From Zoogloea dura (lineage in GTDB: Bacteria; Pseudomonadota; Gammaproteobacteria; Burkholderiales; Rhodocyclaceae): DNA of 64,000 nucleotides. The stretch spans positions 1-64,000 of the forward strand of contig NZ_JABBGA010000011.1 of assembly GCF_012927165.1 (NCBI RefSeq), read 5' to 3'. Within the stretch, counting starts at the first letter, position 1, and each line of letters begins with the position of its first letter. The notes below the pieces were generated by a model. That model was not told the DNA's origin. It ran no database searches and saw nothing but the letters and a program-made list of their open reading frames with translations. The position numbers and the translations under genes were made by a program. Shown here piece by piece: positions 1 to 64,000 of the stretch.

Positions 1-1360
<1,360 letters not shown>

Positions 1361-1451
1361 TCAGCAAGTATCAGACCAAGCGGAATCCCGCAGAAGAGCA
1401 GGGGGCGCACGGTGCTTCCCGGAAATATGCCCGGGCGTCTCGCCCTATTCC

Positions 1452-1499
1452 GGAGACGTTTGTCTCTGCCGTCGCAGGAAATATGAGACATCTGTCTCC
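1452..1499 (+). promoter_or_regulatory. Two tandem GAGAC-N4-GTCTC operators upstream of porin operon 1
   Basis: Two palindromes are visible: GGAGACGTTTGTCTCT at 1452-1467 and TGAGACATCTGTCTCC at 1484-1499. Their centres are 32 bp apart, about three helical turns. They lie roughly 60-100 bp upstream of a sigma-54-type promoter, the usual place for enhancer sites. The same palindrome occurs before the second porin operon and before acoX, so I infer it is the binding site of the AcoR-like activator encoded at 9426-11447. A further inverted repeat of unknown role (CCGGGAAT-A-ATTCCCGG, 1515-1531) lies between operator and promoter. These elements account for the gene-free stretch 1271-1659. Confidence 0.75.
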
Positions 1500-1552
1500 T
1501 TGTTTTCTCCAATTCCGGGAATAATTCCCGGGAAAATACGGGAAATTGTCTC

Positions 1553-1568
1553 TGGCAAAGAAATTGCA
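1553..1568 (+). promoter_or_regulatory. Sigma-54 (-24/-12) promoter of porin operon 1
   Basis: TGGCAAAGAAATTGCA has the invariant GG and GC dinucleotides exactly 10 bp apart and matches TGGCA...TTGCA well. It lies 92 bp before the porin start. An extra GTCTC half-site (1548-1552) abuts the -24 element. The second porin operon has an almost identical promoter at the equivalent position. Confidence 0.8.
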
Positions 1569-1659
1569 GAGAGCCTCTTGCCGCAGGTTATTTCAGGCCC
1601 GCGGAGTTTCGGGTTTCCGGGTTGGGATACCGGGACGAAAAAAACAAGAGGAGACATTC

Positions 1660-2796
1660 ATGATTCAGCACGCATCCAATTGCCGCACCCCGGTGCTCCG
1701 GCCGCTCTGTGCAGCCCTGCTCATGTCCGCCCTGGCGGCACCGGCCCTGGCCGAGACCAATGTGGCCATCTACGGCATCATCGACGCCGGCCTGCTTTAC
1801 CAGAGCCGCACCGACCCGAGCGGCAAGAGCAAGACCTCCATGGAAACCAGCGGCCTGCGCCAGTCGGTGCTGGGTTTCAAGGGTGACCGGGATCTGGGGC
1901 GGGGCCTGGAAGGCTTCTTCAACCTGGAAGTCCATTACGACACCAATAACGGCAGGTTCCATGGCACTGGCGATGCCCAGGGCACCGGCACCCCCTTCTT
2001 CCGGCGCCAGGCCAATCTGGGCCTGCGTGGCGACTGGGGCAGCGTGACCTTCGGCCGCCAGTACGGCCCGGCCCTGCTGGCCCACCTCGGCACCGAGCCG
2101 CGCGCCTTCAAGGAGCAGTTCTCCAACCTGTATGCCTGGGCCTACAACCAGTACGCCGCCACTGCCGGTGCGCCGGGCACCGACCGCAACACCAATAACG
2201 ACGTCGGTATCTTCTTCAGCAACGCCATCCAGTACCGGCATACCGTGGGCCCGGTGAACTTCGGCATCCTGTGGGCGCCTGGCGGCCAGGCCGGCAGCAC
2301 CCAGAAGAATACCGCCTGGGCGATGGGCGCCACCTATACCGGCCCGGTGGTCTTGTCGGCCTCCTACCAGGTCATCAAGGACGAGGCGACGGCCAATGAC
2401 AACGTGCGTCACGGTGGCCTCGGCTTTGCCGTGCCCTTCGGCCCCTTCACCTTCAAGGCCAATTACCTCAACGCCCGCAACGAGACCAGCACCGGCGCCA
2501 ATGTTTCCAACGTGAACGGCATCAGCACCGGCGTGGACTGGAAGTGGAATCCGGATAACACGGCGACCCTTGCCTATTACGACAACAAGGACAAGCGCAA
2601 CGACAAGGATCACACCCGCAACGTGGTGATCAGCAACGACTACGCGCTGCGCAAGGACACCACGATCTACGTGCAGGCCGCCTACGTGGATGCGGATTCG
2701 GGCGCCACCATCAAGACCAGCATCGTCGCCGCGGGCATCCCGAGCGTGGGCAACAAATCCACGCTGCTCAACGCCGGTATCAATTTCACTTTCTGA
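1660..2796 (+). CDS. Outer-membrane general porin (Gram-negative, OmpC-like), copy 1
   Basis: This is a trimeric beta-barrel porin that probably admits small solutes to the periplasm. The 378-residue precursor starts at ATG 1660, behind an AAGAGGAG ribosome site. It has a signal peptide ending near APALAETN, and the mature protein begins TNVAIYGIIDAG, a classic betaproteobacterial porin start. It ends in the C-terminal aromatic INFTF, the outer-membrane insertion signal. About 96% of its mature residues match the second porin at 5685-6821, with differences clustered in presumed loops. It heads an operon with a PQQ dehydrogenase (80 bp gap) and a di-heme cytochrome, and is preceded by operators and a sigma-54 promoter. 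Substrate selectivity cannot be read from sequence; context suggests an alcohol or diol. Confidence 0.92.
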   Translation: MIQHASNCRTPVLRPLCAALLMSALAAPALAETNVAIYGIIDAGLLYQSRTDPSGKSKTSMETSGLRQSVLGFKGDRDLGRGLEGFFNLEVHYDTNNGRFHGTGDAQGTGTPFFRRQANLGLRGDWGSVTFGRQYGPALLAHLGTEPRAFKEQFSNLYAWAYNQYAATAGAPGTDRNTNNDVGIFFSNAIQYRHTVGPVNFGILWAPGGQAGSTQKNTAWAMGATYTGPVVLSASYQVIKDEATANDNVRHGGLGFAVPFGPFTFKANYLNARNETSTGANVSNVNGISTGVDWKWNPDNTATLAYYDNKDKRNDKDHTRNVVISNDYALRKDTTIYVQAAYVDADSGATIKTSIVAAGIPSVGNKSTLLNAGINFTF

Positions 2797-2876
2797 GCGC
2801 AGGCCTCTCCATGCCCTCCGTGTGTTCGAGACAGCCGCGCGGTAGGGCTTGTGTGTCCGACAATAAAGGAAACAAC

Positions 2877-4544
2877 ATGAAATTCGCCCTGAAGCCCCTG
2901 CTTGTCGCCGTAGGTGCCAGCCTGCTGGCCGGTTCCGTCCTGGCTGCCGACAGCCGCCCCGGTTATGCCGACCCCGACAACTGGCCGCAGTACCACCGCA
3001 GCTACAACGCCTGGCGCTACAGCCCGCTGGCCCAGATCAACAAGACCAACGTGAAGAAGCTCAAGGTGGCGTGGATCCACCAGCCGGGCAACATCACCCA
3101 CGGCCTGCAGGCCACGCCCATCGTGCTGGACGGCGTGCTGTACTACATCTCCGCCGACAACAACGCCTGGGCGGTGGATGCCGCCACCGGCAAGACCATC
3201 TGGCACTACACCGCCAAGCTCAACCCGATCGCCAAGCAGGCCTTCTACGCCGCGGCCAGCCGGGGTGTGACGGTGGGCCGTGGCAAGGTCTTCATCGGCA
3301 GCCTCGACGGGCGCTTCATCGCCCTCGACCAGAAGACCGGCAAGGAGCTGTGGTCCACCCAGCTGACCGACCCCAAGACCCAGTACGGCGCGCTCTTCTC
3401 GGCACCGCCCCAGCTCGCTGGCGACGTGCTCTTCGGCGGCACCACCGGCGGCGACCAGCCCATCGCCGGCAAGATCTATGCGGTGAATGCCGACACCGGC
3501 AAGCCGGTGTGGACCTTCGACGTGATCAAGAACGACCCGGCCAGCTGGCCCGGCGACAGCGGCAAGGTGGGCGGCGGCTCCGCCTGGATGCCGGGCACCT
3601 ACGACGAGAGCAGCGACACCATCTACATCGGCACCTCCAACGCCGCGCCCGACTACTACACCCCCGGCCGCGAGGGTGACAACAAGTACACCGCGACCCT
3701 GCTGGCCATCGATCCGAAGACCGGCAAGCTCAAGTGGCACCGCCAGGAGATCCCGCACGACACCTGGGACTTCGACTCTGCCTACGAGGCCCTGCTGGTC
3801 AAGAAGGACGGCAAGGACGTGATCGTCCACCTCAACAAGAGCGGCTTCGTCTTCGTGATGGACAAGAAGGACGGTGCCCTGGAGAACGTCTGGCAGTTTG
3901 CCGAGAACATGAACTGGGCCAAGGGCATCGACCCGAAGACCGGCGCCCTGATCGAGCCGCGCCGTCCCCAGCCGGGCAAGCGCGAGCTGCTCTGCCCCAA
4001 CCTGCTGGGCGCCCGCAGCTGGAACCACGGCGCCTACAACCCGGGCACCGGCCTGTGGTACTCCCACGCCATGGAGGTGTGTAACGAAGTGGTGTCGGGC
4101 AAGGATGATCCGTCCAACCTGACCGCCATCTCCTCCCTGTCCCTCGGCATCGACGAGATCAAGCTGGTGCCGCCGCCCAACGGCAAGAAGCCCGATGGCC
4201 GCCTGGATGCCCGCGACCCGCTGACCGGCAAGGTCAAGTGGAGCATCCGCTACGAGCTGCCGCCCCTCTCCAGCGTGCTCACCACCGCCGGCGGGCTGGT
4301 GTTCACCGGCGACATGGAAGGCCGCCTGTATGCCTACGACGCCGACAACGGCAAGGAACTGTGGCGCTTCAACGCCGGCTCCGGCGCCCGTGGCGGCCCG
4401 GTCAGCTACGCCGTCAAGGGCAAGCAGTACATCGTGATTCCCACCGGCCTCGGCTCCCACGCGCCGGGCTTCCTGGCCGGCGCCTTCCCGCAGATCAAGG
4501 ATCTGCCGGGCGGCGCCGCCCTGATCGGCTTCACCCTCGAGTAA
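2877..4544 (+). CDS. Periplasmic PQQ-dependent alcohol dehydrogenase (quinoprotein, type I)
   Basis: This 555-residue propeller quinoprotein oxidises alcohols in the periplasm and passes electrons to cytochrome c. I chose the ATG at 2877, behind AAAGGA, because it gives a clean signal peptide (cleavage near SVLA-ADS). Repeated W-motif blades (DAATGKTIW, DQKTGKELW, DADNGKELW) are visible, and there is no fused haem domain. By alignment to methanol/ethanol dehydrogenases, the metal/PQQ ligands are likely Asp193 (Glu in MxaF), Asn255 and Asp298. Asp300 gives a D-x-D motif (WDFD), the pattern associated with lanthanide-dependent enzymes. The vicinal Cys-Cys disulfide seen in MxaF/ExaA is absent; the region reads FYAAASRG. 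It sits between a porin and a cytochrome in a sigma-54 operon. The substrate is not determinable. Confidence 0.9.
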   Translation: MKFALKPLLVAVGASLLAGSVLAADSRPGYADPDNWPQYHRSYNAWRYSPLAQINKTNVKKLKVAWIHQPGNITHGLQATPIVLDGVLYYISADNNAWAVDAATGKTIWHYTAKLNPIAKQAFYAAASRGVTVGRGKVFIGSLDGRFIALDQKTGKELWSTQLTDPKTQYGALFSAPPQLAGDVLFGGTTGGDQPIAGKIYAVNADTGKPVWTFDVIKNDPASWPGDSGKVGGGSAWMPGTYDESSDTIYIGTSNAAPDYYTPGREGDNKYTATLLAIDPKTGKLKWHRQEIPHDTWDFDSAYEALLVKKDGKDVIVHLNKSGFVFVMDKKDGALENVWQFAENMNWAKGIDPKTGALIEPRRPQPGKRELLCPNLLGARSWNHGAYNPGTGLWYSHAMEVCNEVVSGKDDPSNLTAISSLSLGIDEIKLVPPPNGKKPDGRLDARDPLTGKVKWSIRYELPPLSSVLTTAGGLVFTGDMEGRLYAYDADNGKELWRFNAGSGARGGPVSYAVKGKQYIVIPTGLGSHAPGFLAGAFPQIKDLPGGAALIGFTLE

Positions 4545-4601
4545 GCCGCCGGTTCAGCTCCGCGGCACGACCAGGCCGGACGCGGCGGGTCGTGCTGTTC
4601 C

Positions 4602-4639
4602 GGGGTGCGGCGCACCTTCCCGCGCCGCACCCCTTTTTT
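4602..4639 (+). terminator. Strong rho-independent terminator inside porin operon 1
   Basis: A perfect 12-bp GC-rich stem (GGGGTGCGGCGC pairing with GCGCCGCACCCC) with an 8-base loop is followed by TTTTTT. It lies between the dehydrogenase stop and the cytochrome start. It should therefore reduce expression of the cytochrome relative to the two upstream genes unless read-through or a separate promoter exists. Confidence 0.88.
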
Positions 4640-4661
4640 CCTACTGGATCAAGACAAAAAC

Positions 4662-5342
4662 ATGACCCCTTTGCGCACACTCCAGCAGATGCTCCGCCCG
4701 GCCAGCCTGATCCTGGCCCTGATCGCCGCCACCGCCTCCCATGCCGTGGCACCGCCCGCCGACGAGGGCAAGGCCCGTGTGTCGGCCGGCAAGAACCGCT
4801 TCGAAAAACTCTGTGTGAGCTGCCATGGTGCCGACGGCGCCGGCGTGGCCCCCGGTGGCGCGGGCAGCAGCTACGGCCCCAGATTGTCGGCCCGGCCCGA
4901 CCTGGCCGAGGCGCAGATCCGCGACCGCATCATCCACGGCAAGCACGGCGACAAGGCCATGCCGCCCTGGGGCACGGTGTTGCAGGACGCCGAGATCGAG
5001 CAGCTCACCGCCTACGTCAAGGTGATCGCCGCCGCCCAGCCCGGCAAGCCCGCGGCCGGCCCGCTGGCTCCCTTCGACCTCGGTGAGCAGGCCCGCATCG
5101 ACGCCGGCAAGCGCCGCTTCGCCAAGACCTGTGCCGGCTACTGCCACGGCTTCGAGGGCGTCGGCGGCCGCGCCCCCGACTTCAAGGGGCGCACCGACCT
5201 GCCGCCCGAGATGGCCTACGAGACCATCTTCAAGGGCCGCCAGGGCGCCGACGTGATGCCGCCGTGGGGGAGCGCCTTCACCAACGAGCAGATCTGGGAG
5301 CTGGTGGCCTACCTGATGTACCTGGGCAAGCAGCAGCCCTGA
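4662..5342 (+). CDS. Exported di-heme cytochrome c, probable electron acceptor of the PQQ dehydrogenase
   Basis: This 226-residue exported protein has two cytochrome c domains. The start at ATG 4662 gives a signal peptide ending near SHAVAP. The N-terminal domain carries a normal CVSCH haem site and the C-terminal domain carries CAGYCH, a CX3CH site. Each domain has a likely axial Met in a MPPWG motif (KAMPPWG, DVMPPWG). The C-terminal domain resembles the single-haem cytochrome at 8931-9323, which also has CX3CH. Its position after the dehydrogenase supports a role as electron acceptor toward the respiratory chain. The ribosome site is weak, and a strong terminator lies 23 bp upstream. Confidence 0.88.
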   Translation: MTPLRTLQQMLRPASLILALIAATASHAVAPPADEGKARVSAGKNRFEKLCVSCHGADGAGVAPGGAGSSYGPRLSARPDLAEAQIRDRIIHGKHGDKAMPPWGTVLQDAEIEQLTAYVKVIAAAQPGKPAAGPLAPFDLGEQARIDAGKRRFAKTCAGYCHGFEGVGGRAPDFKGRTDLPPEMAYETIFKGRQGADVMPPWGSAFTNEQIWELVAYLMYLGKQQP

Positions 5343-5476
5343 TGTCTGCGCGTTGATACCGACACCGTACGGGGAGGGTTTTTCTAAGCACTAGATAGCC
5401 AGTTCATCCATCGAATTTGCCTGGACTGCAGGACGGGGCGCCGGATCCAATTTGCCGCCCCGCATCTTCCATTTTC

Positions 5477-5524
5477 GGAGACGTCTGTCTCCGCAGTCTC
5501 AGGCTGTTCGATACATCTGTCTCC
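5477..5524 (+). promoter_or_regulatory. Two tandem operators upstream of porin operon 2
   Basis: GGAGACGTCTGTCTCC (5477-5492) is a perfect palindrome. A second site, GATACATCTGTCTC (5510-5523), matches GAGAC-N4-GTCTC with one mismatch. The centres are 32 bp apart, the same as upstream of porin operon 1, and the arrangement relative to the sigma-54 promoter is alike. This region plus the promoter accounts for the gene-free stretch 5343-5684. Confidence 0.74.
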
Positions 5525-5578
5525 TTATTCTCGTATTGCAGGGTGGTTTTCTCCATGCAATGACGGGAATTACGGCCC

Positions 5579-5594
5579 TGGCAAACTAATTGCA
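5579..5594 (+). promoter_or_regulatory. Sigma-54 (-24/-12) promoter of porin operon 2
   Basis: TGGCAAACTAATTGCA has GG and GC separated by 10 bp and differs from the first porin promoter at only two of sixteen positions. It lies 91 bp before the porin start. Confidence 0.8.
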
Positions 5595-5684
5595 GAGGGC
5601 CTCTTGCCGCTGGCTATTTCAGGTCGGCGGCGTTTCGGGCTTCCCGCTTGGGATACCGGGACGAAAAAACAAGAGGAGACATTA

Positions 5685-6821
5685 ATGATTCAGCACTCAT
5701 CCATACCGCGCAGTGCGCTTCGCCGCGGAGTCTGCGCAGTGGCCCTGCTGTCGGCCGTGTCGGTCCCTGCGCTGGCGGAGACCAATGTGGCGATCTACGG
5801 GATCATCGACGCGGGTCTGCTGTACCAGAGCCGCACCGACCCGGACGGCAAGAGCAAGACCTCGATGGAAACCAGCGGGCTGCGCCAGTCGGTGCTGGGC
5901 TTCAAGGGCGACCGGGATCTTGGGCGGGGCCTGGAAGGCTTCTTCAACCTGGAAGTCCATTACGACACGAACAACGGCAAGCTGCACGGCACGGGGGACG
6001 CGCAGGGGACGGGCACGCCGTTCTTCCGGCGTCAGGCAAACCTGGGCCTGCGGGGCGACTGGGGCAGCGTGACCTTCGGGCGCCAGTACGGTCCGGCGCT
6101 GCTGGCGCACATCGGCACCGAACCGCGGGCCTTCAAGGAGCAGTTCTCGAACCTTTACGCGTGGGCGTACAACCAGTACGCGGCGACGGCGGGTGCGCCG
6201 GGCACCGACCGCAACACCAACAACGACGTCGGCATCTTCTTCAGCAACGCGATCCAGTACCGGCACACGGTGGGCCCGGTGAATTTCGGGATTCTGTGGG
6301 CGCCTGGTGGCCAGGCGGGCAGCACCCAGAAGAACTCGGCCTGGGCGATGGGGGCGACCTACACCGGCCCGGTGACCCTGTCGGCGTCCTATCAGGTGAT
6401 CAAGGACGAGGCGACGGCCAATGACAACGTGCGCCACGGTGGGCTGGGCATTGCGGTGCCCTATGGCCCCTTCACGTTCAAGGCGAACTACCTGAATGCG
6501 CGTAACGAGACCAGCAGCGGGGCCAACGTCTCGAATGTGAATGGGATCAGCACGGGCGTGGACTGGAAGTGGCACGCCGACCACACGGCGACGCTGGCGT
6601 ACTACGACAACAAGGACACGCGCAACGACAAGGACCACACCCGCAACATCGTGGTCAGCAACGACTACGCGCTGCGCAAGGACACCACGATCTACGTGCA
6701 GGCCGCCTACGTGGATGCGGACTCGGGCGCCACCATCAAGACCAGCATCGTCGCCGCCGGCATCCCCAGCGTCGGCAACAAATCCACGCTGCTCAACGCA
6801 GGCATCAACTTCACTTTCTGA
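5685..6821 (+). CDS. Outer-membrane general porin, copy 2
   Basis: This 378-residue porin is a paralogue of the one at 1660-2796. The ribosome site (AAGAGGAG), signal peptide (ending VPALAETN) and C-terminal INFTF signal are all equivalent. Mature proteins differ at about 15 positions, for example SG/DG, GRF/GKL, NPDN/HADH and DKR/DTR. At DNA level the two copies differ by many synonymous changes through the middle but are nearly identical over the last 150 bp. That suggests an old duplication with later gene conversion. It heads the second operon with a GDH-like quinoprotein and a mono-haem cytochrome. The two porins are probably co-regulated. Confidence 0.92.
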   Translation: MIQHSSIPRSALRRGVCAVALLSAVSVPALAETNVAIYGIIDAGLLYQSRTDPDGKSKTSMETSGLRQSVLGFKGDRDLGRGLEGFFNLEVHYDTNNGKLHGTGDAQGTGTPFFRRQANLGLRGDWGSVTFGRQYGPALLAHIGTEPRAFKEQFSNLYAWAYNQYAATAGAPGTDRNTNNDVGIFFSNAIQYRHTVGPVNFGILWAPGGQAGSTQKNSAWAMGATYTGPVTLSASYQVIKDEATANDNVRHGGLGIAVPYGPFTFKANYLNARNETSSGANVSNVNGISTGVDWKWHADHTATLAYYDNKDTRNDKDHTRNIVVSNDYALRKDTTIYVQAAYVDADSGATIKTSIVAAGIPSVGNKSTLLNAGINFTF

Positions 6822-6867
6822 ACACGGTTCCGGGCCTGTGCGCCCGAGCCAGCAAGGAGTATCGAAC

Positions 6868-8832
6868 ATGAAGACCAGCCGGACCCTGATTGCCGCCCTT
6901 GTGCTGAGCGCCTGTGCCAGCATGCCGAGCCGTGCCGCCGATGCCGTCGGCAACTGGCGGGAATACAACGCCGACAAGAGCGGCTCGCGCTTTGCCGCCG
7001 CCGCCGATGTCACCGTGGAGAGCGTCAAGTCGATGAAAGTCGCCTGGCGCTGGGCGATGCCCGACAACGCAATCGCTGCGGACAACCAGGAGCTGCGCAC
7101 CTGGGTGAACGAGTCGACCCCGATCGCGGTGGATGGCGTGCTGTACACCACCTCGCCGATGAGCCTTGTCTCCGCCATTGACGGCGCCACGGGCAAGACG
7201 CTGTGGACCTACGATCCGAAGGCTTACCAGGACGGAACCCCGCCGAATCTCGGCTTCATCAACCGCGGCCTGACCTACTGGGAGGAGGGGGCCGACAAGC
7301 GCCTGATCCTGGGGACCGGCGATGGTTACCTGATCGTTCTGGATGCGAAAACCGGCAAGCCGGTGAAGTCCTGGGGCGACAACGGCCGGGTGGATCTCAC
7401 CAAGGGCCTGCGTCGTCACGTCGACCGGTCGCTGGTGGCGGTCACTTCGCCCCCGATCGTGTGCGGCAACCAGATCATCCCCAGCATCGCCGTCCTCGAC
7501 TCTTTTGCCGTGGGCCGTCAGCCCATGAAGAGCCATCCGCCGGGGGACATCCAGGCCTTCGACATCAAGACCGGCAAGCGCGCCTGGCTCTTCCAGCAGC
7601 CGCCGCAGGCGGGTGAAACGGGCAACGAGACCTGGGAGAATGACTCCTGGAAGACCACCGGCTCCGGCAACATGTGGGCGCGCCCCAGCTGTGACGAGGA
7701 ACTGGGGCTGGTGTACCTGCCGTTCTCCACGCCCACCAACGATTTCTACGGCGGTCATCGCAAGGGCAACGGCCTGTTCGGCGAATCCCTGGTGGCGTTG
7801 AACGCGCGCAGCGGCAAGATCGCCTGGTATTACCAGATCGTGCACCACGGACTGTGGGACTACGACCTGCCTACCGCGCCGAACCTGATGGACCTGACGG
7901 TCAATGGCAAGAAGATCAAGGCTGCCGTTCAGGTGACCAAGCAGGGCTTCGTCTTCGCCTTCGACCGCAGCAACGGCAAGCCGGTGTGGCCCATCGAGGA
8001 GCGGCCGGTACCCCAGTCCACCGTGCCGGGTGAAAAGTCTTCCCCGACCCAGCCTTTCCCCACGCTGCCCGCGCCCTTCGTCCAGCAAGGGGTGACCGAG
8101 GACGATCTCCTCGACCTGACGCCGAAACTGAAGGATGAGGCCAAGAAGATCCTCAGCCGCTACAACTACGGCCCCCTGTACACCCCACCGACCCTGGACA
8201 AGGCTGGTACCTTGCAGGTGCCGGGCGTGCTCGGCGGTGGCAGCTGGGTCGGTGCGGCGCACAACCCGCGGACCAATGTGCTCTACGTGCCGTCCTTCAC
8301 GATTCCCTTCGGGATCAAGATCAAGAAGGAAAACACGGGCGTTTATGAATACACCGGCACCTGGGCAGGCGTGGGCGGACCGCAAGGGCTGCCGCTGTTC
8401 AAGCCGCCGTTCTCCACCGTGACCGCCATCGACATGAACACGGGCAAGCACCTGTGGCGCATTCCGGCGGGGAAGGGCCCGGTGGATCACCCGGCGATCA
8501 AGGATCTGAACCTGGATCGGGTTGGCGTGCCCCGTGAGAGCTTCGTGGCGCTCACTGACAACATCCTGTTCCTGGCACCTGAAGGGACCAACAGCGTGCT
8601 CGGCCTGTCGTCCCGCGGGAATGCCCTGATCACCCAGGCGACCGCCGACGAGAAGGAGCCTTACCTGTATGCCCACGACGCGAAGACGGGTGCGCTGGTG
8701 TCGGAGCTGCGCCTGCCCGGTGCGGCCTTTGGCAGCCTGATGAGCTACCGGACCAAGGGCAAGCAGTACGTGATCGTGCCGATCGGCGGAGCCGGGCTGC
8801 CGGCTGAGCTGGTGGCTGTCCAGGTTAACTGA
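6868..8832 (+). CDS. PQQ-dependent dehydrogenase of the glucose-dehydrogenase-like family, without membrane domain
   Basis: This 654-residue exported quinoprotein starts at ATG 6868 behind AAGGAG, 46 bp after the porin. It resembles the periplasmic propeller of membrane glucose/polyol dehydrogenases. It has the HHGLWDYDLP motif (Asp331, Asp333), LDAKTGKPV and DIKTGK blade signatures, and GGGSWVGAAHNP. It lacks the five N-terminal membrane helices of Gcd. The N-terminus contains a lipobox-like LSAC (Cys16), so it may be a lipoprotein; cleavage near SRA-ADA as a soluble protein is the alternative. It probably oxidises an alcohol, polyol or sugar and feeds the cytochrome encoded just downstream. 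The substrate is not determinable. Confidence 0.88.
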   Translation: MKTSRTLIAALVLSACASMPSRAADAVGNWREYNADKSGSRFAAAADVTVESVKSMKVAWRWAMPDNAIAADNQELRTWVNESTPIAVDGVLYTTSPMSLVSAIDGATGKTLWTYDPKAYQDGTPPNLGFINRGLTYWEEGADKRLILGTGDGYLIVLDAKTGKPVKSWGDNGRVDLTKGLRRHVDRSLVAVTSPPIVCGNQIIPSIAVLDSFAVGRQPMKSHPPGDIQAFDIKTGKRAWLFQQPPQAGETGNETWENDSWKTTGSGNMWARPSCDEELGLVYLPFSTPTNDFYGGHRKGNGLFGESLVALNARSGKIAWYYQIVHHGLWDYDLPTAPNLMDLTVNGKKIKAAVQVTKQGFVFAFDRSNGKPVWPIEERPVPQSTVPGEKSSPTQPFPTLPAPFVQQGVTEDDLLDLTPKLKDEAKKILSRYNYGPLYTPPTLDKAGTLQVPGVLGGGSWVGAAHNPRTNVLYVPSFTIPFGIKIKKENTGVYEYTGTWAGVGGPQGLPLFKPPFSTVTAIDMNTGKHLWRIPAGKGPVDHPAIKDLNLDRVGVPRESFVALTDNILFLAPEGTNSVLGLSSRGNALITQATADEKEPYLYAHDAKTGALVSELRLPGAAFGSLMSYRTKGKQYVIVPIGGAGLPAELVAVQVN

Positions 8833-8930
8833 GACGGCTGACCCGGCAGGCTGCCCTCACCCCGGGGCGGCCTGCTGGCACAAGCCTTGTTCCCCCGCAG
8901 ATCAACGATCAAAAAATAACGGAGACAAAC

Positions 8931-9323
8931 ATGATCAACAAAACGGGCCTGATGGCCTGCCTGCTCGCGACCTTTCTGGCGCCTGCCCTGGCTTTCAACG
9001 CCGTCCTCCCCGAAAAGGCCGCTGACGAGCCGGCTGCCGCCCGCCAGCCCGATGCCGTCAGCCTTGCCCTGCCTTTCGAACTGAGCAACAAGGCGCGGAT
9101 CGTGTCGGGCCGTGACCGCTTCCAGTCCACCTGCGCGGCCTTCTGCCATGGGCATGAGCCGGCGCTGTTCATCGGTCGCGATGGGCTGGAACCCCAATAC
9201 GTCTACAACACCATCCGCGATGGCGGCAAGGGCGCAACCCCGATGCCCCCGTGGGGCGAGGTGTTCTCTTCTGAAGAAATCTGGGAAATCGTTGCCTACC
9301 TGAAATCCCTCGGCAAATGGTGA
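8931..9323 (+). CDS. Exported mono-heme cytochrome c with CX3CH haem motif
   Basis: This 130-residue exported cytochrome starts at ATG 8931 behind a GGAGAC site. It has a signal peptide ending near ALAFNA, one haem motif CAAFCH (CX3CH instead of CX2CH), and a likely axial Met in TPMPPWG. The C-terminal SSEEIWEIVAYLKSLGKW matches the second domain of the di-heme cytochrome at 4662-5342, which has the same motif variant. It ends the second porin operon and is the probable electron acceptor of the preceding dehydrogenase. A strong terminator follows. Confidence 0.86.
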   Translation: MINKTGLMACLLATFLAPALAFNAVLPEKAADEPAAARQPDAVSLALPFELSNKARIVSGRDRFQSTCAAFCHGHEPALFIGRDGLEPQYVYNTIRDGGKGATPMPPWGEVFSSEEIWEIVAYLKSLGKW

Positions 9324-9394
9324 GTCGCTCCAGGGCAGCCAGACCCTGAGTGACCGACCCCCTCCGGCGCAGGGACCTTCCTCCTGCGTTTTTG

Positions 9395-9426
9395 CGGGCG
9401 ATCCGGGTGGATCGCCCGTTTTTTTT
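9395..9426 (+). terminator. Rho-independent terminator of porin operon 2
   Basis: A 10-bp stem (CGGGCGATCC pairing with GGATCGCCCG) with a GGGT loop is followed by eight T. It ends the second dehydrogenase operon and abuts the stop codon of the convergent acoR-like gene. Confidence 0.88.
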
Positions 9427-11447
9427 CAGAAGTCCCGGCGGTTGGGTGGAACGATGTTGAGGCGGGTCAGCTTGCGGTAGAAGGTCGCCCGGGAGAGCCC
9501 CAGTTCCTTGGCCGAGACCGTCACCTGCCATTGGTTGCGGCGCAGGGTCTCGAGCATGAGTTCGCGCAGGCGCAGATCCTTCTCCTTGAGCTGCGGCAGT
9601 GCTTCGGTTTGCTGAGGCGCGGGGACGGGGCCGCGGAGCGCTTCCTCGCGCACCGGCCGGCCCGACATCAGGCGCGGGCCGAAGAAGAGGTCCGGCGGGA
9701 AATGCGAGGCGTGCAGCAGGGTGCTCTCGCAGATCGCACAGGCGTAGCGCATGGCGTGGCGCAGCTGGCGGATGTTGCCCGGCCAGCCGTGGCGGATCAG
9801 CGCGTCGCGGGTCTCCGGCGCCAGGCGCAGGCTGTCGCGGCCCATGGCGATGGCCTCTTCCTCCAGCACCCGGTCGATCACCGTGCCGATGTCCTCCCGC
9901 TCGCGCAGCGGCGGCAGCATGAACACCGCGCCGTTGAGGCGGTAGTACAAGTCCTCGCGGAAGCGCCCTTCCTCGACCAGGGTGGGCAGATCCTGGTGGG
10001 TGGCGCAGACGATGTGCAGCTGCACCGGGGTGGGCTGCTCGGCGCCCAGGGGCAGCACCTCGCCCTCGGCCAGCACCCGCAGCAGGCGGCTCTGCAGCTG
10101 CAGCGGCATGTCGCCGATCTCGTCGAGGAAGAGGGTGCCGCCGTCGGACTGGATGATCTTGCCGCGGGCGCCCTTGCTGCGCGCGCCGGTGAAGGCGCCG
10201 TCGCGGTAGCCGAAGAGTTCGCTCTCGATCAGGGTCTCGGGGATGGCCGCGCAGTTGAGGGCCACGAAGGGCTGCTTGTGGCGGCTGCTGCAGTCGTGGA
10301 TGGCCTTGGCGAAGGCTTCCTTGCCGGTGCCGGTCTCGCCCAGCAGCATCACCGGGATGTCCCGGTTGGCCACCTTGAGGGCCCGCTGCACATTGGTGCG
10401 CACCCGCGAGTCGCCGGTGGCCAGGTGGCCGAAGCCGCGGGCTTCGTTGCAGCCGTTGAGGTCGGGGGTGTCGCCGGCCAGGTTGGCCGGCGCCCGGCGG
10501 CGCGCATCGGGGGCCCGCAGCAGGCCGAAGATGCGCTCGCCGCTGTCGGTGATGCGCAGCGGAATGGCCTGGCCCGGGCGGGCATGGGCGGCGGCCAGCA
10601 GATCGTTGGCCGAACACTCGAAGAGGTCGGACACGGTGCTGGCGCTGCGGCTGCCACGCTGCAGGAGCTCCTTGCGGGCGCGCCGGTTGCCGCCGACGAA
10701 GAGGCCCGCGTCGTCGAAGGCCAGCAGGTAGTCGGTATGCACGTTCATCAGCTCGGGGGTGCGGCCGAGCTGCAGGATCCAGTAGTCGCGCAGGCTGTGG
10801 AAGGCGAAGGCGTCCTCGATCAGGCGGGCCTTCTCCACCACCATCTGGAACACCAGCATCTGGCTGTCGCGGTTCTCGGGCGAATACAGGGCCGAGGCGT
10901 CGAGCACCGCCAGCGGCCGGTCGTCGATGCCGAAGATCGGCGCCGAGCTGCAGGTGAAGGCGATATTGTGGGAGCGGAAGTGCTCGCCCCGGTGCACCAG
11001 GATGGGCTGGCCGTCGGCCAGGCTGGTGCCGACACCACAGGTGCCCTCGTCCCGCTCCGACCAGCGCGTGCCATTGCGGAAGCCCTCGCCGCGCAGCTCG
11101 CGGTCGAGGCTGGGCACGGTGCGGAAATCCACCGTGACGCCGCTCGCGTCGGTGAGCAGCACGCAGTAGTTGCTGGGCAGCAATTGCTCATGCAGGCGGT
11201 CGAGGCCCTCGCGGGCAATCCGCATGAAGGCGTCCAGCCGGTCCCGGTGCTCGCGCAGCTCCTGGGCGGTGACCACCTGCGGCGTGCTCGCCAGGGATGG
11301 ATCCACCTGGTAATTGCTGAGCGATCTCTTCCAGGAGCGGGCCAGCCGGTCCTGTGCGGCAGTGTGCCTTGGCAGGCTCACGCCTTTCTCGACCACCTCG
11401 ACCACGCGTTCCACGTGGCGGGCAATCTCTCCATGTCCCCGGATCAT
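9426..11447 (-). CDS. acoR: AcoR-like sigma-54-dependent transcriptional activator
   Basis: This 673-residue enhancer-binding protein is of the acetoin/alcohol-responsive AcoR/BmoR type. A GAF-like sensory region spans about residues 60-215. The AAA+ domain has Walker A GETGTGKE (370-377), the sigma-54 contact loop GAFTGA (417-422) and Walker B GGTLFLDEIGD (about 436-446). The C-terminus has a Fis-type helix-turn-helix (SAKELGLSRATFYRKL). The ATG at 11447 has a GGGGGA ribosome site. It is divergent from acoX, and GAGAC-N4-GTCTC palindromes occur next to it and before both porin operons. I infer it activates all three. The inducer (acetoin, butanediol or another alcohol) is not readable. BmoR-type alcohol regulators are the main alternative name. 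Confidence 0.88.
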   Translation of the reverse strand: MIRGHGEIARHVERVVEVVEKGVSLPRHTAAQDRLARSWKRSLSNYQVDPSLASTPQVVTAQELREHRDRLDAFMRIAREGLDRLHEQLLPSNYCVLLTDASGVTVDFRTVPSLDRELRGEGFRNGTRWSERDEGTCGVGTSLADGQPILVHRGEHFRSHNIAFTCSSAPIFGIDDRPLAVLDASALYSPENRDSQMLVFQMVVEKARLIEDAFAFHSLRDYWILQLGRTPELMNVHTDYLLAFDDAGLFVGGNRRARKELLQRGSRSASTVSDLFECSANDLLAAAHARPGQAIPLRITDSGERIFGLLRAPDARRRAPANLAGDTPDLNGCNEARGFGHLATGDSRVRTNVQRALKVANRDIPVMLLGETGTGKEAFAKAIHDCSSRHKQPFVALNCAAIPETLIESELFGYRDGAFTGARSKGARGKIIQSDGGTLFLDEIGDMPLQLQSRLLRVLAEGEVLPLGAEQPTPVQLHIVCATHQDLPTLVEEGRFREDLYYRLNGAVFMLPPLREREDIGTVIDRVLEEEAIAMGRDSLRLAPETRDALIRHGWPGNIRQLRHAMRYACAICESTLLHASHFPPDLFFGPRLMSGRPVREEALRGPVPAPQQTEALPQLKEKDLRLRELMLETLRRNQWQVTVSAKELGLSRATFYRKLTRLNIVPPNRRDF

Positions 11448-11537
11448 TCTATTTCCCCCTTATAGGTCGGGAGTGTATTGGTTGAAACCACCTTTGGTGA
11501 TAGCAAAGCGTATTCCCCTACGGCAATTAAATCAATG

Positions 11538-11575
11538 CTGACGTTTGTCTCCCGAATCTGAGACAGGTGTCTCAG
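11538..11575 (+). promoter_or_regulatory. Operator sites in the acoR-acoX intergenic region
   Basis: CTGAGACAGGTGTCTCAG (11558-11575) is the most perfect copy of the GAGAC-N4-GTCTC palindrome in the window. A weaker site, CTGACGTTTGTCTC (11538-11551), lies 22 bp away, and a lone TGTCTCA half-site occurs at 11592-11598. They lie about 170 bp upstream of the acoX sigma-54 promoter and about 115 bp from the acoR start, so they could serve acoX activation and acoR autoregulation. A separate near-palindrome (ACCACC-TTT-GGTGAT, 11487-11501) is nearer acoR. These elements and the acoX promoter make up the gene-free stretch 11448-11781. Confidence 0.75.
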
Positions 11576-11728
11576 TTTCTCGTTTTCTCACTGTCTCAGG
11601 GCCGGAAGTGCGTAGGTGTCCGGGGTTCTGTGCTGCGCAATCTTATTTTCATTGAATTAAGCAGTGGATTGATCCTGAAGGGGAATTCGTTTTTGTGCGC
11701 TGCAATCCAATTGCCCCGGAATGAAAGC

Positions 11729-11744
11729 TGGCATGCCAAGTGCT
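11729..11744 (+). promoter_or_regulatory. Sigma-54 (-24/-12) promoter of the aco operon
   Basis: TGGCATGCCAAGTGCT has GG and GC exactly 10 bp apart and fits TGGCAY...TGCT. It predicts transcription from about 11755. That rules out the upstream in-frame GTG at 11740 as the acoX start. Confidence 0.72.
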
Positions 11745-11781
11745 GAATGAAGCCCAATTGCCAATCCAATCCGGGACAATT

Positions 11782-12849
11782 GTGAAACACACATCCTCCA
11801 CTGCCGCGCTGGGAATAATCGCTAATCCGGCGTCGGGGCGCGACATCCGCCGCCTGACCAGCCGGGCACTGGTATTTCCGACGGTGGAGAAGGTCAACAT
11901 GATCGAGCGCCTGCTCGGCGCCTTCGCCGCCACCGGGGTGCAGCGGGTGCTGATGATGCCCGACCTGGTGGGGATCGCCGCCGGCCTGCTGCGGGCCATC
12001 GAGGGGCGTCGCGGCCAGGGCGAGGCGGCCTGGCCCGAGGTGGAGTTCCTCGAGATGCCGCTGACAGACAGCGCGCTCGACACGGTGCGGGCGGTGGAGC
12101 GGATGCGTGCCGCCGGCGTCGCCGCGATTGTCGTGCTGGGTGGTGACGGTACCCACCGGATCGTCGCCGGCGCCTGCGGTGATACGCCACTGGCGACCCT
12201 TTCGTCCGGCACCAACAACGCCTTCCCCGATCTGCGCGAGGCGACCCTCACCGGCCTGGCTGCCGGGCTGTTTGCCAGCGGCGCGGTGAGCCCGGCCGAG
12301 GGCCTGGTCGGCAACAAGCGGCTGCGCCTGAGGGTGGGCGAGCGCGAGGAACTGGCCCTGGTGGAGGTCTGCGTGACCCGCCTCGAACACGTGGGGGCCC
12401 GCGCCGTGTGGGACCCGGCGAGCATCGCCGAGGTGTATGCGGCCTTTGCCGAGCCGGACGCGATCGGCCTGTCCAGCATCGTCGCCGGGGTGAGCCCGGT
12501 GGGCCGGCGCCAGCCGCACGGTGCCTGGGTGCATTGCGGCGGGGCGGGCGCTGAGGTGGGTGCTGAGAGGGGTGGTGTTTGGGCTCCCATCGCCCCGGGC
12601 CTGGTGGTGCCGGTGCCTATCGCCGCATCCGGCCTGCTGCAGCCGGGCCAGCCGGTGGCGCTGCGCAGCCTGCGCGGCAGCGTGGCCCTGGACGGCGAGC
12701 GCGAGATCGAGCTCGACGGCCGCCAGATGGCGACCCTGACCCTCGAGCTGGACGGCCCGCGCAGCCTCGACGTGCCGGCCACCCTCGGCGCCGCGATCCG
12801 CCGCGGTGCCCTGCGTTACCCCGCCGCGGCCCCTCTCGGGCCGCCCTGA
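11782..12849 (+). CDS. acoX: AcoX, NAD-kinase-like protein of acetoin catabolism
   Basis: AcoX is a conserved companion of acetoin dehydrogenase genes. Its biochemical role is unsettled. The protein shows the NAD-kinase fold signature GGDGTHR (about residues 120-126) and an N-terminal GIIANPASGRDIRRL nucleotide-binding segment. I chose GTG 11782 (355 residues) because the earlier in-frame GTG lies inside the sigma-54 promoter. The first recognisable family residues (ALGIIANP) follow shortly after. The ribosome site is weak. It is the first gene of acoX-acoA-acoB-acoC, the order known from Ralstonia eutropha. Confidence 0.87.
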   Translation: MKHTSSTAALGIIANPASGRDIRRLTSRALVFPTVEKVNMIERLLGAFAATGVQRVLMMPDLVGIAAGLLRAIEGRRGQGEAAWPEVEFLEMPLTDSALDTVRAVERMRAAGVAAIVVLGGDGTHRIVAGACGDTPLATLSSGTNNAFPDLREATLTGLAAGLFASGAVSPAEGLVGNKRLRLRVGEREELALVEVCVTRLEHVGARAVWDPASIAEVYAAFAEPDAIGLSSIVAGVSPVGRRQPHGAWVHCGGAGAEVGAERGGVWAPIAPGLVVPVPIAASGLLQPGQPVALRSLRGSVALDGEREIELDGRQMATLTLELDGPRSLDVPATLGAAIRRGALRYPAAAPLGPP

Positions 12850-12954
12850 ATCAGCGGGTGGCGAGCGCTTCGCCACCCCTTGCCGAATCCACGAACGGGC
12901 GCGCTCCGCCCGTTCCGGATGTACCCCCAGAAATCCAACAACCTGGAGACGACC

Positions 12955-13929
12955 GTGACCAAAGCACTGACCCGCGAAGACCTGCTGAAGGCCTATCGCA
13001 CCATGCGCACCATCCGCGAGTTCGAAGAGCGCCTGCACACCGACTTCGCCACCGGCGAGATCCCGGGCTTCGTGCACCTTTACGCCGGCGAGGAGGCCTC
13101 GGCCACCGGCGTGTGCATGAACCTTACCGCCGAAGACCACATCGCCAGTACCCACCGCGGCCACGGCCACTGCATCGCCAAGGGTGTGGACCCGGTCGGC
13201 ATGATGGCCGAGATCTGGGGCCGCAAGACCGGCACCTGCAAGGGCAAGGGCGGCTCCATGCACATCGCCGACCTGTCGGTGGGCATGCTCGGCGCCAACG
13301 GCATCGTCGGTGGCGGCGGCCCGCTGGTCTGCGGCACCGCCCTGGCGGCCAAGCTGCGCGGCCAGCCCCACGTCAGCGTGTGCTTCTTCGGCGACGGCGC
13401 GTCCAACCAGGGCACCATCTTCGAGGCCATGAACCTGGCTTCGGTGTGGAACCTGCCGGTGATCTTCCTGGCCGAGAACAACGGCTATGCAGAAGCCACC
13501 TCGTCCAAGTTCTCGGTGGCCTGCGACAACATCGCCGACCGCGCCTCCGCCTTCGGCATGCCCGGCATCACCGTGGATGGCTTCGACTTCTTCGCGGTGT
13601 ATGAAGCGGCCGGCGCCGCCATCGAGCGCGCCCGCAAAGGCGGGGGCCCGTCCCTGGTGGAGGTCAAGCTGTCCCGCTACTACGGCCACTTCGAGGGTGA
13701 CCAGCAAACCTACCGCGCCCCCGGCGAAGTCCAGAACATCCGCGACACCAAGGACTGCCTGCTGCAGTTCGCCCGTCGTGTCACCACCGGCGGCCAGCTC
13801 ACCCAGGCCGACCTGGACAGCATCGACGCCGAAGTGAAGGCCCTGATCGACGGCTCCGTCGTGAAGGCCAAGTCCGATCCCAAGCCTTCCGAGGCCGATC
13901 TGCTCACCGATGTGTACGTGAGCTACTGA
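12955..13929 (+). CDS. acoA: Acetoin dehydrogenase E1 component, alpha subunit
   Basis: This is the TPP-dependent E1 alpha subunit of the acetoin dehydrogenase complex. With AcoB it cleaves acetoin to acetaldehyde and an acetyl unit passed to lipoyl-E2. I prefer GTG 12955 (324 residues), with GGAG seven bases upstream; an in-frame ATG at 12919 is possible. The TPP/Mg motif is visible as GDGASNQG (about 146-153) through AENN (173-176), with a characteristic E1-alpha start REFEERLHTDFATGEIPGF. It is distinguished from pyruvate dehydrogenase E1-alpha mainly by context: acoX before it and a fused lipoyl-hydrolase AcoC after it. Confidence 0.91.
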   Translation: MTKALTREDLLKAYRTMRTIREFEERLHTDFATGEIPGFVHLYAGEEASATGVCMNLTAEDHIASTHRGHGHCIAKGVDPVGMMAEIWGRKTGTCKGKGGSMHIADLSVGMLGANGIVGGGGPLVCGTALAAKLRGQPHVSVCFFGDGASNQGTIFEAMNLASVWNLPVIFLAENNGYAEATSSKFSVACDNIADRASAFGMPGITVDGFDFFAVYEAAGAAIERARKGGGPSLVEVKLSRYYGHFEGDQQTYRAPGEVQNIRDTKDCLLQFARRVTTGGQLTQADLDSIDAEVKALIDGSVVKAKSDPKPSEADLLTDVYVSY

Positions 13930-13963
13930 ACGCGCCCGATCACGAGATAACAGGAGACAAAAA

Positions 13964-14974
13964 ATGGCACGAAAGATCACCTACCAGCAAGCCATCAACG
14001 AGGCGCTGGACCAGGAAATGAGCCGCGATCAGAACGTGATCGTGATGGGCGAAGACGTGGCCGGCGGCGCCGGCTCGCCGGGCGAGCAGGATGCCTGGGG
14101 CGGCGTGCTGGGCGTGACCCGCGGCCTGTACCACAAGCACCCGGGGCGGGTCATCGACACGCCCATCTCCGAGTCCGGCTATGTCGGCGCCGCGATCGGT
14201 GCGGCCTGCTGCGGCATGCGCCCGGTGGCGGAGCTGATGTTCGTGGACTTCCTGGGCGTCTGTTTCGACCAGATCTTCAACCAGGCGGCCAAGTTCCGCT
14301 ACATGTTCGGCGGCAAGTCCGAGACCCCGGTGGTGATCCGCGCCATGTACGGCGCCGGCTTCCGCGCCGCGGCCCAGCATTCCCAGTGCCTCTACAACAT
14401 CTTCACCCACATTCCGGGCCTGAAGGTGGTGGTGCCCTCCAACCCCTATGACGTCAAGGGCCTGCTGATCCAGTCGATCCGCGACAACGACCCGGTGATC
14501 TTCCTGGAGCACAAGGCGCTGTACACCATGGAAGGCGAAGTGCCGGAAGAAAGCTACGCCATTCCCTTCGGCGAAGCCGCGGTGGTGCGCGAAGGCCATG
14601 ACGTGACCATCGTGGCCATCGGCCGCATGGTGCTGAAGGCCCAGGAGGCGGCTGCCGAGCTGCAGAAGCAGGGTATCCACGCCGAGATCATCGACCCCCG
14701 CACCACCTCGCCGCTGGACACCGACACCATCCTCGAAAGCGTCGAGAAGACCGGCCGCCTGATCGTGGTGGATGAATCCCATCCCCGCTGCAGCATGGCT
14801 TCCGACATCGCCGGCCTGGCCGCCGAGCGGGCCTTCTCCAGCCTCCGGGCGCCGATCCGCCAGATCACCGGCCCCCACTCTCCCGTGCCTTTCAGCGATG
14901 CGCTGGAAGAGCTTTACATCCCCAGCGCCGCCCACATCGTGGCGGCCGCCAAGAGCCTCAAGGAGTACCGCTGA
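13964..14974 (+). CDS. acoB: Acetoin dehydrogenase E1 component, beta subunit
   Basis: This 336-residue beta subunit pairs with AcoA to form the E1 thiamine-diphosphate enzyme. ATG 13964 follows a CAGGAGAC ribosome site, 34 bp after acoA. It has the transketolase-like pyrimidine-binding start RKITYQQAINEALDQEM, VMGEDVAGG, and the C-terminal transketolase domain (EIIDPRTTSPLDTDTI, VVVDESHPRCSMASD) typical of E1-beta proteins. Its stop overlaps the acoC start (TGATG), which indicates translational coupling of E1 and E2. Confidence 0.92.
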   Translation: MARKITYQQAINEALDQEMSRDQNVIVMGEDVAGGAGSPGEQDAWGGVLGVTRGLYHKHPGRVIDTPISESGYVGAAIGAACCGMRPVAELMFVDFLGVCFDQIFNQAAKFRYMFGGKSETPVVIRAMYGAGFRAAAQHSQCLYNIFTHIPGLKVVVPSNPYDVKGLLIQSIRDNDPVIFLEHKALYTMEGEVPEESYAIPFGEAAVVREGHDVTIVAIGRMVLKAQEAAAELQKQGIHAEIIDPRTTSPLDTDTILESVEKTGRLIVVDESHPRCSMASDIAGLAAERAFSSLRAPIRQITGPHSPVPFSDALEELYIPSAAHIVAAAKSLKEYR

Positions 14975-16086
14975 TGTCTGCCATTCACCCCGTCACCATG
15001 CCCAAGTGGGGCCTTTCCATGCAGGAAGGAAAGGTCAACGGCTGGCTCAAGCAGGTCGGTGACACCATCGAGCCGGGCCAGGAAATTGTTGAAGTCGAAA
15101 GTGAGAAGATCGCCGGCGCAGTGGAGGCTGCTGTTGCCGGGGTGCTGCGCCGCCAGCTGGCGGCTGAAGAAGATGTACTGCCGGTCGGCGGCCTGCTCGG
15201 CGTGATCGCCGATGCCAGCGTCGCCGACGCGGATATCGACGCCTTCGTCACCGAGTTCCAGTCCAACTTCACCCCCGCCAGCGGCGATGAGGAAGACCAG
15301 GGACCGACGCCCCAGAAGATCGATGTGAAGGGCCGCAAGCTGCGCTATCTGAAGCGTGGCGAGGGTGGCGAGCCGATGGTGCTGATCCACGGTTTCGGCG
15401 GCGACCTCAACAACTGGCTGTTCAACCACGAAGCCCTGGCGGCCGACCGGGAGGTGTATGCCCTCGATCTGCCTGGCCACGGCGAGTCGTCCAAGGACGT
15501 GGGCGAGGGCACCCTGGAGGCCCTGGCCGACACCGTGGCCGATTTCATGGCCGCGGTCGGCATCGATTCCGCCCACCTGGTCGGTCACTCCATGGGCGGG
15601 GCCGTGTCCCTCACCGTGGCAGCCCGGCATCCGGCGCGGGTGCGCTCCCTGAGCCTGATCGGCAGCGCCGGCCTGGGCGAGGAGATCAACTCCGGCTACA
15701 TCGACGGCTTCGTGTCGGCCGCCAGCCGCAATGCCCTCAAGCCCTTCCTGGCCGACCTGTTTGCCGACAGCAGCCTGGTGACCCGCCAGCTGGTGGACGA
15801 CCTGCTCAAGTACAAGCGCCTGGAAGGCGTCGGCAGCGCGTTGGGGACCCTCTCCGGCAAGCTCTTCGTGAATGGCCGCCAGACCAGCGTGCTGGCCGAC
15901 CAGGTGGCCGGGCTGGGCAAGCCGGTGCTGGTGATCTGGGGCGAGCAGGACCGCATCATTCCGGTGGCCCACGCCCACGCCCTGTCGGGCAAGGCCCAGG
16001 TGGAAGTCATCGGCACGGGTGGTCACATGGTGCAGATGGAAGCCGCCAACGATGTGAACCGGGTGATCGCCCGCTTCGTCGGCTGA
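14974..16086 (+). CDS. acoC: Acetoin dehydrogenase E2: lipoyl domain fused to alpha/beta hydrolase
   Basis: AcoC is the dihydrolipoyl acetyltransferase of the acetoin complex. This 370-residue protein has one lipoyl domain, with the modified lysine in VESEKIAG (Lys45). A DE-rich linker (about 100-115) leads to an alpha/beta-hydrolase-fold domain with [10 protein letters not shown] (about 139-148), nucleophile elbow GHSMGG (Ser206) and a late His in TGGHMVQ. This lipoyl-hydrolase fusion is diagnostic of AcoC rather than PDH E2. No E3 (lipoamide dehydrogenase) gene follows, so the complex must borrow E3 from elsewhere. Its lipoate requirement fits with lipA immediately downstream. Confidence 0.93.
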
Positions 16087-16261
16087 GGCCCAGAGGGGGC
16101 AGGGGCCGCGACGCCCTCTGCCTCCTCCGGTGGCCCGCAGTTTGCGCGGGCCCGGCGCTGTCCGGACAGCCTCCTCCCTCGCTGCCCACGATTCCGGACC
16201 GGCGCCGCGGCCCGCGCACCCCATCCTGTGCCTCATCTCGTGCCCCCTCCCAGGAGAGACC

Positions 16262-17224
16262 ATGTCCAACGCTTCCACCCCCCGCGCCGAGCCCGTCAGT
16301 CTGCGGGGTTCGGCCAAGCTGGCGCGCATTCCTGTCCGGGTGGACAGCCAGCGCGCCTCGCCGCCCAAGCCGCCCTGGCTGCGTGCCCGTGACCCCGGCA
16401 CGGCCAAGGTCGCGGCGCTCCAGCAATTGCTGCGCGAGCAGGAGCTGCACACCGTCTGCGAAGAAGCGGACTGTCCCAACATCGGCGAGTGCTTTGCCCG
16501 CGGCACCGCCACCTTCATGATCATGGGCAGCATCTGTACCCGGCGCTGCCCCTATTGCGACGTGGCCCACGGCCGCCCGGCGCCGCTGGACGCGGACGAG
16601 CCGGCCCGCCTGGCCCGCACCGTGGCGGCCATGAAGCTGCGCTACGTGGTCGTCACCTCGGTGGACCGGGACGACCTGCGCGATGGCGGCTCTGCCCATT
16701 TCGCCGCCTGCATCGGGGCCATCCGCGCGGCGACTCCGACGGTCCAGATCGAGGTCCTCACCCCCGATTTCCGGGGCCGCGAGCAGCTCGCCCTGGAGAC
16801 CCTCGCCGCGACCCCGCCGGACGTCTTCAACCACAACATCGAAACCGTGCCGCGCCTCTACCGGGCGGTGCGGCCGGGGGCCGACTATGCCGGCTCCCTG
16901 CGCCTGATCGCCGCCTTCAAGGCCCGCAATCCGGCGGTGCCGACCAAGTCCGGCCTGATGCTGGGCCTTGGCGAGACCGACGACGAGGTGCTGCAGACCC
17001 TGCAGGACCTGCGCGCCCACCGCTGTGACATCCTGACTCTCGGCCAGTACCTGCGTCCCTCGGCGGCCCACCTGCCGGTGGAGCGCTACGTGCCGCCGGA
17101 GGAGTTCGACCGCTGGCGCGTGCGCGCCCTGGCGCTGGGCTTCCGCGAGGTGGCGGCCGGCCCGCTGGTGCGCTCGTCCTACCGTGCCGACCAGCTGGCC
17201 GCGGCGGCGGAGATCTCATCATGA
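16262..17224 (+). CDS. lipA: Lipoyl synthase LipA
   Basis: LipA is a radical-SAM enzyme that inserts two sulfurs into protein-bound octanoate to make the lipoyl cofactor. This 320-residue form starts at ATG 16262 behind AGGAGAG. It contains the auxiliary cluster motif Cys66-x4-Cys71-x5-Cys77 ([12 protein letters not shown]) and the radical-SAM motif Cys92-x3-Cys96-x2-Cys99 (CTRRCPYC), with a C-terminal RSSY serine. It lies 175 bp after acoC with no clear terminator between, and its stop overlaps the thiS start. It is probably co-expressed with the lipoate-requiring acetoin complex. lipB is not adjacent, and whether another lipA exists elsewhere is unknown. Confidence 0.95.
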
Positions 17225-17430
17225 GTGGCGTGGCCATCCGCCTCAATGGCGAGCCGCGGGCATTGCCCGGCCCGTGGGCGATCGCCGATCTGATCGACGA
17301 TCTGGGTTTCACCGGCAAGCGCATTGCAGTGGAAGTGAACGGGCAGATCGTGCCCAGGAGCCATTACGGTGAAATCCGCCTGGCGGCGGACGACCGGGTG
17401 GAAGTTGTCGTTGCAGTGGGAGGAGGTTGA
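17221..17430 (+). CDS. thiS: Sulfur carrier protein ThiS
   Basis: ThiS is the ubiquitin-like sulfur carrier for thiazole synthesis. It is 69 residues and ends in VAVGGG, whose terminal Gly is adenylated and thiocarboxylated. The start ATG at 17221 overlaps the lipA stop (ATGA), so translation is coupled to lipA. The N-terminus ([11 protein letters not shown]) and the [15 protein letters not shown] segment match the family. thiG follows three bases after its stop. Confidence 0.92.
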
Positions 17431-17433
17431 TTC

Positions 17434-18249
17434 ATGGGATACATGGACACGCAATGCGCCGGGCCGCTGGATACGCCCTTCGTGATGGGCGGGGAGACCT
17501 TCCGCTCGCGCCTGCTGGTGGGCACCGGCAAGTACCGGGATTTTGCCCAGACCCGCGACGCCATCGAGGCCAGCGGGGCGCAGATCGTCACGGTGGCGAT
17601 CCGCCGCACCAACATCGGCCAGGAGGCGGGCCAGCCCAATCTGCTGGAGGTGATCGACCCGCGCCGTTACACCATCCTGCCCAACACGGCCGGCTGCTAT
17701 TCGGCCATGGAGGCGGTGCGCACTCTGCGCCTCGGGCGGGAGCTGCTGGACGGGCATGACCTGGTCAAGCTGGAAGTGCTGGGCAGCAAGGAGACCCTCT
17801 TCCCCAACATGCCGGAGACCCTCAAGGCCGCCGAGATCCTGGTGCGGGACGGCTTCCGGGTGATGGTGTATTGCTCCGACGATCCTGTCCAGGCGCGCAT
17901 GCTGGAGGAGATCGGCTGTGTCGCGATCATGCCCCTGGCCAGCCTGATCGGCTCGGGCATGGGCATCCTCAACCCGTGGAACCTGCGCATCATCATCGAC
18001 CAGGCGCGGGTGCCGGTGATCGTCGACGCGGGGGTGGGCACCGCGTCGGATGCGGCGATTGCGATGGAGCTGGGCTGCGACGGGGTGTTGATGAACACGG
18101 CGATTGCCGCCGCCGGCGACCCGGTGCGCATGGCGCTGGCCATGCGCCAGGGGGTGGAGGCCGGCCGGAACGCCTTCCTGGCCGGGCGCATGCCGCGCCG
18201 GGAATACCAGGCCAGCCCGAGCTCGCCGGCAGAGGGCTTGCTGGGCTGA
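17434..18249 (+). CDS. thiG: Thiazole synthase ThiG
   Basis: ThiG condenses deoxyxylulose phosphate, dehydroglycine and ThiS-thiocarboxylate into the thiamine thiazole. The 271-residue TIM-barrel shows the N-terminal [15 protein letters not shown], the Schiff-base lysine region [15 protein letters not shown], and the phosphate-binding C-terminal part ([21 protein letters not shown]). ATG 17434 follows a GGGAGGAGG site. Its expression may be linked to aco through lipA-thiS-thiG coupling. This is notable because AcoAB requires thiamine diphosphate. It converges with the acyltransferase gene that ends at 18260. Confidence 0.95.
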
Positions 18250-18259
18250 GCCCGGAAGA

Positions 18260-19378
18260 TCAGCCGGCCAGGTTGGCCGCCGCCAGCGCGGCCAACCAGC
18301 CGCCGGCCACCACGCCGGCCGGGAACAGCAGGCGGGTGCGGGTATTGAAGGGATGGCTCTCGATGCGCCGGTGGAACTGGTGGCCGCCGGCGATGCTGAC
18401 CGCCACGGCCAGCAGCATGCCGAGGGCGTTGATCACCGGATTGACCGGGAACAGGGTGGTGACCAGCGCATTGACCAGCAGGCACAGGGGGAAATGCACC
18501 AGGAACACCGAGTAGGAGATCCGGCTCAGGTGGCTCAGCGCCGCCGGCACCGGCAGGGTGTGCAGGAAGCCGTGCTGCCGGCTCAGGCCGAGGAAGAGCA
18601 TCACCCCGGTGGCCACGGCGATGCGGGCGCGGAACTCGACGGCCAGCGCGGCCAGGGCGAGCAGGGCCAGCAGGGCCAGCCAGCGTCCGGCCCGCGGTTG
18701 GCCGGAGACCCACCAGGCCAGCATGCCGAGCCCGAAGGCACCGAAGAAGTAGAAGGCGCTCTCGTCCCACAGGGCGTCGCGGTTGAAGCCGAACAGCGAG
18801 GCGGCGGTCATCAGCACGATGAGGGCCGGCGCCAGCAGGGCCAGGCGCGGATCACGGCGGGCCAGGCGGGTTGGCAGCCACAGCAGCAGGATGGCCAGGG
18901 CGAACAGCTGGAAGTCGATGGCTACGTACCAGACCCCGGCGGACAGGGCCTCCTGGTCCAGCAGGTCGTGCAGCAGGAGGACATGGGCGAGCAGCTGGCC
19001 GAGGTCGGGCGCCGCCGAGATGGAGGGGTGGTCCATCCACACGCTGGCCACCGCCGAACAGGCCACGGCCAGGAAGATGGCGGCGGAGTAGGGCATCACA
19101 AGGCGGATGTAGCGCTGCAGCACCAGGGCCAGCGGCGAGGCGCCGGCCGGCAGGCCGAAGGGGCCGAACTTGCTGGCGAACAGGAAGCCGGAGGCGACCA
19201 GGAAAGCCTGCACGGCCATGCGGCCGTAGTCGTTGAACCACTGCACGAGGCCCGGCATCAAGGGCTGGGCGATGTCGGCCATGGGGCCGTAGAAGGCCAG
19301 GTGGTGTACCACGATGGCGATGCAGGCGAGGGCCTTGAGTGCATCCATCGCTGGCATTCGGTGTGTGTCCTTGCGCAT
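18260..19378 (-). CDS. Acyltransferase 3 family integral membrane protein
   Basis: This is a polytopic membrane acyltransferase of the family that O-acetylates surface polysaccharides or other envelope molecules. The 372-residue form from ATG 19378 has GGAGGA 12 bases upstream; ATG 19357 and an upstream TTG at 19417 are alternatives. It has about ten hydrophobic helices, the family's N-terminal DALKALACIAIVVHHL (conserved His pair) and RIVxPY-like region RYIRLVMPYSAA. It is not part of any visible polysaccharide cluster, so the acceptor is unknown. It converges with thiG. Confidence 0.82.
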   Translation of the reverse strand: MRKDTHRMPAMDALKALACIAIVVHHLAFYGPMADIAQPLMPGLVQWFNDYGRMAVQAFLVASGFLFASKFGPFGLPAGASPLALVLQRYIRLVMPYSAAIFLAVACSAVASVWMDHPSISAAPDLGQLLAHVLLLHDLLDQEALSAGVWYVAIDFQLFALAILLLWLPTRLARRDPRLALLAPALIVLMTAASLFGFNRDALWDESAFYFFGAFGLGMLAWWVSGQPRAGRWLALLALLALAALAVEFRARIAVATGVMLFLGLSRQHGFLHTLPVPAALSHLSRISYSVFLVHFPLCLLVNALVTTLFPVNPVINALGMLLAVAVSIAGGHQFHRRIESHPFNTRTRLLFPAGVVAGGWLAALAAANLAG

Positions 19379-19589
19379 GGGGCTTGCGCGTCCTCCATTG
19401 CAGAAATCGGGGCTCAACAGGGCTCCGCGGGAGCCTTTGGGGACCCCGTGTTGGCGTGATCTGCGGAAATGAACGGACGACCCCTGGCTCGGGATGACCG
19501 GGCCGGGCGCCTGATGGGACTAAGTTGCGAGATCCTGCCGGGAACCGTCAGTGCCTCAAATGAGCGCTGCGGTTGAGCGAGAATTCATA

Positions 19590-19595
19590 ATTATA
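19590..19595 (-). promoter_or_regulatory. Possible -10 element for the acyltransferase gene
   Basis: On the minus strand a perfect TATAAT lies about 210 bp upstream of the acyltransferase start, in an AT-rich patch. No good -35 element is visible at 16-18 bp, so the assignment is tentative. Together with the hairpin at 19610-19660 this is all I see in the gene-free stretch 19379-19709. Confidence 0.35.
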
Positions 19596-19609
19596 CGCGG
19601 CGGGAATGG

Positions 19610-19660
19610 ATTCGCGCCCGGGATTGCCCCGTTTTGGGCAGATCCGGGCGCGAATTTTTT
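19610..19660 (+). terminator. Large rho-independent terminator hairpin in the acyltransferase-yceI gap
   Basis: ATTCGCGCCCGGGAT pairs with ATCCGGGCGCGAAT, with a nested GCCC/GGGC in the loop, and is followed on the plus strand by TTTTTT. No plus-strand gene immediately precedes it: both neighbours are on the minus strand. It may serve the minus-strand yceI operon as a hairpin without a U-tract, or it may end an unannotated plus-strand transcript. Confidence 0.7.
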
Positions 19661-19709
19661 CATGCAGGCGGGCGGGAAGGCGCCTCCCTGCGGCAGCAGA
19701 GCACGTCGA

Positions 19710-20276
19710 TCAGGGCTTGTAGGCTTCGACGGCGATGGTCAGCTTGACCTCGTCGCCCACGTAGGGAGCGTACTTGCCAGCGTTGAATTCGCTGCGCTTG
19801 ATGGTCGCCGTGGCGTTGGCGCCACAGGCGTCCTTCTTGAGCATCGGGTGGGGCATGCAGTGGAAGGAGGTGACGGTCAGGGTGACCGGCTTGGTGACGC
19901 CCTTGACGGTCAGGTTGCCTTCGATGCTGGTGGGCTTGTCGCCGTCGAAGTTCACCTTGGTGGACTTGTAGGTGATGGTCGGGTAGGTGGCGGTGTCGAA
20001 GAAGTCTTCGCCCTGGATGTGCTGGTTGAACAGCGGATAGCCGGTGTTCACCGAGGTGGTGTCGATGGTCACGTCCACCGAGCCGGTCTTGGCGGCCTTG
20101 TCCAGGGTGATGGTGCCGGTGGTCTTGTCGAAGCGGGAGAGCTGGGTCGAGTAGCCGAAGTGGCTGTACTCGAAGCGCGGGAAGGTGTGGGTGCCTTCGA
20201 TGGTGTAGGTCTCCGGCGCGGCGAAGGCGGCGGTGGACAGGGTGGCGGCAATGGCCAGGGCGGCGAGTTTCTTCAT
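19710..20276 (-). CDS. YceI-family periplasmic protein (lipocalin-like), copy A
   Basis: YceI proteins are periplasmic beta-barrels that bind long isoprenoid or amphiphilic molecules. This 188-residue precursor starts at ATG 20276 behind CGGAGAAC. It has a signal peptide ending TAAFAAPE, and the family start YTIEGTHTFPRFEYSHFGYS and repeated TVKGVTKPVTLTV are clear. It has an unusual Cys pair (FHCMPHP, KDACGAN) that could form a disulfide. It is the last gene of the operon read from 23147 downward, next to a second YceI and a cytochrome b561, a common trio. Downstream is the hairpin at 19610-19660. Confidence 0.9.
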   Translation of the reverse strand: MKKLAALAIAATLSTAAFAAPETYTIEGTHTFPRFEYSHFGYSTQLSRFDKTTGTITLDKAAKTGSVDVTIDTTSVNTGYPLFNQHIQGEDFFDTATYPTITYKSTKVNFDGDKPTSIEGNLTVKGVTKPVTLTVTSFHCMPHPMLKKDACGANATATIKRSEFNAGKYAPYVGDEVKLTIAVEAYKP

Positions 20277-20314
20277 GGAGTTCTCCGTTGGGTCTATGAG
20301 TAAGGGAAACAGGG

Positions 20315-20890
20315 TTACTTCTTGGCGGCGTTGGCCACCACGTGGAACTTGATCTCGATCTCGTTGGCGACGGCGGATACGTCGGCCCACGGGCCTTCGC
20401 CGATGTTGTATTCCATGCGCTTGAGCACGAAGCCGCCGTCGAACACTCCGCTGGCGCCGTCCTGCTTGAAGGTGAAGGGGGCGACCACGTCACGGGTCTG
20501 GCCCTTGATGGTCATCTTGCCGATGGCCTCGAAGCGGTTGCCGCCGAGCGCCTTGACGCCGGTGGACACGAACTTGGCGGTGGGGAAGGCTTTGACGTTG
20601 AACCACTGCTTGCCGACCACTTCGTCGTTGGCGTCCTTGGAGCCGGCGTCGATGCTGGCCAGGTCGATCTCGAGGGTGGTGCTGGCGGCGGTGGGCTTGG
20701 CCGGGTCGAAGGCGATCTGGGTGGTGAAGCGCTTGAAGCTGCCGGGCACCGGTACGCCCATCTGCTTGGACGAGAAGGCGAGGCTGCTCCTGGCCGCATC
20801 CACCTGGTTGAATTCGGCGGCGTGGGCGTTGCCGGCCAGCAGCAGGGCGGTGCTCAGCGCAGCGTTGAGGGTCAGGGTCTGGATCTTCAT
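20315..20890 (-). CDS. YceI-family periplasmic protein, copy B
   Basis: This 191-residue exported YceI protein has a signal peptide ending AGNAHAAEF. Family motifs include ARSSLAFSSKQMGVPVPGSFKRF, DLASIDAGSKDANDEV and MTIKGQTRDVVAPF. It lacks the Cys pair of copy A. The ATG at 20890 has an AAGGAGAG site. It is encoded 22 bp after the cytochrome b561 gene and 38 bp before copy A. The two copies are only distantly similar, so this is not a recent duplication. A role in quinone or isoprenoid handling near the b561 protein is inference. Confidence 0.9.
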   Translation of the reverse strand: MKIQTLTLNAALSTALLLAGNAHAAEFNQVDAARSSLAFSSKQMGVPVPGSFKRFTTQIAFDPAKPTAASTTLEIDLASIDAGSKDANDEVVGKQWFNVKAFPTAKFVSTGVKALGGNRFEAIGKMTIKGQTRDVVAPFTFKQDGASGVFDGGFVLKRMEYNIGEGPWADVSAVANEIEIKFHVVANAAKK

Positions 20891-20912
20891 GGTCTCTCCT
20901 TGAGGTCTGGGT

Positions 20913-21452
20913 TTATTTGCCGAAGGGCAGCATGCGGCGCAGGGTGCCGTCCTTGTCGAGGATCACGTGCTTGAGGGCGCCGGCCACGTGCAGGCCGACC
21001 AGCACCAGCAGGGCCCAGTTGAGGGCTTCATGCACCTCCTTGAACAGGTCGCCCAGTTCTTCGCTCTTGCCGATCAGGTCGGGCAGCGGCAGTACGCCGA
21101 AATACACCACCTGGAAGCCCTTGGCCGAGCTCATCAGCCAGCCGGTCAGCGGGACCAGGAACATCAGCAGGTAGAGCAGGTGATGAGTGCCCTCGGCGAT
21201 CTTGTGCTGCCAGGCCGGCATCGGCAGCGCTGCCGGCGGGCGGTGGGTGATGCGCCACAGGATGCGCGGCACGAAGAGCAGCAGCACGGTGATGCCGATC
21301 CACTTGTGGTACGAGTAGAGCTTGAGCTTGTTGGGCGACAGGGGCAGGTCGTGCATGTACACGCCCAGCGGGAAGGCGACCAGGATCAGCGCGGCGATCA
21401 GCCAGTGGGCCGCAATGGCGGGGCCGCTGTAGCGGGGGGCGGTGGTGTTCAT
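20913..21452 (-). CDS. Cytochrome b561 family membrane protein
   Basis: This 179-residue four-helix di-haem b-type cytochrome probably moves electrons between the quinone pool and periplasmic partners. The start at ATG 21452 has GGAGC seven bases upstream and lies one base after the dioxygenase stop. Conserved histidines for haem ligation are visible in AAHWLIA, YSYHKWIG, GTHHLLYLLMF and VGLHVAGALKH. The helix pattern fits CybB/YodB-type proteins. Its linkage to YceI proteins is widespread. The electron donor is not determinable. Confidence 0.9.
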   Translation of the reverse strand: MNTTAPRYSGPAIAAHWLIAALILVAFPLGVYMHDLPLSPNKLKLYSYHKWIGITVLLLFVPRILWRITHRPPAALPMPAWQHKIAEGTHHLLYLLMFLVPLTGWLMSSAKGFQVVYFGVLPLPDLIGKSEELGDLFKEVHEALNWALLVLVGLHVAGALKHVILDKDGTLRRMLPFGK

Positions 21453-21453
21453 T

Positions 21454-22269
21454 TCAGTGCTCCGGATTGAAGGGGGCAGGGCTGGCGTCCTGCCAGAGAT
21501 AAGCGTCCATGGCCAGACCGCCGTAGGTGTATTCCGGTTCCAGGCGGACGGGAATCTCTCCGTGGCCGGCGGCGCCCAGGGCGGCAAAAAGGGGCAGCAG
21601 GTGCTCCTCGCTGGGGTGGGCGGCGGCACCGTGTTCGGAAGCCTGCCGGTAGTTGAGAAGGGCCGGCCGGTCGTCGCGGGACAGGGCTTCGGCCAGCCAG
21701 TTGGCGAAGGCGCGGGCTGCTTCGTAGGGCTTGCTGTTCTCGCCCCAGGTGAGCCAGCCGAAGTTGTGGGTGACCGCACCGGAGGCGAGGATCAGCACAC
21801 CTTCGTCGCGCAGGGGGCGCAGGGCGGCGCCCAGGCGCCGGTGCCAGTCGGTTCCGGCATTGGGCTGCAGGGCCAGCTGCACCACCGGGATGTCGGCTTC
21901 CGGGTACATCGCCGTGAGGGGAATCCAGGCGCCGTGGTCCAGGCCCCGTTCGGGGGTCTCGGCGCAGGGCAGGCCGGCTTCGCGCAGCAGGTCGTGGACC
22001 CGGGTGGCCAGCTCCGGGGCGCCCGGTGCCGGGTATTGCATGGCGTAGAGGGCCGGCGGAAAACCGCCGAAATCATGGATCGTCTCCGGCCGGGTCACCG
22101 TGCTGACGGTGGGCTCGCGGCTGGCCCAGTGGGCCGAGATCACCAGGATCGCCCGGGGGCGTGGCAGGTCGGCGCCGAGGCGCTTCCACAGGGCCACGCT
22201 GGCACCGGGCTTGAGCAGCACGTCGGGTGCGCCGTGGGAGACGAAGAGAACGGGGTGACGGTGCGTCAT
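21454..22269 (-). CDS. 4,5-DOPA dioxygenase extradiol-like protein (LigB/YgiD family)
   Basis: This 271-residue class III extradiol dioxygenase-like protein probably uses a single Zn or Fe centre. The expected metal-site histidines are seen in VSHGAP, ISAHW, GLDHGAWIPL and the late VTHNFG and ASEHG segments, with the DFGGFPPALY signature. YgiD relatives cleave L-DOPA in vitro, but the physiological substrate is generally unknown. Its start overlaps the preceding reductase by four bases (ATGA), and the cytochrome b561 follows at once, so all are co-translated. Association with quinone-type chemistry fits the neighbouring QorB-like gene. Confidence 0.87.
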   Translation of the reverse strand: MTHRHPVLFVSHGAPDVLLKPGASVALWKRLGADLPRPRAILVISAHWASREPTVSTVTRPETIHDFGGFPPALYAMQYPAPGAPELATRVHDLLREAGLPCAETPERGLDHGAWIPLTAMYPEADIPVVQLALQPNAGTDWHRRLGAALRPLRDEGVLILASGAVTHNFGWLTWGENSKPYEAARAFANWLAEALSRDDRPALLNYRQASEHGAAAHPSEEHLLPLFAALGAAGHGEIPVRLEPEYTYGGLAMDAYLWQDASPAPFNPEH

Positions 22270-23147
22270 GACGGATTCCTCGGGGCGTAGAACTCGTGGA
22301 TCAGGCAGTCCAGGGACTTGGGCGGATGGCCGACCAGGGCGGCGAAGTCGCAGGTGGTCGCGGCGAAGCGGCCTTCTGCGACGCAGCGGAACATGTCGCC
22401 CAGCGCGGCGGCAAACCAGGCCGGGATGCCGGCAGCGACCAAGCTCCCGACGTAGTCGTCAAGAGTCACGTGCTGGTAGGCCAGGGGCTTGCCGCTGACC
22501 CGCGCGATGCGGGCGGCGATGTCGGCATAGCTGGCGGACGACTGGCCGGTGAGGGTGTAGATCCGCTTGTCCAGGCGGGGCGCCTGGGCCGCCGCGGCGA
22601 TGGCCTGGGCCAGTTCGTTGCGGGACACCAGGCTCACCGCGCCGTCACCGGCGGGCAGGCGCAGTACATCCTGTTGCAGTTCCGGGGTGACGAGCAGGCA
22701 CAGGTCGTCGGCATAGAGGGTGTTGCGCAGGATGGTGTGATCCATGCCGCTGTCGGCCAGCGTGGCCTCGGTGTCCTTGTGGACGATGGCGAGTTCGGTG
22801 GGGGCTGCCGCATCCGCATCCATGAAGCTGGTGTAAAGGATGTGCCGGACGCCGGCCTCCCGCGCAGCCCGGATGGCATTGCGGTGCTGGGCGATGCGCA
22901 CATCCCGCGGGCCGTCGGTGGACACCAGGACCAGCCGTTCGGCGCCGGCGAAGGCCGCCGCCAGGGTTTCCGGCTGACCGAAGTCGCCTTGTCGGACGAG
23001 CACGCCGCGCCTGGCCAGGTCGCCGGCCCGGGCCGGATCGCGCACGCTGATGGCCAGCCGGCCGCCCAGGAGGGCGGGCTCGCGGGCGATCAGGTGCTGG
23101 ACGATGCGCCGGCCGAGTTGGCCGTTGGCGCCGGTGACGAGGATCAT
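22266..23147 (-). CDS. NmrA/QorB-like NAD(P)H-dependent quinone reductase
   Basis: This 293-residue atypical SDR protein has the N-terminal Rossmann motif VTGANGQLGRRI and the family's HILYTSFMDAD and HTILRNTLYADDL segments. These resemble quinone oxidoreductase 2 (QorB) and NmrA-like redox sensors. It is the first gene of a minus-strand operon (this gene, dioxygenase, cytochrome b561, two yceI) and is divergent from a LysR regulator 107 bp away, a frequent pair. It probably reduces quinones or senses NADP(H). Catalytic activity cannot be confirmed by sequence. Confidence 0.87.
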   Translation of the reverse strand: MILVTGANGQLGRRIVQHLIAREPALLGGRLAISVRDPARAGDLARRGVLVRQGDFGQPETLAAAFAGAERLVLVSTDGPRDVRIAQHRNAIRAAREAGVRHILYTSFMDADAAAPTELAIVHKDTEATLADSGMDHTILRNTLYADDLCLLVTPELQQDVLRLPAGDGAVSLVSRNELAQAIAAAAQAPRLDKRIYTLTGQSSASYADIAARIARVSGKPLAYQHVTLDDYVGSLVAAGIPAWFAAALGDMFRCVAEGRFAATTCDFAALVGHPPKSLDCLIHEFYAPRNPS

Positions 23148-23254
23148 GATGAGTGGCTGTCCGGGTTGCTTGAATGAGTTGAGCAGACTTTAGGCTTTTG
23201 ATTCGTCGTGAAATAGCCTTTAATAGAGAAATCTTTGTTGCAAGAAGTAGAACA

Positions 23255-24163
23255 ATGGATCGTCTGCAAGGTATGGAGGTGTTCATCCGGGTGGCTGAAA
23301 CCGGCAGTTTCACTGCGGTGGCGGAGCATCTCGGAGTGGCCCGGTCGATGGTGACGCGGGTGGTGGCCGGGCTCGAGGCCCACCTGGGGGTCAAGCTGCT
23401 GGCCCGCAGCACGCGCAGCCTGCGGCTGACCGCCGAGGGCGAGGTTTACCTGGAGCGCTGCCGTGAGATCCTCGATCTGGTGGAGGCGGCGGAGGGCAAC
23501 CTGTCCGGCGCCGACCGGGCGCCCCGCGGCCCGATCCGCATCAGCGTGCCGGTGAGTTTCGGGGTGCGCCACCTGTCCCCGCTGGTGGCCGACTTCGTGA
23601 CCACCTACCCGGAGGTCAGCCTCGACATCGATTTCAACGATCGCCAGGTCAATCTCATCGAGGGTGGGCTGGACATGGCGATCCGTATCACCACCCAGCT
23701 CGACCCGACCCAGGTGGCGCGCCGCATCAGCACCTCGCGGCTGCTGACCCTGGCCTCGCCGGAATACCTGGCCCGCCACGGTAGCCCCAGGGTGCCGGCC
23801 GATCTGGCGCAGCACCACTGCCTGGGCTACACCGGCACCTCGCGGGCCGCCTGGCCGTACCGGGTGGAGGGCGAGACGCAGTGGGTGCCGGTGCAGGGGC
23901 GTTTGCAGGCCAACAGCGGAGACGCCCTGCTGGATGCCTGCCAGCGTGGCCTGGGCATCACCCGGCAACCCAGCTTCATCGCGGCACCTGCGGTGCAGGC
24001 GGGCTTGCTGGAGGTGCTCCTGCCGGAGTTTCCCGGGCTCGACCTGGGGATCTACCTGATCTTCCCAAGCCATCGCTACCTGCCGACCCGGGTGCGGGCC
24101 CTGGCGGACTACCTGGCGGAACGCATCGGGGCGTCGCCCTATTGGGATCAGGGCTTGCCCTGA
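23255..24163 (+). CDS. LysR-family transcriptional regulator
   Basis: This 302-residue LysR regulator starts at MDRLQGMEVFIRVAETGSFT, a textbook N-terminal winged helix. An upstream in-frame start at 23198 would add 19 residues without family similarity. The substrate-binding domain (GPIRISVPVSFG...) is of the CrgA/AaeR-like subgroup. It is divergent from the reductase-dioxygenase-b561-yceI operon and probably controls it. The 107-bp gap contains an AGGCT-N17-AGCCT inverted repeat and a CTTTGTTGCAAGAAG T-N11-A-like site. The effector is unknown; quinone or electrophile stress is a reasonable guess from context. Confidence 0.9.
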   Translation: MDRLQGMEVFIRVAETGSFTAVAEHLGVARSMVTRVVAGLEAHLGVKLLARSTRSLRLTAEGEVYLERCREILDLVEAAEGNLSGADRAPRGPIRISVPVSFGVRHLSPLVADFVTTYPEVSLDIDFNDRQVNLIEGGLDMAIRITTQLDPTQVARRISTSRLLTLASPEYLARHGSPRVPADLAQHHCLGYTGTSRAAWPYRVEGETQWVPVQGRLQANSGDALLDACQRGLGITRQPSFIAAPAVQAGLLEVLLPEFPGLDLGIYLIFPSHRYLPTRVRALADYLAERIGASPYWDQGLP

Positions 24164-24178
24164 CCAGCCTGCCGGGCG

Positions 24179-24205
24179 CGCCGTGGCGAGCGCTCCGGCG
24201 TTTTT
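24179..24205 (+). terminator. Possible terminator of the LysR gene
   Basis: CGCCG and CGGCG, 12 bases apart, are followed by TTTTT, 15 bp after the LysR stop. The stem is short, so this is a moderate call. Confidence 0.45.
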
Positions 24206-24210
24206 GCCGA

Positions 24211-24238
24211 TTGCCGATGGGATGTTGTTTGCTATAAC
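24211..24238 (+). promoter_or_regulatory. Promoter of the multi-cytochrome operon (sigma-70, overlapping a sigma-54-like match)
   Basis: TTGCCG and TATAAC separated by 16 bp make an acceptable sigma-70 promoter. The same bases contain TGGGATGTTGTTTGCT (24218-24233), with GG-N10-GC and a perfect TTGCT. That also fits a sigma-54 promoter. No GAGAC-N4-GTCTC operator is present nearby, so the sigma-70 reading is preferred. Confidence 0.5.
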
Positions 24239-24348
24239 ACCATCATCACCGGCTCCGGCAGAGAGACCTTCAGCCAGGCACAGGGGCAGCAGATCCCGCC
24301 ATGGAGGAAGAGGGCGCCGGTATCCCATTTCAGGGAAGGGATGCATCC

Positions 24349-26967
24349 ATGAAGCGCACCCTCTGGGCCGTTGTTGCGGCCATCGCTGTCTTGTCCGGCA
24401 TCTACTACAGCGGCGTCGCCGATCCTCCTCCGCTGATTCCCGTTCAGGCCGCCGATCCGCCGGCCGCCGCGGTGCCCGCCCAGGCTGCGGCCCGGCCCGA
24501 GCCCGGTGTGCAGGACCAGAACGCACCCTACATGGAGGCCTGCGCCCGGGAGGGGCTCAACGCCTCGGAATGCGTGGGCCGCCTGATCTGGTTCAAGGCC
24601 ACCGGCGGCAACGAGCGCTTTCACACCTACACCTTCCAGCAGCGCGTCGGGGTGCTGGTGGACTGGTTCAGGGTGCTCCGCGCGGACCAGCGGGACGACC
24701 GCTTCTGGGCCTGGGGAATCATCAACGACCCGTCCTGCTGCAAGCCGGGCGAGGCGGATTGCCCGGCAAAATCCCTGGACGACACCTATGGCCTCGACTG
24801 GTGTCCCGGCGACGACGTGCTGCTCAAGTTCGTGGGCAAGCCGGGCTACGTGGACCCGGCCTGCGGGCTGCAGGATGCCGCCCTCGACCCCGAGGATCCG
24901 CACACCAAGGGCGGCAAGGTGGACCAGCGCCACAGCGCCTGTGACCTGCGCTTCGGCACCTCCACCGGCGCCCTGGGGATCCGCAAGTTTCCCAATCCGC
25001 GTTTCGATCCCGAGAAATGGAAGGCCCTCAACGGTGGCACGGCCAGTTGGGCCGGCTTCAACCGCAAGCTCGACGCCGTCACCGGCATCGAGTCCGACAG
25101 CCGGGTCAGCAAGCTGGCGGATGCTTCGGTCGAGCCGCCCTTCCTGATCGGCACTTCCTGCGGCTCCTGCCATATCGCCTTCGACCCCCTCAACCCGCCG
25201 GCGGATCCGGCCCATCCCAAGTGGGAGAACATCAAGGGCCTGGTCGGCAACCAGTACACCCGCATGTCCGAACTGCTCGGCTCGGGCATGCCGAAGACGG
25301 CGCTGGAATACCAGATGTTCGCCCACGCCCGCCCAGGGGTGACCGACACCTCGGCGATCTCCCATGACCAGGTGAACAACCCGGGCACCATCAACGGCCT
25401 CTTCAACGTGGCCCAGCGCCCGGTCTTCAAGGGCGAGCCGGTGACCAAATGGCGCAAGGTGGCCAGCTGCGCTGCCGGGCAGGATGAGGCCAAGTGCTGG
25501 TGCGAACCCGGTCGCGACGGCAAGTGCTGGCAGTTCTCCACCCGCACGGACGACGTCACGCCGGTGTTCCTGGGCGGTACCAAGGTCAACCTGCCGGGCA
25601 TCCACCACATCCTGAAGGGCAGTGAAGACTCCACTGGCGCCCACGAGGCGATCCAGCGTGTGTACTTCAACATCGGCTCCTGCTCGGAGCAGTGCTGGGT
25701 CAATCATTTCACCGACATGCGCCAGGTGGACCCGGAACAGCGCGGCTTCGGCCAGACGCCCTTCAACGTGGGCCAGTGCCGGCGTGACTGCCCCAACTTC
25801 CGGGCGGTGGAAGACCGGCTGCAGAACATCCTGGACTTCTTTGCCTCCGCCGAGTCGGACCAGACCGACCTGCAGGTGGCACGCGCGAATGCCCGCCAGG
25901 CGAAGGGCGCGACGGCCACATATGGTCACGCCGAGCTGGTGGCCGACCTTGAGAAGGAGTTCGGCAAGGGCGCCGTGGCACGGGGCCAGACGGTCTTCGC
26001 CGAGAACTGCGCGCGCTGCCACTCGAGCATCCCGGAGGCCGAGGGCGGAGCCTTCAAGGGGCGTGATTTCGCGGCGCCGAACGAGGCCCACCCCCGCAAG
26101 GTGCGCGCCGACTTCCTGGGCAATGACCAGGCCACGCCGGTCACCGAGGTGGGCACCTTCCGCTGCCGGGCCCTGCACTCCAACCACATGGCGGGGCATC
26201 TCTACATGGAGTACGCATCGGACGCCCTGCGCACCCGCCAGGTGGTGGCCGACATCCCCGAGCCAGAGGCCCTCAAGAATGGTGGCCGGGGTTATTACCG
26301 CAACATCTCGCTAGTGAATGTATGGGCTACCGCGCCCTTCATGCACAACAACGCCATCGGGCCCGAAGTGTGCGGCAACCCGGCCAACAAGGACAACGAC
26401 TTCCACCGGGCCCGCTATGCCGACGAGAACAACGTCCTGCTGGCGAGCCAGCCCGCCTGCGTGCGTTACGACCCGAGCGTGGAGGGGCGTTTCGATCTCT
26501 ACAAGCGATCGATGCAGGAGCTCCTCAACCCCAAGGCCCGCGGCCGCAAGATCACCCTGACCAATGCCGACCTGCTGATCGACCTGGGCATCCGGCCCCT
26601 GGATGGCAAGGCCGAGAAGCCTCTGGGCGGCTTCGGCCAGGTGAAGATCCCGATGGGGGCCAGTGCCGGCTTCCTGAACGGCCTGCTGCACAAGCAGCTG
26701 ATCGGCGACCTGTTCCTGGCCAAGCGCGACCCGGCCCGCCTGGAGGCGGCCGGCCGGAAGGACCTGGTGCCGACCCTGCAGGCCATCGCCGACGAGGTGC
26801 TCAAGAATCCGGCGCGTTTCGTGGAGATCCTGCGCGAGAAGCGGGACTTCCTGGCCGCCCACTACCAGACCTGCGACCAGATGGTCGAGAACGAGGGGCA
26901 CCGCTTCGGCGAAGACCTTTCCGACGCGGACAAGAAGGCCGTCACCGCCTTCCTGGCCACCCTGTGA
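24349..26967 (+). CDS. Large exported cysteine-rich di-heme c-type cytochrome (peroxidase/MauG-like C-terminus), function unknown
   Basis: This 872-residue protein starts at ATG 24349 behind AGGGAAGGG. It has an N-terminal hydrophobic segment (about 5-22) that may anchor it or be cleaved, followed by a Pro/Ala linker. Two haem sites are visible, CGSCH (271-275) and CARCH (554-558). The first 500 residues hold at least a dozen additional cysteines, including CC at 130-131, suggesting many disulfides. The WATAPFMHNN segment recalls the RAPYLHNG motif of di-heme peroxidase-like proteins encoded downstream. It opens a five-gene operon of exported cytochromes with 11-27 bp gaps. I do not recognise a characterised homologue. 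Oxidase, oxygenase or electron-transfer roles are all possible. Confidence 0.82.
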   Translation: MKRTLWAVVAAIAVLSGIYYSGVADPPPLIPVQAADPPAAAVPAQAAARPEPGVQDQNAPYMEACAREGLNASECVGRLIWFKATGGNERFHTYTFQQRVGVLVDWFRVLRADQRDDRFWAWGIINDPSCCKPGEADCPAKSLDDTYGLDWCPGDDVLLKFVGKPGYVDPACGLQDAALDPEDPHTKGGKVDQRHSACDLRFGTSTGALGIRKFPNPRFDPEKWKALNGGTASWAGFNRKLDAVTGIESDSRVSKLADASVEPPFLIGTSCGSCHIAFDPLNPPADPAHPKWENIKGLVGNQYTRMSELLGSGMPKTALEYQMFAHARPGVTDTSAISHDQVNNPGTINGLFNVAQRPVFKGEPVTKWRKVASCAAGQDEAKCWCEPGRDGKCWQFSTRTDDVTPVFLGGTKVNLPGIHHILKGSEDSTGAHEAIQRVYFNIGSCSEQCWVNHFTDMRQVDPEQRGFGQTPFNVGQCRRDCPNFRAVEDRLQNILDFFASAESDQTDLQVARANARQAKGATATYGHAELVADLEKEFGKGAVARGQTVFAENCARCHSSIPEAEGGAFKGRDFAAPNEAHPRKVRADFLGNDQATPVTEVGTFRCRALHSNHMAGHLYMEYASDALRTRQVVADIPEPEALKNGGRGYYRNISLVNVWATAPFMHNNAIGPEVCGNPANKDNDFHRARYADENNVLLASQPACVRYDPSVEGRFDLYKRSMQELLNPKARGRKITLTNADLLIDLGIRPLDGKAEKPLGGFGQVKIPMGASAGFLNGLLHKQLIGDLFLAKRDPARLEAAGRKDLVPTLQAIADEVLKNPARFVEILREKRDFLAAHYQTCDQMVENEGHRFGEDLSDADKKAVTAFLATL

Positions 26968-26978
26968 GGAGAACCGCC

Positions 26979-27857
26979 ATGCGTGCCCGCACTGCAGTCT
27001 TCGCCCCTCTGGCCCTTGCCGTCCTTGCCCTGAGCGCCTGCAACAAGGAGACGCCGCCGCCGAACATCCCCTTCGCCCCCTGGGACAAGTCCTACGCCTC
27101 CAAGCCGGATCTGGCCCTGGTGGATCATGCCTATCCGATCCCCACGGTCGAGCTGGCCCGCATCACGCCCGAATACCTGGCCACGCTGGACCAGGAGCAG
27201 ATCGACCAGATCTATGCCCGCCTCAGCGCCGGCCCCATTCCGGATGGTGCCTTCGACGGCAAGATCCTGCTGCCCCGCGGCGGCGGCGGCAAGTTTCGCT
27301 TGTCCGAGATCGTCGGCGGCTTTACCGGCACGGCCCTGCACCTGAAAGGCCTGGTGCTGGAGGATGTGGGCGAGACCCTGTGGCGGGGCAAGGTCTTCTA
27401 TCGCAACGAGCGGGTGCTGCGGAACCGCATTGAGGACCTGTCCTTGCTCAAGAAGATGGGGCTGGTGCAGGGTGATCCGAAGAAGATGGACTTCAACGGC
27501 AAGGAGACCTGGCTGCTCTTCCCGGCCAAGCTGTACTGCGGGCAGAGCCTGCTGGACGCGCGGCGGGAGTCCATCATCATCGACTACTTCTTCACCGACG
27601 AGATCCCGGGCTACCAGGAGAACCCCGACTTTCTGGCGGGGCGCCGCGGCTTGCGCGTGCGTGACGAGATCCGCATGATCCGGCCCGGCCTCTACTTGGG
27701 GCGGGCCTACCTCGACAAGGGCTTCGCTCTCAACTTCACCCTCTACAACAAGGCCATGGACGAGCAGGGGCGGGACGCCTTTGTGAAGACGGGGCAGGCC
27801 CAGGAGGATTGCTGGTCCGGCACCCAGCCCCGGCGGATACTCGCCTCGGCCGGCTGA
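26979..27857 (+). CDS. Lipoprotein of unknown family in the cytochrome operon
   Basis: This 292-residue predicted lipoprotein starts at ATG 26979 behind GAGGAGAA, 11 bp after the large cytochrome. It has a signal peptide with lipobox LSAC (Cys21). The mature part begins NKETPPPNIPFAPW, has no haem motif, and contains IPDGAFDGKILLPRGGGGKFR and an aromatic-rich C-terminal half. I do not recognise the family. Its conserved place between two di-heme proteins suggests an outer-membrane-anchored scaffold, substrate-binding or maturation partner. That is inference from location only. Confidence 0.75.
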   Translation: MRARTAVFAPLALAVLALSACNKETPPPNIPFAPWDKSYASKPDLALVDHAYPIPTVELARITPEYLATLDQEQIDQIYARLSAGPIPDGAFDGKILLPRGGGGKFRLSEIVGGFTGTALHLKGLVLEDVGETLWRGKVFYRNERVLRNRIEDLSLLKKMGLVQGDPKKMDFNGKETWLLFPAKLYCGQSLLDARRESIIIDYFFTDEIPGYQENPDFLAGRRGLRVRDEIRMIRPGLYLGRAYLDKGFALNFTLYNKAMDEQGRDAFVKTGQAQEDCWSGTQPRRILASAG

Positions 27858-27884
27858 CGGCGGCGGCCCGTATGGAGCGCGTGG

Positions 27885-29930
27885 ATGATCAGCCGTTGGC
27901 GGCAGGGGCTGGTGGCGGGTGTCCTGGTCATGTGGGCAGCCTGCGGGGCTGAGGCGTCCGATGTGGCAGATGCGGCCTGGGTCGTGGATCCGGCCCGGCC
28001 CGGGGCGCATCTGCCTCCCCGGGGAGCATCCCTGTTCGACCGCCTGTTTGCCGCGCCATCCGGTGATCGTCACGCGCTGCCTTTTCCCTTCGAAAGGCTG
28101 GTTGCGCGTATCAATCGCGAGTTGTCGCCCGCTGCACCGGGTGGTCTGCCGCCGCTGAAGGCGGTGCTGCTGCCCCTCGGGCGTTCCCTGCAGCGCACTG
28201 CGGCAGCGCCGGACTACTTCCGCTTTCCCCGGGTGGTGGTGGCGGTGGATGCCCCGCCAGCTGCGGGGTCGTCCCTGTTGCTGAAGGACCGCCTGTACAT
28301 CGGCTACCAGGAGAAGTCTGCCGTGCTCGAGGTCATCAGCTACAACGAAGAGGCCGGCCGCTTCGAGTTCCAGCTGGTCAAGGACTACCGGGCCGGCGGG
28401 CAGCCGAGGGTCTTCCAGGCCAACCGTAACATCTGCTTTGCCTGCCATCAGAACGGGGCGCCGATCTTCTCCCGTGCCCTGTGGGACGAGACCAACGCCA
28501 ATCCGGCCATTGCGGCCCGCCTCAAGGCGACCGGGCGCCGCTATTACGGTGTGCCACCGGAGCGCGGGGTGGATCTGCCCTATGCCATCGATGTGGCGGT
28601 GCGTCGCGCCAACCGGCTGGCCCTGGCCCAGCGCCTGTGGCGCGAAGGCTGTGGCGATGGCGAGGCGGGCTGGCGCTGCCGGGCCGGCCTGTGGCAGGCC
28701 GCCCTGCGCCTGCGTCTGGGGGACGATCGGCGCCTGCCGCCCGATGCGGCCTTCGAGGAGGTCAGTGCCGCGCCGCTGCGGCGCACGGCCGCCCGCAACT
28801 GGCCGGCCGGCCTGGCCCTGGGGCGCCCGGATCTGCCGAATCGCAATCCCTTGCCGGACGGCGCTGCCTGGCCGTCTTCCCCCGCGGAGCAGGTGGCCCG
28901 CTCGAACGTTGCGGCAATCTTCGACCCGCTGCTGCCGCGCGCGGCCGAGCAGGTCTGGCGCAGCGACTCGCCGCAGGCGGTGGACGAGGCGGTCGAGGCC
29001 GTCGCCGGGTTTGTCGTCGACGGCCGCTGGCCGGGCCTGATGGCGGCCTTGGCGCGCCGCGCGGCGGCCCTGCCGCGGTTGGTGATCGCGCTGGAATGCA
29101 CGCAGCCGGCCTCCGGGCCGGAGCGCGAATGCCTCGGCGCCGACGGCAGCCGCCTGCGCCTCGATCCGGCCGCCGGGCGGGTCGAGGGCTTGCGCCTGGC
29201 CGGCGGTCTGCCGCATCCCGCCTTCACTCTGCGGCCGGCTACGGCGTTGCGCCTGGCGGGTGGCAACTGGCTTGAGCGGCTGGACATGTCGGGGCTGAAG
29301 AACGGGAACGGAACACTCCGGCTGGTGTTGCGGGACGACCACGCCGCCCTCGCCGCCGCGTTCCGCCGCCTGGCCGGGCAGCCGTCATGGCAGGCCTTGC
29401 TGGATGGCCGCCCGCTGCCCCGCGAGGCCTTGCTGAATGCACTCCTGCTCGAGCTGGGGGAGCGCCTCCCACCGTCGGCCTCTGGCACGCTGCCGGTGCC
29501 GCAGCTGGAGCTGCCCGCCGCCTTGCCCACCACGGAGACCCGCGGGCTGGCACCTTCCCTGGCGGCCTTCCATGCCTGGTGCGCGGCCTGCCACTGGAGC
29601 GCCGAGACCTTTCCGCCCAATTTCCTGCAGGGGCCGGCAGAGACCCTGGAGGCCCGGCTGCGCCAGTGCGCGCCGCGGATCTACGTACGCCTGGCCATGG
29701 CCAGCCTGCCCCGCGCCCAGCGCGCCAAGACCCCCATGCCGCCGGAGACCATGCTGCCGGCCTTCGGCACCCACGCCGAGGCCTGGGCTCAGGGGGCGGA
29801 GCGCGCCGCACTGGAGGCGACCATCCGCCGCATGCTCGTGGCCGAAAGCGGGCGCGAGCCCGATCTGCCGACCCTGCTGGCCGGGGGCTACGAAGCGCTC
29901 CGCCCCTGCCTGGCTCCAGCCCGTCCTTGA
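27885..29930 (+). CDS. Exported di-heme c-type cytochrome, unknown function
   Basis: This 681-residue exported protein has two haem sites, CFACH (184-188) and CAACH (566-570), about 380 residues apart. A signal peptide ends near GAEASD. The region before the first haem (RLYIGYQEKSAVLEVISYNEEAGRF) is beta-rich, and the haem is followed by QNGAPIFSRALWDETNANP, which looks conserved. The middle is Arg/Ala-rich helical sequence with little recognisable similarity. Codon use is strongly GC-biased, as in its neighbours. It is 27 bp after the lipoprotein gene and 12 bp before the first RoxA-like gene. Function is unknown. Confidence 0.78.
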   Translation: MISRWRQGLVAGVLVMWAACGAEASDVADAAWVVDPARPGAHLPPRGASLFDRLFAAPSGDRHALPFPFERLVARINRELSPAAPGGLPPLKAVLLPLGRSLQRTAAAPDYFRFPRVVVAVDAPPAAGSSLLLKDRLYIGYQEKSAVLEVISYNEEAGRFEFQLVKDYRAGGQPRVFQANRNICFACHQNGAPIFSRALWDETNANPAIAARLKATGRRYYGVPPERGVDLPYAIDVAVRRANRLALAQRLWREGCGDGEAGWRCRAGLWQAALRLRLGDDRRLPPDAAFEEVSAAPLRRTAARNWPAGLALGRPDLPNRNPLPDGAAWPSSPAEQVARSNVAAIFDPLLPRAAEQVWRSDSPQAVDEAVEAVAGFVVDGRWPGLMAALARRAAALPRLVIALECTQPASGPERECLGADGSRLRLDPAAGRVEGLRLAGGLPHPAFTLRPATALRLAGGNWLERLDMSGLKNGNGTLRLVLRDDHAALAAAFRRLAGQPSWQALLDGRPLPREALLNALLLELGERLPPSASGTLPVPQLELPAALPTTETRGLAPSLAAFHAWCAACHWSAETFPPNFLQGPAETLEARLRQCAPRIYVRLAMASLPRAQRAKTPMPPETMLPAFGTHAEAWAQGAERAALEATIRRMLVAESGREPDLPTLLAGGYEALRPCLAPARP

Positions 29931-29942
29931 AGGGATGCGACC

Positions 29943-31457
29943 ATGACCCGCCCCACCGTGCCCTCCCTCCCGTGGAAGCATCGCTTCCTGATCCTGTTTG
30001 CGCTGACCGTGATCCTGCCGGCCAGCCTGGGCTTGTGGCTGCTCGGGCGCTTCGGGGCCGACACGCCGGTGGACTATGCCGATCCGGTCGAGCACTTCAA
30101 GTACGGCTCCACCGGCGGCGAGCACGAGATGGGCTTTCCCTACTGGATCTGGCGCGCGCTGCCCGAGGTGTGCGGCCACTATCTGCCGGGGCCGGGCTAT
30201 CAGTCGATTGGCATGATCTACGAGAAGAACCCGGATGGTAGCCTCAAGGACCTGCCTGTCGGCACCTCGAAGCGTCGCTACCAAGGGGTGGACCGGGTCT
30301 TCGTGAATTGCGCGGTGTGCCATGTGAGCACCGTCCGGGCCGCCGCCGACACGCCGCCGCTGCTGGTGCCTGGCATGCCGGCAGCCTTGTTCAACATGAA
30401 GGCCTTCGAGGAGTTCTTCTTCCGCTGCGCTGCCGATCCGAAGTTCTCCCAGGAGTATCTGATCCCCGAGATCCAGCGGCAGGGCGCCGACCTGGACCTG
30501 CTCGACCGCTACCTCGTGTATCCCCTGGCGATCGGCATCATGCGCGACCGGGTGCTGGCCCTGAAGGGGCGCTTCGAGTGGGTCTTCGAGCAGAAGGCGT
30601 GGGGGCCGGGGCGGGTCGACACCTTCAACTCGGCCAAGGTGATCTTCAACTTTCCGATGCACCGGCTCGACCCGAAGGAGTTCGATGCCCCGGCGGACTT
30701 CCCGTCGATCTGGCTGCAGCGCCCGCGCCGCGAGCCGCGGGCCATGGAGCTGCACTGGGACGGCAACAACTCTGACATGACCGAGCGAAACAAGAGCGCC
30801 GCCTTCGGCACCGGCACCACCCCGCCCACCATCGACCTGCCACGCATCCGCCGCGTGGAAGGCTGGATCATGGATGCCGAGCCGCCACGCTTCGATACCC
30901 TGTTCCCGGTGGATAAAGCCCTCGCCGAGCGAGGGGCGCCGCTCTACCGGGAATACTGCGCCGCCTGCCATGGCGCCAGCGGCCGGGACTTCAGCGGTGA
31001 AAAGGTAGGGCGGGTGACGCCCCTTGCCGATATCGGCACCGACCGTCGTCGCCTGGATTCCTACACCTATACGCTGGCGGTGAACCAGGCCACCCTGTAT
31101 GCGGGCTATCCGTGGCGCTTCACCCGTTTCCGCAAGACCCACGGCTACGCCAACATGCCCCTGGACGGCATCTGGCTGCGCGCCCCCTATCTGCACAATG
31201 GCTCGGTACCCAGCCTGCGTGATCTGCTGGAACCCGCCTCCCGGCGCCCTGCGGTGTTCTGGCGGGGCAATGACCTGTACGACCCGCTACGCGTGGGCTT
31301 TGCTTCCGACAAGGCGGAGGTGGCCGGGCGGCCCCTGTTCGAGTTCGATACCCGCCAGCCCGGCAACGGCAATGGGGGGCACGAGGGCAAGGCCTACGGC
31401 ACCGAGTTGTCCGCCGACGACAAGGCGGCGCTGGTCGAATACCTGAAGACATTCTGA
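29943..31457 (+). CDS. Membrane-anchored di-heme cytochrome c, RoxA/di-heme peroxidase-like, paralogue 1
   Basis: This 504-residue protein has an N-terminal membrane helix (about 15-36) and a periplasmic domain. It carries two haem sites, NCAVCH (Cys123, Cys126, His127) and CAACHG (Cys338, Cys341, His342). The C-terminal LDGIWLRAPYLHNGSVPSLRDLLEP signature belongs to the di-heme peroxidase/MauG superfamily branch that includes the rubber oxygenase RoxA and fatty-acid dioxygenases of Pseudomonas aeruginosa. It is shorter than RoxA (about 680 residues). The next gene encodes a paralogue with both haem positions within one residue of these. A peroxidase or oxygenase acting on a hydrophobic substrate is plausible, not shown. 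Confidence 0.83.
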   Translation: MTRPTVPSLPWKHRFLILFALTVILPASLGLWLLGRFGADTPVDYADPVEHFKYGSTGGEHEMGFPYWIWRALPEVCGHYLPGPGYQSIGMIYEKNPDGSLKDLPVGTSKRRYQGVDRVFVNCAVCHVSTVRAAADTPPLLVPGMPAALFNMKAFEEFFFRCAADPKFSQEYLIPEIQRQGADLDLLDRYLVYPLAIGIMRDRVLALKGRFEWVFEQKAWGPGRVDTFNSAKVIFNFPMHRLDPKEFDAPADFPSIWLQRPRREPRAMELHWDGNNSDMTERNKSAAFGTGTTPPTIDLPRIRRVEGWIMDAEPPRFDTLFPVDKALAERGAPLYREYCAACHGASGRDFSGEKVGRVTPLADIGTDRRRLDSYTYTLAVNQATLYAGYPWRFTRFRKTHGYANMPLDGIWLRAPYLHNGSVPSLRDLLEPASRRPAVFWRGNDLYDPLRVGFASDKAEVAGRPLFEFDTRQPGNGNGGHEGKAYGTELSADDKAALVEYLKTF

Positions 31458-31469
31458 GCGGAGGGTGCC

Positions 31470-32954
31470 ATGAACAGCTTTAATCCCCGTGATCGCCGGG
31501 CCTGGCGGCGGATCGCCTGCGGGCTGCTGGCGGTCCTGCTGGTGGCCGCCGCCTACCTGGGCTGGAGCCGCGGCTTCCGGGAGGAGCCCCAGCCTGCCTG
31601 GGTCTTCGAAACGCCGGACAGTCGCTACCGCTATGGCTCCATCGGCGCCGAGCATGAGGCCGGGATCCCCTACTGGATCTTCTACGTGCTGCCACGGGTC
31701 TTTCCCGAGAAGTTCCGGCAGGACGGCCAGGTGGTGGCCGGCGGCTACGCGGCGCTCGGAGTGGCCTGGGAGCAGGGCCAGGAGCTGCCCGTCGGCTTCA
31801 CCAAGAAGACCATCGGTTTTCCGCGGGTGGCCAACAACTGTGCGGTCTGCCATACCACCAGCTACCGGGTGAGCGCCGACTCCAACCCGGTGTTCGTGTC
31901 CGGCGGGCCGGGGCACACCCTGAACCTGCAGAATTTCTTCCGCCTGCTGATCGACTGCGCCCGTGATCCGCGCTTCAACGCGGACATCCTGATGGCCGAG
32001 ATCAACCGGGTCACCAAGCTCGACCTGATCGACCGGCTGCTCTACCGCTTCGTGATCATTCCCATGACCCGCCAGCGCCTGCTCGAGCGCGAGGCGCAAT
32101 TCGCCTGGATCTACCGTCCCGACTTTCCCGATTGGGGGCGCGGGCGTGATGACGGCATGAACCTCACCAAATACCTGTTGATCCGCGCGCCGATGGACGA
32201 GACCTACGGGCCCGCCGACATACCCGCCATCTGGAACCTGGCCAAGTACAAGGCGGAGACCGGGCAACTGCCCAACTACGCCGGCGACACCCACGACGTG
32301 CATTCGGTGATGATCGATTCAGCCCTCGGGGTGATGGCCGCCGCACCGGCCGATCCGGAAGATTTTCGCAAGCAGATGGCCTGGTTGCAGGATTTCCTGT
32401 CCAGGCTGCCGCCGCCGAAATACCCCTTCCCGGTGGATGGCGACAAGGCTGCGGCCGGCCGGGCCATCTTCGCAGCGGAATGCGCGGCCTGCCATGCCGG
32501 CACGCGCGTGGGCACCCGCATCCCCCTGGCCGAGGCGGGGACTGACCCCGGCCGTCTCGAGTCCTGGAACCCCGACGCGGCCAGGGCCGCCAACCGGATC
32601 GTCGGCAAGATGGGTATCGAGCGCAAGGGGCTGGTGGAGGCGCCCCTGCCCGGCTACAAGATCCCCTTCCTGGACGGGATCTGGCTGAGGGCGCCCTATC
32701 TGCACAACGGCGCCGTGCCGACCTTGCGGGATCTGCTGGAGCCACCGGAGCGCCGGCCGCGGGTGTTCTGGCGGGGCTACGATGTGTATGACCCGGTGAA
32801 GGTGGGCTTCGTGAGCGATGGCGAGGAGGCCCGCCGGGCGGGTTCCCGCCTCGACACGGCCGAGCGGGGCAATGGCAATGGCGGACACAATTTCGGCACC
32901 GGGCTGGCTCCCGCCGACAAGGAGCGCCTGGTGGAGTACCTCAAGACGCTGTAG
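31470..32954 (+). CDS. Membrane-anchored di-heme cytochrome c, RoxA/di-heme peroxidase-like, paralogue 2
   Basis: This 494-residue tandem paralogue of the preceding gene lies 12 bp downstream, starting at ATG 31470 behind GGAGGG. An N-terminal helix spans about 14-31. Haem sites are NCAVCH (Cys124, Cys127, His128) and CAACH (Cys338, Cys341, His342). The shared C-terminal motif is LDGIWLRAPYLHNGAVPTLRDLLEPPERRPRVFWRG. The two proteins share the GSxGxEHExGxPYWI entry motif and matching haem spacing but differ in the middle. They may therefore have different substrates or sequential reactions, as in known tandem di-heme fatty-acid oxygenases. It is the last cytochrome of the operon. Confidence 0.83.
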   Translation: MNSFNPRDRRAWRRIACGLLAVLLVAAAYLGWSRGFREEPQPAWVFETPDSRYRYGSIGAEHEAGIPYWIFYVLPRVFPEKFRQDGQVVAGGYAALGVAWEQGQELPVGFTKKTIGFPRVANNCAVCHTTSYRVSADSNPVFVSGGPGHTLNLQNFFRLLIDCARDPRFNADILMAEINRVTKLDLIDRLLYRFVIIPMTRQRLLEREAQFAWIYRPDFPDWGRGRDDGMNLTKYLLIRAPMDETYGPADIPAIWNLAKYKAETGQLPNYAGDTHDVHSVMIDSALGVMAAAPADPEDFRKQMAWLQDFLSRLPPPKYPFPVDGDKAAAGRAIFAAECAACHAGTRVGTRIPLAEAGTDPGRLESWNPDAARAANRIVGKMGIERKGLVEAPLPGYKIPFLDGIWLRAPYLHNGAVPTLRDLLEPPERRPRVFWRGYDVYDPVKVGFVSDGEEARRAGSRLDTAERGNGNGGHNFGTGLAPADKERLVEYLKTL

Positions 32955-33075
32955 CGCAGCCGGCACGGCCAGGAAAGGCTGGCGGAGCCCGCCGGGAGGC
33001 CCTAACATGAGTGCCCGCGTGGGCCGCATGGCCTGCGCGCCTACAACAACATGATGATCCCCAAGGAGTTTTTCC

Positions 33076-33579
33076 ATGTCTTCGACCGTTACCCTGGGTG
33101 GCAACCCCGTGCAGGTGGAGGGTGATCTGCCCCAGAAGGGCCAGCAAGCGCCGGCCTTCACTCTTGTCGCCAAGGATCTGTCCGACACCGCCCTCACCAG
33201 TTTTGCCGGCAAGCGCAAGGTGTTGAACATTTTCCCGAGCATCGACACGCCCACCTGCGCCACCTCCGTGCGCAAGTTCAACCAGTCCGCCAGCGAGATC
33301 GCCAACACCGTCGTGCTGTGCATCTCCGCCGACCTGCCCTTTGCCCAGAGCCGTTTCTGCGGCGCCGAAGGCCTGTCCAACGTGGTGACCCTGTCCACCC
33401 TGCGTGGCGCGGCCTTCATCAAGGATTACGGTGTGGCCCTGGCCAGCGGCCCCCTGGCCGGCCTGACCGCCCGTGCCGTGGTGGTGCTGGACGAGAACGA
33501 CAAGGTGCTGCACAGCGAGCTGGTGCCGGAGATCAAGAACGAGCCGGATTACACCGCCGCGCTGGCCGCCCTGGCCTGA
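33076..33579 (+). CDS. tpx: Thiol peroxidase (Tpx, 2-Cys peroxiredoxin)
   Basis: Tpx reduces H2O2 and lipid hydroperoxides using thioredoxin. The 167-residue protein has the peroxidatic Cys61 in [15 protein letters not shown] and the resolving Cys95 in SRFCGAEG, the typical atypical-2-Cys spacing. ATG 33076 follows AAGGAG. It lies 121 bp after the cytochrome operon, so it may have its own promoter. Lipid-peroxide detoxification beside possible di-heme oxygenases is a suggestive but unproven pairing. A truncated haemoglobin gene follows 26 bp later. Confidence 0.95.
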
Positions 33580-33605
33580 TCGAGCGGGTTGGGGAGGCAG
33601 CTGTC

Positions 33606-33983
33606 ATGCAGGATGCAGTCGGCTTGGACGAAGCGCATCTCGAGGCCCTGGTGCGGGGCTTCTATACCCGCGCCCGCCAGGATCCGGTGCTGGGCCCGGT
33701 CTTTGCTGTCGCGGTGACGGATTGGGAGCATCACCTCCAGGTGGTGACCGATTTCTGGTCGCGCATCCTGCTGGGCAGCCAGCGCTATTTCGGGTCGCCC
33801 TACACGGCCCATATGCGCCTGCCCCTGCAGCCCGCGCATTTTGATCGCTGGCTGGCACTCTTCCGTGAGGCCGCCGCAGACTTCCTGCCACCCGATGCGG
33901 CGGTGACTGCGGTGGCCAAGGCCGAGATGATGGCCGCCAGCTTCAAGGCGGGGCTGGAAGGCGCCAGTCTTTCCGCGCCTTGA
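33606..33983 (+). CDS. Group III truncated haemoglobin
   Basis: This 125-residue globin has the group III features: a Phe-Tyr pair (19-20, B9/B10) in VRGFYTRAR, WEHHLQVVTDFWSRILLGSQRYFGSPYTAH, and the proximal His78 in QPAHFDRWLALF. It probably binds O2 or NO and may support peroxide or nitrosative-stress chemistry; Campylobacter Ctb is the best-known relative. ATG 33606 follows GGGGAGG. It is likely co-transcribed with tpx and converges with a minus-strand glycine-zipper gene. Confidence 0.9.
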   Translation: MQDAVGLDEAHLEALVRGFYTRARQDPVLGPVFAVAVTDWEHHLQVVTDFWSRILLGSQRYFGSPYTAHMRLPLQPAHFDRWLALFREAAADFLPPDAAVTAVAKAEMMAASFKAGLEGASLSAP

Positions 33984-34005
33984 TGGCGTGTGGCGCCGGG
34001 CGGCG

Positions 34006-34449
34006 TCAGTAGGAGTAGTCGACGACCCGGGCGCCAACCATGCTGCCGACCACGGCGCCCACCGCGGTTGCCGCAATTCGGCCGCTGCCACGGCCGATCT
34101 GGTTGCCGATCACGCCGCCGGCGATGGCGCCCACGGCCTGACCGACCACACGGTTATCGTAACGGCGCGAGCGGGGCGGCGGAGCGTCGTAATACACCGG
34201 CTCGGGCTGGGCGTAGTAAACAGGGCGGTCGCGATAGACGACCCGCTCCTGGTAAACCACCCGGGGTGCCGGGTAGACCACCGGCGGAGCCTGGTAGACC
34301 ACCTGAGGCTGTTCATAGACAAGCGCCGGGCGGTCGCGCCAGTGGCGGTGCCCACTGTAATGTTCGTCGCAGTCATCGTGCCAGCCCCGGTCGGCAAAGG
34401 CGTTTGCGCTGGCGGTCGCGGCGAGGGCCAGAATCCAGAGTTTTTTCAT
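34006..34449 (-). CDS. Exported glycine-zipper (Rickettsia 17 kDa-like) envelope protein
   Basis: This 147-residue exported protein has a signal peptide ending ANAFADR and a His-rich stretch. A Pro/Tyr/Val repeat region follows (VVYQAPPVVYPAPRVVYQ), and the C-terminal glycine zipper reads VGAIAGGVIGNQIGRGSG...AVGAVVGSMVGA. Such 2TM glycine-zipper proteins insert in membranes; function is generally unknown. ATG 34449 has a clear AGGAG site. It converges with the globin gene. Confidence 0.85.
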   Translation of the reverse strand: MKKLWILALAATASANAFADRGWHDDCDEHYSGHRHWRDRPALVYEQPQVVYQAPPVVYPAPRVVYQERVVYRDRPVYYAQPEPVYYDAPPPRSRRYDNRVVGQAVGAIAGGVIGNQIGRGSGRIAATAVGAVVGSMVGARVVDYSY

Positions 34450-34540
34450 GGTGTCGCTCCTGGGAGGTGCCGCCCGCCGCGATGAGGCGTCGGGCTGCCG
34501 GCCACGGCCTTGCGAGGCGGTGACCGGATGGCACGCGGGC

Positions 34541-34855
34541 TTACTTGGTCGGGATGGCCTCGACGGGCTTGGTATCGGCCGCCTGCTTGGCGGCATCGGC
34601 GGCATGCTTGTGGGCATGGGTAGCCTTGTTCTTGGCGCCATCGACGGTCTTCGCAGCGTCGGCCTTGGCGGCATCCACCTTCGGTGCTTCGACCTTCTTC
34701 TCGAGGGCGGCTGCAGCAGCCGGCTTGATGCTTGCGGCAGGAGCCGCGACAGGGCCGGCAGTGGGGCCGGCCGCGGGCCCGGCGGAGGGGGCCTGGGCGA
34801 AGGCGGTGGTGGCGAAAACAGTGGTGGCGGCGACGGCGAAGATCTTGTTCAGCAT
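34541..34855 (-). CDS. Small exported Ala/Pro/Lys-rich protein, unknown function
   Basis: This 104-residue protein has a clear signal peptide (cleavage near TAFA-QAP) and a strong AGGAGA ribosome site. The mature part is low-complexity, Ala/Pro/Gly first and then Lys/Ala/Asp-rich with His (NKATHAHKHAADAAKQAAD), probably disordered or helical. Such composition is seen in small periplasmic proteins of betaproteobacteria without known role. The ribosome site and signal peptide support a real gene. Confidence 0.7.
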   Translation of the reverse strand: MLNKIFAVAATTVFATTAFAQAPSAGPAAGPTAGPVAAPAASIKPAAAAALEKKVEAPKVDAAKADAAKTVDGAKNKATHAHKHAADAAKQAADTKPVEAIPTK

Positions 34856-34993
34856 GTGTGTTCTCCTGGAAGGAATCGGTCTTGGTTGCCGGGCGGCGGG
34901 AGAGCCAGCCCTTGCATCGAGTAACGCGACCCGTTTCCGGAGGTTGTCTGCCGAGATGTAAGACCTTGTTGACTTGTAAGCAGGCGGCCCGGC

Positions 34994-35593
34994 TCAGGGG
35001 GCCGTCCGGAGGGGTTGGGCCGCCTGGCGCCGTTGCATTTCGTTGATCACGGCGGAGAACTGCTCCGCGGTCTCGTGGCGGACCAGGGCTGTGCCGACCC
35101 AGGGCGGGAACCAGAAGCCCGGCAGCACTTCAGCGTGGTAGCGCAGGCGAGTGCCCTCGTCGGCCGCCTCCACCTGCATCAGGCTCTCCATCTGCCTGAC
35201 GTTGCCACCGCTGCCATGGGCCCGGATCTCCCGCTTCGGGGTGAGCTGGATGTCCCGGATCGACTCGAACTCGGTCGAGAAGGGGCCATAGCGGGCAATG
35301 CCCTTCTGGCTGATCTGCAGCAGATTGCCCTGGCTGGAGAGCACCTGGCTGCGCGTGAGGTTGGGGACGAAGCTGGCCATGTGCTCGAAGTCGGTCAGCA
35401 CGGCCCAGGCCAGGGCCGGCGGGACACGGGCAAGCATGACCAGATCGACGGCGAAGCCGCCGTTGGCGGTGCGCTCCACGTGGACGGCTGCTTCTGTAAC
35501 GGCGGGTGGGGCTCCGGCCGTGACGGGCATGGGCAGAATACAGGCGACCCAGCTCGCAAGGCCGAGAGCCCGGACTGTGAGGGCGCGATTCAT
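34994..35593 (-). CDS. Exported SRPBCC/START-like (polyketide cyclase-fold) protein
   Basis: This 199-residue protein has a signal peptide (cleavage near VTAGAP) and an SRPBCC fold. The telltale segment VPPALAWAVLTDFEHMASFVPNLTRSQVL matches the ligand-cavity helix start of this superfamily, followed by a beta-rich core. These proteins bind hydrophobic ligands; this exported subgroup has no assigned function. It is not tightly coupled to its neighbours. Confidence 0.8.
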   Translation of the reverse strand: MNRALTVRALGLASWVACILPMPVTAGAPPAVTEAAVHVERTANGGFAVDLVMLARVPPALAWAVLTDFEHMASFVPNLTRSQVLSSQGNLLQISQKGIARYGPFSTEFESIRDIQLTPKREIRAHGSGGNVRQMESLMQVEAADEGTRLRYHAEVLPGFWFPPWVGTALVRHETAEQFSAVINEMQRRQAAQPLRTAP

Positions 35594-35684
35594 GGGATGG
35601 ATCCGTCAGGCTTCGGGGCGGTGTGCCGGCTCAAAGCGTAATCGCTCCACCCGGGAGCTTCAAGGGGAGTGGGGAGCTCCGCGC

Positions 35685-36134
35685 TTACTGGACAATGAAG
35701 GACGTGAAGAACACCTGCTTGACCGGCCCCTCGCCGGCAATCCGCTTGCCCTTCTTGTCCGTCCTGGCGGGGGTGCCGATGACGCCGTTCACCGCGTCTT
35801 TGATCTCGTCCACCAGGGTTTCGCGGCCCGAAGTGAGCTTGAGGTCTTCACCCGTGTGCGACGACAGCACCAGCAGGATGTCGTGCCGGATCTGCGGCAT
35901 GTAGGCGGTGATGGCGGCTGCGGCCTGGGGGTCGTGGAGGCGCAGGGCGATGACGAGCTGGATGAAACGGGATTCCTTCCCGGTCTTGGAGGCAAGGTTG
36001 GTGGTGATGGCTTCTAGGGAGACGATGTCGCTGACGCCACCCCCGCCATGGTCATTGGCCGTGGCGTGTCCGGTCAGACCGAGGAGGCAGAAGAGAAAGG
36101 CGGCTGTGCGCAGGGCACGAATGGCATTGAACAT
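35685..36134 (-). CDS. FliL-like exported protein
   Basis: This 149-residue protein with a signal peptide (GHATANDH) resembles the periplasmic domain of FliL, the flagellar basal-body-associated protein. Segments include RFIQLVIALRLHDPQAAAAITAYMPQIRHDILLVLSS and the C-terminal PVKQVFFTSFIVQ. No flagellar genes are nearby. The start at ATG 36134 is preferred over an upstream one because it gives the signal peptide. The ribosome site is weak. It may be a stand-alone FliL homologue. Confidence 0.78.
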   Translation of the reverse strand: MFNAIRALRTAAFLFCLLGLTGHATANDHGGGGVSDIVSLEAITTNLASKTGKESRFIQLVIALRLHDPQAAAAITAYMPQIRHDILLVLSSHTGEDLKLTSGRETLVDEIKDAVNGVIGTPARTDKKGKRIAGEGPVKQVFFTSFIVQ

Positions 36135-36264
36135 GAGTGTGGCGGTGTTGGCTGATGGAGGACCGGCGCCCAATCTATTCGCTTGGGGCCGGGCCGTGAT
36201 GATGCAGGTCAAACCTGTTGCTCTGCACAAATGCGGGGTGCCGCCCGTGGTGCCCGGGGCAGGC

Positions 36265-39200
36265 TCAGGGGGATGGTGCCGCCGAGTTCCTGTCCTCGAG
36301 ATGCGGGATCAGGATCGGCCCCATGGATTTGAGGATCTGCACGGGCAGGGCCGAGGTGAACTGGTAGCTGGCGGCGTCCGGGCCCATCACGTAGGCGGTG
36401 AGGGTGCCGAAATGGCGGGGGCCGAGGTAGAAGACGAAGGTGGCCGTGCGGTTGAGTGCGACGCCGCGTCCATGCCCCTGGCTGATGACGATGCGGTTGT
36501 CGCCAGTGCCGGTCTTGCCGCCCACCGGGAGGGGCTTGCCGTCGGCGAGCTTGAAGGCGCCGGACAGGCGCCGCGCGGTGCCGCCCTCGACCACTTCGGA
36601 GAGGGCATTGCGCAGGGCCTCCGCTACTTCCGGTGCCATCACCCGCTCGCCCTCGCCGGCCGGGCGCGCAAAGCGCGTCTCGTAGGGGGTTCCAACGCCG
36701 AAGTCGAGGCGGTCGATGCGCAGGGTGGGCTGGCGCACCCCATCGTTGACGATGATGCCCATCAGCTCCGCCAATGCTGCCGGGCGGTCGCCTGAGCTGC
36801 CCAGCGCGGTGGCGAAGGACGGCACCAGGTGGCCGAAGGGGTAGCCGACCCGGGCCCAGCGGCGATGGATGTCCACGAAGGCTTCGATCTCCATCATGGT
36901 GTAGATGCGCGAATCCCGGGCGCCCTTGTGGCGTGAGCGGAACAGCCAGCGATAGACCGCCTGACGCTCGTCGGCGCTGGCGGCCACGACGTCGCTCCAG
37001 CGTGCCTCGGGATGGGCGATTAGGTGGCCGACCAGCCACAGTTCGAGCGGATGCACGCGCGCCACGTAGCCGCGGTCGGTGAGGTCGTAGGCCTCCGGAG
37101 CATTGCGTTCGTGGACTTTGACCAGGGCGTCGTCGGAGAGGGCCTTGCCTGCCAGACGCTCGCGCAGGAAGGCGCCGAGCTGTGCTGGTGTGGCCTTGGG
37201 GTCAAGGTACCGGAACACCGCAGCCAGCCGGTCGGCAGTGGGGCGCAGGTCGTCGAGGAAGTCCTCGCGGATCTGCTCCGGAGATTTGCCGTGGTACTTG
37301 TGCCAGAAGCGCCGCAGGAAGGTCTGGCCTTCCCGGTCTGCGAAGCGGGCGAGGTAGTCGGCGCGTTGCGGGTTGCTGTCGTCCTCGAGGAGCTGTGCGG
37401 TCTGGCTCGGGCCGTTGTACATCGTGTAGCGCACGATGTCGCGCATCAGGCGCACGAAGGGCAGGTTGATCGAGCCTTGCAGGGCTTCGCGCAGGGTGGG
37501 TACGCGCCCGTTGTCCTCGGCGCGGAAGTTGTTGAAGGTATGTGCGCCGCCACCGGTGAAGAAGGTCTCGGCGGGGCTCGCCGAGTAGTGGCGTTCCAGG
37601 GCCGCCTGCAGCATGACGGACAGGCTGCGGTCGGAGGCATGGGCCTGGTACTCGACGGCCCACAGGGACAGCCTGTCGCGCGAGTCGATCTTGAGCTTGC
37701 GCAGTTCGGCGGGGCTCTGGCTGGAGAGCCGCTGATGCAGCTCGGCGATGATCTCGAGATAGCTGGTGAGTACCCGCAGTTTGGCGGTCGAGCCGAGTTC
37801 CAGCTTGCTGCCCTCGTTGATGTCGAGGGGCTGGTCGGTGGTGTCGGTCTGCACGCGTACCCGGTTGCCGTCGGGTATCCGCTCGACCAGGTTGAAGCTG
37901 TAATGGACGCCTTCCAGCTTGGCCGGAACGAGCATGCGTTCGCCAAGCAGGCCCTGCTTGCGGGCGAACTCGGGGGTGTGCAGCTGCCCGAGAAAGTCGC
38001 TGACCTTTGCCTGCAGGTCCCCGTCGAGGGTGGTGGTGACGGCCAGGTCAAAGCGGTCGAGTTCGTAGAGCGAGGCGTCGAGCATGCCCGCCAGCCGGTT
38101 GCGGATGGCCGTGGTGCCCTTGCTGACGCGGGCCGGCTGGAGCGGCGGGTTTGCCACCAGGTCGCGGAAGCGGAGGGGCTGGGCGAGGGCCGCGTCGCGC
38201 AGCGCCGGGCTGATCAGGCCATTCTCGGCGAGCAGCCGTAGATGGCTTTCGGAGAGCTTGGCGAGGGCTTCCCGGCCCTTGAAGGGCAGGTAATAGGTGG
38301 GGCGGCGATGGGCGATCAGCAGGGCGACGACCTGGTGCAGCACCCGCCCCTGGGCGGCCAGCTGCTCGCCGGTGCCGTCCGGTGCGGCCAGCAGGGCGTT
38401 GGCCTGTTCGAAATCGGTGCCGAACCACACCCACATCCCATCGCCGATGCCATTGACCTCGCCGTGCCCGGGCGCTGCGGACAGAGGCACGGTGTTGAGG
38501 TAGTCGAGGATCAGGCGGCGGCGCGTGGGCAGGGTTTCCTCGCCATCGAGGTAGGCGCGCACGCTGGCCGACACCATCTGGCGCAGCTTTTCGCCGGCGT
38601 TGGGGGTCACGCCGTCGGGGGAGTGGCGGTACTTCTCGATCTGGGTGGCGAGGGTGCTGCCGCCAGGTGCATCGAAGTCCTCGCTCACCAGGCGGCCGAC
38701 CCGGCCGAGCACGGCACGTGCAAAACGCACCCAGTCGACGGCCGGGTTCATGTGGGGACGTGCTTCGTCGAGCAGGTCGCGGTTCTCGATGAACATCAGG
38801 GCCTGGGCCATCCGGGTGGGCACGGCCTCGAAGTCCGGGTAGCTCCGGTAGGGGTAGCGGAAGTCGTAGAGCGTCTCGCCGCGGCTGTCGACCAGGTCGA
38901 GCCCGGCCCGGGTCTTTTCGTGGAAGGGCGCGAAATAGCCGCGCCCGGTGTAATCCATCAGCGTTTCGGAGAAGCGTGTCTGGCGGACCCGCCGGAAGCC
39001 GTGGGCATCGAGGTGGCTGATGACTGCCGGCAGCCGGGTGTAGCCCAGGCGCTCGTCGAAGGGACCGTGGCCCGGATAGCGCAGCCTGCCGTCCTGCCCG
39101 TCGACCGTCTGGTAGTCGAGCTGTGCGGCGTAGCGGGTGAGGTGTTCGGCCTGTAGCCGGGATGTCTGGATCTCGTCGGCGAGGAAGACGCCTCCACCGA

Positions 39201-39312
39201 TCAGTGCAATCACCGCGAGGCCTGTCAGGGTCCAGCGCAGGCGATGACGGGGTTGGGCGGCCGCAGGCGGCGGGGTCGGGCTTTCGGTTTGGGTTGGATC
39301 GAGTTCAGACAC
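36265..39312 (-). CDS. Divergent class A penicillin-binding protein (GT51 plus transpeptidase)
   Basis: This 1015-residue inner-membrane protein has a cytoplasmic Pro-rich N-terminus and one transmembrane helix (about 28-45). A glycosyltransferase 51 domain shows ENRDLL (catalytic Glu176) and GGSTLATQIEKYRHSP (217-232). A C-terminal transpeptidase-like domain has STAK (508-511) as likely active-site Ser and a KTG triad (933-935). The first GT51 motif departs from EDRxFxxHxG, and the spacing from STAK to KTG (over 400 residues) is unusually long, so it is not a standard PBP1a/1b. It starts at GTG 39312; no in-frame ATG fits. It probably polymerises and cross-links peptidoglycan, perhaps in a specialised role. 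Confidence 0.84.
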   Translation of the reverse strand: MSELDPTQTESPTPPPAAAQPRHRLRWTLTGLAVIALIGGGVFLADEIQTSRLQAEHLTRYAAQLDYQTVDGQDGRLRYPGHGPFDERLGYTRLPAVISHLDAHGFRRVRQTRFSETLMDYTGRGYFAPFHEKTRAGLDLVDSRGETLYDFRYPYRSYPDFEAVPTRMAQALMFIENRDLLDEARPHMNPAVDWVRFARAVLGRVGRLVSEDFDAPGGSTLATQIEKYRHSPDGVTPNAGEKLRQMVSASVRAYLDGEETLPTRRRLILDYLNTVPLSAAPGHGEVNGIGDGMWVWFGTDFEQANALLAAPDGTGEQLAAQGRVLHQVVALLIAHRRPTYYLPFKGREALAKLSESHLRLLAENGLISPALRDAALAQPLRFRDLVANPPLQPARVSKGTTAIRNRLAGMLDASLYELDRFDLAVTTTLDGDLQAKVSDFLGQLHTPEFARKQGLLGERMLVPAKLEGVHYSFNLVERIPDGNRVRVQTDTTDQPLDINEGSKLELGSTAKLRVLTSYLEIIAELHQRLSSQSPAELRKLKIDSRDRLSLWAVEYQAHASDRSLSVMLQAALERHYSASPAETFFTGGGAHTFNNFRAEDNGRVPTLREALQGSINLPFVRLMRDIVRYTMYNGPSQTAQLLEDDSNPQRADYLARFADREGQTFLRRFWHKYHGKSPEQIREDFLDDLRPTADRLAAVFRYLDPKATPAQLGAFLRERLAGKALSDDALVKVHERNAPEAYDLTDRGYVARVHPLELWLVGHLIAHPEARWSDVVAASADERQAVYRWLFRSRHKGARDSRIYTMMEIEAFVDIHRRWARVGYPFGHLVPSFATALGSSGDRPAALAELMGIIVNDGVRQPTLRIDRLDFGVGTPYETRFARPAGEGERVMAPEVAEALRNALSEVVEGGTARRLSGAFKLADGKPLPVGGKTGTGDNRIVISQGHGRGVALNRTATFVFYLGPRHFGTLTAYVMGPDAASYQFTSALPVQILKSMGPILIPHLEDRNSAAPSP

Positions 39313-39455
39313 TGCGTGACGGTCGGTATTGCGGCGCGATAAGTATCCTGCATCCCGGTGGAAAAGCGTTCATCTTTCCGCGCGCTTCATTGAAAAATAA
39401 CCTCGGCGATTGCCCGGGCCGGCCGAGGTGGGGCGTGGGGGCCGGGAGTGCCACG

Positions 39456-40073
39456 CTAGCCTTGATCAGGCGAGGCGCGCAGGGTCGGATCGTTGGCGGC
39501 GGTCAGCAGGTGCCGTGCCTCTTCTTCCGACCGGCAGCGCAGCCAGCTTCCCCAGGCATCGTGGGGCAGGATGACCACGGAGCGCTTCTCATCCTCGGGC
39601 TTGTGCATGCGCCCCATCAGCGGATGGCCGTCGGCATTGACGGTCAGCATGCTCATCGACCACTGCGGCAAGCCGTCGTCCTGCTGCCGTCTCTCCCAGA
39701 TTCCGGCAATCCCCATCGGCTTGCCGTCATCCCGTTCGATCCGCCAGCGCACCGCCTTGCCGGTCTCGTAGCAGGGTTCGTAGAGGGCAGCGGCGGGAAT
39801 GATGCAGAGCTGCCCTCGTAGCCAGGCGCGCCGGAATGAGGGCTTCTCGCCCACGCTCTCGGAGCGGGCGTTATAGGTGCTGCGGGCGATCTTCGTGTCC
39901 CTGGCCCAGGCCGGGATCAGACCGAAGCAGGCAGGCACCCACATGCGCGGCGCGTAGTTGGTGACGATGGGAACGATGGCGCCCGGGTAGGCCTCGGCAT
40001 AGGCGAAACCGGGGGGCGGCAGTGGAAAGGCGGCGAGGTCTTCCGGGGAGGAGGGGCGGTAGTTTGCACACAT
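39456..40073 (-). CDS. SRAP/YedK family abasic-site-protecting protein
   Basis: SRAP proteins form a covalent thiazolidine link with abasic sites in single-stranded DNA, shielding them. The 205-residue protein starts MCANYRP, placing catalytic Cys2 after Met removal. It also has the conserved NARSES segment, ALYEP with the catalytic Glu, and GRMHKPED with the catalytic His. The start at 40073 is fixed by the need for Cys2; an upstream in-frame start at 40226 would bury it. It stands alone, between the PBP and a sensor kinase. Confidence 0.93.
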   Translation of the reverse strand: MCANYRPSSPEDLAAFPLPPPGFAYAEAYPGAIVPIVTNYAPRMWVPACFGLIPAWARDTKIARSTYNARSESVGEKPSFRRAWLRGQLCIIPAAALYEPCYETGKAVRWRIERDDGKPMGIAGIWERRQQDDGLPQWSMSMLTVNADGHPLMGRMHKPEDEKRSVVILPHDAWGSWLRCRSEEEARHLLTAANDPTLRASPDQG

Positions 40074-40257
40074 GGGCGGAGGATAAGGTGCCAGGAGGCC
40101 GCGCAGGTCTGCAGGGGGGCGATCTGCCAGGTGGTGATCGCTCCCCCGTACCCGTTTGTGGGCGTGCGTCTCGGACGGTTGACCATAACTGCGGATATAG
40201 TAAAGGGCATATGGCTGCGCAGCCAAAAGAATTGCGCCTGGAGGCGCGGAGGGGTGT

Positions 40258-42405
40258 ATGAAACGTTCCTGGAGGGTCAGTCTGGTCGTGCTTGGACTGG
40301 TGGGTTCGTTGATCGGGGTGGATATCTATTTTGAATACATCAGAACCGCCGAACGCGAGGAGGAACGGCTCACGCTCCTGGCCAAGGCGCTGGACGCAAA
40401 CATAGGCGAGCAACTGCGCGCCACGTCGCGGATGATGGATGCGCTCAGGGAGGATATTCCCGGCCAGTTGTTCGAGAAGGATGGTGTCCAGCGTGTCAGC
40501 CGGAGAATGATGATTCTCTCCGAGGCGATGACCGGTATAAGAACCTTGCTGTATGTCGATGCCGAGGGCGTGGTCGTCGCCAGCAACAAGGCCCAGCTCA
40601 TCGGATTGAACTTCCGGGACAGTGAGCGCTATTCGACGATCAGGGAAAGCCATCAGCCGGACATGTTGTATGTGTCACGCCCCTTCAACACGCCCCTGGG
40701 AAACTTCACGATCAGTCTGGGCAAAACGCTAAGTGTCGATTCCGAGCCGTTCAAGGGCTATCTGCTGGCCATCGTCGACCCGGAGTTCTTTGGCGTGCTG
40801 ATGCGCTCCATGCTGTACGCGAGCGACATGCGCCTGTCGGTGGCTCATGCCGACGGGCAGGTTGTTTATAGTACCCAGACGAGTCCGGACATCCGCGGCA
40901 TATCGCTGTCAAAAAAGTCCGATTCACCTTTTGTTCGCCACATGGAGAGTGGCCGGCATGCCTCCTTTATCGCGGATGTGGCGACAGCCACCGGTGACAA
41001 GCGCTTCTTTGCGATCCGTACGGTTCATCCTTCCGGCGCCACCGCCGACAAGCCCCTGGTGATTGGGGTAAGCCGCGACGTGGATGGCGTTTTTGCCGAA
41101 TGGCGTCATTCGGCGATGGAAATGGGAGCCCTTTATGCATTCAGTGCCGCCGGCACATTGGTCGGATTGTTGCTGTTAGGGCGGCGCAAGCATGCATTCA
41201 GGAATTTGCATGCAGAGAAGGAGGCCTTGAGGAGAGTTGCAGAGGAGAAGATCCAGGAGAAGAACGAGCAGTTCAGGGTCTATTTCAACAACCTTGCGAT
41301 CGGCGCCGCCCAACTCGATGCGGAGGGGCTCTATCAACTGGTCAATGACCGCTATTGCGAGATGACCGGCTATGCGCGCGAGGAATTGATAGGGCAGATG
41401 CGGCCATCCGACATCACGCATCCCGATGATGTTGGCGGCGAACTCACCCGGATGCGTTCTTTCTGGGCTGGGGAGAGCGATGTCCTGGACATCGAGAAGC
41501 GTATCTTGACGAAGAGCGGCACCACGATCTGGGTGCATGTCGTTGCCCATTCCGTCCGGGACGCCGCAGGGCAGATCAAGTTTTCATCCGCGGTCATTGA
41601 AGACATCACCCACCGACGGGCCCTCATGCACGCCCTGGAAGATGCGCGGGGGCGGGCAGAAGCTGCGAACCGGGCCAAGACGCTGTTCCTCGGCAACATG
41701 TCCCACGAAATGCGCACGCCCTTGCATCACATTGCCGGTGTGGCAGGCCTTTTCCGGCGGGACCCGCTGACCGAAAAGCAGTCGCGCCGCCTCGCGATGC
41801 TGGAGGCCGGTGTCAAGAGACTCGATACCGTCATCGGCGGCATCCTGACCCTGGTGGATATCGAATCAGGATCGACTCACGTGCGGCTGAAAAAGCTCGA
41901 CATCGAGCAGTTGATCGGTGATGTCGCCGCAATGGCCCTTGAGCGAGCACAGCCAAAGGGGCTTCAGGTCACGCATCACGTTGGGCCACTCCCGGAGCTG
42001 CTGCTGGGGGATCCTGTTCACCTCACCACGATTCTTGCCTGCTTCTGCAACAATGCCATCACGTTTTCCGAGAAGGGTACGATCCGGATAGGGGTCATGT
42101 GTGTGAGCGAGGCGGCGGGCAATGCGTTGGTCCGCTTCGAAGTGCAGGACGAGGGGATCGGCGTGGCCAGGGAGCATATCGACCGGCTCTTCGAACACTT
42201 CGAGCAGGCCGACAACTCGAACACGCGGCGCTACGGCGGGACCGGCGTGGGCCTTGCCATCGTCCGGCAACTGGCCAGGATGATGGGTGGGGACGCAGGG
42301 TGTGACAGCTTGCCGGGCGAGGGAAGCACCTTCTGGGCTACCGCCTTGCTGGTGAAGAGCACGGCGCCCGGCGCCCACTCCGACGTGGAGGACTACCAGA
42401 TCTGA
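40258..42405 (+). CDS. Sensor histidine kinase with periplasmic dCache-like and PAS domains
   Basis: This 715-residue membrane kinase has a first helix at about 8-28, a periplasmic double-Cache-like sensor domain (about 30-285) and a second helix at about 289-309. A PAS domain (about 335-455, NNLAIGAAQLDAEGLYQLVNDRYCEMTGY) precedes the kinase core. The phospho-acceptor is His483 in GNMSHEMRTPLHH, followed by HATPase boxes CNNAITFSEKG, DEGIGV and GGTGVGLAI. No receiver domain is fused and no response regulator is adjacent, so it is an orphan kinase. A GGAGGGGTGT site precedes ATG 40258. It uses fewer GC-ending codons than its neighbours. The signal is unknown. Confidence 0.9.
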   Translation: MKRSWRVSLVVLGLVGSLIGVDIYFEYIRTAEREEERLTLLAKALDANIGEQLRATSRMMDALREDIPGQLFEKDGVQRVSRRMMILSEAMTGIRTLLYVDAEGVVVASNKAQLIGLNFRDSERYSTIRESHQPDMLYVSRPFNTPLGNFTISLGKTLSVDSEPFKGYLLAIVDPEFFGVLMRSMLYASDMRLSVAHADGQVVYSTQTSPDIRGISLSKKSDSPFVRHMESGRHASFIADVATATGDKRFFAIRTVHPSGATADKPLVIGVSRDVDGVFAEWRHSAMEMGALYAFSAAGTLVGLLLLGRRKHAFRNLHAEKEALRRVAEEKIQEKNEQFRVYFNNLAIGAAQLDAEGLYQLVNDRYCEMTGYAREELIGQMRPSDITHPDDVGGELTRMRSFWAGESDVLDIEKRILTKSGTTIWVHVVAHSVRDAAGQIKFSSAVIEDITHRRALMHALEDARGRAEAANRAKTLFLGNMSHEMRTPLHHIAGVAGLFRRDPLTEKQSRRLAMLEAGVKRLDTVIGGILTLVDIESGSTHVRLKKLDIEQLIGDVAAMALERAQPKGLQVTHHVGPLPELLLGDPVHLTTILACFCNNAITFSEKGTIRIGVMCVSEAAGNALVRFEVQDEGIGVAREHIDRLFEHFEQADNSNTRRYGGTGVGLAIVRQLARMMGGDAGCDSLPGEGSTFWATALLVKSTAPGAHSDVEDYQI

Positions 42406-42428
42406 GGGCTGGGGCAGCGCCGCGGCCG

Positions 42429-42614
42429 TCAATCGAACTCTACGGACAGGCTGGTCAGGCAGAGTGAATGCAGATCGGCGGTCACGGCTTCGACCCTGCC
42501 ATCCGCTCCTGCCCAGTCATCGGCAATGAGCTTGAGATGGAAGATCTCGGTTTCGCCTGTGGCGGTGATGGCGCGCCACAGGATGGTGCTGGAAAGGTTT
42601 GAGATGGGCCCCAT
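42429..42614 (-). CDS. Possible small protein between the two kinases
   Basis: A 61-codon frame on the minus strand encodes MGPISNLSSTILWRAITATGETEIFHLKLIADDWAG and more. Its composition looks protein-like rather than the Arg/Ala-rich output of antisense frames. No good ribosome site is visible and I know no family. It is the only candidate in the gene-free stretch 42406-42712. Treat it as tentative. Confidence 0.35.
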   Translation of the reverse strand: MGPISNLSSTILWRAITATGETEIFHLKLIADDWAGADGRVEAVTADLHSLCLTSLSVEFD

Positions 42615-42712
42615 GGTTTCAATGCAGAGTCATGCCTGCCGACATCCTAGGGTCGTAAGGGGCTGCAGGCTATGACGCGCTTCACTTCACTCATGGATGG
42701 CAATCCCGTACC

Positions 42713-44029
42713 GTGATCGAGATAGTGCCCCAGCCTGATGAACACGCTACTGCCATGACTACGCCGATGACGCCCCTTCCTTCGATTCCTGAGGGTTCTG
42801 CCGTGCCCCCGGCCGCATCCGGCTCCGCCGCCGAACTGGCCCGCCTGCGCTGCCTCAATGAATGGTACGAACAGGCCCTCGCCTTTGCCAGAATCGGCCT
42901 GTATCGCTGGGAGTCCGCGACGGACCAGTGGTTCTGGTCGGACGAGGTATATGACATCCGCGGATTTCCCCGGGATGTGAAGTTCGCCAATCCTGCCGAT
43001 TTCTATGCCCGTGTGCATCCGGACGACAGGGCGCGCCTGCTGGCTGCCGAGATGGCCTGCAAGGCGGGGCAGGAACCGATGGACGTGGAGTACCGCTTCC
43101 TGCTGCCGGACGGCGATCTCCGCTGGCACCGGGAGCGGGCCGACCGGGTCCTTCTTCCTGACGGCCAGCACGAGATCCTGTCGGGCGCGCTGATGGACAT
43201 CACCGCGCAGAAGCGCTCCGAACTCGAGCGTGAGCGTCGCCAGGACCACCTGGAAGCGCTGGTGGCCGACCGTACGACCGCCCTGCGCATTGCCAAGGAC
43301 GCCGCCGAAAGCGCCCACCGCGCCAAGAACATGTTCGTGGCCAATGTCAGCCATGAACTGCGCACCCCGATGAACGCCATCATGGGGATGACCAGCCTGG
43401 CCTTGAAGCGGGCGGAGGACCCGAGGCAGCAGGGCCACCTCGATAAAGCCAGGCTGGCTTCCCAGCGCTTGCTCACCCTCATCAACGATTTGATCGATAT
43501 CGCCGACATCGAGGCCGAGCGCATGTCGCTTGAACTGAAGGCATTCCGTCCGGCCGGGATCGGCGAGAGCCTGCAGGAGATATTCGGCCCGATCGCAAGT
43601 GGCAAGGGCCTGACCCTCGGCATCGAAATCGAGCCCGCCTTGTCGGACAGAACCGTCTTTGGCGACCCGGCCAGGATTACCCAGGTCGTCCACAACATGG
43701 TGGACAACGCGATCAAGTTCTCCGGGCAGGGGCGGATCACCGTCCGCTTCCGCATTGCCAGCGAGAGCCTGGCCGAGCTGAGCCTGTACTGTTGCGTGGA
43801 GGACGAGGGAACAGGTATTCCCGAGGCCGACCTGCAACGGATCTTCTCCCTCTTTGAGCAGGGTGATGGCTCATCCACCCGGCGCCACGGTGGCACCGGC
43901 CTCGGCCTGGCCCTGTGCCGCAAGCTGGTCCAGTTGATGAATGGCGAGATCGGTGTCAGCAGCCGGCCCGGTGTGGGCTCGAACTTCCACTTCACGGTAC
44001 GGCTGGCGACTGTTGCCCCGGAGCGATGA
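42713..44029 (+). CDS. Cytoplasmic PAS-domain sensor histidine kinase
   Basis: This kinase of up to 438 residues has no membrane segment. A PAS domain (about 50-170, with a PAC-like VEYRFLLPDGDLRWHRERADR) is joined by a coiled linker to HisKA, with His214 in VANVSHELRTPMNAIMGM. HATPase boxes follow: NMVDNAIKFSGQG, DEGTGI, and GGTGLGLALCRKL. The start is uncertain: GTG 42713 lacks a ribosome site, and ATG 42755 is an alternative. It lies just after another orphan kinase; no response regulator is nearby. The two kinases share the same core type but differ in sensory region. The signal is unknown. Confidence 0.88.
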   Translation: MIEIVPQPDEHATAMTTPMTPLPSIPEGSAVPPAASGSAAELARLRCLNEWYEQALAFARIGLYRWESATDQWFWSDEVYDIRGFPRDVKFANPADFYARVHPDDRARLLAAEMACKAGQEPMDVEYRFLLPDGDLRWHRERADRVLLPDGQHEILSGALMDITAQKRSELERERRQDHLEALVADRTTALRIAKDAAESAHRAKNMFVANVSHELRTPMNAIMGMTSLALKRAEDPRQQGHLDKARLASQRLLTLINDLIDIADIEAERMSLELKAFRPAGIGESLQEIFGPIASGKGLTLGIEIEPALSDRTVFGDPARITQVVHNMVDNAIKFSGQGRITVRFRIASESLAELSLYCCVEDEGTGIPEADLQRIFSLFEQGDGSSTRRHGGTGLGLALCRKLVQLMNGEIGVSSRPGVGSNFHFTVRLATVAPER

Positions 44030-44122
44030 GGGGGCGGGCGTCGATCCGCCTTGGCCGGGCAGCACAGCTAGCCGAGTACGACGACAGGGGCCGTGAAACC
44101 CTGGCTCGACCCGAACCCATAT

Positions 44123-44162
44123 AAGCACTCAGGCCAACCCCGGAGGGTTGGCCTGAGTGCTT
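44123..44162. terminator. Perfect 18-bp hairpin between the PAS kinase and tRNA-Ile2
   Basis: AAGCACTCAGGCCAACCC pairs perfectly with GGGTTGGCCTGAGTGCTT around a CGGA loop. It lies 94 bp after the kinase stop and 9 bp beyond the tRNA 3' end. It lacks a long U-tract on either strand, so it may act as a bidirectional terminator or a processing hairpin for the tRNA transcript. Confidence 0.7.
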
Positions 44163-44170
44163 GATGCATA

Positions 44171-44247
44171 TGGTGGGCCCAACAGGACTTGAACCTGTGA
44201 CCAAGCGATTATGAGTCGCCTGCTCTAACCAACTGAGCTATGGGCCC
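44171..44247 (-). tRNA. tRNA-Ile2 (anticodon CAU, to be lysidine-modified)
   Basis: The 77-base minus-strand cloverleaf begins GGGCCCATAGCTCAG and ends GGGCCCACCA, with the acceptor stem fully paired and CCA encoded. The anticodon loop is CTCATAA, giving CAU. The GGGCCC acceptor stem and the AGGCGACTCATAATCGCTTGG anticodon region match the isoleucine-AUA tRNA whose C34 is changed to lysidine by TilS. They do not match methionine tRNA. The T-arm GTTCAAGTC is normal. Confidence 0.92.
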
Positions 44248-44284
44248 GAAAGGGTTGCGGGCCGCGGGCGGCCCCTTGGTCGGG

Positions 44285-46243
<1,959 letters not shown>

Positions 46244-46317
46244 GACTGTCCTCGATGTGTCGTCCGATTTGTCGTTGATCGTCTCGGCGAGCGAATTGCG
46301 CGAAACCGAAAATTATA

Positions 46318-48159
46318 TTACGAATCCGATACTTTGGGTCGTTTTTTAAGCTTTTCTTTCTGCACCAGCAGCTCCGCGAGGCGTCTGCGGCCGGTGGGGT
46401 CGAGCCCGCCTTCGCGAGCCTGGGCATTGAGGGCGAGGAATTCCTGCTCGACCTGGGTGGCCTCGAGCTTGTAGAGCGTGTCGTTGAGCAGGGGTTCCAG
46501 AACCGTCTCGTCCATGGGCATGTCGGCTAGCTGCGCCGCGATGCGGCCCAGCGTGGCGGCGTGCGGGGTGTCCCGGTAATGCTCCAGCAGGGCGCCGACG
46601 CCGTGGGTCGGCAGGTCGCCCACGCTCATTGCGTCGGTGATGGCGATCAGTGCGCTGCCCTCGGGGGTGTCGCCCGGCAGCAGGTCGATGGGCATGCGGG
46701 CTGCCAGCACGGGGTGTTGCACGACCAGGCGCAGCAGGGTCTCGATGGGGTTGAGCGGTGCGGTGCGCGGGGCGAGTCGCGGCAGTTCCTTGCCAAAGCC
46801 CCGGCGCCCGCGGAAGTTGCCGTTGCCGCGCCGGCCTTCGCCCTCGAACGCGTTGTCCGGGTCGAAGCGGCGAGGCGGTGGGTTGGTCTTGAGGCCGAAG
46901 GATTGCTCGACTTCGGCCTGCGTGAAGCCGGCTGCTTCGGCCAGCATCTTGATCACCTGCAGGCGCAGCAGCGGGGCGGCGATGCGGGTGACCAGGGGCT
47001 TGGCTTCGTGGACCAGGCGGGCGCAGCCTTCGGCGGTGTCCAGGTCGATGTCCTTGCGCAGCTCGGCTAGCAGAAACTCGGCCAGCGGCAGGGCGCGCGT
47101 CATGGCGGCGCGGAAGGCGTCGGGGCCTTCGCTGCGCACGAAGCTGTCCGGGTCGTGCTCTTCGGGCAGGAACAAGAAGGTGATGGTCTTGTTGTCGGCC
47201 AGGTGCTCCAGGCTGACTTCCAGGGCGCGGCCGGCAGCGCGGCGGCCGGCCGCGTCGCCGTCAAAGCAGAAGACCACCCGGTCGGTAAGGCGCAGCAGCT
47301 TCTGGATATGGTGCGGAGTGGCTGCGGTGCCGAGGGTGGCCACGGCGTTGCCGACGCCGAACTGGGCCAGGCCGACCACGTCCATGTAGCCTTCCACCAC
47401 CAGCACGCATTCATGGTCGCGCACGGCCTGGCGGGCCTGGACGAGGCCATAGAGTTCGCGGCCCTTTTCGAAGATGGGGGTTTCCGGGGAGTTGAGGTAC
47501 TTGGGTTCGCCCTTGCCGAGCACCCGGCCGCCGAAGCCGATGACGTTGCCGCGCTGGTCCTGGATGGGGAACATGATGCGGTCGCGGAAGCGATCGTAGC
47601 GGCGGGCCTGTTCGTTCTCGAGGACCAGGCCGCACTCCAGCAGCTGCCCGGCGCTGTAGTCGGCGAAGGCGGCCTGCAGTGACTGCCAGCCTTCGGGGGC
47701 GTAGCCGAGGCCGTAGCGGGCGGCAATCTCGCCGGTGAGGCCGCGGCCCTTGAGGTAGTCCACCGCCACCGGGCTGCGTTTGAGCTGCTCCTTGTAGAAG
47801 CGCGCGGCCTGGGCCATGACCTCGGTCAGGGATTGTTCGTGGGCGCGGTCCCGGTTTGGGGTGAAGTCGTCGTCCGGGACCGTCATGCCGACGTTGCTGG
47901 CCAGTTCCTTGACGGCGTCGATGAAGCCCAGGCCGCTGTATTCCATCAGGAAACTGATGGCGCTGCCGTGGGCGCCGCAGCCGAAGCAGTGATAGAACTG
48001 CTTGGTCGGGCTGACGGAGAAGGAGGCGGATTTCTCGCCGTGGAAGGGGCAGCAGGCGAAATAATTCGCTCCGCCCTTTTTCAGGGGGAGGTAGCGCTCG
48101 ACGACCTCGACGATGTCGACGCGGGCGAGCAAATCCTGGATGAAGGACTGCGGGATCAT
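46318..48159 (-). CDS. dnaG: DNA primase DnaG
   Basis: DnaG synthesises RNA primers at the replication fork. The 613-residue protein has the N-terminal CHC2 zinc site (Cys37, His40, Cys58, Cys61 in ACCPFHGEK...FYHCFGCGAHG). A TOPRIM catalytic core follows (CVLVVEGYMDVVGL, FCFDGDAAGRRAAGRAL), and then a C-terminal helicase-interaction domain. It is located between yqeY and rpoD as in most proteobacteria. The start ATG 48159 matches the family N-terminus (IPQSFIQDLLARVDIVEVVERY). Confidence 0.97.
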   Translation of the reverse strand: MIPQSFIQDLLARVDIVEVVERYLPLKKGGANYFACCPFHGEKSASFSVSPTKQFYHCFGCGAHGSAISFLMEYSGLGFIDAVKELASNVGMTVPDDDFTPNRDRAHEQSLTEVMAQAARFYKEQLKRSPVAVDYLKGRGLTGEIAARYGLGYAPEGWQSLQAAFADYSAGQLLECGLVLENEQARRYDRFRDRIMFPIQDQRGNVIGFGGRVLGKGEPKYLNSPETPIFEKGRELYGLVQARQAVRDHECVLVVEGYMDVVGLAQFGVGNAVATLGTAATPHHIQKLLRLTDRVVFCFDGDAAGRRAAGRALEVSLEHLADNKTITFLFLPEEHDPDSFVRSEGPDAFRAAMTRALPLAEFLLAELRKDIDLDTAEGCARLVHEAKPLVTRIAAPLLRLQVIKMLAEAAGFTQAEVEQSFGLKTNPPPRRFDPDNAFEGEGRRGNGNFRGRRGFGKELPRLAPRTAPLNPIETLLRLVVQHPVLAARMPIDLLPGDTPEGSALIAITDAMSVGDLPTHGVGALLEHYRDTPHAATLGRIAAQLADMPMDETVLEPLLNDTLYKLEATQVEQEFLALNAQAREGGLDPTGRRRLAELLVQKEKLKKRPKVSDS

Positions 48160-48199
48160 GAATGGGGCGACGGCGCCGGAGGCGCCATCCTCATGAATC

Positions 48200-48646
48200 C
48201 TAGTTGCCGAGTCGGGCTTTGACCAGCTTGGAGACCTCGGCCATGTCGGCCTTGCCGGCCAGCCTGGGCTTGAGTTCGGCCATCAGCTTGCCCATGTCTG
48301 CGGGGCTGGCCGCGCCGGTGGTGGCGATGGCGGCGTCGATGAGGGCGGTGATCTGCTCGGTGCTCAGGCCTTCGGGCTTGTAGGCGGACAGTACCTCGAT
48401 CTCGAAGCGCTCTGCGCTGGCCAGGTCGAAGCGCTGGGCGCCTTCGAACTGGGAGACGGAGTCCCGGCGCTGCTTGAGCATCTTGTCTACCACGGCGACG
48501 ATCGCTGCGTCGTCCAGTTCGATGCGCTCGTCCACTTCCCTCTGTTTGATGGCTGCCAGAAGCAGGCGCAGGGCGGAAAGGCGGGCGGCTTCCTTGGCGC
48601 GCATGGCGGCCTTCATGTCATCGTTGATCCGGACCTTCAGCGACAT
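48200..48646 (-). CDS. yqeY: GatB/YqeY domain protein
   Basis: This 148-residue protein is of the YqeY family, related to the tail domain of GatB, which contacts tRNA. It is conserved beside rpsU and dnaG, but its cellular role is not established. The start at ATG 48646 gives the family N-terminus SLKVRINDDMKAAMRAKEAARLSALRLLLAAIKQREVDER. An upstream in-frame start would add Pro-rich sequence not typical of the family. Confidence 0.93.
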   Translation of the reverse strand: MSLKVRINDDMKAAMRAKEAARLSALRLLLAAIKQREVDERIELDDAAIVAVVDKMLKQRRDSVSQFEGAQRFDLASAERFEIEVLSAYKPEGLSTEQITALIDAAIATTGAASPADMGKLMAELKPRLAGKADMAEVSKLVKARLGN

Positions 48647-48731
48647 TGCGTGGGGATTCCTCTGTGATGGAGCGGGTGGCCTGGGGAGGCCCGGGGGAGG
48701 GCGTCCGTCGGCGGGCGCGGAAAAGCGCAAA

Positions 48732-48768
48732 CGCCACGCGCTCGCGCAGATGCGCGTATCGCGTGGCG
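48732..48768 (-). terminator. Hairpin between rpsU and yqeY
   Basis: CGCCACGCG and CGCGTGGCG form a 9-bp stem about 28 bp after rpsU. It has no U-tract, so it is more likely an attenuating or mRNA-processing hairpin, as expected where rpsU must be made in excess over dnaG and rpoD. Confidence 0.45.
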
Positions 48769-48795
48769 ATCGGGAAGCGTGTACCTGGGTGTTGC

Positions 48796-49008
48796 TTAGT
48801 ACATCTTCGGGGGCAGGGTCTGGCTGCGCAGGCGCTTGTGATGGCGCTTGACGGCGGCGGCGAGCTTGCGCTTGCGCTCGGCGGTCGGCTTTTCGTAAAA
48901 CTCACGCGAGCGGAGTTCGGGCAGCAGGCCCACTTTTTCGATAGTGCGCTTGAAGCGGCGGATGGCAACTTCGAACGGCTCGTTTTCTTTGACGCGAATA
49001 CCCGGCAT
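48796..49008 (-). CDS. rpsU: 30S ribosomal protein bS21
   Basis: This 70-residue bS21 starts [29 protein letters not shown] and ends with the basic [17 protein letters not shown]. It sits in the small subunit near the anti-Shine-Dalgarno region. It is the first gene of the macromolecular-synthesis operon and has a good sigma-70 promoter 40-70 bp upstream. Confidence 0.97.
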
Positions 49009-49047
49009 TGCGTGCTTCCTCGAAAATTCTTGGACGGAAAAAAGAAG

Positions 49048-49076
49048 AGTATAACCAGTTCGTTCGGGTCTACCAA
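49048..49076 (-). promoter_or_regulatory. Sigma-70 promoter of rpsU-yqeY-dnaG-rpoD
   Basis: On the minus strand TTGGTA and TATACT are separated by exactly 17 bp, 40 bp upstream of the rpsU start. This is the clearest sigma-70 promoter in the divergent rpsU-tsaD gap. Confidence 0.75.
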
Positions 49077-49138
49077 GTCCACTTTTCGCTTTGTGGGTGG
49101 GCTGAGGGTAAAATCTCCTTTTTTCTTGCGGATGCATC

Positions 49139-50173
49139 ATGCGCATTCTGGGTATCGAGTCCTCCTGTGACGAGACGGGCGTTGCCATTTACGACACGGA
49201 GCGGGGCTTGCTGGGCCACCGCCTGCATTCCCAGGTCGATCTGCATGCCGCCTACGGCGGGGTGGTGCCGGAGCTGGCATCGCGGGATCACATCCGGCGC
49301 CTTCCCGTGTTGCTCCGCGAGTTGCTGGAGCACACCGGGCTGAGCCTGGCCGGGATCGACGGGATCGCCTATACCGCCGGCCCAGGGTTGGCCGGTGCGC
49401 TGCTGGTCGGGTCGAGCGTGGCCGAGGCGCTGGGCGTGTCGCTGGGCATCCCGGCGCTGCCGGTGCATCACCTCGAAGGGCATCTGCTGTCGCCGCTGTT
49501 GTCTGCAACGCCGCCGGATTTTCCATTTGTGGCCTTGCTGGTGTCGGGTGGGCATACCCAGCTGATGCGGGTGACGGGGGTGGGCGGCTACACCCTGCTC
49601 GGAGAAACCGTGGACGACGCGGCGGGCGAAGCCTTCGACAAGACAGCGAAGCTGATCGGCCTGGGCTATCCGGGTGGTCCGGCGCTGGCCCGCCTGGCGC
49701 AGGCGGGTGCGCCGGGACGCTTCAAGCTGCCGCGGCCGATGCTGCACAGCAAGGATTTCGATTTCAGCTTCAGCGGGCTCAAGACGGCGGTCCTCACCGC
49801 TGTCGGGACGCCGGGCTTCTGCGAGGCCGACAAGGCTGATCTGGCGGCGGAGTTCCAGGCGGCGGCGGTGGAGGTCCTGGTGGCCAAGTCGATGGCGGCC
49901 TTGCGCCATACCGGGCTGAAGCAACTGGTGGTGGCTGGCGGGGTGGGGGCCAATCTGGCCCTGCGCAGCGCCCTCGACCAGGCTGCATTGCGGCGCAAGG
50001 CGCGGGTGTTCTACCCGGAACTGGAGCTGTGTACCGACAACGGCGCCATGATCGCCTTCGCTGGCGCCCTGCGTTTCATGGCCGGGGAGCGGGGGGCGGA
50101 TGCGGATGGGTGCTTTGCGGTGAGGCCACGCTGGAACCTGATGGACATCGCGGCGCCGGTGGGTGCCGGGTAG
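49139..50173 (+). CDS. tsaD: tRNA N6-adenosine threonylcarbamoyltransferase TsaD
   Basis: TsaD transfers the threonylcarbamoyl group to A37 of ANN-decoding tRNAs, working with TsaB and TsaE. The 344-residue protein starts [14 protein letters not shown], the family signature. It has the metal-binding HxxxH (His111 and His115 in VHHLEGHLL) and ends with the C-terminal [10 protein letters not shown] motif. It is divergent from rpsU, a classic arrangement. Confidence 0.97.
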
Positions 50174-50191
50174 CCTCCCGGCCGGGAGTGG

Positions 50192-50800
50192 TCAGGCGTC
50201 CTTCTTCTTGCTGCCGATGCGGCTTTCCTGGCCGCTCAGCAGGCGCTTGATGTTGTCCGTGTGCCGCCACACCAGCAAGCCCGACATGATGCTGATGGAG
50301 AGGATCCAGGCCGGGGCAAGGCCCAGCAGGAAGGCGATGCCCGGTGAGGCGACGGCGGCGCACAGCGCGGCGAGTGACGAGTAGCGGGTGGTGACGGCGA
50401 CTCCCAGCCACACGCCGAGGGTGGCCAGCCCCAGCCAGCCGCTGGCGCCGAGCAGCACGCCGGCCGCCGTTGCGACGCCCTTGCCGCCCTTGAAGCCCAG
50501 GAATACCGGAAACAGGTGGCCCAGGAAGGCCGCCAGTGCGGCGATGGGGGCGGCGCTGTCGGGCAGGCCCAGCTCGGGGCCGAAGCGTGCGGCCAGGAAG
50601 ACGGCAAGCCAGCCCTTGAAGCCGTCACCGAGCAGGGTCAGGATCGCGGCGAGCTTGTTGCCGCTGCGCAGGACATTGGTGGCACCGGGGTTGCCCGAGC
50701 CGTAGCTGCGGGGGTCGGCCATGCCGAAAAGGCGGCTGACGACGACGGCGAAGGGGATGGAGCCGAGGAGGTAGGCGGCGAGCAGGAGCGCGAGTTGCAT
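50192..50800 (-). CDS. plsY: Glycerol-3-phosphate acyltransferase PlsY
   Basis: PlsY transfers acyl groups from acyl-phosphate to glycerol-3-phosphate, the first step of phospholipid synthesis. The 202-residue membrane protein shows the three conserved motifs: [27 protein letters not shown], and [21 protein letters not shown] basic tail follows (RIGSKKKDA). It is convergent with tsaD and divergent from folB. Confidence 0.96.
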
Positions 50801-50852
50801 TCGTTGAGTGTGGCGCGAGCTAGAATGGCGGCGATTTTAGCTGGGACAGACG

Positions 50853-51248
50853 ATGGATTTCATTTTTATCGAAGCATTGCGGGTCAAGTCCCGGGTTGGT
50901 ATTTATCCGCGGGAGCGGGTGACCGAGCAGACACTCGAGTTGAATCTGACCTTCGGGGTGCCGGACGCCGCGGCAGAGCACGACGACATTGCCGATACGA
51001 TCGATTACGCCAGGGTGATCGAGCGGATCCGCGAGGAGCTGGCCAGTCATCAATTCAATCTGATCGAGACGCTTGGCGAATTCATCGTCAAACTGCTTTT
51101 TGACGAATTTGGTGCGCCGTGGGTGAAGCTGGCGATTGCAAAAATTGGTGTGATGAAGGATGTGCGACGCGTGGGTGTATTCATAGAGCGGGGGCGGGAT
51201 GGGTCCCCTCCGCCCGAGCATGCACCCACCGCCGGATTGCCACGCTGA
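50853..51248 (+). CDS. folB: Dihydroneopterin aldolase FolB
   Basis: FolB converts dihydroneopterin to hydroxymethyldihydropterin in folate synthesis. The 131-residue protein has IFIEALRVKSRVGIYPRERVTEQTLELNLTF at its N-terminus, the catalytic Glu region (IYPRE), DTIDYARV and LIETLGEFIV. A C-terminal extension of about 15 residues (RDGSPPPEHAPTAGLPR) goes beyond the usual end. It is divergent from plsY. Confidence 0.94.
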   Translation: MDFIFIEALRVKSRVGIYPRERVTEQTLELNLTFGVPDAAAEHDDIADTIDYARVIERIREELASHQFNLIETLGEFIVKLLFDEFGAPWVKLAIAKIGVMKDVRRVGVFIERGRDGSPPPEHAPTAGLPR

Positions 51249-51304
51249 TTGCGCATGGCAATCAGCGTGCTCGATACCGCTGATTGAAACACTGCGGGGA
51301 CATT

Positions 51305-51341
51305 ACAGGGCGCTCGCGGCCAATGCCGTCGGGCGCCCTGT
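51305..51341. terminator. Hairpin terminator between convergent folB and hns
   Basis: ACAGGGCGC and GCGCCCTGT form a 9-bp stem, followed on the plus strand by TGATTTG. It lies between two convergent genes and probably serves both. Confidence 0.6.
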
Positions 51342-51352
51342 TGATTTGTGCC

Positions 51353-51739
51353 TCAGGCTGCTTCGGCGGCAGCGGCATTGGCGCGCAAATCATCCAGCGG
51401 CTTGCCCTGGGCCAGCCAGTCGATCACCCACTGGGGCTTGCGGCCGTGACCGGTCCAGCCGATGGCGGGGTTTTCCGGGTGGCGGAACTTGATCGTGGAG
51501 GCGGGCTTGGCGGCCTTCTTGGCCGGCTTCGCGGCGGCCTTGCGGGGAGCCGCGGCAGCCGGCTTTTCGGCACTTTCCTGACCGAGCACTTCGGTGAGGC
51601 TCATGCCGTGTTCTGCGGCAAGCTTCTGCATGCGCTTGAGCAGATCCTTCTTGGCCGTGTCGGAGCGGCGGCGGATTTCGGTTTCAACCTTCGATTGCAG
51701 GCGGCGCAATTCGGTGAGGGAGAGGGAAGAGAGTTCCAT
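51353..51739 (-). CDS. H-NS family nucleoid-associated protein
   Basis: This 128-residue H-NS homologue has an N-terminal oligomerisation helix region (MELSSLSLTELRRLQSKVETEIRRR). A basic Ala/Lys/Pro linker (PRKAAAKPAKKAAKPAS) leads to the C-terminal DNA-binding motif FRHPENPAIGWTGHGRKPQWV. It silences AT-rich, often foreign, DNA. The start at ATG 51739 has AGAGGGAAGAGAG upstream. The long basic linker is typical of betaproteobacterial H-NS proteins. Confidence 0.93.
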   Translation of the reverse strand: MELSSLSLTELRRLQSKVETEIRRRSDTAKKDLLKRMQKLAAEHGMSLTEVLGQESAEKPAAAAPRKAAAKPAKKAAKPASTIKFRHPENPAIGWTGHGRKPQWVIDWLAQGKPLDDLRANAAAAEAA

Positions 51740-51880
51740 GGTGTCGTGTCCTTTGGCCAGGGGCAATGGCTTTGACTGAAGTGCCCGATTGTAGGTAGAG
51801 GCTGGCATGTGCCATGCCCTTATTGCGCCTTTTATTTTGCCACCAGCAGGCTGGTATTTGGCAAGTGTTTTTATTTCATT

Positions 51881-52372
51881 TTATTCCAGGGCCACATTCA
51901 CCAGGCCGGGGTGCAGCATCTGGACGATATCGTGGGGATGTACGCCGACGAGAAAGCCCCTCTTTCCACCGTTGATATATATCAGGGGCAGGTCCAGGAT
52001 CGATTCCTCCATGAATACCGGCATGCTCTTGCGGGTACCGAAAGGCGAGGTGCCGCCGACCAGATAGCCTGTGTGGCGCTGGGCGACGGCGGGGTCGCAG
52101 GGGCTGATCTGCTTGCGGCCGGCCTGGCGGGCGAGCTCCTTGGTGGATACCTTGCGATCGCCATGCATCAGCACGATGAGGGGCTGCCGGGCTTCATCCT
52201 CCATTACCAGGGTCTTGATGACGGCATGCTCGTGCACATTCAGCTCGCGGGCCGAGACGCGGGTGCCTCCGTGCTCTTCGTAGGCATAGGGATGGGCGGA
52301 GAAGGCCGTGTGATGCTGGCGGAGAAAGCGGGTGGCCGGGGTTTCGGGAGCTGACAGGGACGTGCGGGACAT
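51881..52372 (-). CDS. ybaK: YbaK/EbsC-family aminoacyl-tRNA deacylase
   Basis: YbaK hydrolyses Cys-tRNA(Pro) and related misacylated tRNAs. The 163-residue protein from ATG 52372 (MSRTSLSAPETPATRFLR) has the HPYAYEEHGGTRVSARELNVHEHAVIKTLVM N-terminus, the KVSTKELAR segment, and TGYLVGGTSPFGTRKSMPVFMEESI around the catalytic region. ATG 52399 is an alternative start. Neither start has a strong ribosome site. Confidence 0.9.
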   Translation of the reverse strand: MSRTSLSAPETPATRFLRQHHTAFSAHPYAYEEHGGTRVSARELNVHEHAVIKTLVMEDEARQPLIVLMHGDRKVSTKELARQAGRKQISPCDPAVAQRHTGYLVGGTSPFGTRKSMPVFMEESILDLPLIYINGGKRGFLVGVHPHDIVQMLHPGLVNVALE

Positions 52373-52449
52373 GTTTCGGGGCTTTCCGGTGAAAGGCATT
52401 GACGGGAATTGGAGCGTGCCGTTGAGCGGTGGTTCCGCGAATTGAGGTT

Positions 52450-52974
52450 TCAGAAGCCCGGTAGCCTGGGGGGCAGGACACCTTCGTGACGCAATAGCCA
52501 GTGCTTTGTTTCGAGCAGAAAGCCGCCGCAGTCGTGGGCAAAGCCGCCGATTTCAGTCCGGCCCGTGACCCGGTGGCAAGGAATGACGAGGGGAAAGGGA
52601 TTGTCGCCGCAGGCCTGCCCCACCGCCCGCGGGCTGCTGTCCAGCTGGCGGGCCAGTTCGCCGTAGGTGCTGCTGTGGCCCCGGGGGATCCGTGCGATGG
52701 CGGCCCACACCTGGCGGCGGAATTCCGTGCCACGCCAGGCGAGGGGCAGATCCAGGGGGAATTCCGGGTCGTTGAGGTAGCGCCCGATCTGGCTGACGGC
52801 CATTTCCTCGAGCATTCCGTTGGGGGCGATGAGGGGAGTTTCCGGCGGCAGGAAAACGATTTCGTCTATCAATCCGTCGGTGCAGCGGATGCCTATCCGG
52901 CCAAATGGGGCCGGCATGATGCTGGCAAATCCGGCAGGCGGCCGGGTGCCGGGAGGGGGGGCTTGAGCGGGCAT
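52450..52974 (-). CDS. ogt: Methylated-DNA--protein-cysteine methyltransferase
   Basis: This protein repairs O6-methylguanine by transferring the methyl group to its own cysteine. The 174-residue form from ATG 52974 has the active-site motif PCHRV within NPFPLVIPCHRVTGRTEIGGF. It also has the HTH-like GTEFRRQVWAAIARIPRGHSSTYGELAR. Whether to call it ogt or ada-C is a naming matter; no Ada N-terminal domain is fused. The start is uncertain because the purine-rich sequence is too close to the ATG. Confidence 0.9.
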   Translation of the reverse strand: MPAQAPPPGTRPPAGFASIMPAPFGRIGIRCTDGLIDEIVFLPPETPLIAPNGMLEEMAVSQIGRYLNDPEFPLDLPLAWRGTEFRRQVWAAIARIPRGHSSTYGELARQLDSSPRAVGQACGDNPFPLVIPCHRVTGRTEIGGFAHDCGGFLLETKHWLLRHEGVLPPRLPGF

Positions 52975-53014
52975 CTCCCGATTCTGCGCCGCGGCGGGAG
53001 ATGCCGCAATACGC

Positions 53015-53593
53015 TCAATTCCTGCCGAGAAGGCTGCTCCGCAAGTCGGAATCCACCGGCTTATCTCCCAGCCAGATGCGTAACAGGCCACGCTGGAAGT
53101 CCTCGCCGGGAATGTCCCGGCCGCGCTGTTCATTGCCGACTAGGAGGCGGGTGCCGCTGCCGGGCAGCCATTCGAGGCGGATCACCGTATTGGGGGCGGC
53201 GTTTCGCAGGCTGAGCAGCGCGGCCCTGAATTCATCGATACGGGCTTGCAGCCGGGCATATTCCGCTTCCGTGTGATTCCTGCGCAGGCCTTCGACCAGG
53301 CCGTCCGCAAACTGCTCGGCGGTGAGTTCGCGCAGGGTCACGATTTGAATGCGGCGGGGGCCGGCCTGGGCGAGAAGGGCCTCGAGGTTGTCGGCTTTCT
53401 TTGGCGAATACAGGCCGATCGCGTAGATCTTGAGCATGAAGCGGGTGCGCAGGCCGCCGCCATTGAGCTGGAGCTCGGAATTGGCAAGGCTGGTCCGCTC
53501 GTCGAAATGGACGCCGGCAATATCGCCGGCGTGTGCCGCGTGTCCGGTGAGCATGGCAATGGCGAGCAGTGCCGTGCGTAGAAAGGGTTTCAT
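53015..53593 (-). CDS. Exported chalcone-isomerase-like protein
   Basis: This 192-residue precursor has a signal peptide (cleavage near AAHA-GD) and the bacterial chalcone-isomerase-like fold signatures GVHFDERTSLANSELQLNGGGLRTRFMLKIYAIGLY and AEQFADGLVEGLRRN. Bacterial members lack the plant flavonoid pathway, and their role is unknown, possibly fatty-acid binding. It starts at ATG 53593 behind AGGAGAC and is separated from proA by a hairpin. Confidence 0.87.
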   Translation of the reverse strand: MKPFLRTALLAIAMLTGHAAHAGDIAGVHFDERTSLANSELQLNGGGLRTRFMLKIYAIGLYSPKKADNLEALLAQAGPRRIQIVTLRELTAEQFADGLVEGLRRNHTEAEYARLQARIDEFRAALLSLRNAAPNTVIRLEWLPGSGTRLLVGNEQRGRDIPGEDFQRGLLRIWLGDKPVDSDLRSSLLGRN

Positions 53594-53624
53594 GGCTGTC
53601 TCCTGTCTTGTTGGTATGGATGTG

Positions 53625-53670
53625 CAAACGCCCGCCTGTCGCACTGAGATGCGAATCAAACGGGCGTTTG
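53625..53670 (-). terminator. Hairpin after proA
   Basis: CAAACGCCCG and CGGGCGTTTG form a 10-bp perfect stem across a 26-base loop. It lies between the proA stop and the next minus-strand start. The U-tract is weak, so termination strength is uncertain. Confidence 0.55.
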
Positions 53671-53714
53671 AATCTTAGCCGGGAATGCACCCGGACAGGA
53701 GATTTATGTGGGCA

Positions 53715-54992
53715 TCAGGCGCGCACGTGGCCATCTCCGAAGACAATCCATTTCTGGCTGGTGAGGCCTTCCAGGCCGACCGGACCACGGGCGTGGATCT
53801 TGTCGGTGGAGATGCCGATCTCGGCGCCAAGGCCGTACTCGAAGCCATCGGCGAAGCGCGTCGAGGCGTTGATCATCACCGATGCCGAGTCCACCTCGCG
53901 CAGGAAGCGCATGGCCCGGGTGTGGTTCTCGGTGACGATGGACTCGGTGTGCTGGGACGAGCAGGTGTTGATGTGGTCGATGGCCGCATCGAGGCCGTCC
54001 ACCACCTTGATGGCGATGATGGGGGCCAGGAATTCCTCGGTCCAGTCGGACTCGATGGCTTCCTTCAACTGGGCGGCCGGAATGCCGGCTTCCCGCAGGA
54101 TGGCCAGCGATGCCGGGCAGGCGCGCAGCTCGACACCCTTGCCGGCCAGCATGATGCCCAAGGCCGGCAGCTGGGCCGTGGCAATGCTGGCATCCACCAG
54201 CAGGGATTCGGTGGTGTTGCAGGTGCCGTAGCGCTGGGTCTTGGAGTTCTCGACGATGGCCAGTGCCTTGGCCGGGTCGGCGAACTGGTCCACGTACACG
54301 TGGCAGTTGCCGTCCAGGTGCTTGATGACGGGCACCCGGGCGTCGTTGGAGATCCGCTCGATGAGGCCCTTGCCGCCACGGGGAACGATCACGTCGACGA
54401 ATTCCGGCATGGCGATCAGCTCGCCCACGGCGGCACGGTCGGTGGTCTCGATGACCTGGATGGCGGTCTGCGGCAGTCCGGCGGCGGCCAGGCCGGCCCG
54501 GACGCAGGTGGCGATGGCCTGGTTGGAGTGCAGGGCCTCCTTGCCGCCGCGCAGGATGGCGGCGTTGCCGGACTTGAGGCACAGGGCCGCGGCGTCGGCG
54601 GTAACGTTGGGGCGGGCCTCGTAGATGATGCCGATGACACCCAGCGGGACGCGCATCTTGCCGACGGTGATGCCGGAGGGGCGGCGCTTCAGCTCGCCCA
54701 TCTCGCCGACCGGGTCGGGCAGGGCGGCGACCTGCTCGAGGCCCTGGGCCATCGCCTCGATGCCCTTTTCGGACAGGGTCAGGCGGTCGATCATGGCTGC
54801 CTCGAGGCCATTGGCGCGGGCCTCCTGGAGGTCGCGCTGGTTGGCGGCGGTGAGCTCGGCCCGGTGGGTACGGATCTCGGCGGCCATGGCGAGCAGGGCA
54901 GTGTTCTTGGCGTCGGTGGAGGCGGCCGCCACCGCGCGGGAGGCGGCGCGGGCCTGGCGGCCGACGGTCTGCATGTAGGTCTTGATGTCCAT
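53715..54992 (-). CDS. proA: Gamma-glutamyl phosphate reductase ProA
   Basis: ProA reduces gamma-glutamyl phosphate to glutamate semialdehyde in proline synthesis. The 425-residue aldehyde-dehydrogenase-fold protein has [45 protein letters not shown], and the catalytic Cys in [14 protein letters not shown]. Its C-terminus includes [13 protein letters not shown]-like sequence ([29 protein letters not shown]). It lies 29 bp downstream of holA on the same strand. Confidence 0.97.
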
Positions 54993-55021
54993 CTTGTCTC
55001 TTCTCGATACGGGGGCGGCGG

Positions 55022-56053
55022 TCAGCGTCGTGCCGGGGTGCCGCGGGCCGGTGCGCAGATGCGCAGGCAGAGTTGCAGGAATTCGTCCCAGACGTCTCCG
55101 CCGGTCAGGCCCTTGATCATCCGGTCAATCCTTGCAGCGTGCAAGATCGCGGTACGCAGCTGGGCGCCGCCGAGGCGGGGCAGTGCACGCTGCAGGGCCT
55201 GTTTGCGACGGTCGTCGAAGATCCGTTCGACCTTGAGGAGCCCCTGAAGTTGCTGGCCTTCGTCGAGGCCCTGGCGCAGGTTGGCCAGGCTGCGGACTTC
55301 GTTGGCCAGGGCCCACAGCACCAGGGGTGGGGCTTCGCCTTCGCCCTTGAGGCCTTCGAGCAGGCGGGCGCAGCGGGCCGCGTCGCCTTCCAGCAGGGCG
55401 GTGCGCAGCTTGTCGACGTCGTAGCGGGCCACGTTGAGCACCGCATCGCGCACGGCGTCCAGGCTCAGCTCGCCGGGCGGGTGCAGCAGGCCGAGCTTGA
55501 GGATCTCCTGGTGGGCCGCCAGCAGGTTGCCTTCGACATGATCGGCGATGAAGCCCAGGGCGTCCGCGCTGGCCTTCTGCTGCTGATTCGCGAGGCGCCG
55601 GGCGATCCACTCGGGCAGGCGGTCCCGTTCCGGGGCGTTGAGTTCGACCGCCACGCCGGCTTCGGCCAGGGCGGTGAACCAGGCGGCCTTGCGCGTGGCC
55701 CAGTCGAGCTCGGGCAGGGTGATCAGCGTGACGACGCCGTCATCCAGGTTGCGCGCATAGCGCTGCAGGGCCTCGCCGCCGTCGCGGCCGGGTTTGCCGT
55801 TGGGGATGCGCAGGTCGACGAGCTTGCTGGCGCCGAACAGCGACATGTTACCGGCCGCCGACTGCAGGCTTTCCCAGCGGAAGCCCTGGCCGGCGACCAG
55901 CACTTCGCGTTCGGCGTAGCCCTGGCGGCGGGCCGCGGCGCGGATGGCGTCGCCCGCCTCGAGGACCAGCAGGGGCTCATTGCCGTGCAGGACGTAGAGG
56001 GGGGCGAGGGCCTTGTCGAGCTGGGAGGCGAGCTGCTCGGGGCGGAGGATCAC
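55022..56053 (-). CDS. holA: DNA polymerase III delta subunit HolA
   Basis: HolA is the clamp-loader delta subunit that opens the beta sliding clamp. The 343-residue protein begins at GTG 56053, overlapping the lptE stop (GTGA), and reads [37 protein letters not shown], the family N-terminus. [15 protein letters not shown] contains the beta-clamp-binding hydrophobic pair. The lptE-holA pairing after leuS is conserved in proteobacteria. Confidence 0.94.
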
Positions 56054-56580
56054 GGCTTGGGCTGTGCGTCCGGCATCCTGGCAGCAGCCAGCCGGCGCAT
56101 GAGCTGCTGCACGAGGTCGCTCTGCATGTCGCGGTAGAGCAGGATCTCTTCCTGTTCCTTGGCGAGGACCTGGGAGTCGTCGAAGGCCAGGTCGCGGCGC
56201 AGCAGGATCTCGTTGGGGGCCAGGACTTCCTGGTTGTTCTTGTCCACCAGGCGGAAGGCGTAGCGCAGGCGCAGCTGGTATTCGCGGACCCGGCCCTGGG
56301 TGTTGAGGGCCAGGATGACCTTTTCCTTGGCGTCGGCCAGAACCTCCAGGCGGACCTGGGCCTCTTCCTTGTTGCTGACCACCCGGGTGTTGCTGCCAGC
56401 ATGGATCTGGCGCCGGATGGCGGCGGCCAGGTCGGAGTACTCCGACATGCCCAGGTAGAGGGTGTCGAAAGGCAGCGGCCGCTGGCCGCGCAGCTGGAAG
56501 CCGCAGCCGGTGGCAAGCAGGGGTAGGGCGCCGAGGGCGGCGAGGGCGCGGCGTCGGCCGGGCCGGGGCGGGTAAGTCAT
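56050..56580 (-). CDS. lptE: LPS-assembly lipoprotein LptE
   Basis: LptE plugs the LptD barrel and helps insert LPS into the outer membrane. The 176-residue lipoprotein has a lipobox LLATGC (Cys26) followed by GFQLRGQRPLPFDTLYLG, the typical LptE start. It overlaps the small lipoprotein upstream (ATGA) and holA downstream (GTGA), so the three are translationally coupled. Confidence 0.94.
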   Translation of the reverse strand: MTYPPRPGRRRALAALGALPLLATGCGFQLRGQRPLPFDTLYLGMSEYSDLAAAIRRQIHAGSNTRVVSNKEEAQVRLEVLADAKEKVILALNTQGRVREYQLRLRYAFRLVDKNNQEVLAPNEILLRRDLAFDDSQVLAKEQEEILLYRDMQSDLVQQLMRRLAAARMPDAQPKP

Positions 56581-56786
56581 TGGAGCGGGTCCTCCTTGAG
56601 GCGCTGGCGTTCCTTTTCGTAGGCCTCGTAGCTGGGGGGCGCCGGGTCGCGGCTGATGTCGCGGCCCGGTTCGTACTGGCGGCGGAGGTTCTCCTGGCGG
56701 AGTCCTTCATAGAGGCCCCGCTCACCCGGGGTGTTGGCGCAGGCGGCCAGCAGGGCGAGGCAGGGGGCGAGGAAGATGTGGCGCAT
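56577..56786 (-). CDS. Small lipoprotein between leuS and lptE
   Basis: This 69-residue protein has a signal peptide with lipobox LLAAC (Cys16) and a short charged, disordered tail (SYEAYEKERQRLKEDPLQ). The position between leuS and lptE with a 4-base overlap indicates a real gene. The family is seen in related bacteria, and its function is unknown. It may assist LptE or the envelope. Confidence 0.82.
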   Translation of the reverse strand: MRHIFLAPCLALLAACANTPGERGLYEGLRQENLRRQYEPGRDISRDPAPPSYEAYEKERQRLKEDPLQ

Positions 56787-56803
56787 GGAGAGCCTCCGGG
56801 CGT

Positions 56804-59597
<2,794 letters not shown>

Positions 59598-59624
59598 CCG
59601 CGTCCCGCGTTGCAACAAAATCTC

Positions 59625-60428
59625 ATGTCCGAGCCTCTTGTTCGTCTCGAGAACGTGCGTTTCGCCTATGGCGAACGGGCGATCCTGCGCGACATTTCCC
59701 TGTCAATCCCCCGTGGCAAAGTGGTGGCCATCATGGGCGGGAGCGGTTGCGGCAAGACGACCTTGTTGCGCCTGATCGGCGGCCAGGAAAAGGCCCGTTC
59801 GGGGCGCGTGCTGGTCGACGGCCAGGATGTGGCGCGGCTTGGGCGCGACGACTTGTATGCCATGCGCCGGCGGATGGGCATGTTGTTCCAGTTCGGCGCC
59901 TTGTTCACCGACATGTCGGTCTTCGACAACGTGGCGTTTCCGTTGCGCGAGCATACCGAGCTGTCGCCCGAGCTGATCAACGACCTGGTGCTGATGAAAC
60001 TGCATGCCGTGGGTTTGCGCGGTGCGGCCAAGCTGATGCCGGCCGAACTGTCCGGCGGAATGGCGCGGCGGGTGGCGCTGGCCCGCACGATCGCCCTCGA
60101 CCCCATGCTGCTGATGTACGACGAGCCCTTCACCGGCCTCGATCCGATTTCCCTGGGGGTGATCGGGCAATTGATCCGGCGCCTCAACGACGCGCTGGGG
60201 GCCAGTTCGGTCATCGTCACCCATGACATCCAGGAGTCGCTGCAGATCGTCGATTACATCTATTTCATCTCCGAAGGGCGGGTGGTGGCCGAAGGTACGC
60301 CGGATGACATCCGCAACACCTCCGATCCCTTCGTGCACCAGTTCGTGCACGCCGAGGCGGACGGCCCGGTGCCCTTCCACTATCCGGCAGGCGATTACGC
60401 CACGGCATTGACCGGGGGGGCGGCCTGA
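59625..60428 (+). CDS. mlaF: Phospholipid-transport ABC ATPase MlaF
   Basis: MlaF powers the MlaFEDB complex that moves phospholipids between the outer and inner membranes. The 267-residue ATPase has Walker [10 protein letters not shown] (38-46), signature [12 protein letters not shown], Walker [13 protein letters not shown] and switch His in VIVTHD. It overlaps mlaE by one base. The tail ([20 protein letters not shown]) is typical of MlaF. Confidence 0.96.
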
Positions 60429-61207
60429 TGCTGGGCGTGTTGCGCAAGCTGGGGGCGCTGGCGATCAACGGCGTCTGGCGCCTGGGCTTCATCACCCGCT
60501 TCTTCTGGATGGTCCTGCTCTATTCGGGGCAATCCTTCACCCGCCTGCACCTGACCATCCGCGAGCTTTATTTCAGCGGCGTGATGTCGCTGCTGATCAT
60601 CCTGGTGTCGGGGCTGTTCGTCGGCCTGGTGCTGGGCCTGCAGGGCTATGAAACCTTGCAGCGCTATGGCGCCAGCGATTCCCTGGGCACCCTGGTAGCC
60701 CTGTCCCTGGTGCGGGAGCTCGGCCCGGTGGTGGCCGGCCTGCTGTTCGCCAGCCGGGCCGGCTCGGCGGTGACCGCCGAGATCGGCCTGATGAAGGTCA
60801 CCGAGCAGCTCAAGGCCATGGACATGATGGCGGTGAGCCCGATCGCCCGGGTGGTGGCGCCGCGCTTCTGGGGCGGGGTCATCTCGATGCCGCTGCTGGC
60901 CGCCCTGTTTTCGGCGATGGGCGTGTTTGGCGGCTGGTTGATCGGCGTGGTGGCCATCGGTGTGGACGATGGCGCGTTCTGGGCCCAGATGCAGGCGGCC
61001 GTGGATTTCCGCTACGACGTGATCAACGGGGTCATCAAGAGCTGCGTCTTCGGCGTGGCGGTCGCCCTGATTGCCGTTTTCGAGGGCTACGACTGCGTAC
61101 CCACCGCCGAGGGTGTTTCCCGGGCCATCACCCGTACCGTGGTGAGTTCGGCCCTGGCCATCCTGGCGCTTGATTTTGTAATGACGTCTTTCATGTTCCG
61201 AGGTTAA
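60428..61207 (+). CDS. mlaE: Phospholipid-transport permease MlaE
   Basis: This 259-residue permease has about six membrane segments and the family signatures [68 protein letters not shown] and [13 protein letters not shown]. It is flanked by mlaF and mlaD with one-base overlaps. It forms the inner-membrane channel of the Mla transporter. Confidence 0.96.
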
Positions 61208-61686
61208 TGATGAGTCGTACCACGCTTGATCTGTGGGTCGGGGTGTTCGTGGCGATGGGTATCGCCGCGCTGTTCTTCCTGGCGATCAAGGTCGGCAGTG
61301 TCTCGGGGTCCGACATCAAGTCGCCCTACACGCTCACGGCCCGCTTCGATAACATCGGTGGCCTCAAGGTGCGGGCGCCGGTCAAGGTTGCCGGTGTGCT
61401 GGTTGGGCGCGTTTCCGAGATCCACTACGACAATGAACGCTTCCAGGCCGAAGTGGTCTTCACCGTGGATGGACGCTACAAGTTCCCCACCGACACCTTT
61501 GCCAACATCCTCACTTCCGGCCTGCTCGGTGAGCAGTACCTCGGGCTTGATCCCGGCGGTGAGGAAAAGATGCTGGCACCGGGCGATGTCATCAAGAAGA
61601 CTCAATCGGCCGTTGTACTCGAGAAGCTGATCAGCCAGTTCATGTTCAGCAAGGCGGCCGAGGGAGATACGGCGCCGGCCAAATAA
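61207..61686 (+). CDS. mlaD: Phospholipid-binding MCE-domain protein MlaD
   Basis: MlaD forms a hexameric periplasmic ring that holds phospholipid. The 159-residue protein has one N-terminal membrane helix (VGVFVAMGIAALFFLAIKV) and one MCE domain (YTLTARFDNIGGLKVRAPVKVAGVLVGRV...LGLDPGGEEKML). ATG 61207 overlaps the mlaE stop; ATG 61210 is also possible. Confidence 0.95.
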   Translation: MMSRTTLDLWVGVFVAMGIAALFFLAIKVGSVSGSDIKSPYTLTARFDNIGGLKVRAPVKVAGVLVGRVSEIHYDNERFQAEVVFTVDGRYKFPTDTFANILTSGLLGEQYLGLDPGGEEKMLAPGDVIKKTQSAVVLEKLISQFMFSKAAEGDTAPAK

Positions 61687-61742
61687 GCCCTGGCACAACA
61701 CAACAGAGAGCATGCGGCGGGGATGCCCGTGCATGAATCGCA

Positions 61743-62543
61743 ATGAAGAACAGGAAAGCAGAATCGGGAACCGTATCGAGGGGGCTTGCCTGCCTTGCGC
61801 TGGGGCTTGGCCTGACGGCCTGTGCCGGCCCGGGCGGCCACCCCAAGGACCCGCTGGAGCCCCTCAACCGGGCAACCTTCGCCTTCAACGAGACTGCCGA
61901 CAAGTACGTCATGCGGCCGGTGGCGCAGGTGTACGACTATGCGCCGCTGCCCATCAAGGTCGGCGTAGGCAACTTCTTCGGCAACATTGGCGACATCTGG
62001 ATCGGAGTCAATAATCTCCTCCAGGGCAAGGTCACCGACGGTCTGTCCGATGGCGGCCGGGTGCTCGTCAATTCCACGGTCGGCATCTTCGGCCTGTTCG
62101 ACATCGCCACCGAGCTGGGTCTCGAAAAACACGACGAAGACCTCGGGCAGACGCTGGGCAAGTGGGGCGTTGGCGACGGGCCCTACCTGGTGCTGCCCCT
62201 GCTGGGGCCGAGCAACGTGCGTGACACGGTCGGCCTGATCGGCGATCTCAGCGTTGACCCGGTCTTCCAGGTCGAGGAAGTCGCGACCCGCAATTCCCTT
62301 ACCGGCCTGCGCTTCGTGAGCAAGCGGGCCCAGTTGCTGGGCGCCGATACCACGGCGGAGCAGGCGGCCCTGGATAAATACGGTTACCTGCGCAGTTTCT
62401 ACATCCAGTATCGCCTCAACCAGGTTTACGATGGTCAGCCGCCGCGGGTCAAGGACCCGGACGATGACGAGGCGAGCGGCGATGATGGCGCCTCCGCGCC
62501 GCAGGCCGCCCCGCAATCCGACAAGAAAGAGACTCAGGAATGA
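61743..62543 (+). CDS. mlaA: Outer-membrane lipoprotein MlaA (VacJ)
   Basis: MlaA removes misplaced phospholipid from the outer leaflet of the outer membrane and passes it to MlaC. The 266-residue lipoprotein has lipobox LTAC (Cys28), DPLEPLNRATFAFNETADKYVMRPVAQVYDY, the NFFGNIGDIWIGVNNLLQGK segment and GPYLVLPLLGPSNVRDTVG. An acidic, disordered C-terminal tail follows. It lies inside the mla operon between mlaD and mlaC, and its stop overlaps mlaC. Confidence 0.95.
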   Translation: MKNRKAESGTVSRGLACLALGLGLTACAGPGGHPKDPLEPLNRATFAFNETADKYVMRPVAQVYDYAPLPIKVGVGNFFGNIGDIWIGVNNLLQGKVTDGLSDGGRVLVNSTVGIFGLFDIATELGLEKHDEDLGQTLGKWGVGDGPYLVLPLLGPSNVRDTVGLIGDLSVDPVFQVEEVATRNSLTGLRFVSKRAQLLGADTTAEQAALDKYGYLRSFYIQYRLNQVYDGQPPRVKDPDDDEASGDDGASAPQAAPQSDKKETQE

Positions 62544-63172
62544 AACGTATCTCCACCGTGCTTGCCGCCCTGGCCCTCAGTGTCGGCGTCCAGTTCAGCG
62601 CCTTCGCCGAGGGCATGGCGCCCGACGCCCTGGTCAAGGGTGTGACCGACGACGTGATCACCATCGTGCGCCAGGACAAGGCCATCCAGTCCGGTGACAC
62701 CCGCAAGGCGGTCGAGCTGGTCGAAACCAAGGTCATCCCCTATTTCGACTTCGCCCACATGACCCGCCTTGCCGTGGGCAAGGACTGGAAGCAGGCCAGC
62801 CCCGAGCAGAAGACCGTGCTGACCCAGGAGTTCAAGAGCCTGCTGGTGCGCACCTACTCCAATGCCCTGACCCAGTACCGCAACCAGCAGATTGACTTCA
62901 AGCCCTTCAAGGCCAAGCCCGAGGACACCGATGTGGTGGTGCGCACCGAAGTGCGCCAGCCCGGTGCCAAGCCGGTACAGATCGACTATGCCCTCGACAA
63001 GCAGGGCGATGCCTGGAAGGTCTACGACGTGATGGTGGCGGGCGTCAGCCTGGTCACCAACTATCGTGACAGCTTCGGCCAGGAAGTCCGTGCCGGCGGT
63101 ATCGACGGCTTGATCAAGTCCCTCAAGGACAAGAACAAGCAGCTCGATACCACGGCCTCCGCCAAGAAATGA
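62540..63172 (+). CDS. mlaC: Periplasmic phospholipid shuttle MlaC
   Basis: MlaC carries phospholipid across the periplasm between MlaA and MlaFEDB. The 210-residue precursor has a signal peptide (cleavage near SAFA-EG) and the family segments VIPYFDFAHMTRLAVGKDWKQASPEQK and YRDSFGQEVRAGGIDGLIKSL. It overlaps mlaA by four bases (ATGA) and mlaB by four (ATGA). Confidence 0.95.
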   Translation: MKRISTVLAALALSVGVQFSAFAEGMAPDALVKGVTDDVITIVRQDKAIQSGDTRKAVELVETKVIPYFDFAHMTRLAVGKDWKQASPEQKTVLTQEFKSLLVRTYSNALTQYRNQQIDFKPFKAKPEDTDVVVRTEVRQPGAKPVQIDYALDKQGDAWKVYDVMVAGVSLVTNYRDSFGQEVRAGGIDGLIKSLKDKNKQLDTTASAKK

Positions 63173-63453
63173 TCCGTACCGAAGGCGACCGGCTGAGTCT
63201 TTCAGGCCCCGTCACCCTCGCCACCGCAGCCGCGCTGGCGGAGGAGGGGCGCGGGCCGGTGGCCGCGGCCGATCTGGTCGTGGACCTGTCCGGGGTGACC
63301 CAGGTGGACTCATCGGCCCTGGCCCTGCTGCTCAGCTGGGTGCGCGTCGCGCGTGGCGCCGGGCGCACCCTGTCCATCGACCAGCCGCCCGCGGCGCTGG
63401 TCAGCCTTGCGTCCCTCTACGACGTCGACTCCATCCTGCCGCTGGCCCGTTGA
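63169..63453 (+). CDS. mlaB: STAS-domain protein MlaB
   Basis: MlaB is a small cytoplasmic STAS protein that stabilises and activates MlaF. The 94-residue sequence has DLVVDLSGVTQVDSSALALLLSWVRVARG, the STAS core with its conserved Asp-Ser-Ser. It starts at ATG 63169, overlapping the mlaC stop. Confidence 0.92.
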   Translation: MIRTEGDRLSLSGPVTLATAAALAEEGRGPVAAADLVVDLSGVTQVDSSALALLLSWVRVARGAGRTLSIDQPPAALVSLASLYDVDSILPLAR

Positions 63454-63485
63454 GGCCAGCCTTTCCCTCCGCTCTTTCCCCGCCC

Positions 63486-64000
63486 ATGATTCCTGCGATC
63501 CGCATAGCCGGCGTCACCAAGCGTTTCCGTTCCCTCCAGGCTCTGGCCGGCGTGGATCTGGAGGTGGCCCAGGGTGAATTCTTCGGCCTTCTGGGCCCCA
63601 ACGGGGCCGGCAAGACCACCCTCATATCGTCCCTGGCCGGCCTCGCCCGGCCAGACTCCGGGACCCTCGAAGTGATGGGGCACGACGTGGTCAAGGACTA
63701 CCGGGCGGCCCGCCTGGCGCTGGGGGTGGTGCCCCAGGAGCTGGTCTTCGACCCTTTCTTCTCGGTGCGCGAGATGCTGCGCATCCAGTCCGGTTACTTC
63801 GGCATCCGCAACAACGACGACTGGATTGACGAGATCCTTCATCACCTGGACCTCACTGGCAAGGCCGGCGCCAACATGCGCATGCTCTCTGGTGGCATGA
63901 AGCGGCGCGCTCTGGTGGCCCAGGCGCTGGTGCATCGCCCGCCGGTGATCGTCCTCGACGAGCCGACGGCCGGGGTGGACGTGGAACTGCGCCAGGGCCT
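63486..64000 (+). CDS. ABC-2-type exporter ATPase (partial, runs off the window)
   Basis: About 171 residues are present of an ATPase starting MIPAIRIAGVTKRFRSLQALAGVDLEV. It has Walker A GPNGAGKTT, signature LSGGMKRRALVAQALVH and Walker B VIVLDEPTAGVD, all typical of YadG-like ABC-2 exporter ATPases. It lies 32 bp after mlaB, a position in which related bacteria often carry an ABC-2 ATPase and permease. The C-terminus and partner permease are outside the window. Confidence 0.92.
   Translation, partial: MIPAIRIAGVTKRFRSLQALAGVDLEVAQGEFFGLLGPNGAGKTTLISSLAGLARPDSGTLEVMGHDVVKDYRAARLALGVVPQELVFDPFFSVREMLRIQSGYFGIRNNDDWIDEILHHLDLTGKAGANMRMLSGGMKRRALVAQALVHRPPVIVLDEPTAGVDVELRQG

Follow-up and report, generated by a model that had tools for sequence, protein, structure and literature searches.

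The window, a 64,000-nucleotide stretch of a Zoogloea dura contig, contains a cassette of five closely spaced genes, here called A to E. According to the list of open reading frames, all are encoded on the + strand and specify exported proteins of 872, 292, 681, 504 and 494 amino acids, respectively. The intergenic gaps are short (A/B, 11 bp; B/C, 27 bp; C/D and D/E, 12 bp each), and A, C, D and E each contain a pair of CXXCH motifs, eight in total; the run of exported di-haem proteins and a lipoprotein described in an earlier sequence-only reading was thus recovered in full. The 12-bp spacing between D and E suggests that these two are co-transcribed as a single operon. A scan for promoters and terminators returned no promoter-like sites, and two terminator-like sites compared with a mean of 3.8 in shuffled sequences. 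Outside the core, a gene for a LysR-type regulator (23258..24163, +), which possibly regulates the cassette, lies upstream, and a thiol peroxidase (Tpx) gene (33076-33579) lies downstream.

Genes D (29943..31457, +; 504 amino acids) and E (31470..32954, +; 494 amino acids) are tandem paralogues encoding RoxA-like di-haem proteins that are 39% identical, with CXXCH motifs at residues 123 and 339 in D and 124 and 338 in E, and APYLHNG in both. Each scores above the cut-offs of PF21419 (RoxA-like_Cyt-c; D 60 and E 57.6 bits, cut-off 26.7) and NF040606 (D 195.4 and E 176.8 bits, cut-off 150), and profile comparison agrees, which upholds the kinship with RoxA originally proposed for the paralogues. 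With RoxA and RoxB of Steroidobacter cummioxidans 35Y and with RoxC, they have in common two CXXCH motifs, a C-terminal distal histidine block and the MauG motif PYxHNGSVP, found in D as APYLHNGSVP (31182..31211, +) and altered to GAVP in the window's E. They differ from these enzymes in being smaller, in possessing an N-terminal hydrophobic stretch, which by eye looks like a membrane anchor, in having conserved partner genes, and in falling far below the 900-1000-bit cut-offs of the RoxA, RoxB and RoxC NCBIfam models (D 46.9-66.7, E 46.5-61.5 bits). Although both pass the threshold of NF040606 (CytoC_perox, di-heme-cytochrome C peroxidase), in a phylogenetic tree D and E form two supported clades on a long branch apart from most other members of that family, the protein from locus L115 grouping with them; E of L022, split over two frames, entered the tree as a 273-residue fragment, and L108 and L114 are absent from it. 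The alignment shows RoxA-type oxygen-site residues in D and not in E: W272 (30756..30758, +) and F288 (30804..30806, +) of D occupy the positions of RoxA W302 and F317 and are W and F in 41 of 41 rows, whereas E has Y270 (32277..32279, +; Y in 37, F in 2 and W in 1 of 40 rows) and L286 (32325..32327, +; L in 40 of 40 rows). The window is included in the counts for W272, F288 and Y270.

Gene A (24349..26967, +; 872 amino acids, or 888 if translation starts at the upstream ATG at 24301) carries an N-terminal haem motif CGSCH at residue 271 (25159..25173, +), a C-terminal one, CARCH, at residue 554 (26008..26022, +), and the MauG-like motif APFMHNN at residue 662 (26332..26352, +). All 53 rows of the alignment, the window's among them, have both haem histidines, the motif histidine and the terminal histidine; several distant A-like proteins have LLNN at the position of APFMHNN. 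Family models do not capture this protein, which obtains 18.9 bits against PF21419 (cut-off 26.7), 8.2-17.7 bits against the RoxA, RoxB and RoxC models and 33.9 bits against NF040606 (cut-off 150). Nevertheless, it aligns with D and E over 170 columns that take in the APFMHNN and C-terminal GHRFG blocks (hhalign, A3 vs A4; 97.9%, E 3.8e-13). Judged from these alignments, A is a third, divergent member of the RoxA superfamily, so that A, D and E are all di-haem c-type proteins of that superfamily. The statement that A and C show no recognised family beyond haem binding therefore falls for A; for C, no Pfam or NCBIfam family exceeds its cut-off.

The remaining two proteins were approached through structure prediction and profile alignments that cover part of the loci (26 rows for B and as many for C, compared with 21 for A and 19 for D/E). 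Gene B (26979..27857, +) encodes a 292-residue lipoprotein whose lipobox, LSAC, contains a cysteine, C21 (27039..27041, +), that is invariant in the 26-row alignment. No Pfam or NCBIfam model matches it up to E 1. It models as a barrel, with Tcur_1030 (PDB 4mve) as the nearest known structure; the barrel fold is common to the two, while the lipobox, the N-terminal extension and the C-terminal tail are extra in B. Our literature search found no function for 4mve. A rhizobial protein of 143 residues encoded between D and E was considered as a B-like candidate and discarded, as it appears by eye to be a multi-pass membrane protein and no similarity to B was found. Gene C (27885..29930, +; 681 amino acids) has haem motifs at residues 184 (CFACH; 28434..28448, +) and 566 (CAACH; 29580..29594, +), the C-terminal haem domain being missing in L174. 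M618, within PMPP, is invariant and a possible axial haem ligand. The model of C has a pLDDT of 81.6 and no match was found for it in the PDB. Its N-terminal motif and the following IFSR (CxxCH...IFS) locally resemble the CxxCH...VFS of cytochrome P460 and cytochrome c'-beta, and an alignment of 18 of 20 rows (L138 and L141 left out) at first gave 73.8%; a control, however, indicated that the haem block alone carries this similarity and nothing outside it survived, and the P460 assignment was retained merely as a weak rival.

To gauge conservation we compared 53 named loci, using for each gene those with enough contig room as the denominator. A precedes B in 52 of 52 loci, and C, D and E follow in 46 of 47, 40 of 45 and 36 of 41, respectively, which runs against rare co-occurrence, the outcome that the sequence-only reading had named as its own refutation. 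Nitrifiers make up four of the five loci missing D and E and retain A-B-C, as Nitrosospira and Nitrosovibrio do. Gene order is shared by Betaproteobacteria and one Chromatiales MAG. Beyond them, the arrangements A-B-C-D-E and A-B-D-E occur in one genome each of a further proteobacterial class; persistence over this range argues against a chance arrangement. A contig labelled Planctomycetaceae (L035) bears a partial A and B followed by 8.9 kb from which C, D and E are all missing; we think that it is a chimeric assembly, yet it was scored as a miss for all three. In L176 the A-like gene is partial. As far as gene content and order can tell, the comparison shows a five-gene set inherited as a unit. 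The flanking genes are less constant: where the contig leaves room, a LysR gene occurs in 17 of 49 loci, whose labels read Zoogloea, Zoogloeaceae or Proteobacteria MAG, and Tpx in 8 of 35 (9 of 53 when the room rule is dropped). Among open reading frames of at least 90 codons in the neighbourhoods of the loci, no gene beyond the five recurred in every genus. A literature search, whose reach into subscription papers was small, turned up no title or abstract on such a cassette.

Lipase, GMC oxidoreductase and animal-type peroxidase genes are absent from the cassette itself, and the link to lipids comes mostly from distant relatives. Genes for distant A-like proteins, 25-28% identical, are adjoined by a GMC oxidoreductase gene in five of seven loci and by a patatin-like phospholipase gene in three of seven, one of them just under the cut-off; these loci were scanned in part, and the background rate for both families was drawn from one genome. 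Two further loci contain neither among the genes scanned. Animal-haem-peroxidase genes adjoin B relatives or D-like genes in three loci; the presence of such a gene in L128 and in L079 slightly strengthens the case for a role in lipid oxygenation. Other neighbourhoods speak against the lipid link: none of the six genes scanned around the D-E pair of L129 is a lipid gene, cobU, protease-like, ATP-grasp and pirin genes being among them, L097 is surrounded by housekeeping genes, and the lipid genes of L132 (pgpA, DUF374) seem to be there as housekeeping genes.

In the literature consulted, the PA2077/PA2078 pair of Pseudomonas aeruginosa (FadCcp, oleate-diol synthase) is the documented case of lipid oxygenation by RoxA-type haem enzymes. 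In both systems, tandem exported di-haem RoxA-like paralogues are found, of which one retains the W302 equivalent and the other has lost it, together with a LysR neighbour (OdsR there; in Zoogloea-like loci here). The regulator is downstream in Pseudomonas and upstream here, however, and the published operon comprises two genes (634 and 624 amino acids), with no described counterparts of A, B and C, rather than five; in addition, PA2078 is reported to have F260 at the F317 equivalent, where E has leucine. We consider it an even bet that the cassette specifies a periplasmic lipid-oxygenation pathway of the cell envelope, similar to the Pseudomonas pair though larger, its substrate and chemistry being conjectural. 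In such a pathway, B would hold or hand over, near the envelope, a hydrophobic ligand that is probably either an unsaturated acyl chain or a lipid hydroperoxide; D, which seems to be anchored in the inner membrane and to face the periplasm, would bind O2 at its N-terminal haem and oxygenate the chain; E, with its altered site, might process the product of D as PA2078 does after PA2077; A may carry out further oxidation or cleavage; and C could supply or drain electrons, or sense a small ligand.

The sequence-only reading had proposed a hydrophobic or polymeric substrate. The barrel model of B and the phospholipase, GMC and animal-haem-peroxidase genes next to distant relatives make the hydrophobic half plausible. 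Growth on a polyisoprenoid or other hydrophobic polymer by oxidative cleavage, in the manner of RoxA and RoxB, agrees with the RoxA-type residues of D, the PF21419 match, a profile match to 4b2n (E 2.4e-19) and, in L130, a squalene/phytoene synthase gene located some 3 kb away from a distant gene of the NF040606 type. We nevertheless hold it to be quite unlikely, and a polymer substrate is not supported: D and E, at 46.5-66.7 bits, are remote from the RoxA/B/C models, are shorter than RoxA and by eye membrane-anchored rather than secreted, and Nitrosospira and Nitrosovibrio keep A-B-C; moreover, PMC10837239 reports rubber oxygenase activity to be absent in the RoxC relatives tested. Defence of the envelope against peroxide, with the di-haem proteins reducing H2O2 or lipid hydroperoxides as cytochrome c peroxidases do, is unlikely as well. 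It would suit the NCBIfam name of the D/E family, the downstream Tpx gene and, in L078, a small B that has DyP-like and catalase-like genes in its vicinity. PF03150 (CCP_MauG), however, matches none of the five proteins up to E 1, the four PF03150 places of this genome are all on other contigs, RoxA reportedly lacks peroxidase activity (PMC6311187), and three paralogues with differing sites suggest a pathway.

The same failure to match PF03150 weighs against a role like that of MauG or MbnH, with post-translational oxidation maturing a protein or peptide cofactor, for which the PYLHNG motif of D and E and weak TIGR04039 (MbnH) matches (E 0.12 and 0.035) could be adduced; among open reading frames of at least 90 codons no extra gene common to the loci was seen, although a small precursor could escape such a scan, and we regard this possibility as very improbable. 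Equally so is an extracellular or trans-envelope electron route, the other function suggested by the sequence-only reading, which is not supported. Eight CXXCH motifs across four exported proteins would fit it, as would the PorP/SprF-like gene after D-E in the single locus L128, but the five include no multihaem or porin gene, and in A, D and E both the haem sites and the motifs are of the RoxA-superfamily type. Least probable of all is nitrogen-oxide chemistry by a P460/c'-beta-like N-terminal domain of C, the other proteins supplying electrons, given that no resemblance outside the haem block survived the control.

Returning to lipid oxygenation, a fuller scenario can be tentatively drawn, with somewhat less than an even chance of being correct. 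The cassette would constitute an undescribed oxylipin machine in which B brings envelope lipids to three RoxA-type enzymes that work on them one after another, with C as a di-haem partner of new fold, distributed among nitrifiers, phosphate-accumulating sludge bacteria and another proteobacterial class; a rhizobial version, carried by Rhizobium johnstonii 3841, would receive its substrate from a phospholipase together with a GMC oxidoreductase, and elsewhere B-D-E would operate with an animal-type haem peroxidase. Strain-named carriers (Zoogloea oleivorans Buc, Dechloromonas hankyongensis XY25 and Nitrosospira multiformis Nl7) make the role of the cassette testable. B and C represent two protein families without a Pfam or NCBIfam match over cut-off, and, if the scenario is true, RoxA-type lipid oxygenation would be far commoner than hitherto recognized, extending to ammonia oxidisers and Accumulibacter.

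The five cassette genes (24349-32954, + strand) form a real, conserved system. As the sequence-only reading had described, five + strand open reading frames are separated by only 11, 27, 12 and 12 bp, encoding A (872 aa), the lipoprotein B (292), C (681), D (504) and E (494), with two CXXCH motifs apiece in A, C, D and E. B shares 95% identity with relatives from two Zoogloea MAGs, which places the source genome (5.83 Mb in 83 contigs) close to Zoogloea. A B-based scan of the genome collection returned 53 named loci, carried by Zoogloea, Accumulibacter, Dechloromonas, Propionivibrio, Azonexus, Thauera, Rivibacter, Rhizobacter, Nitrosospira, Nitrosovibrio, a Chromatiales MAG and others. Rare co-occurrence would have spoken against a unit; counting only loci with enough contig left for the gene, A precedes B in 52/52, and C (46/47), D (40/45) and E (36/41) follow. 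The misses are L035 and, for D and E only, four further loci of Nitrosospira/Nitrosovibrio that retain A-B-C; L035, a Planctomycetaceae MAG contig joining part of A and B to sequence without C, D or E, is probably an assembly chimera. Flanking genes vary from genus to genus, and the cassette is scattered, since B was found in 9 of the 150 genomes examined from the order, our own counted. A search of 172 genomes with an A profile revealed the cassette in two genomes that belong to the same phylum but to a different class, presumably Alphaproteobacteria, as A-B-C-D-E (locus L174) and A-B-D-E (L175). Since the L174 homologue of C (6270-7849) lacks the C-terminal haem domain, the N-terminal part of C may suffice alone.

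The proposed RoxA-superfamily kinship of D and E is confirmed, in that both pass the Pfam RoxA-like family PF21419 and the NCBIfam family NF040606 (CytoC_perox), with scores far under the RoxA/B/C cut-offs. In the class, 112 of 369 genomes match NF040606 at E 0.001 or better, and 19 do so over its cut-off. A joint D/E profile finds RoxA (4b2n, E 2.4e-19), the alignment covering the inter-haem segment, the MauG motif and the C-terminal distal-His block. Equivalents of the RoxA oxygen-site residues W302 and F317 were assigned by counting along this alignment, the window being included in the rows: D has W and F in 41/41 rows, and E has Y (37), F (2) or W (1) at the former position and L (40/40) at the latter. 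According to PMC10837239 and PMC6311187, these residues are W/F in RoxA, V/F in RoxB and F/A in RoxC, which is without rubber oxygenase activity; in the Pseudomonas aeruginosa oleate-diol-synthase pair they are W251/F269 (PA2077) and S243/F260 (PA2078), as given in PMC4496055. In a 42-row tree, built with rhizobial D and E left out, the D sequences and the E sequences separate into two supported clades (95/98 and 100/100). Several genera are represented in each clade, which makes the D/E split older than those genera.

A and C had been credited with no family beyond haem binding, which stands for C and fails for A. The C-terminal half of A shares 170 aligned columns with D/E (97.9%, E 3.8e-13), including APFMHNN and GHRFG, identifying A by its sequence as a third superfamily member; C, at 23.8% and with no haem aligned, does not belong. 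For two of the cassette's protein families, nothing in Pfam or NCBIfam scores above cut-off.

A possible link to lipids comes from relatives elsewhere. In Rhizobium johnstonii pRL11 and Sinorhizobium fredii the order is D, a 143-aa membrane protein, E, an A-like gene, a GMC oxidoreductase and a patatin-like phospholipase (in S. fredii under the Pfam cut-off, 21.4 vs 27.7 bits). In Mesorhizobium, A-like adjoins a single protein that combines GMC domains (73.5, 62.7 bits) with a patatin match slightly under cut-off (26.6 vs 27.7 bits); on the M. onobrychidis plasmid (L156, 1-16462) this protein has 1562 aa, and a LodA/GoxA-family CTQ oxidase gene lies ~7 kb away. Among seven separate extra-cassette A-like loci (L068, L078, L096, L097, L098, L153 with L154, and L156), part of each being scanned, GMC occurs in five (L068, L096, L098, L153, L156) and patatin in three (L098, L153, L156). 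The background rate, from a single genome, our own, is 0.007 and 0.024 per 20 kb (2 places for GMC and 7 for patatin across 5.83 Mb). In L155 a D-like gene lies near genes for an animal haem peroxidase and for an alpha/beta hydrolase, and in L131 patatin neighbours an NF040606-type gene that shares 30% identity with D. Against the link stand L129 (D-E), where no lipid gene was found among six genes scanned, and L097, surrounded by housekeeping genes. Squalene/phytoene synthase and PLD-like genes occur in L130, and pgpA and an acyltransferase-like gene in L132; the di-haem genes of both loci, though, are distantly related ones, and the neighbours in L132 resemble a housekeeping set. For L174 and L175, we expected before inspection a GMC, a lipase or B/D/E nearby. 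Both are cassettes with B, D and E, and neither GMC nor patatin was found among the scanned genes, so that this test gives strong support to the cassette and weak support to the lipid link. In L175 an LCAT-like gene is divergent to A, and L174 has a PhyH-family gene 1.6 kb past E.

Short B relatives occur in five loci. L128 has an animal haem peroxidase (PF03098, 232 bits) followed by B, D and E; a PorP/SprF-like protein and a subtilase come next in the same stretch (4911-18091). L079 has an animal haem peroxidase (232 bits), and L080 a GMC oxidoreductase and an alpha/beta hydrolase. L078 has an A-like gene 1.9 kb away, a DyP-like gene (one of two domains over cut-off) and a protein whose closest solved structure is coral allene oxide synthase (E 0.0034). 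In L068 (Nitrosospira multiformis) the barrel-only relative (20154-20585) accompanies a tyrosinase, a second A-like di-haem gene and a GMC oxidoreductase (13014-18904, - strand, convergent with A-B-C). Beside the B relatives of L079 (14457-18387) and L080 (5750-10032) lie mutually alike unnamed gene sets, resembling also those around the B relative of L078 (DyP-like, catalase-like); no Pfam match was obtained for the five genes scanned.

In the window, two YceI-domain proteins (145.8, 121.4 bits) beside cytochrome b561 are encoded 3 kb upstream of the cassette and divergently (19713-21467, - strand). YceI proteins bind isoprenoid lipids. Gene clusters at this distance from the cassette reappear in Zoogloea loci. 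A LigB-type ring-opening dioxygenase gene (21457-22269, - strand) adjoins an NmrA-like gene (22266-23147). Directly 3' of the cassette are thiol peroxidase (Tpx) and bacterial-like globin genes (33076-33980, + strand), Tpx being retained downstream in 9/53 loci. A 1015-aa protein (36268-39312, - strand) has transglycosylase and weak transpeptidase matches ~500 residues apart.

The favoured reading, to which we give an even chance, is that the cassette oxygenates envelope lipids. In the order of steps that we infer, B, modelled as a barrel, would carry a hydrophobic molecule, D would perform the O2-using step, E would process the product, A would oxidize it further and C might exchange electrons. 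As far as the literature searched shows, the cassette is new as a system, built partly on a known superfamily. The nearest worked example is the PA2077/PA2078 pair, whose operon adjoins a LysR receptor of oxylipins, according to PMC6377657; similarly, a LysR gene lies upstream of the cassette in Zoogloea-like genomes. The PA2077 product is a hydroperoxide, toxic without PA2078 (PMC4496055), which offers a reason for keeping such genes together.
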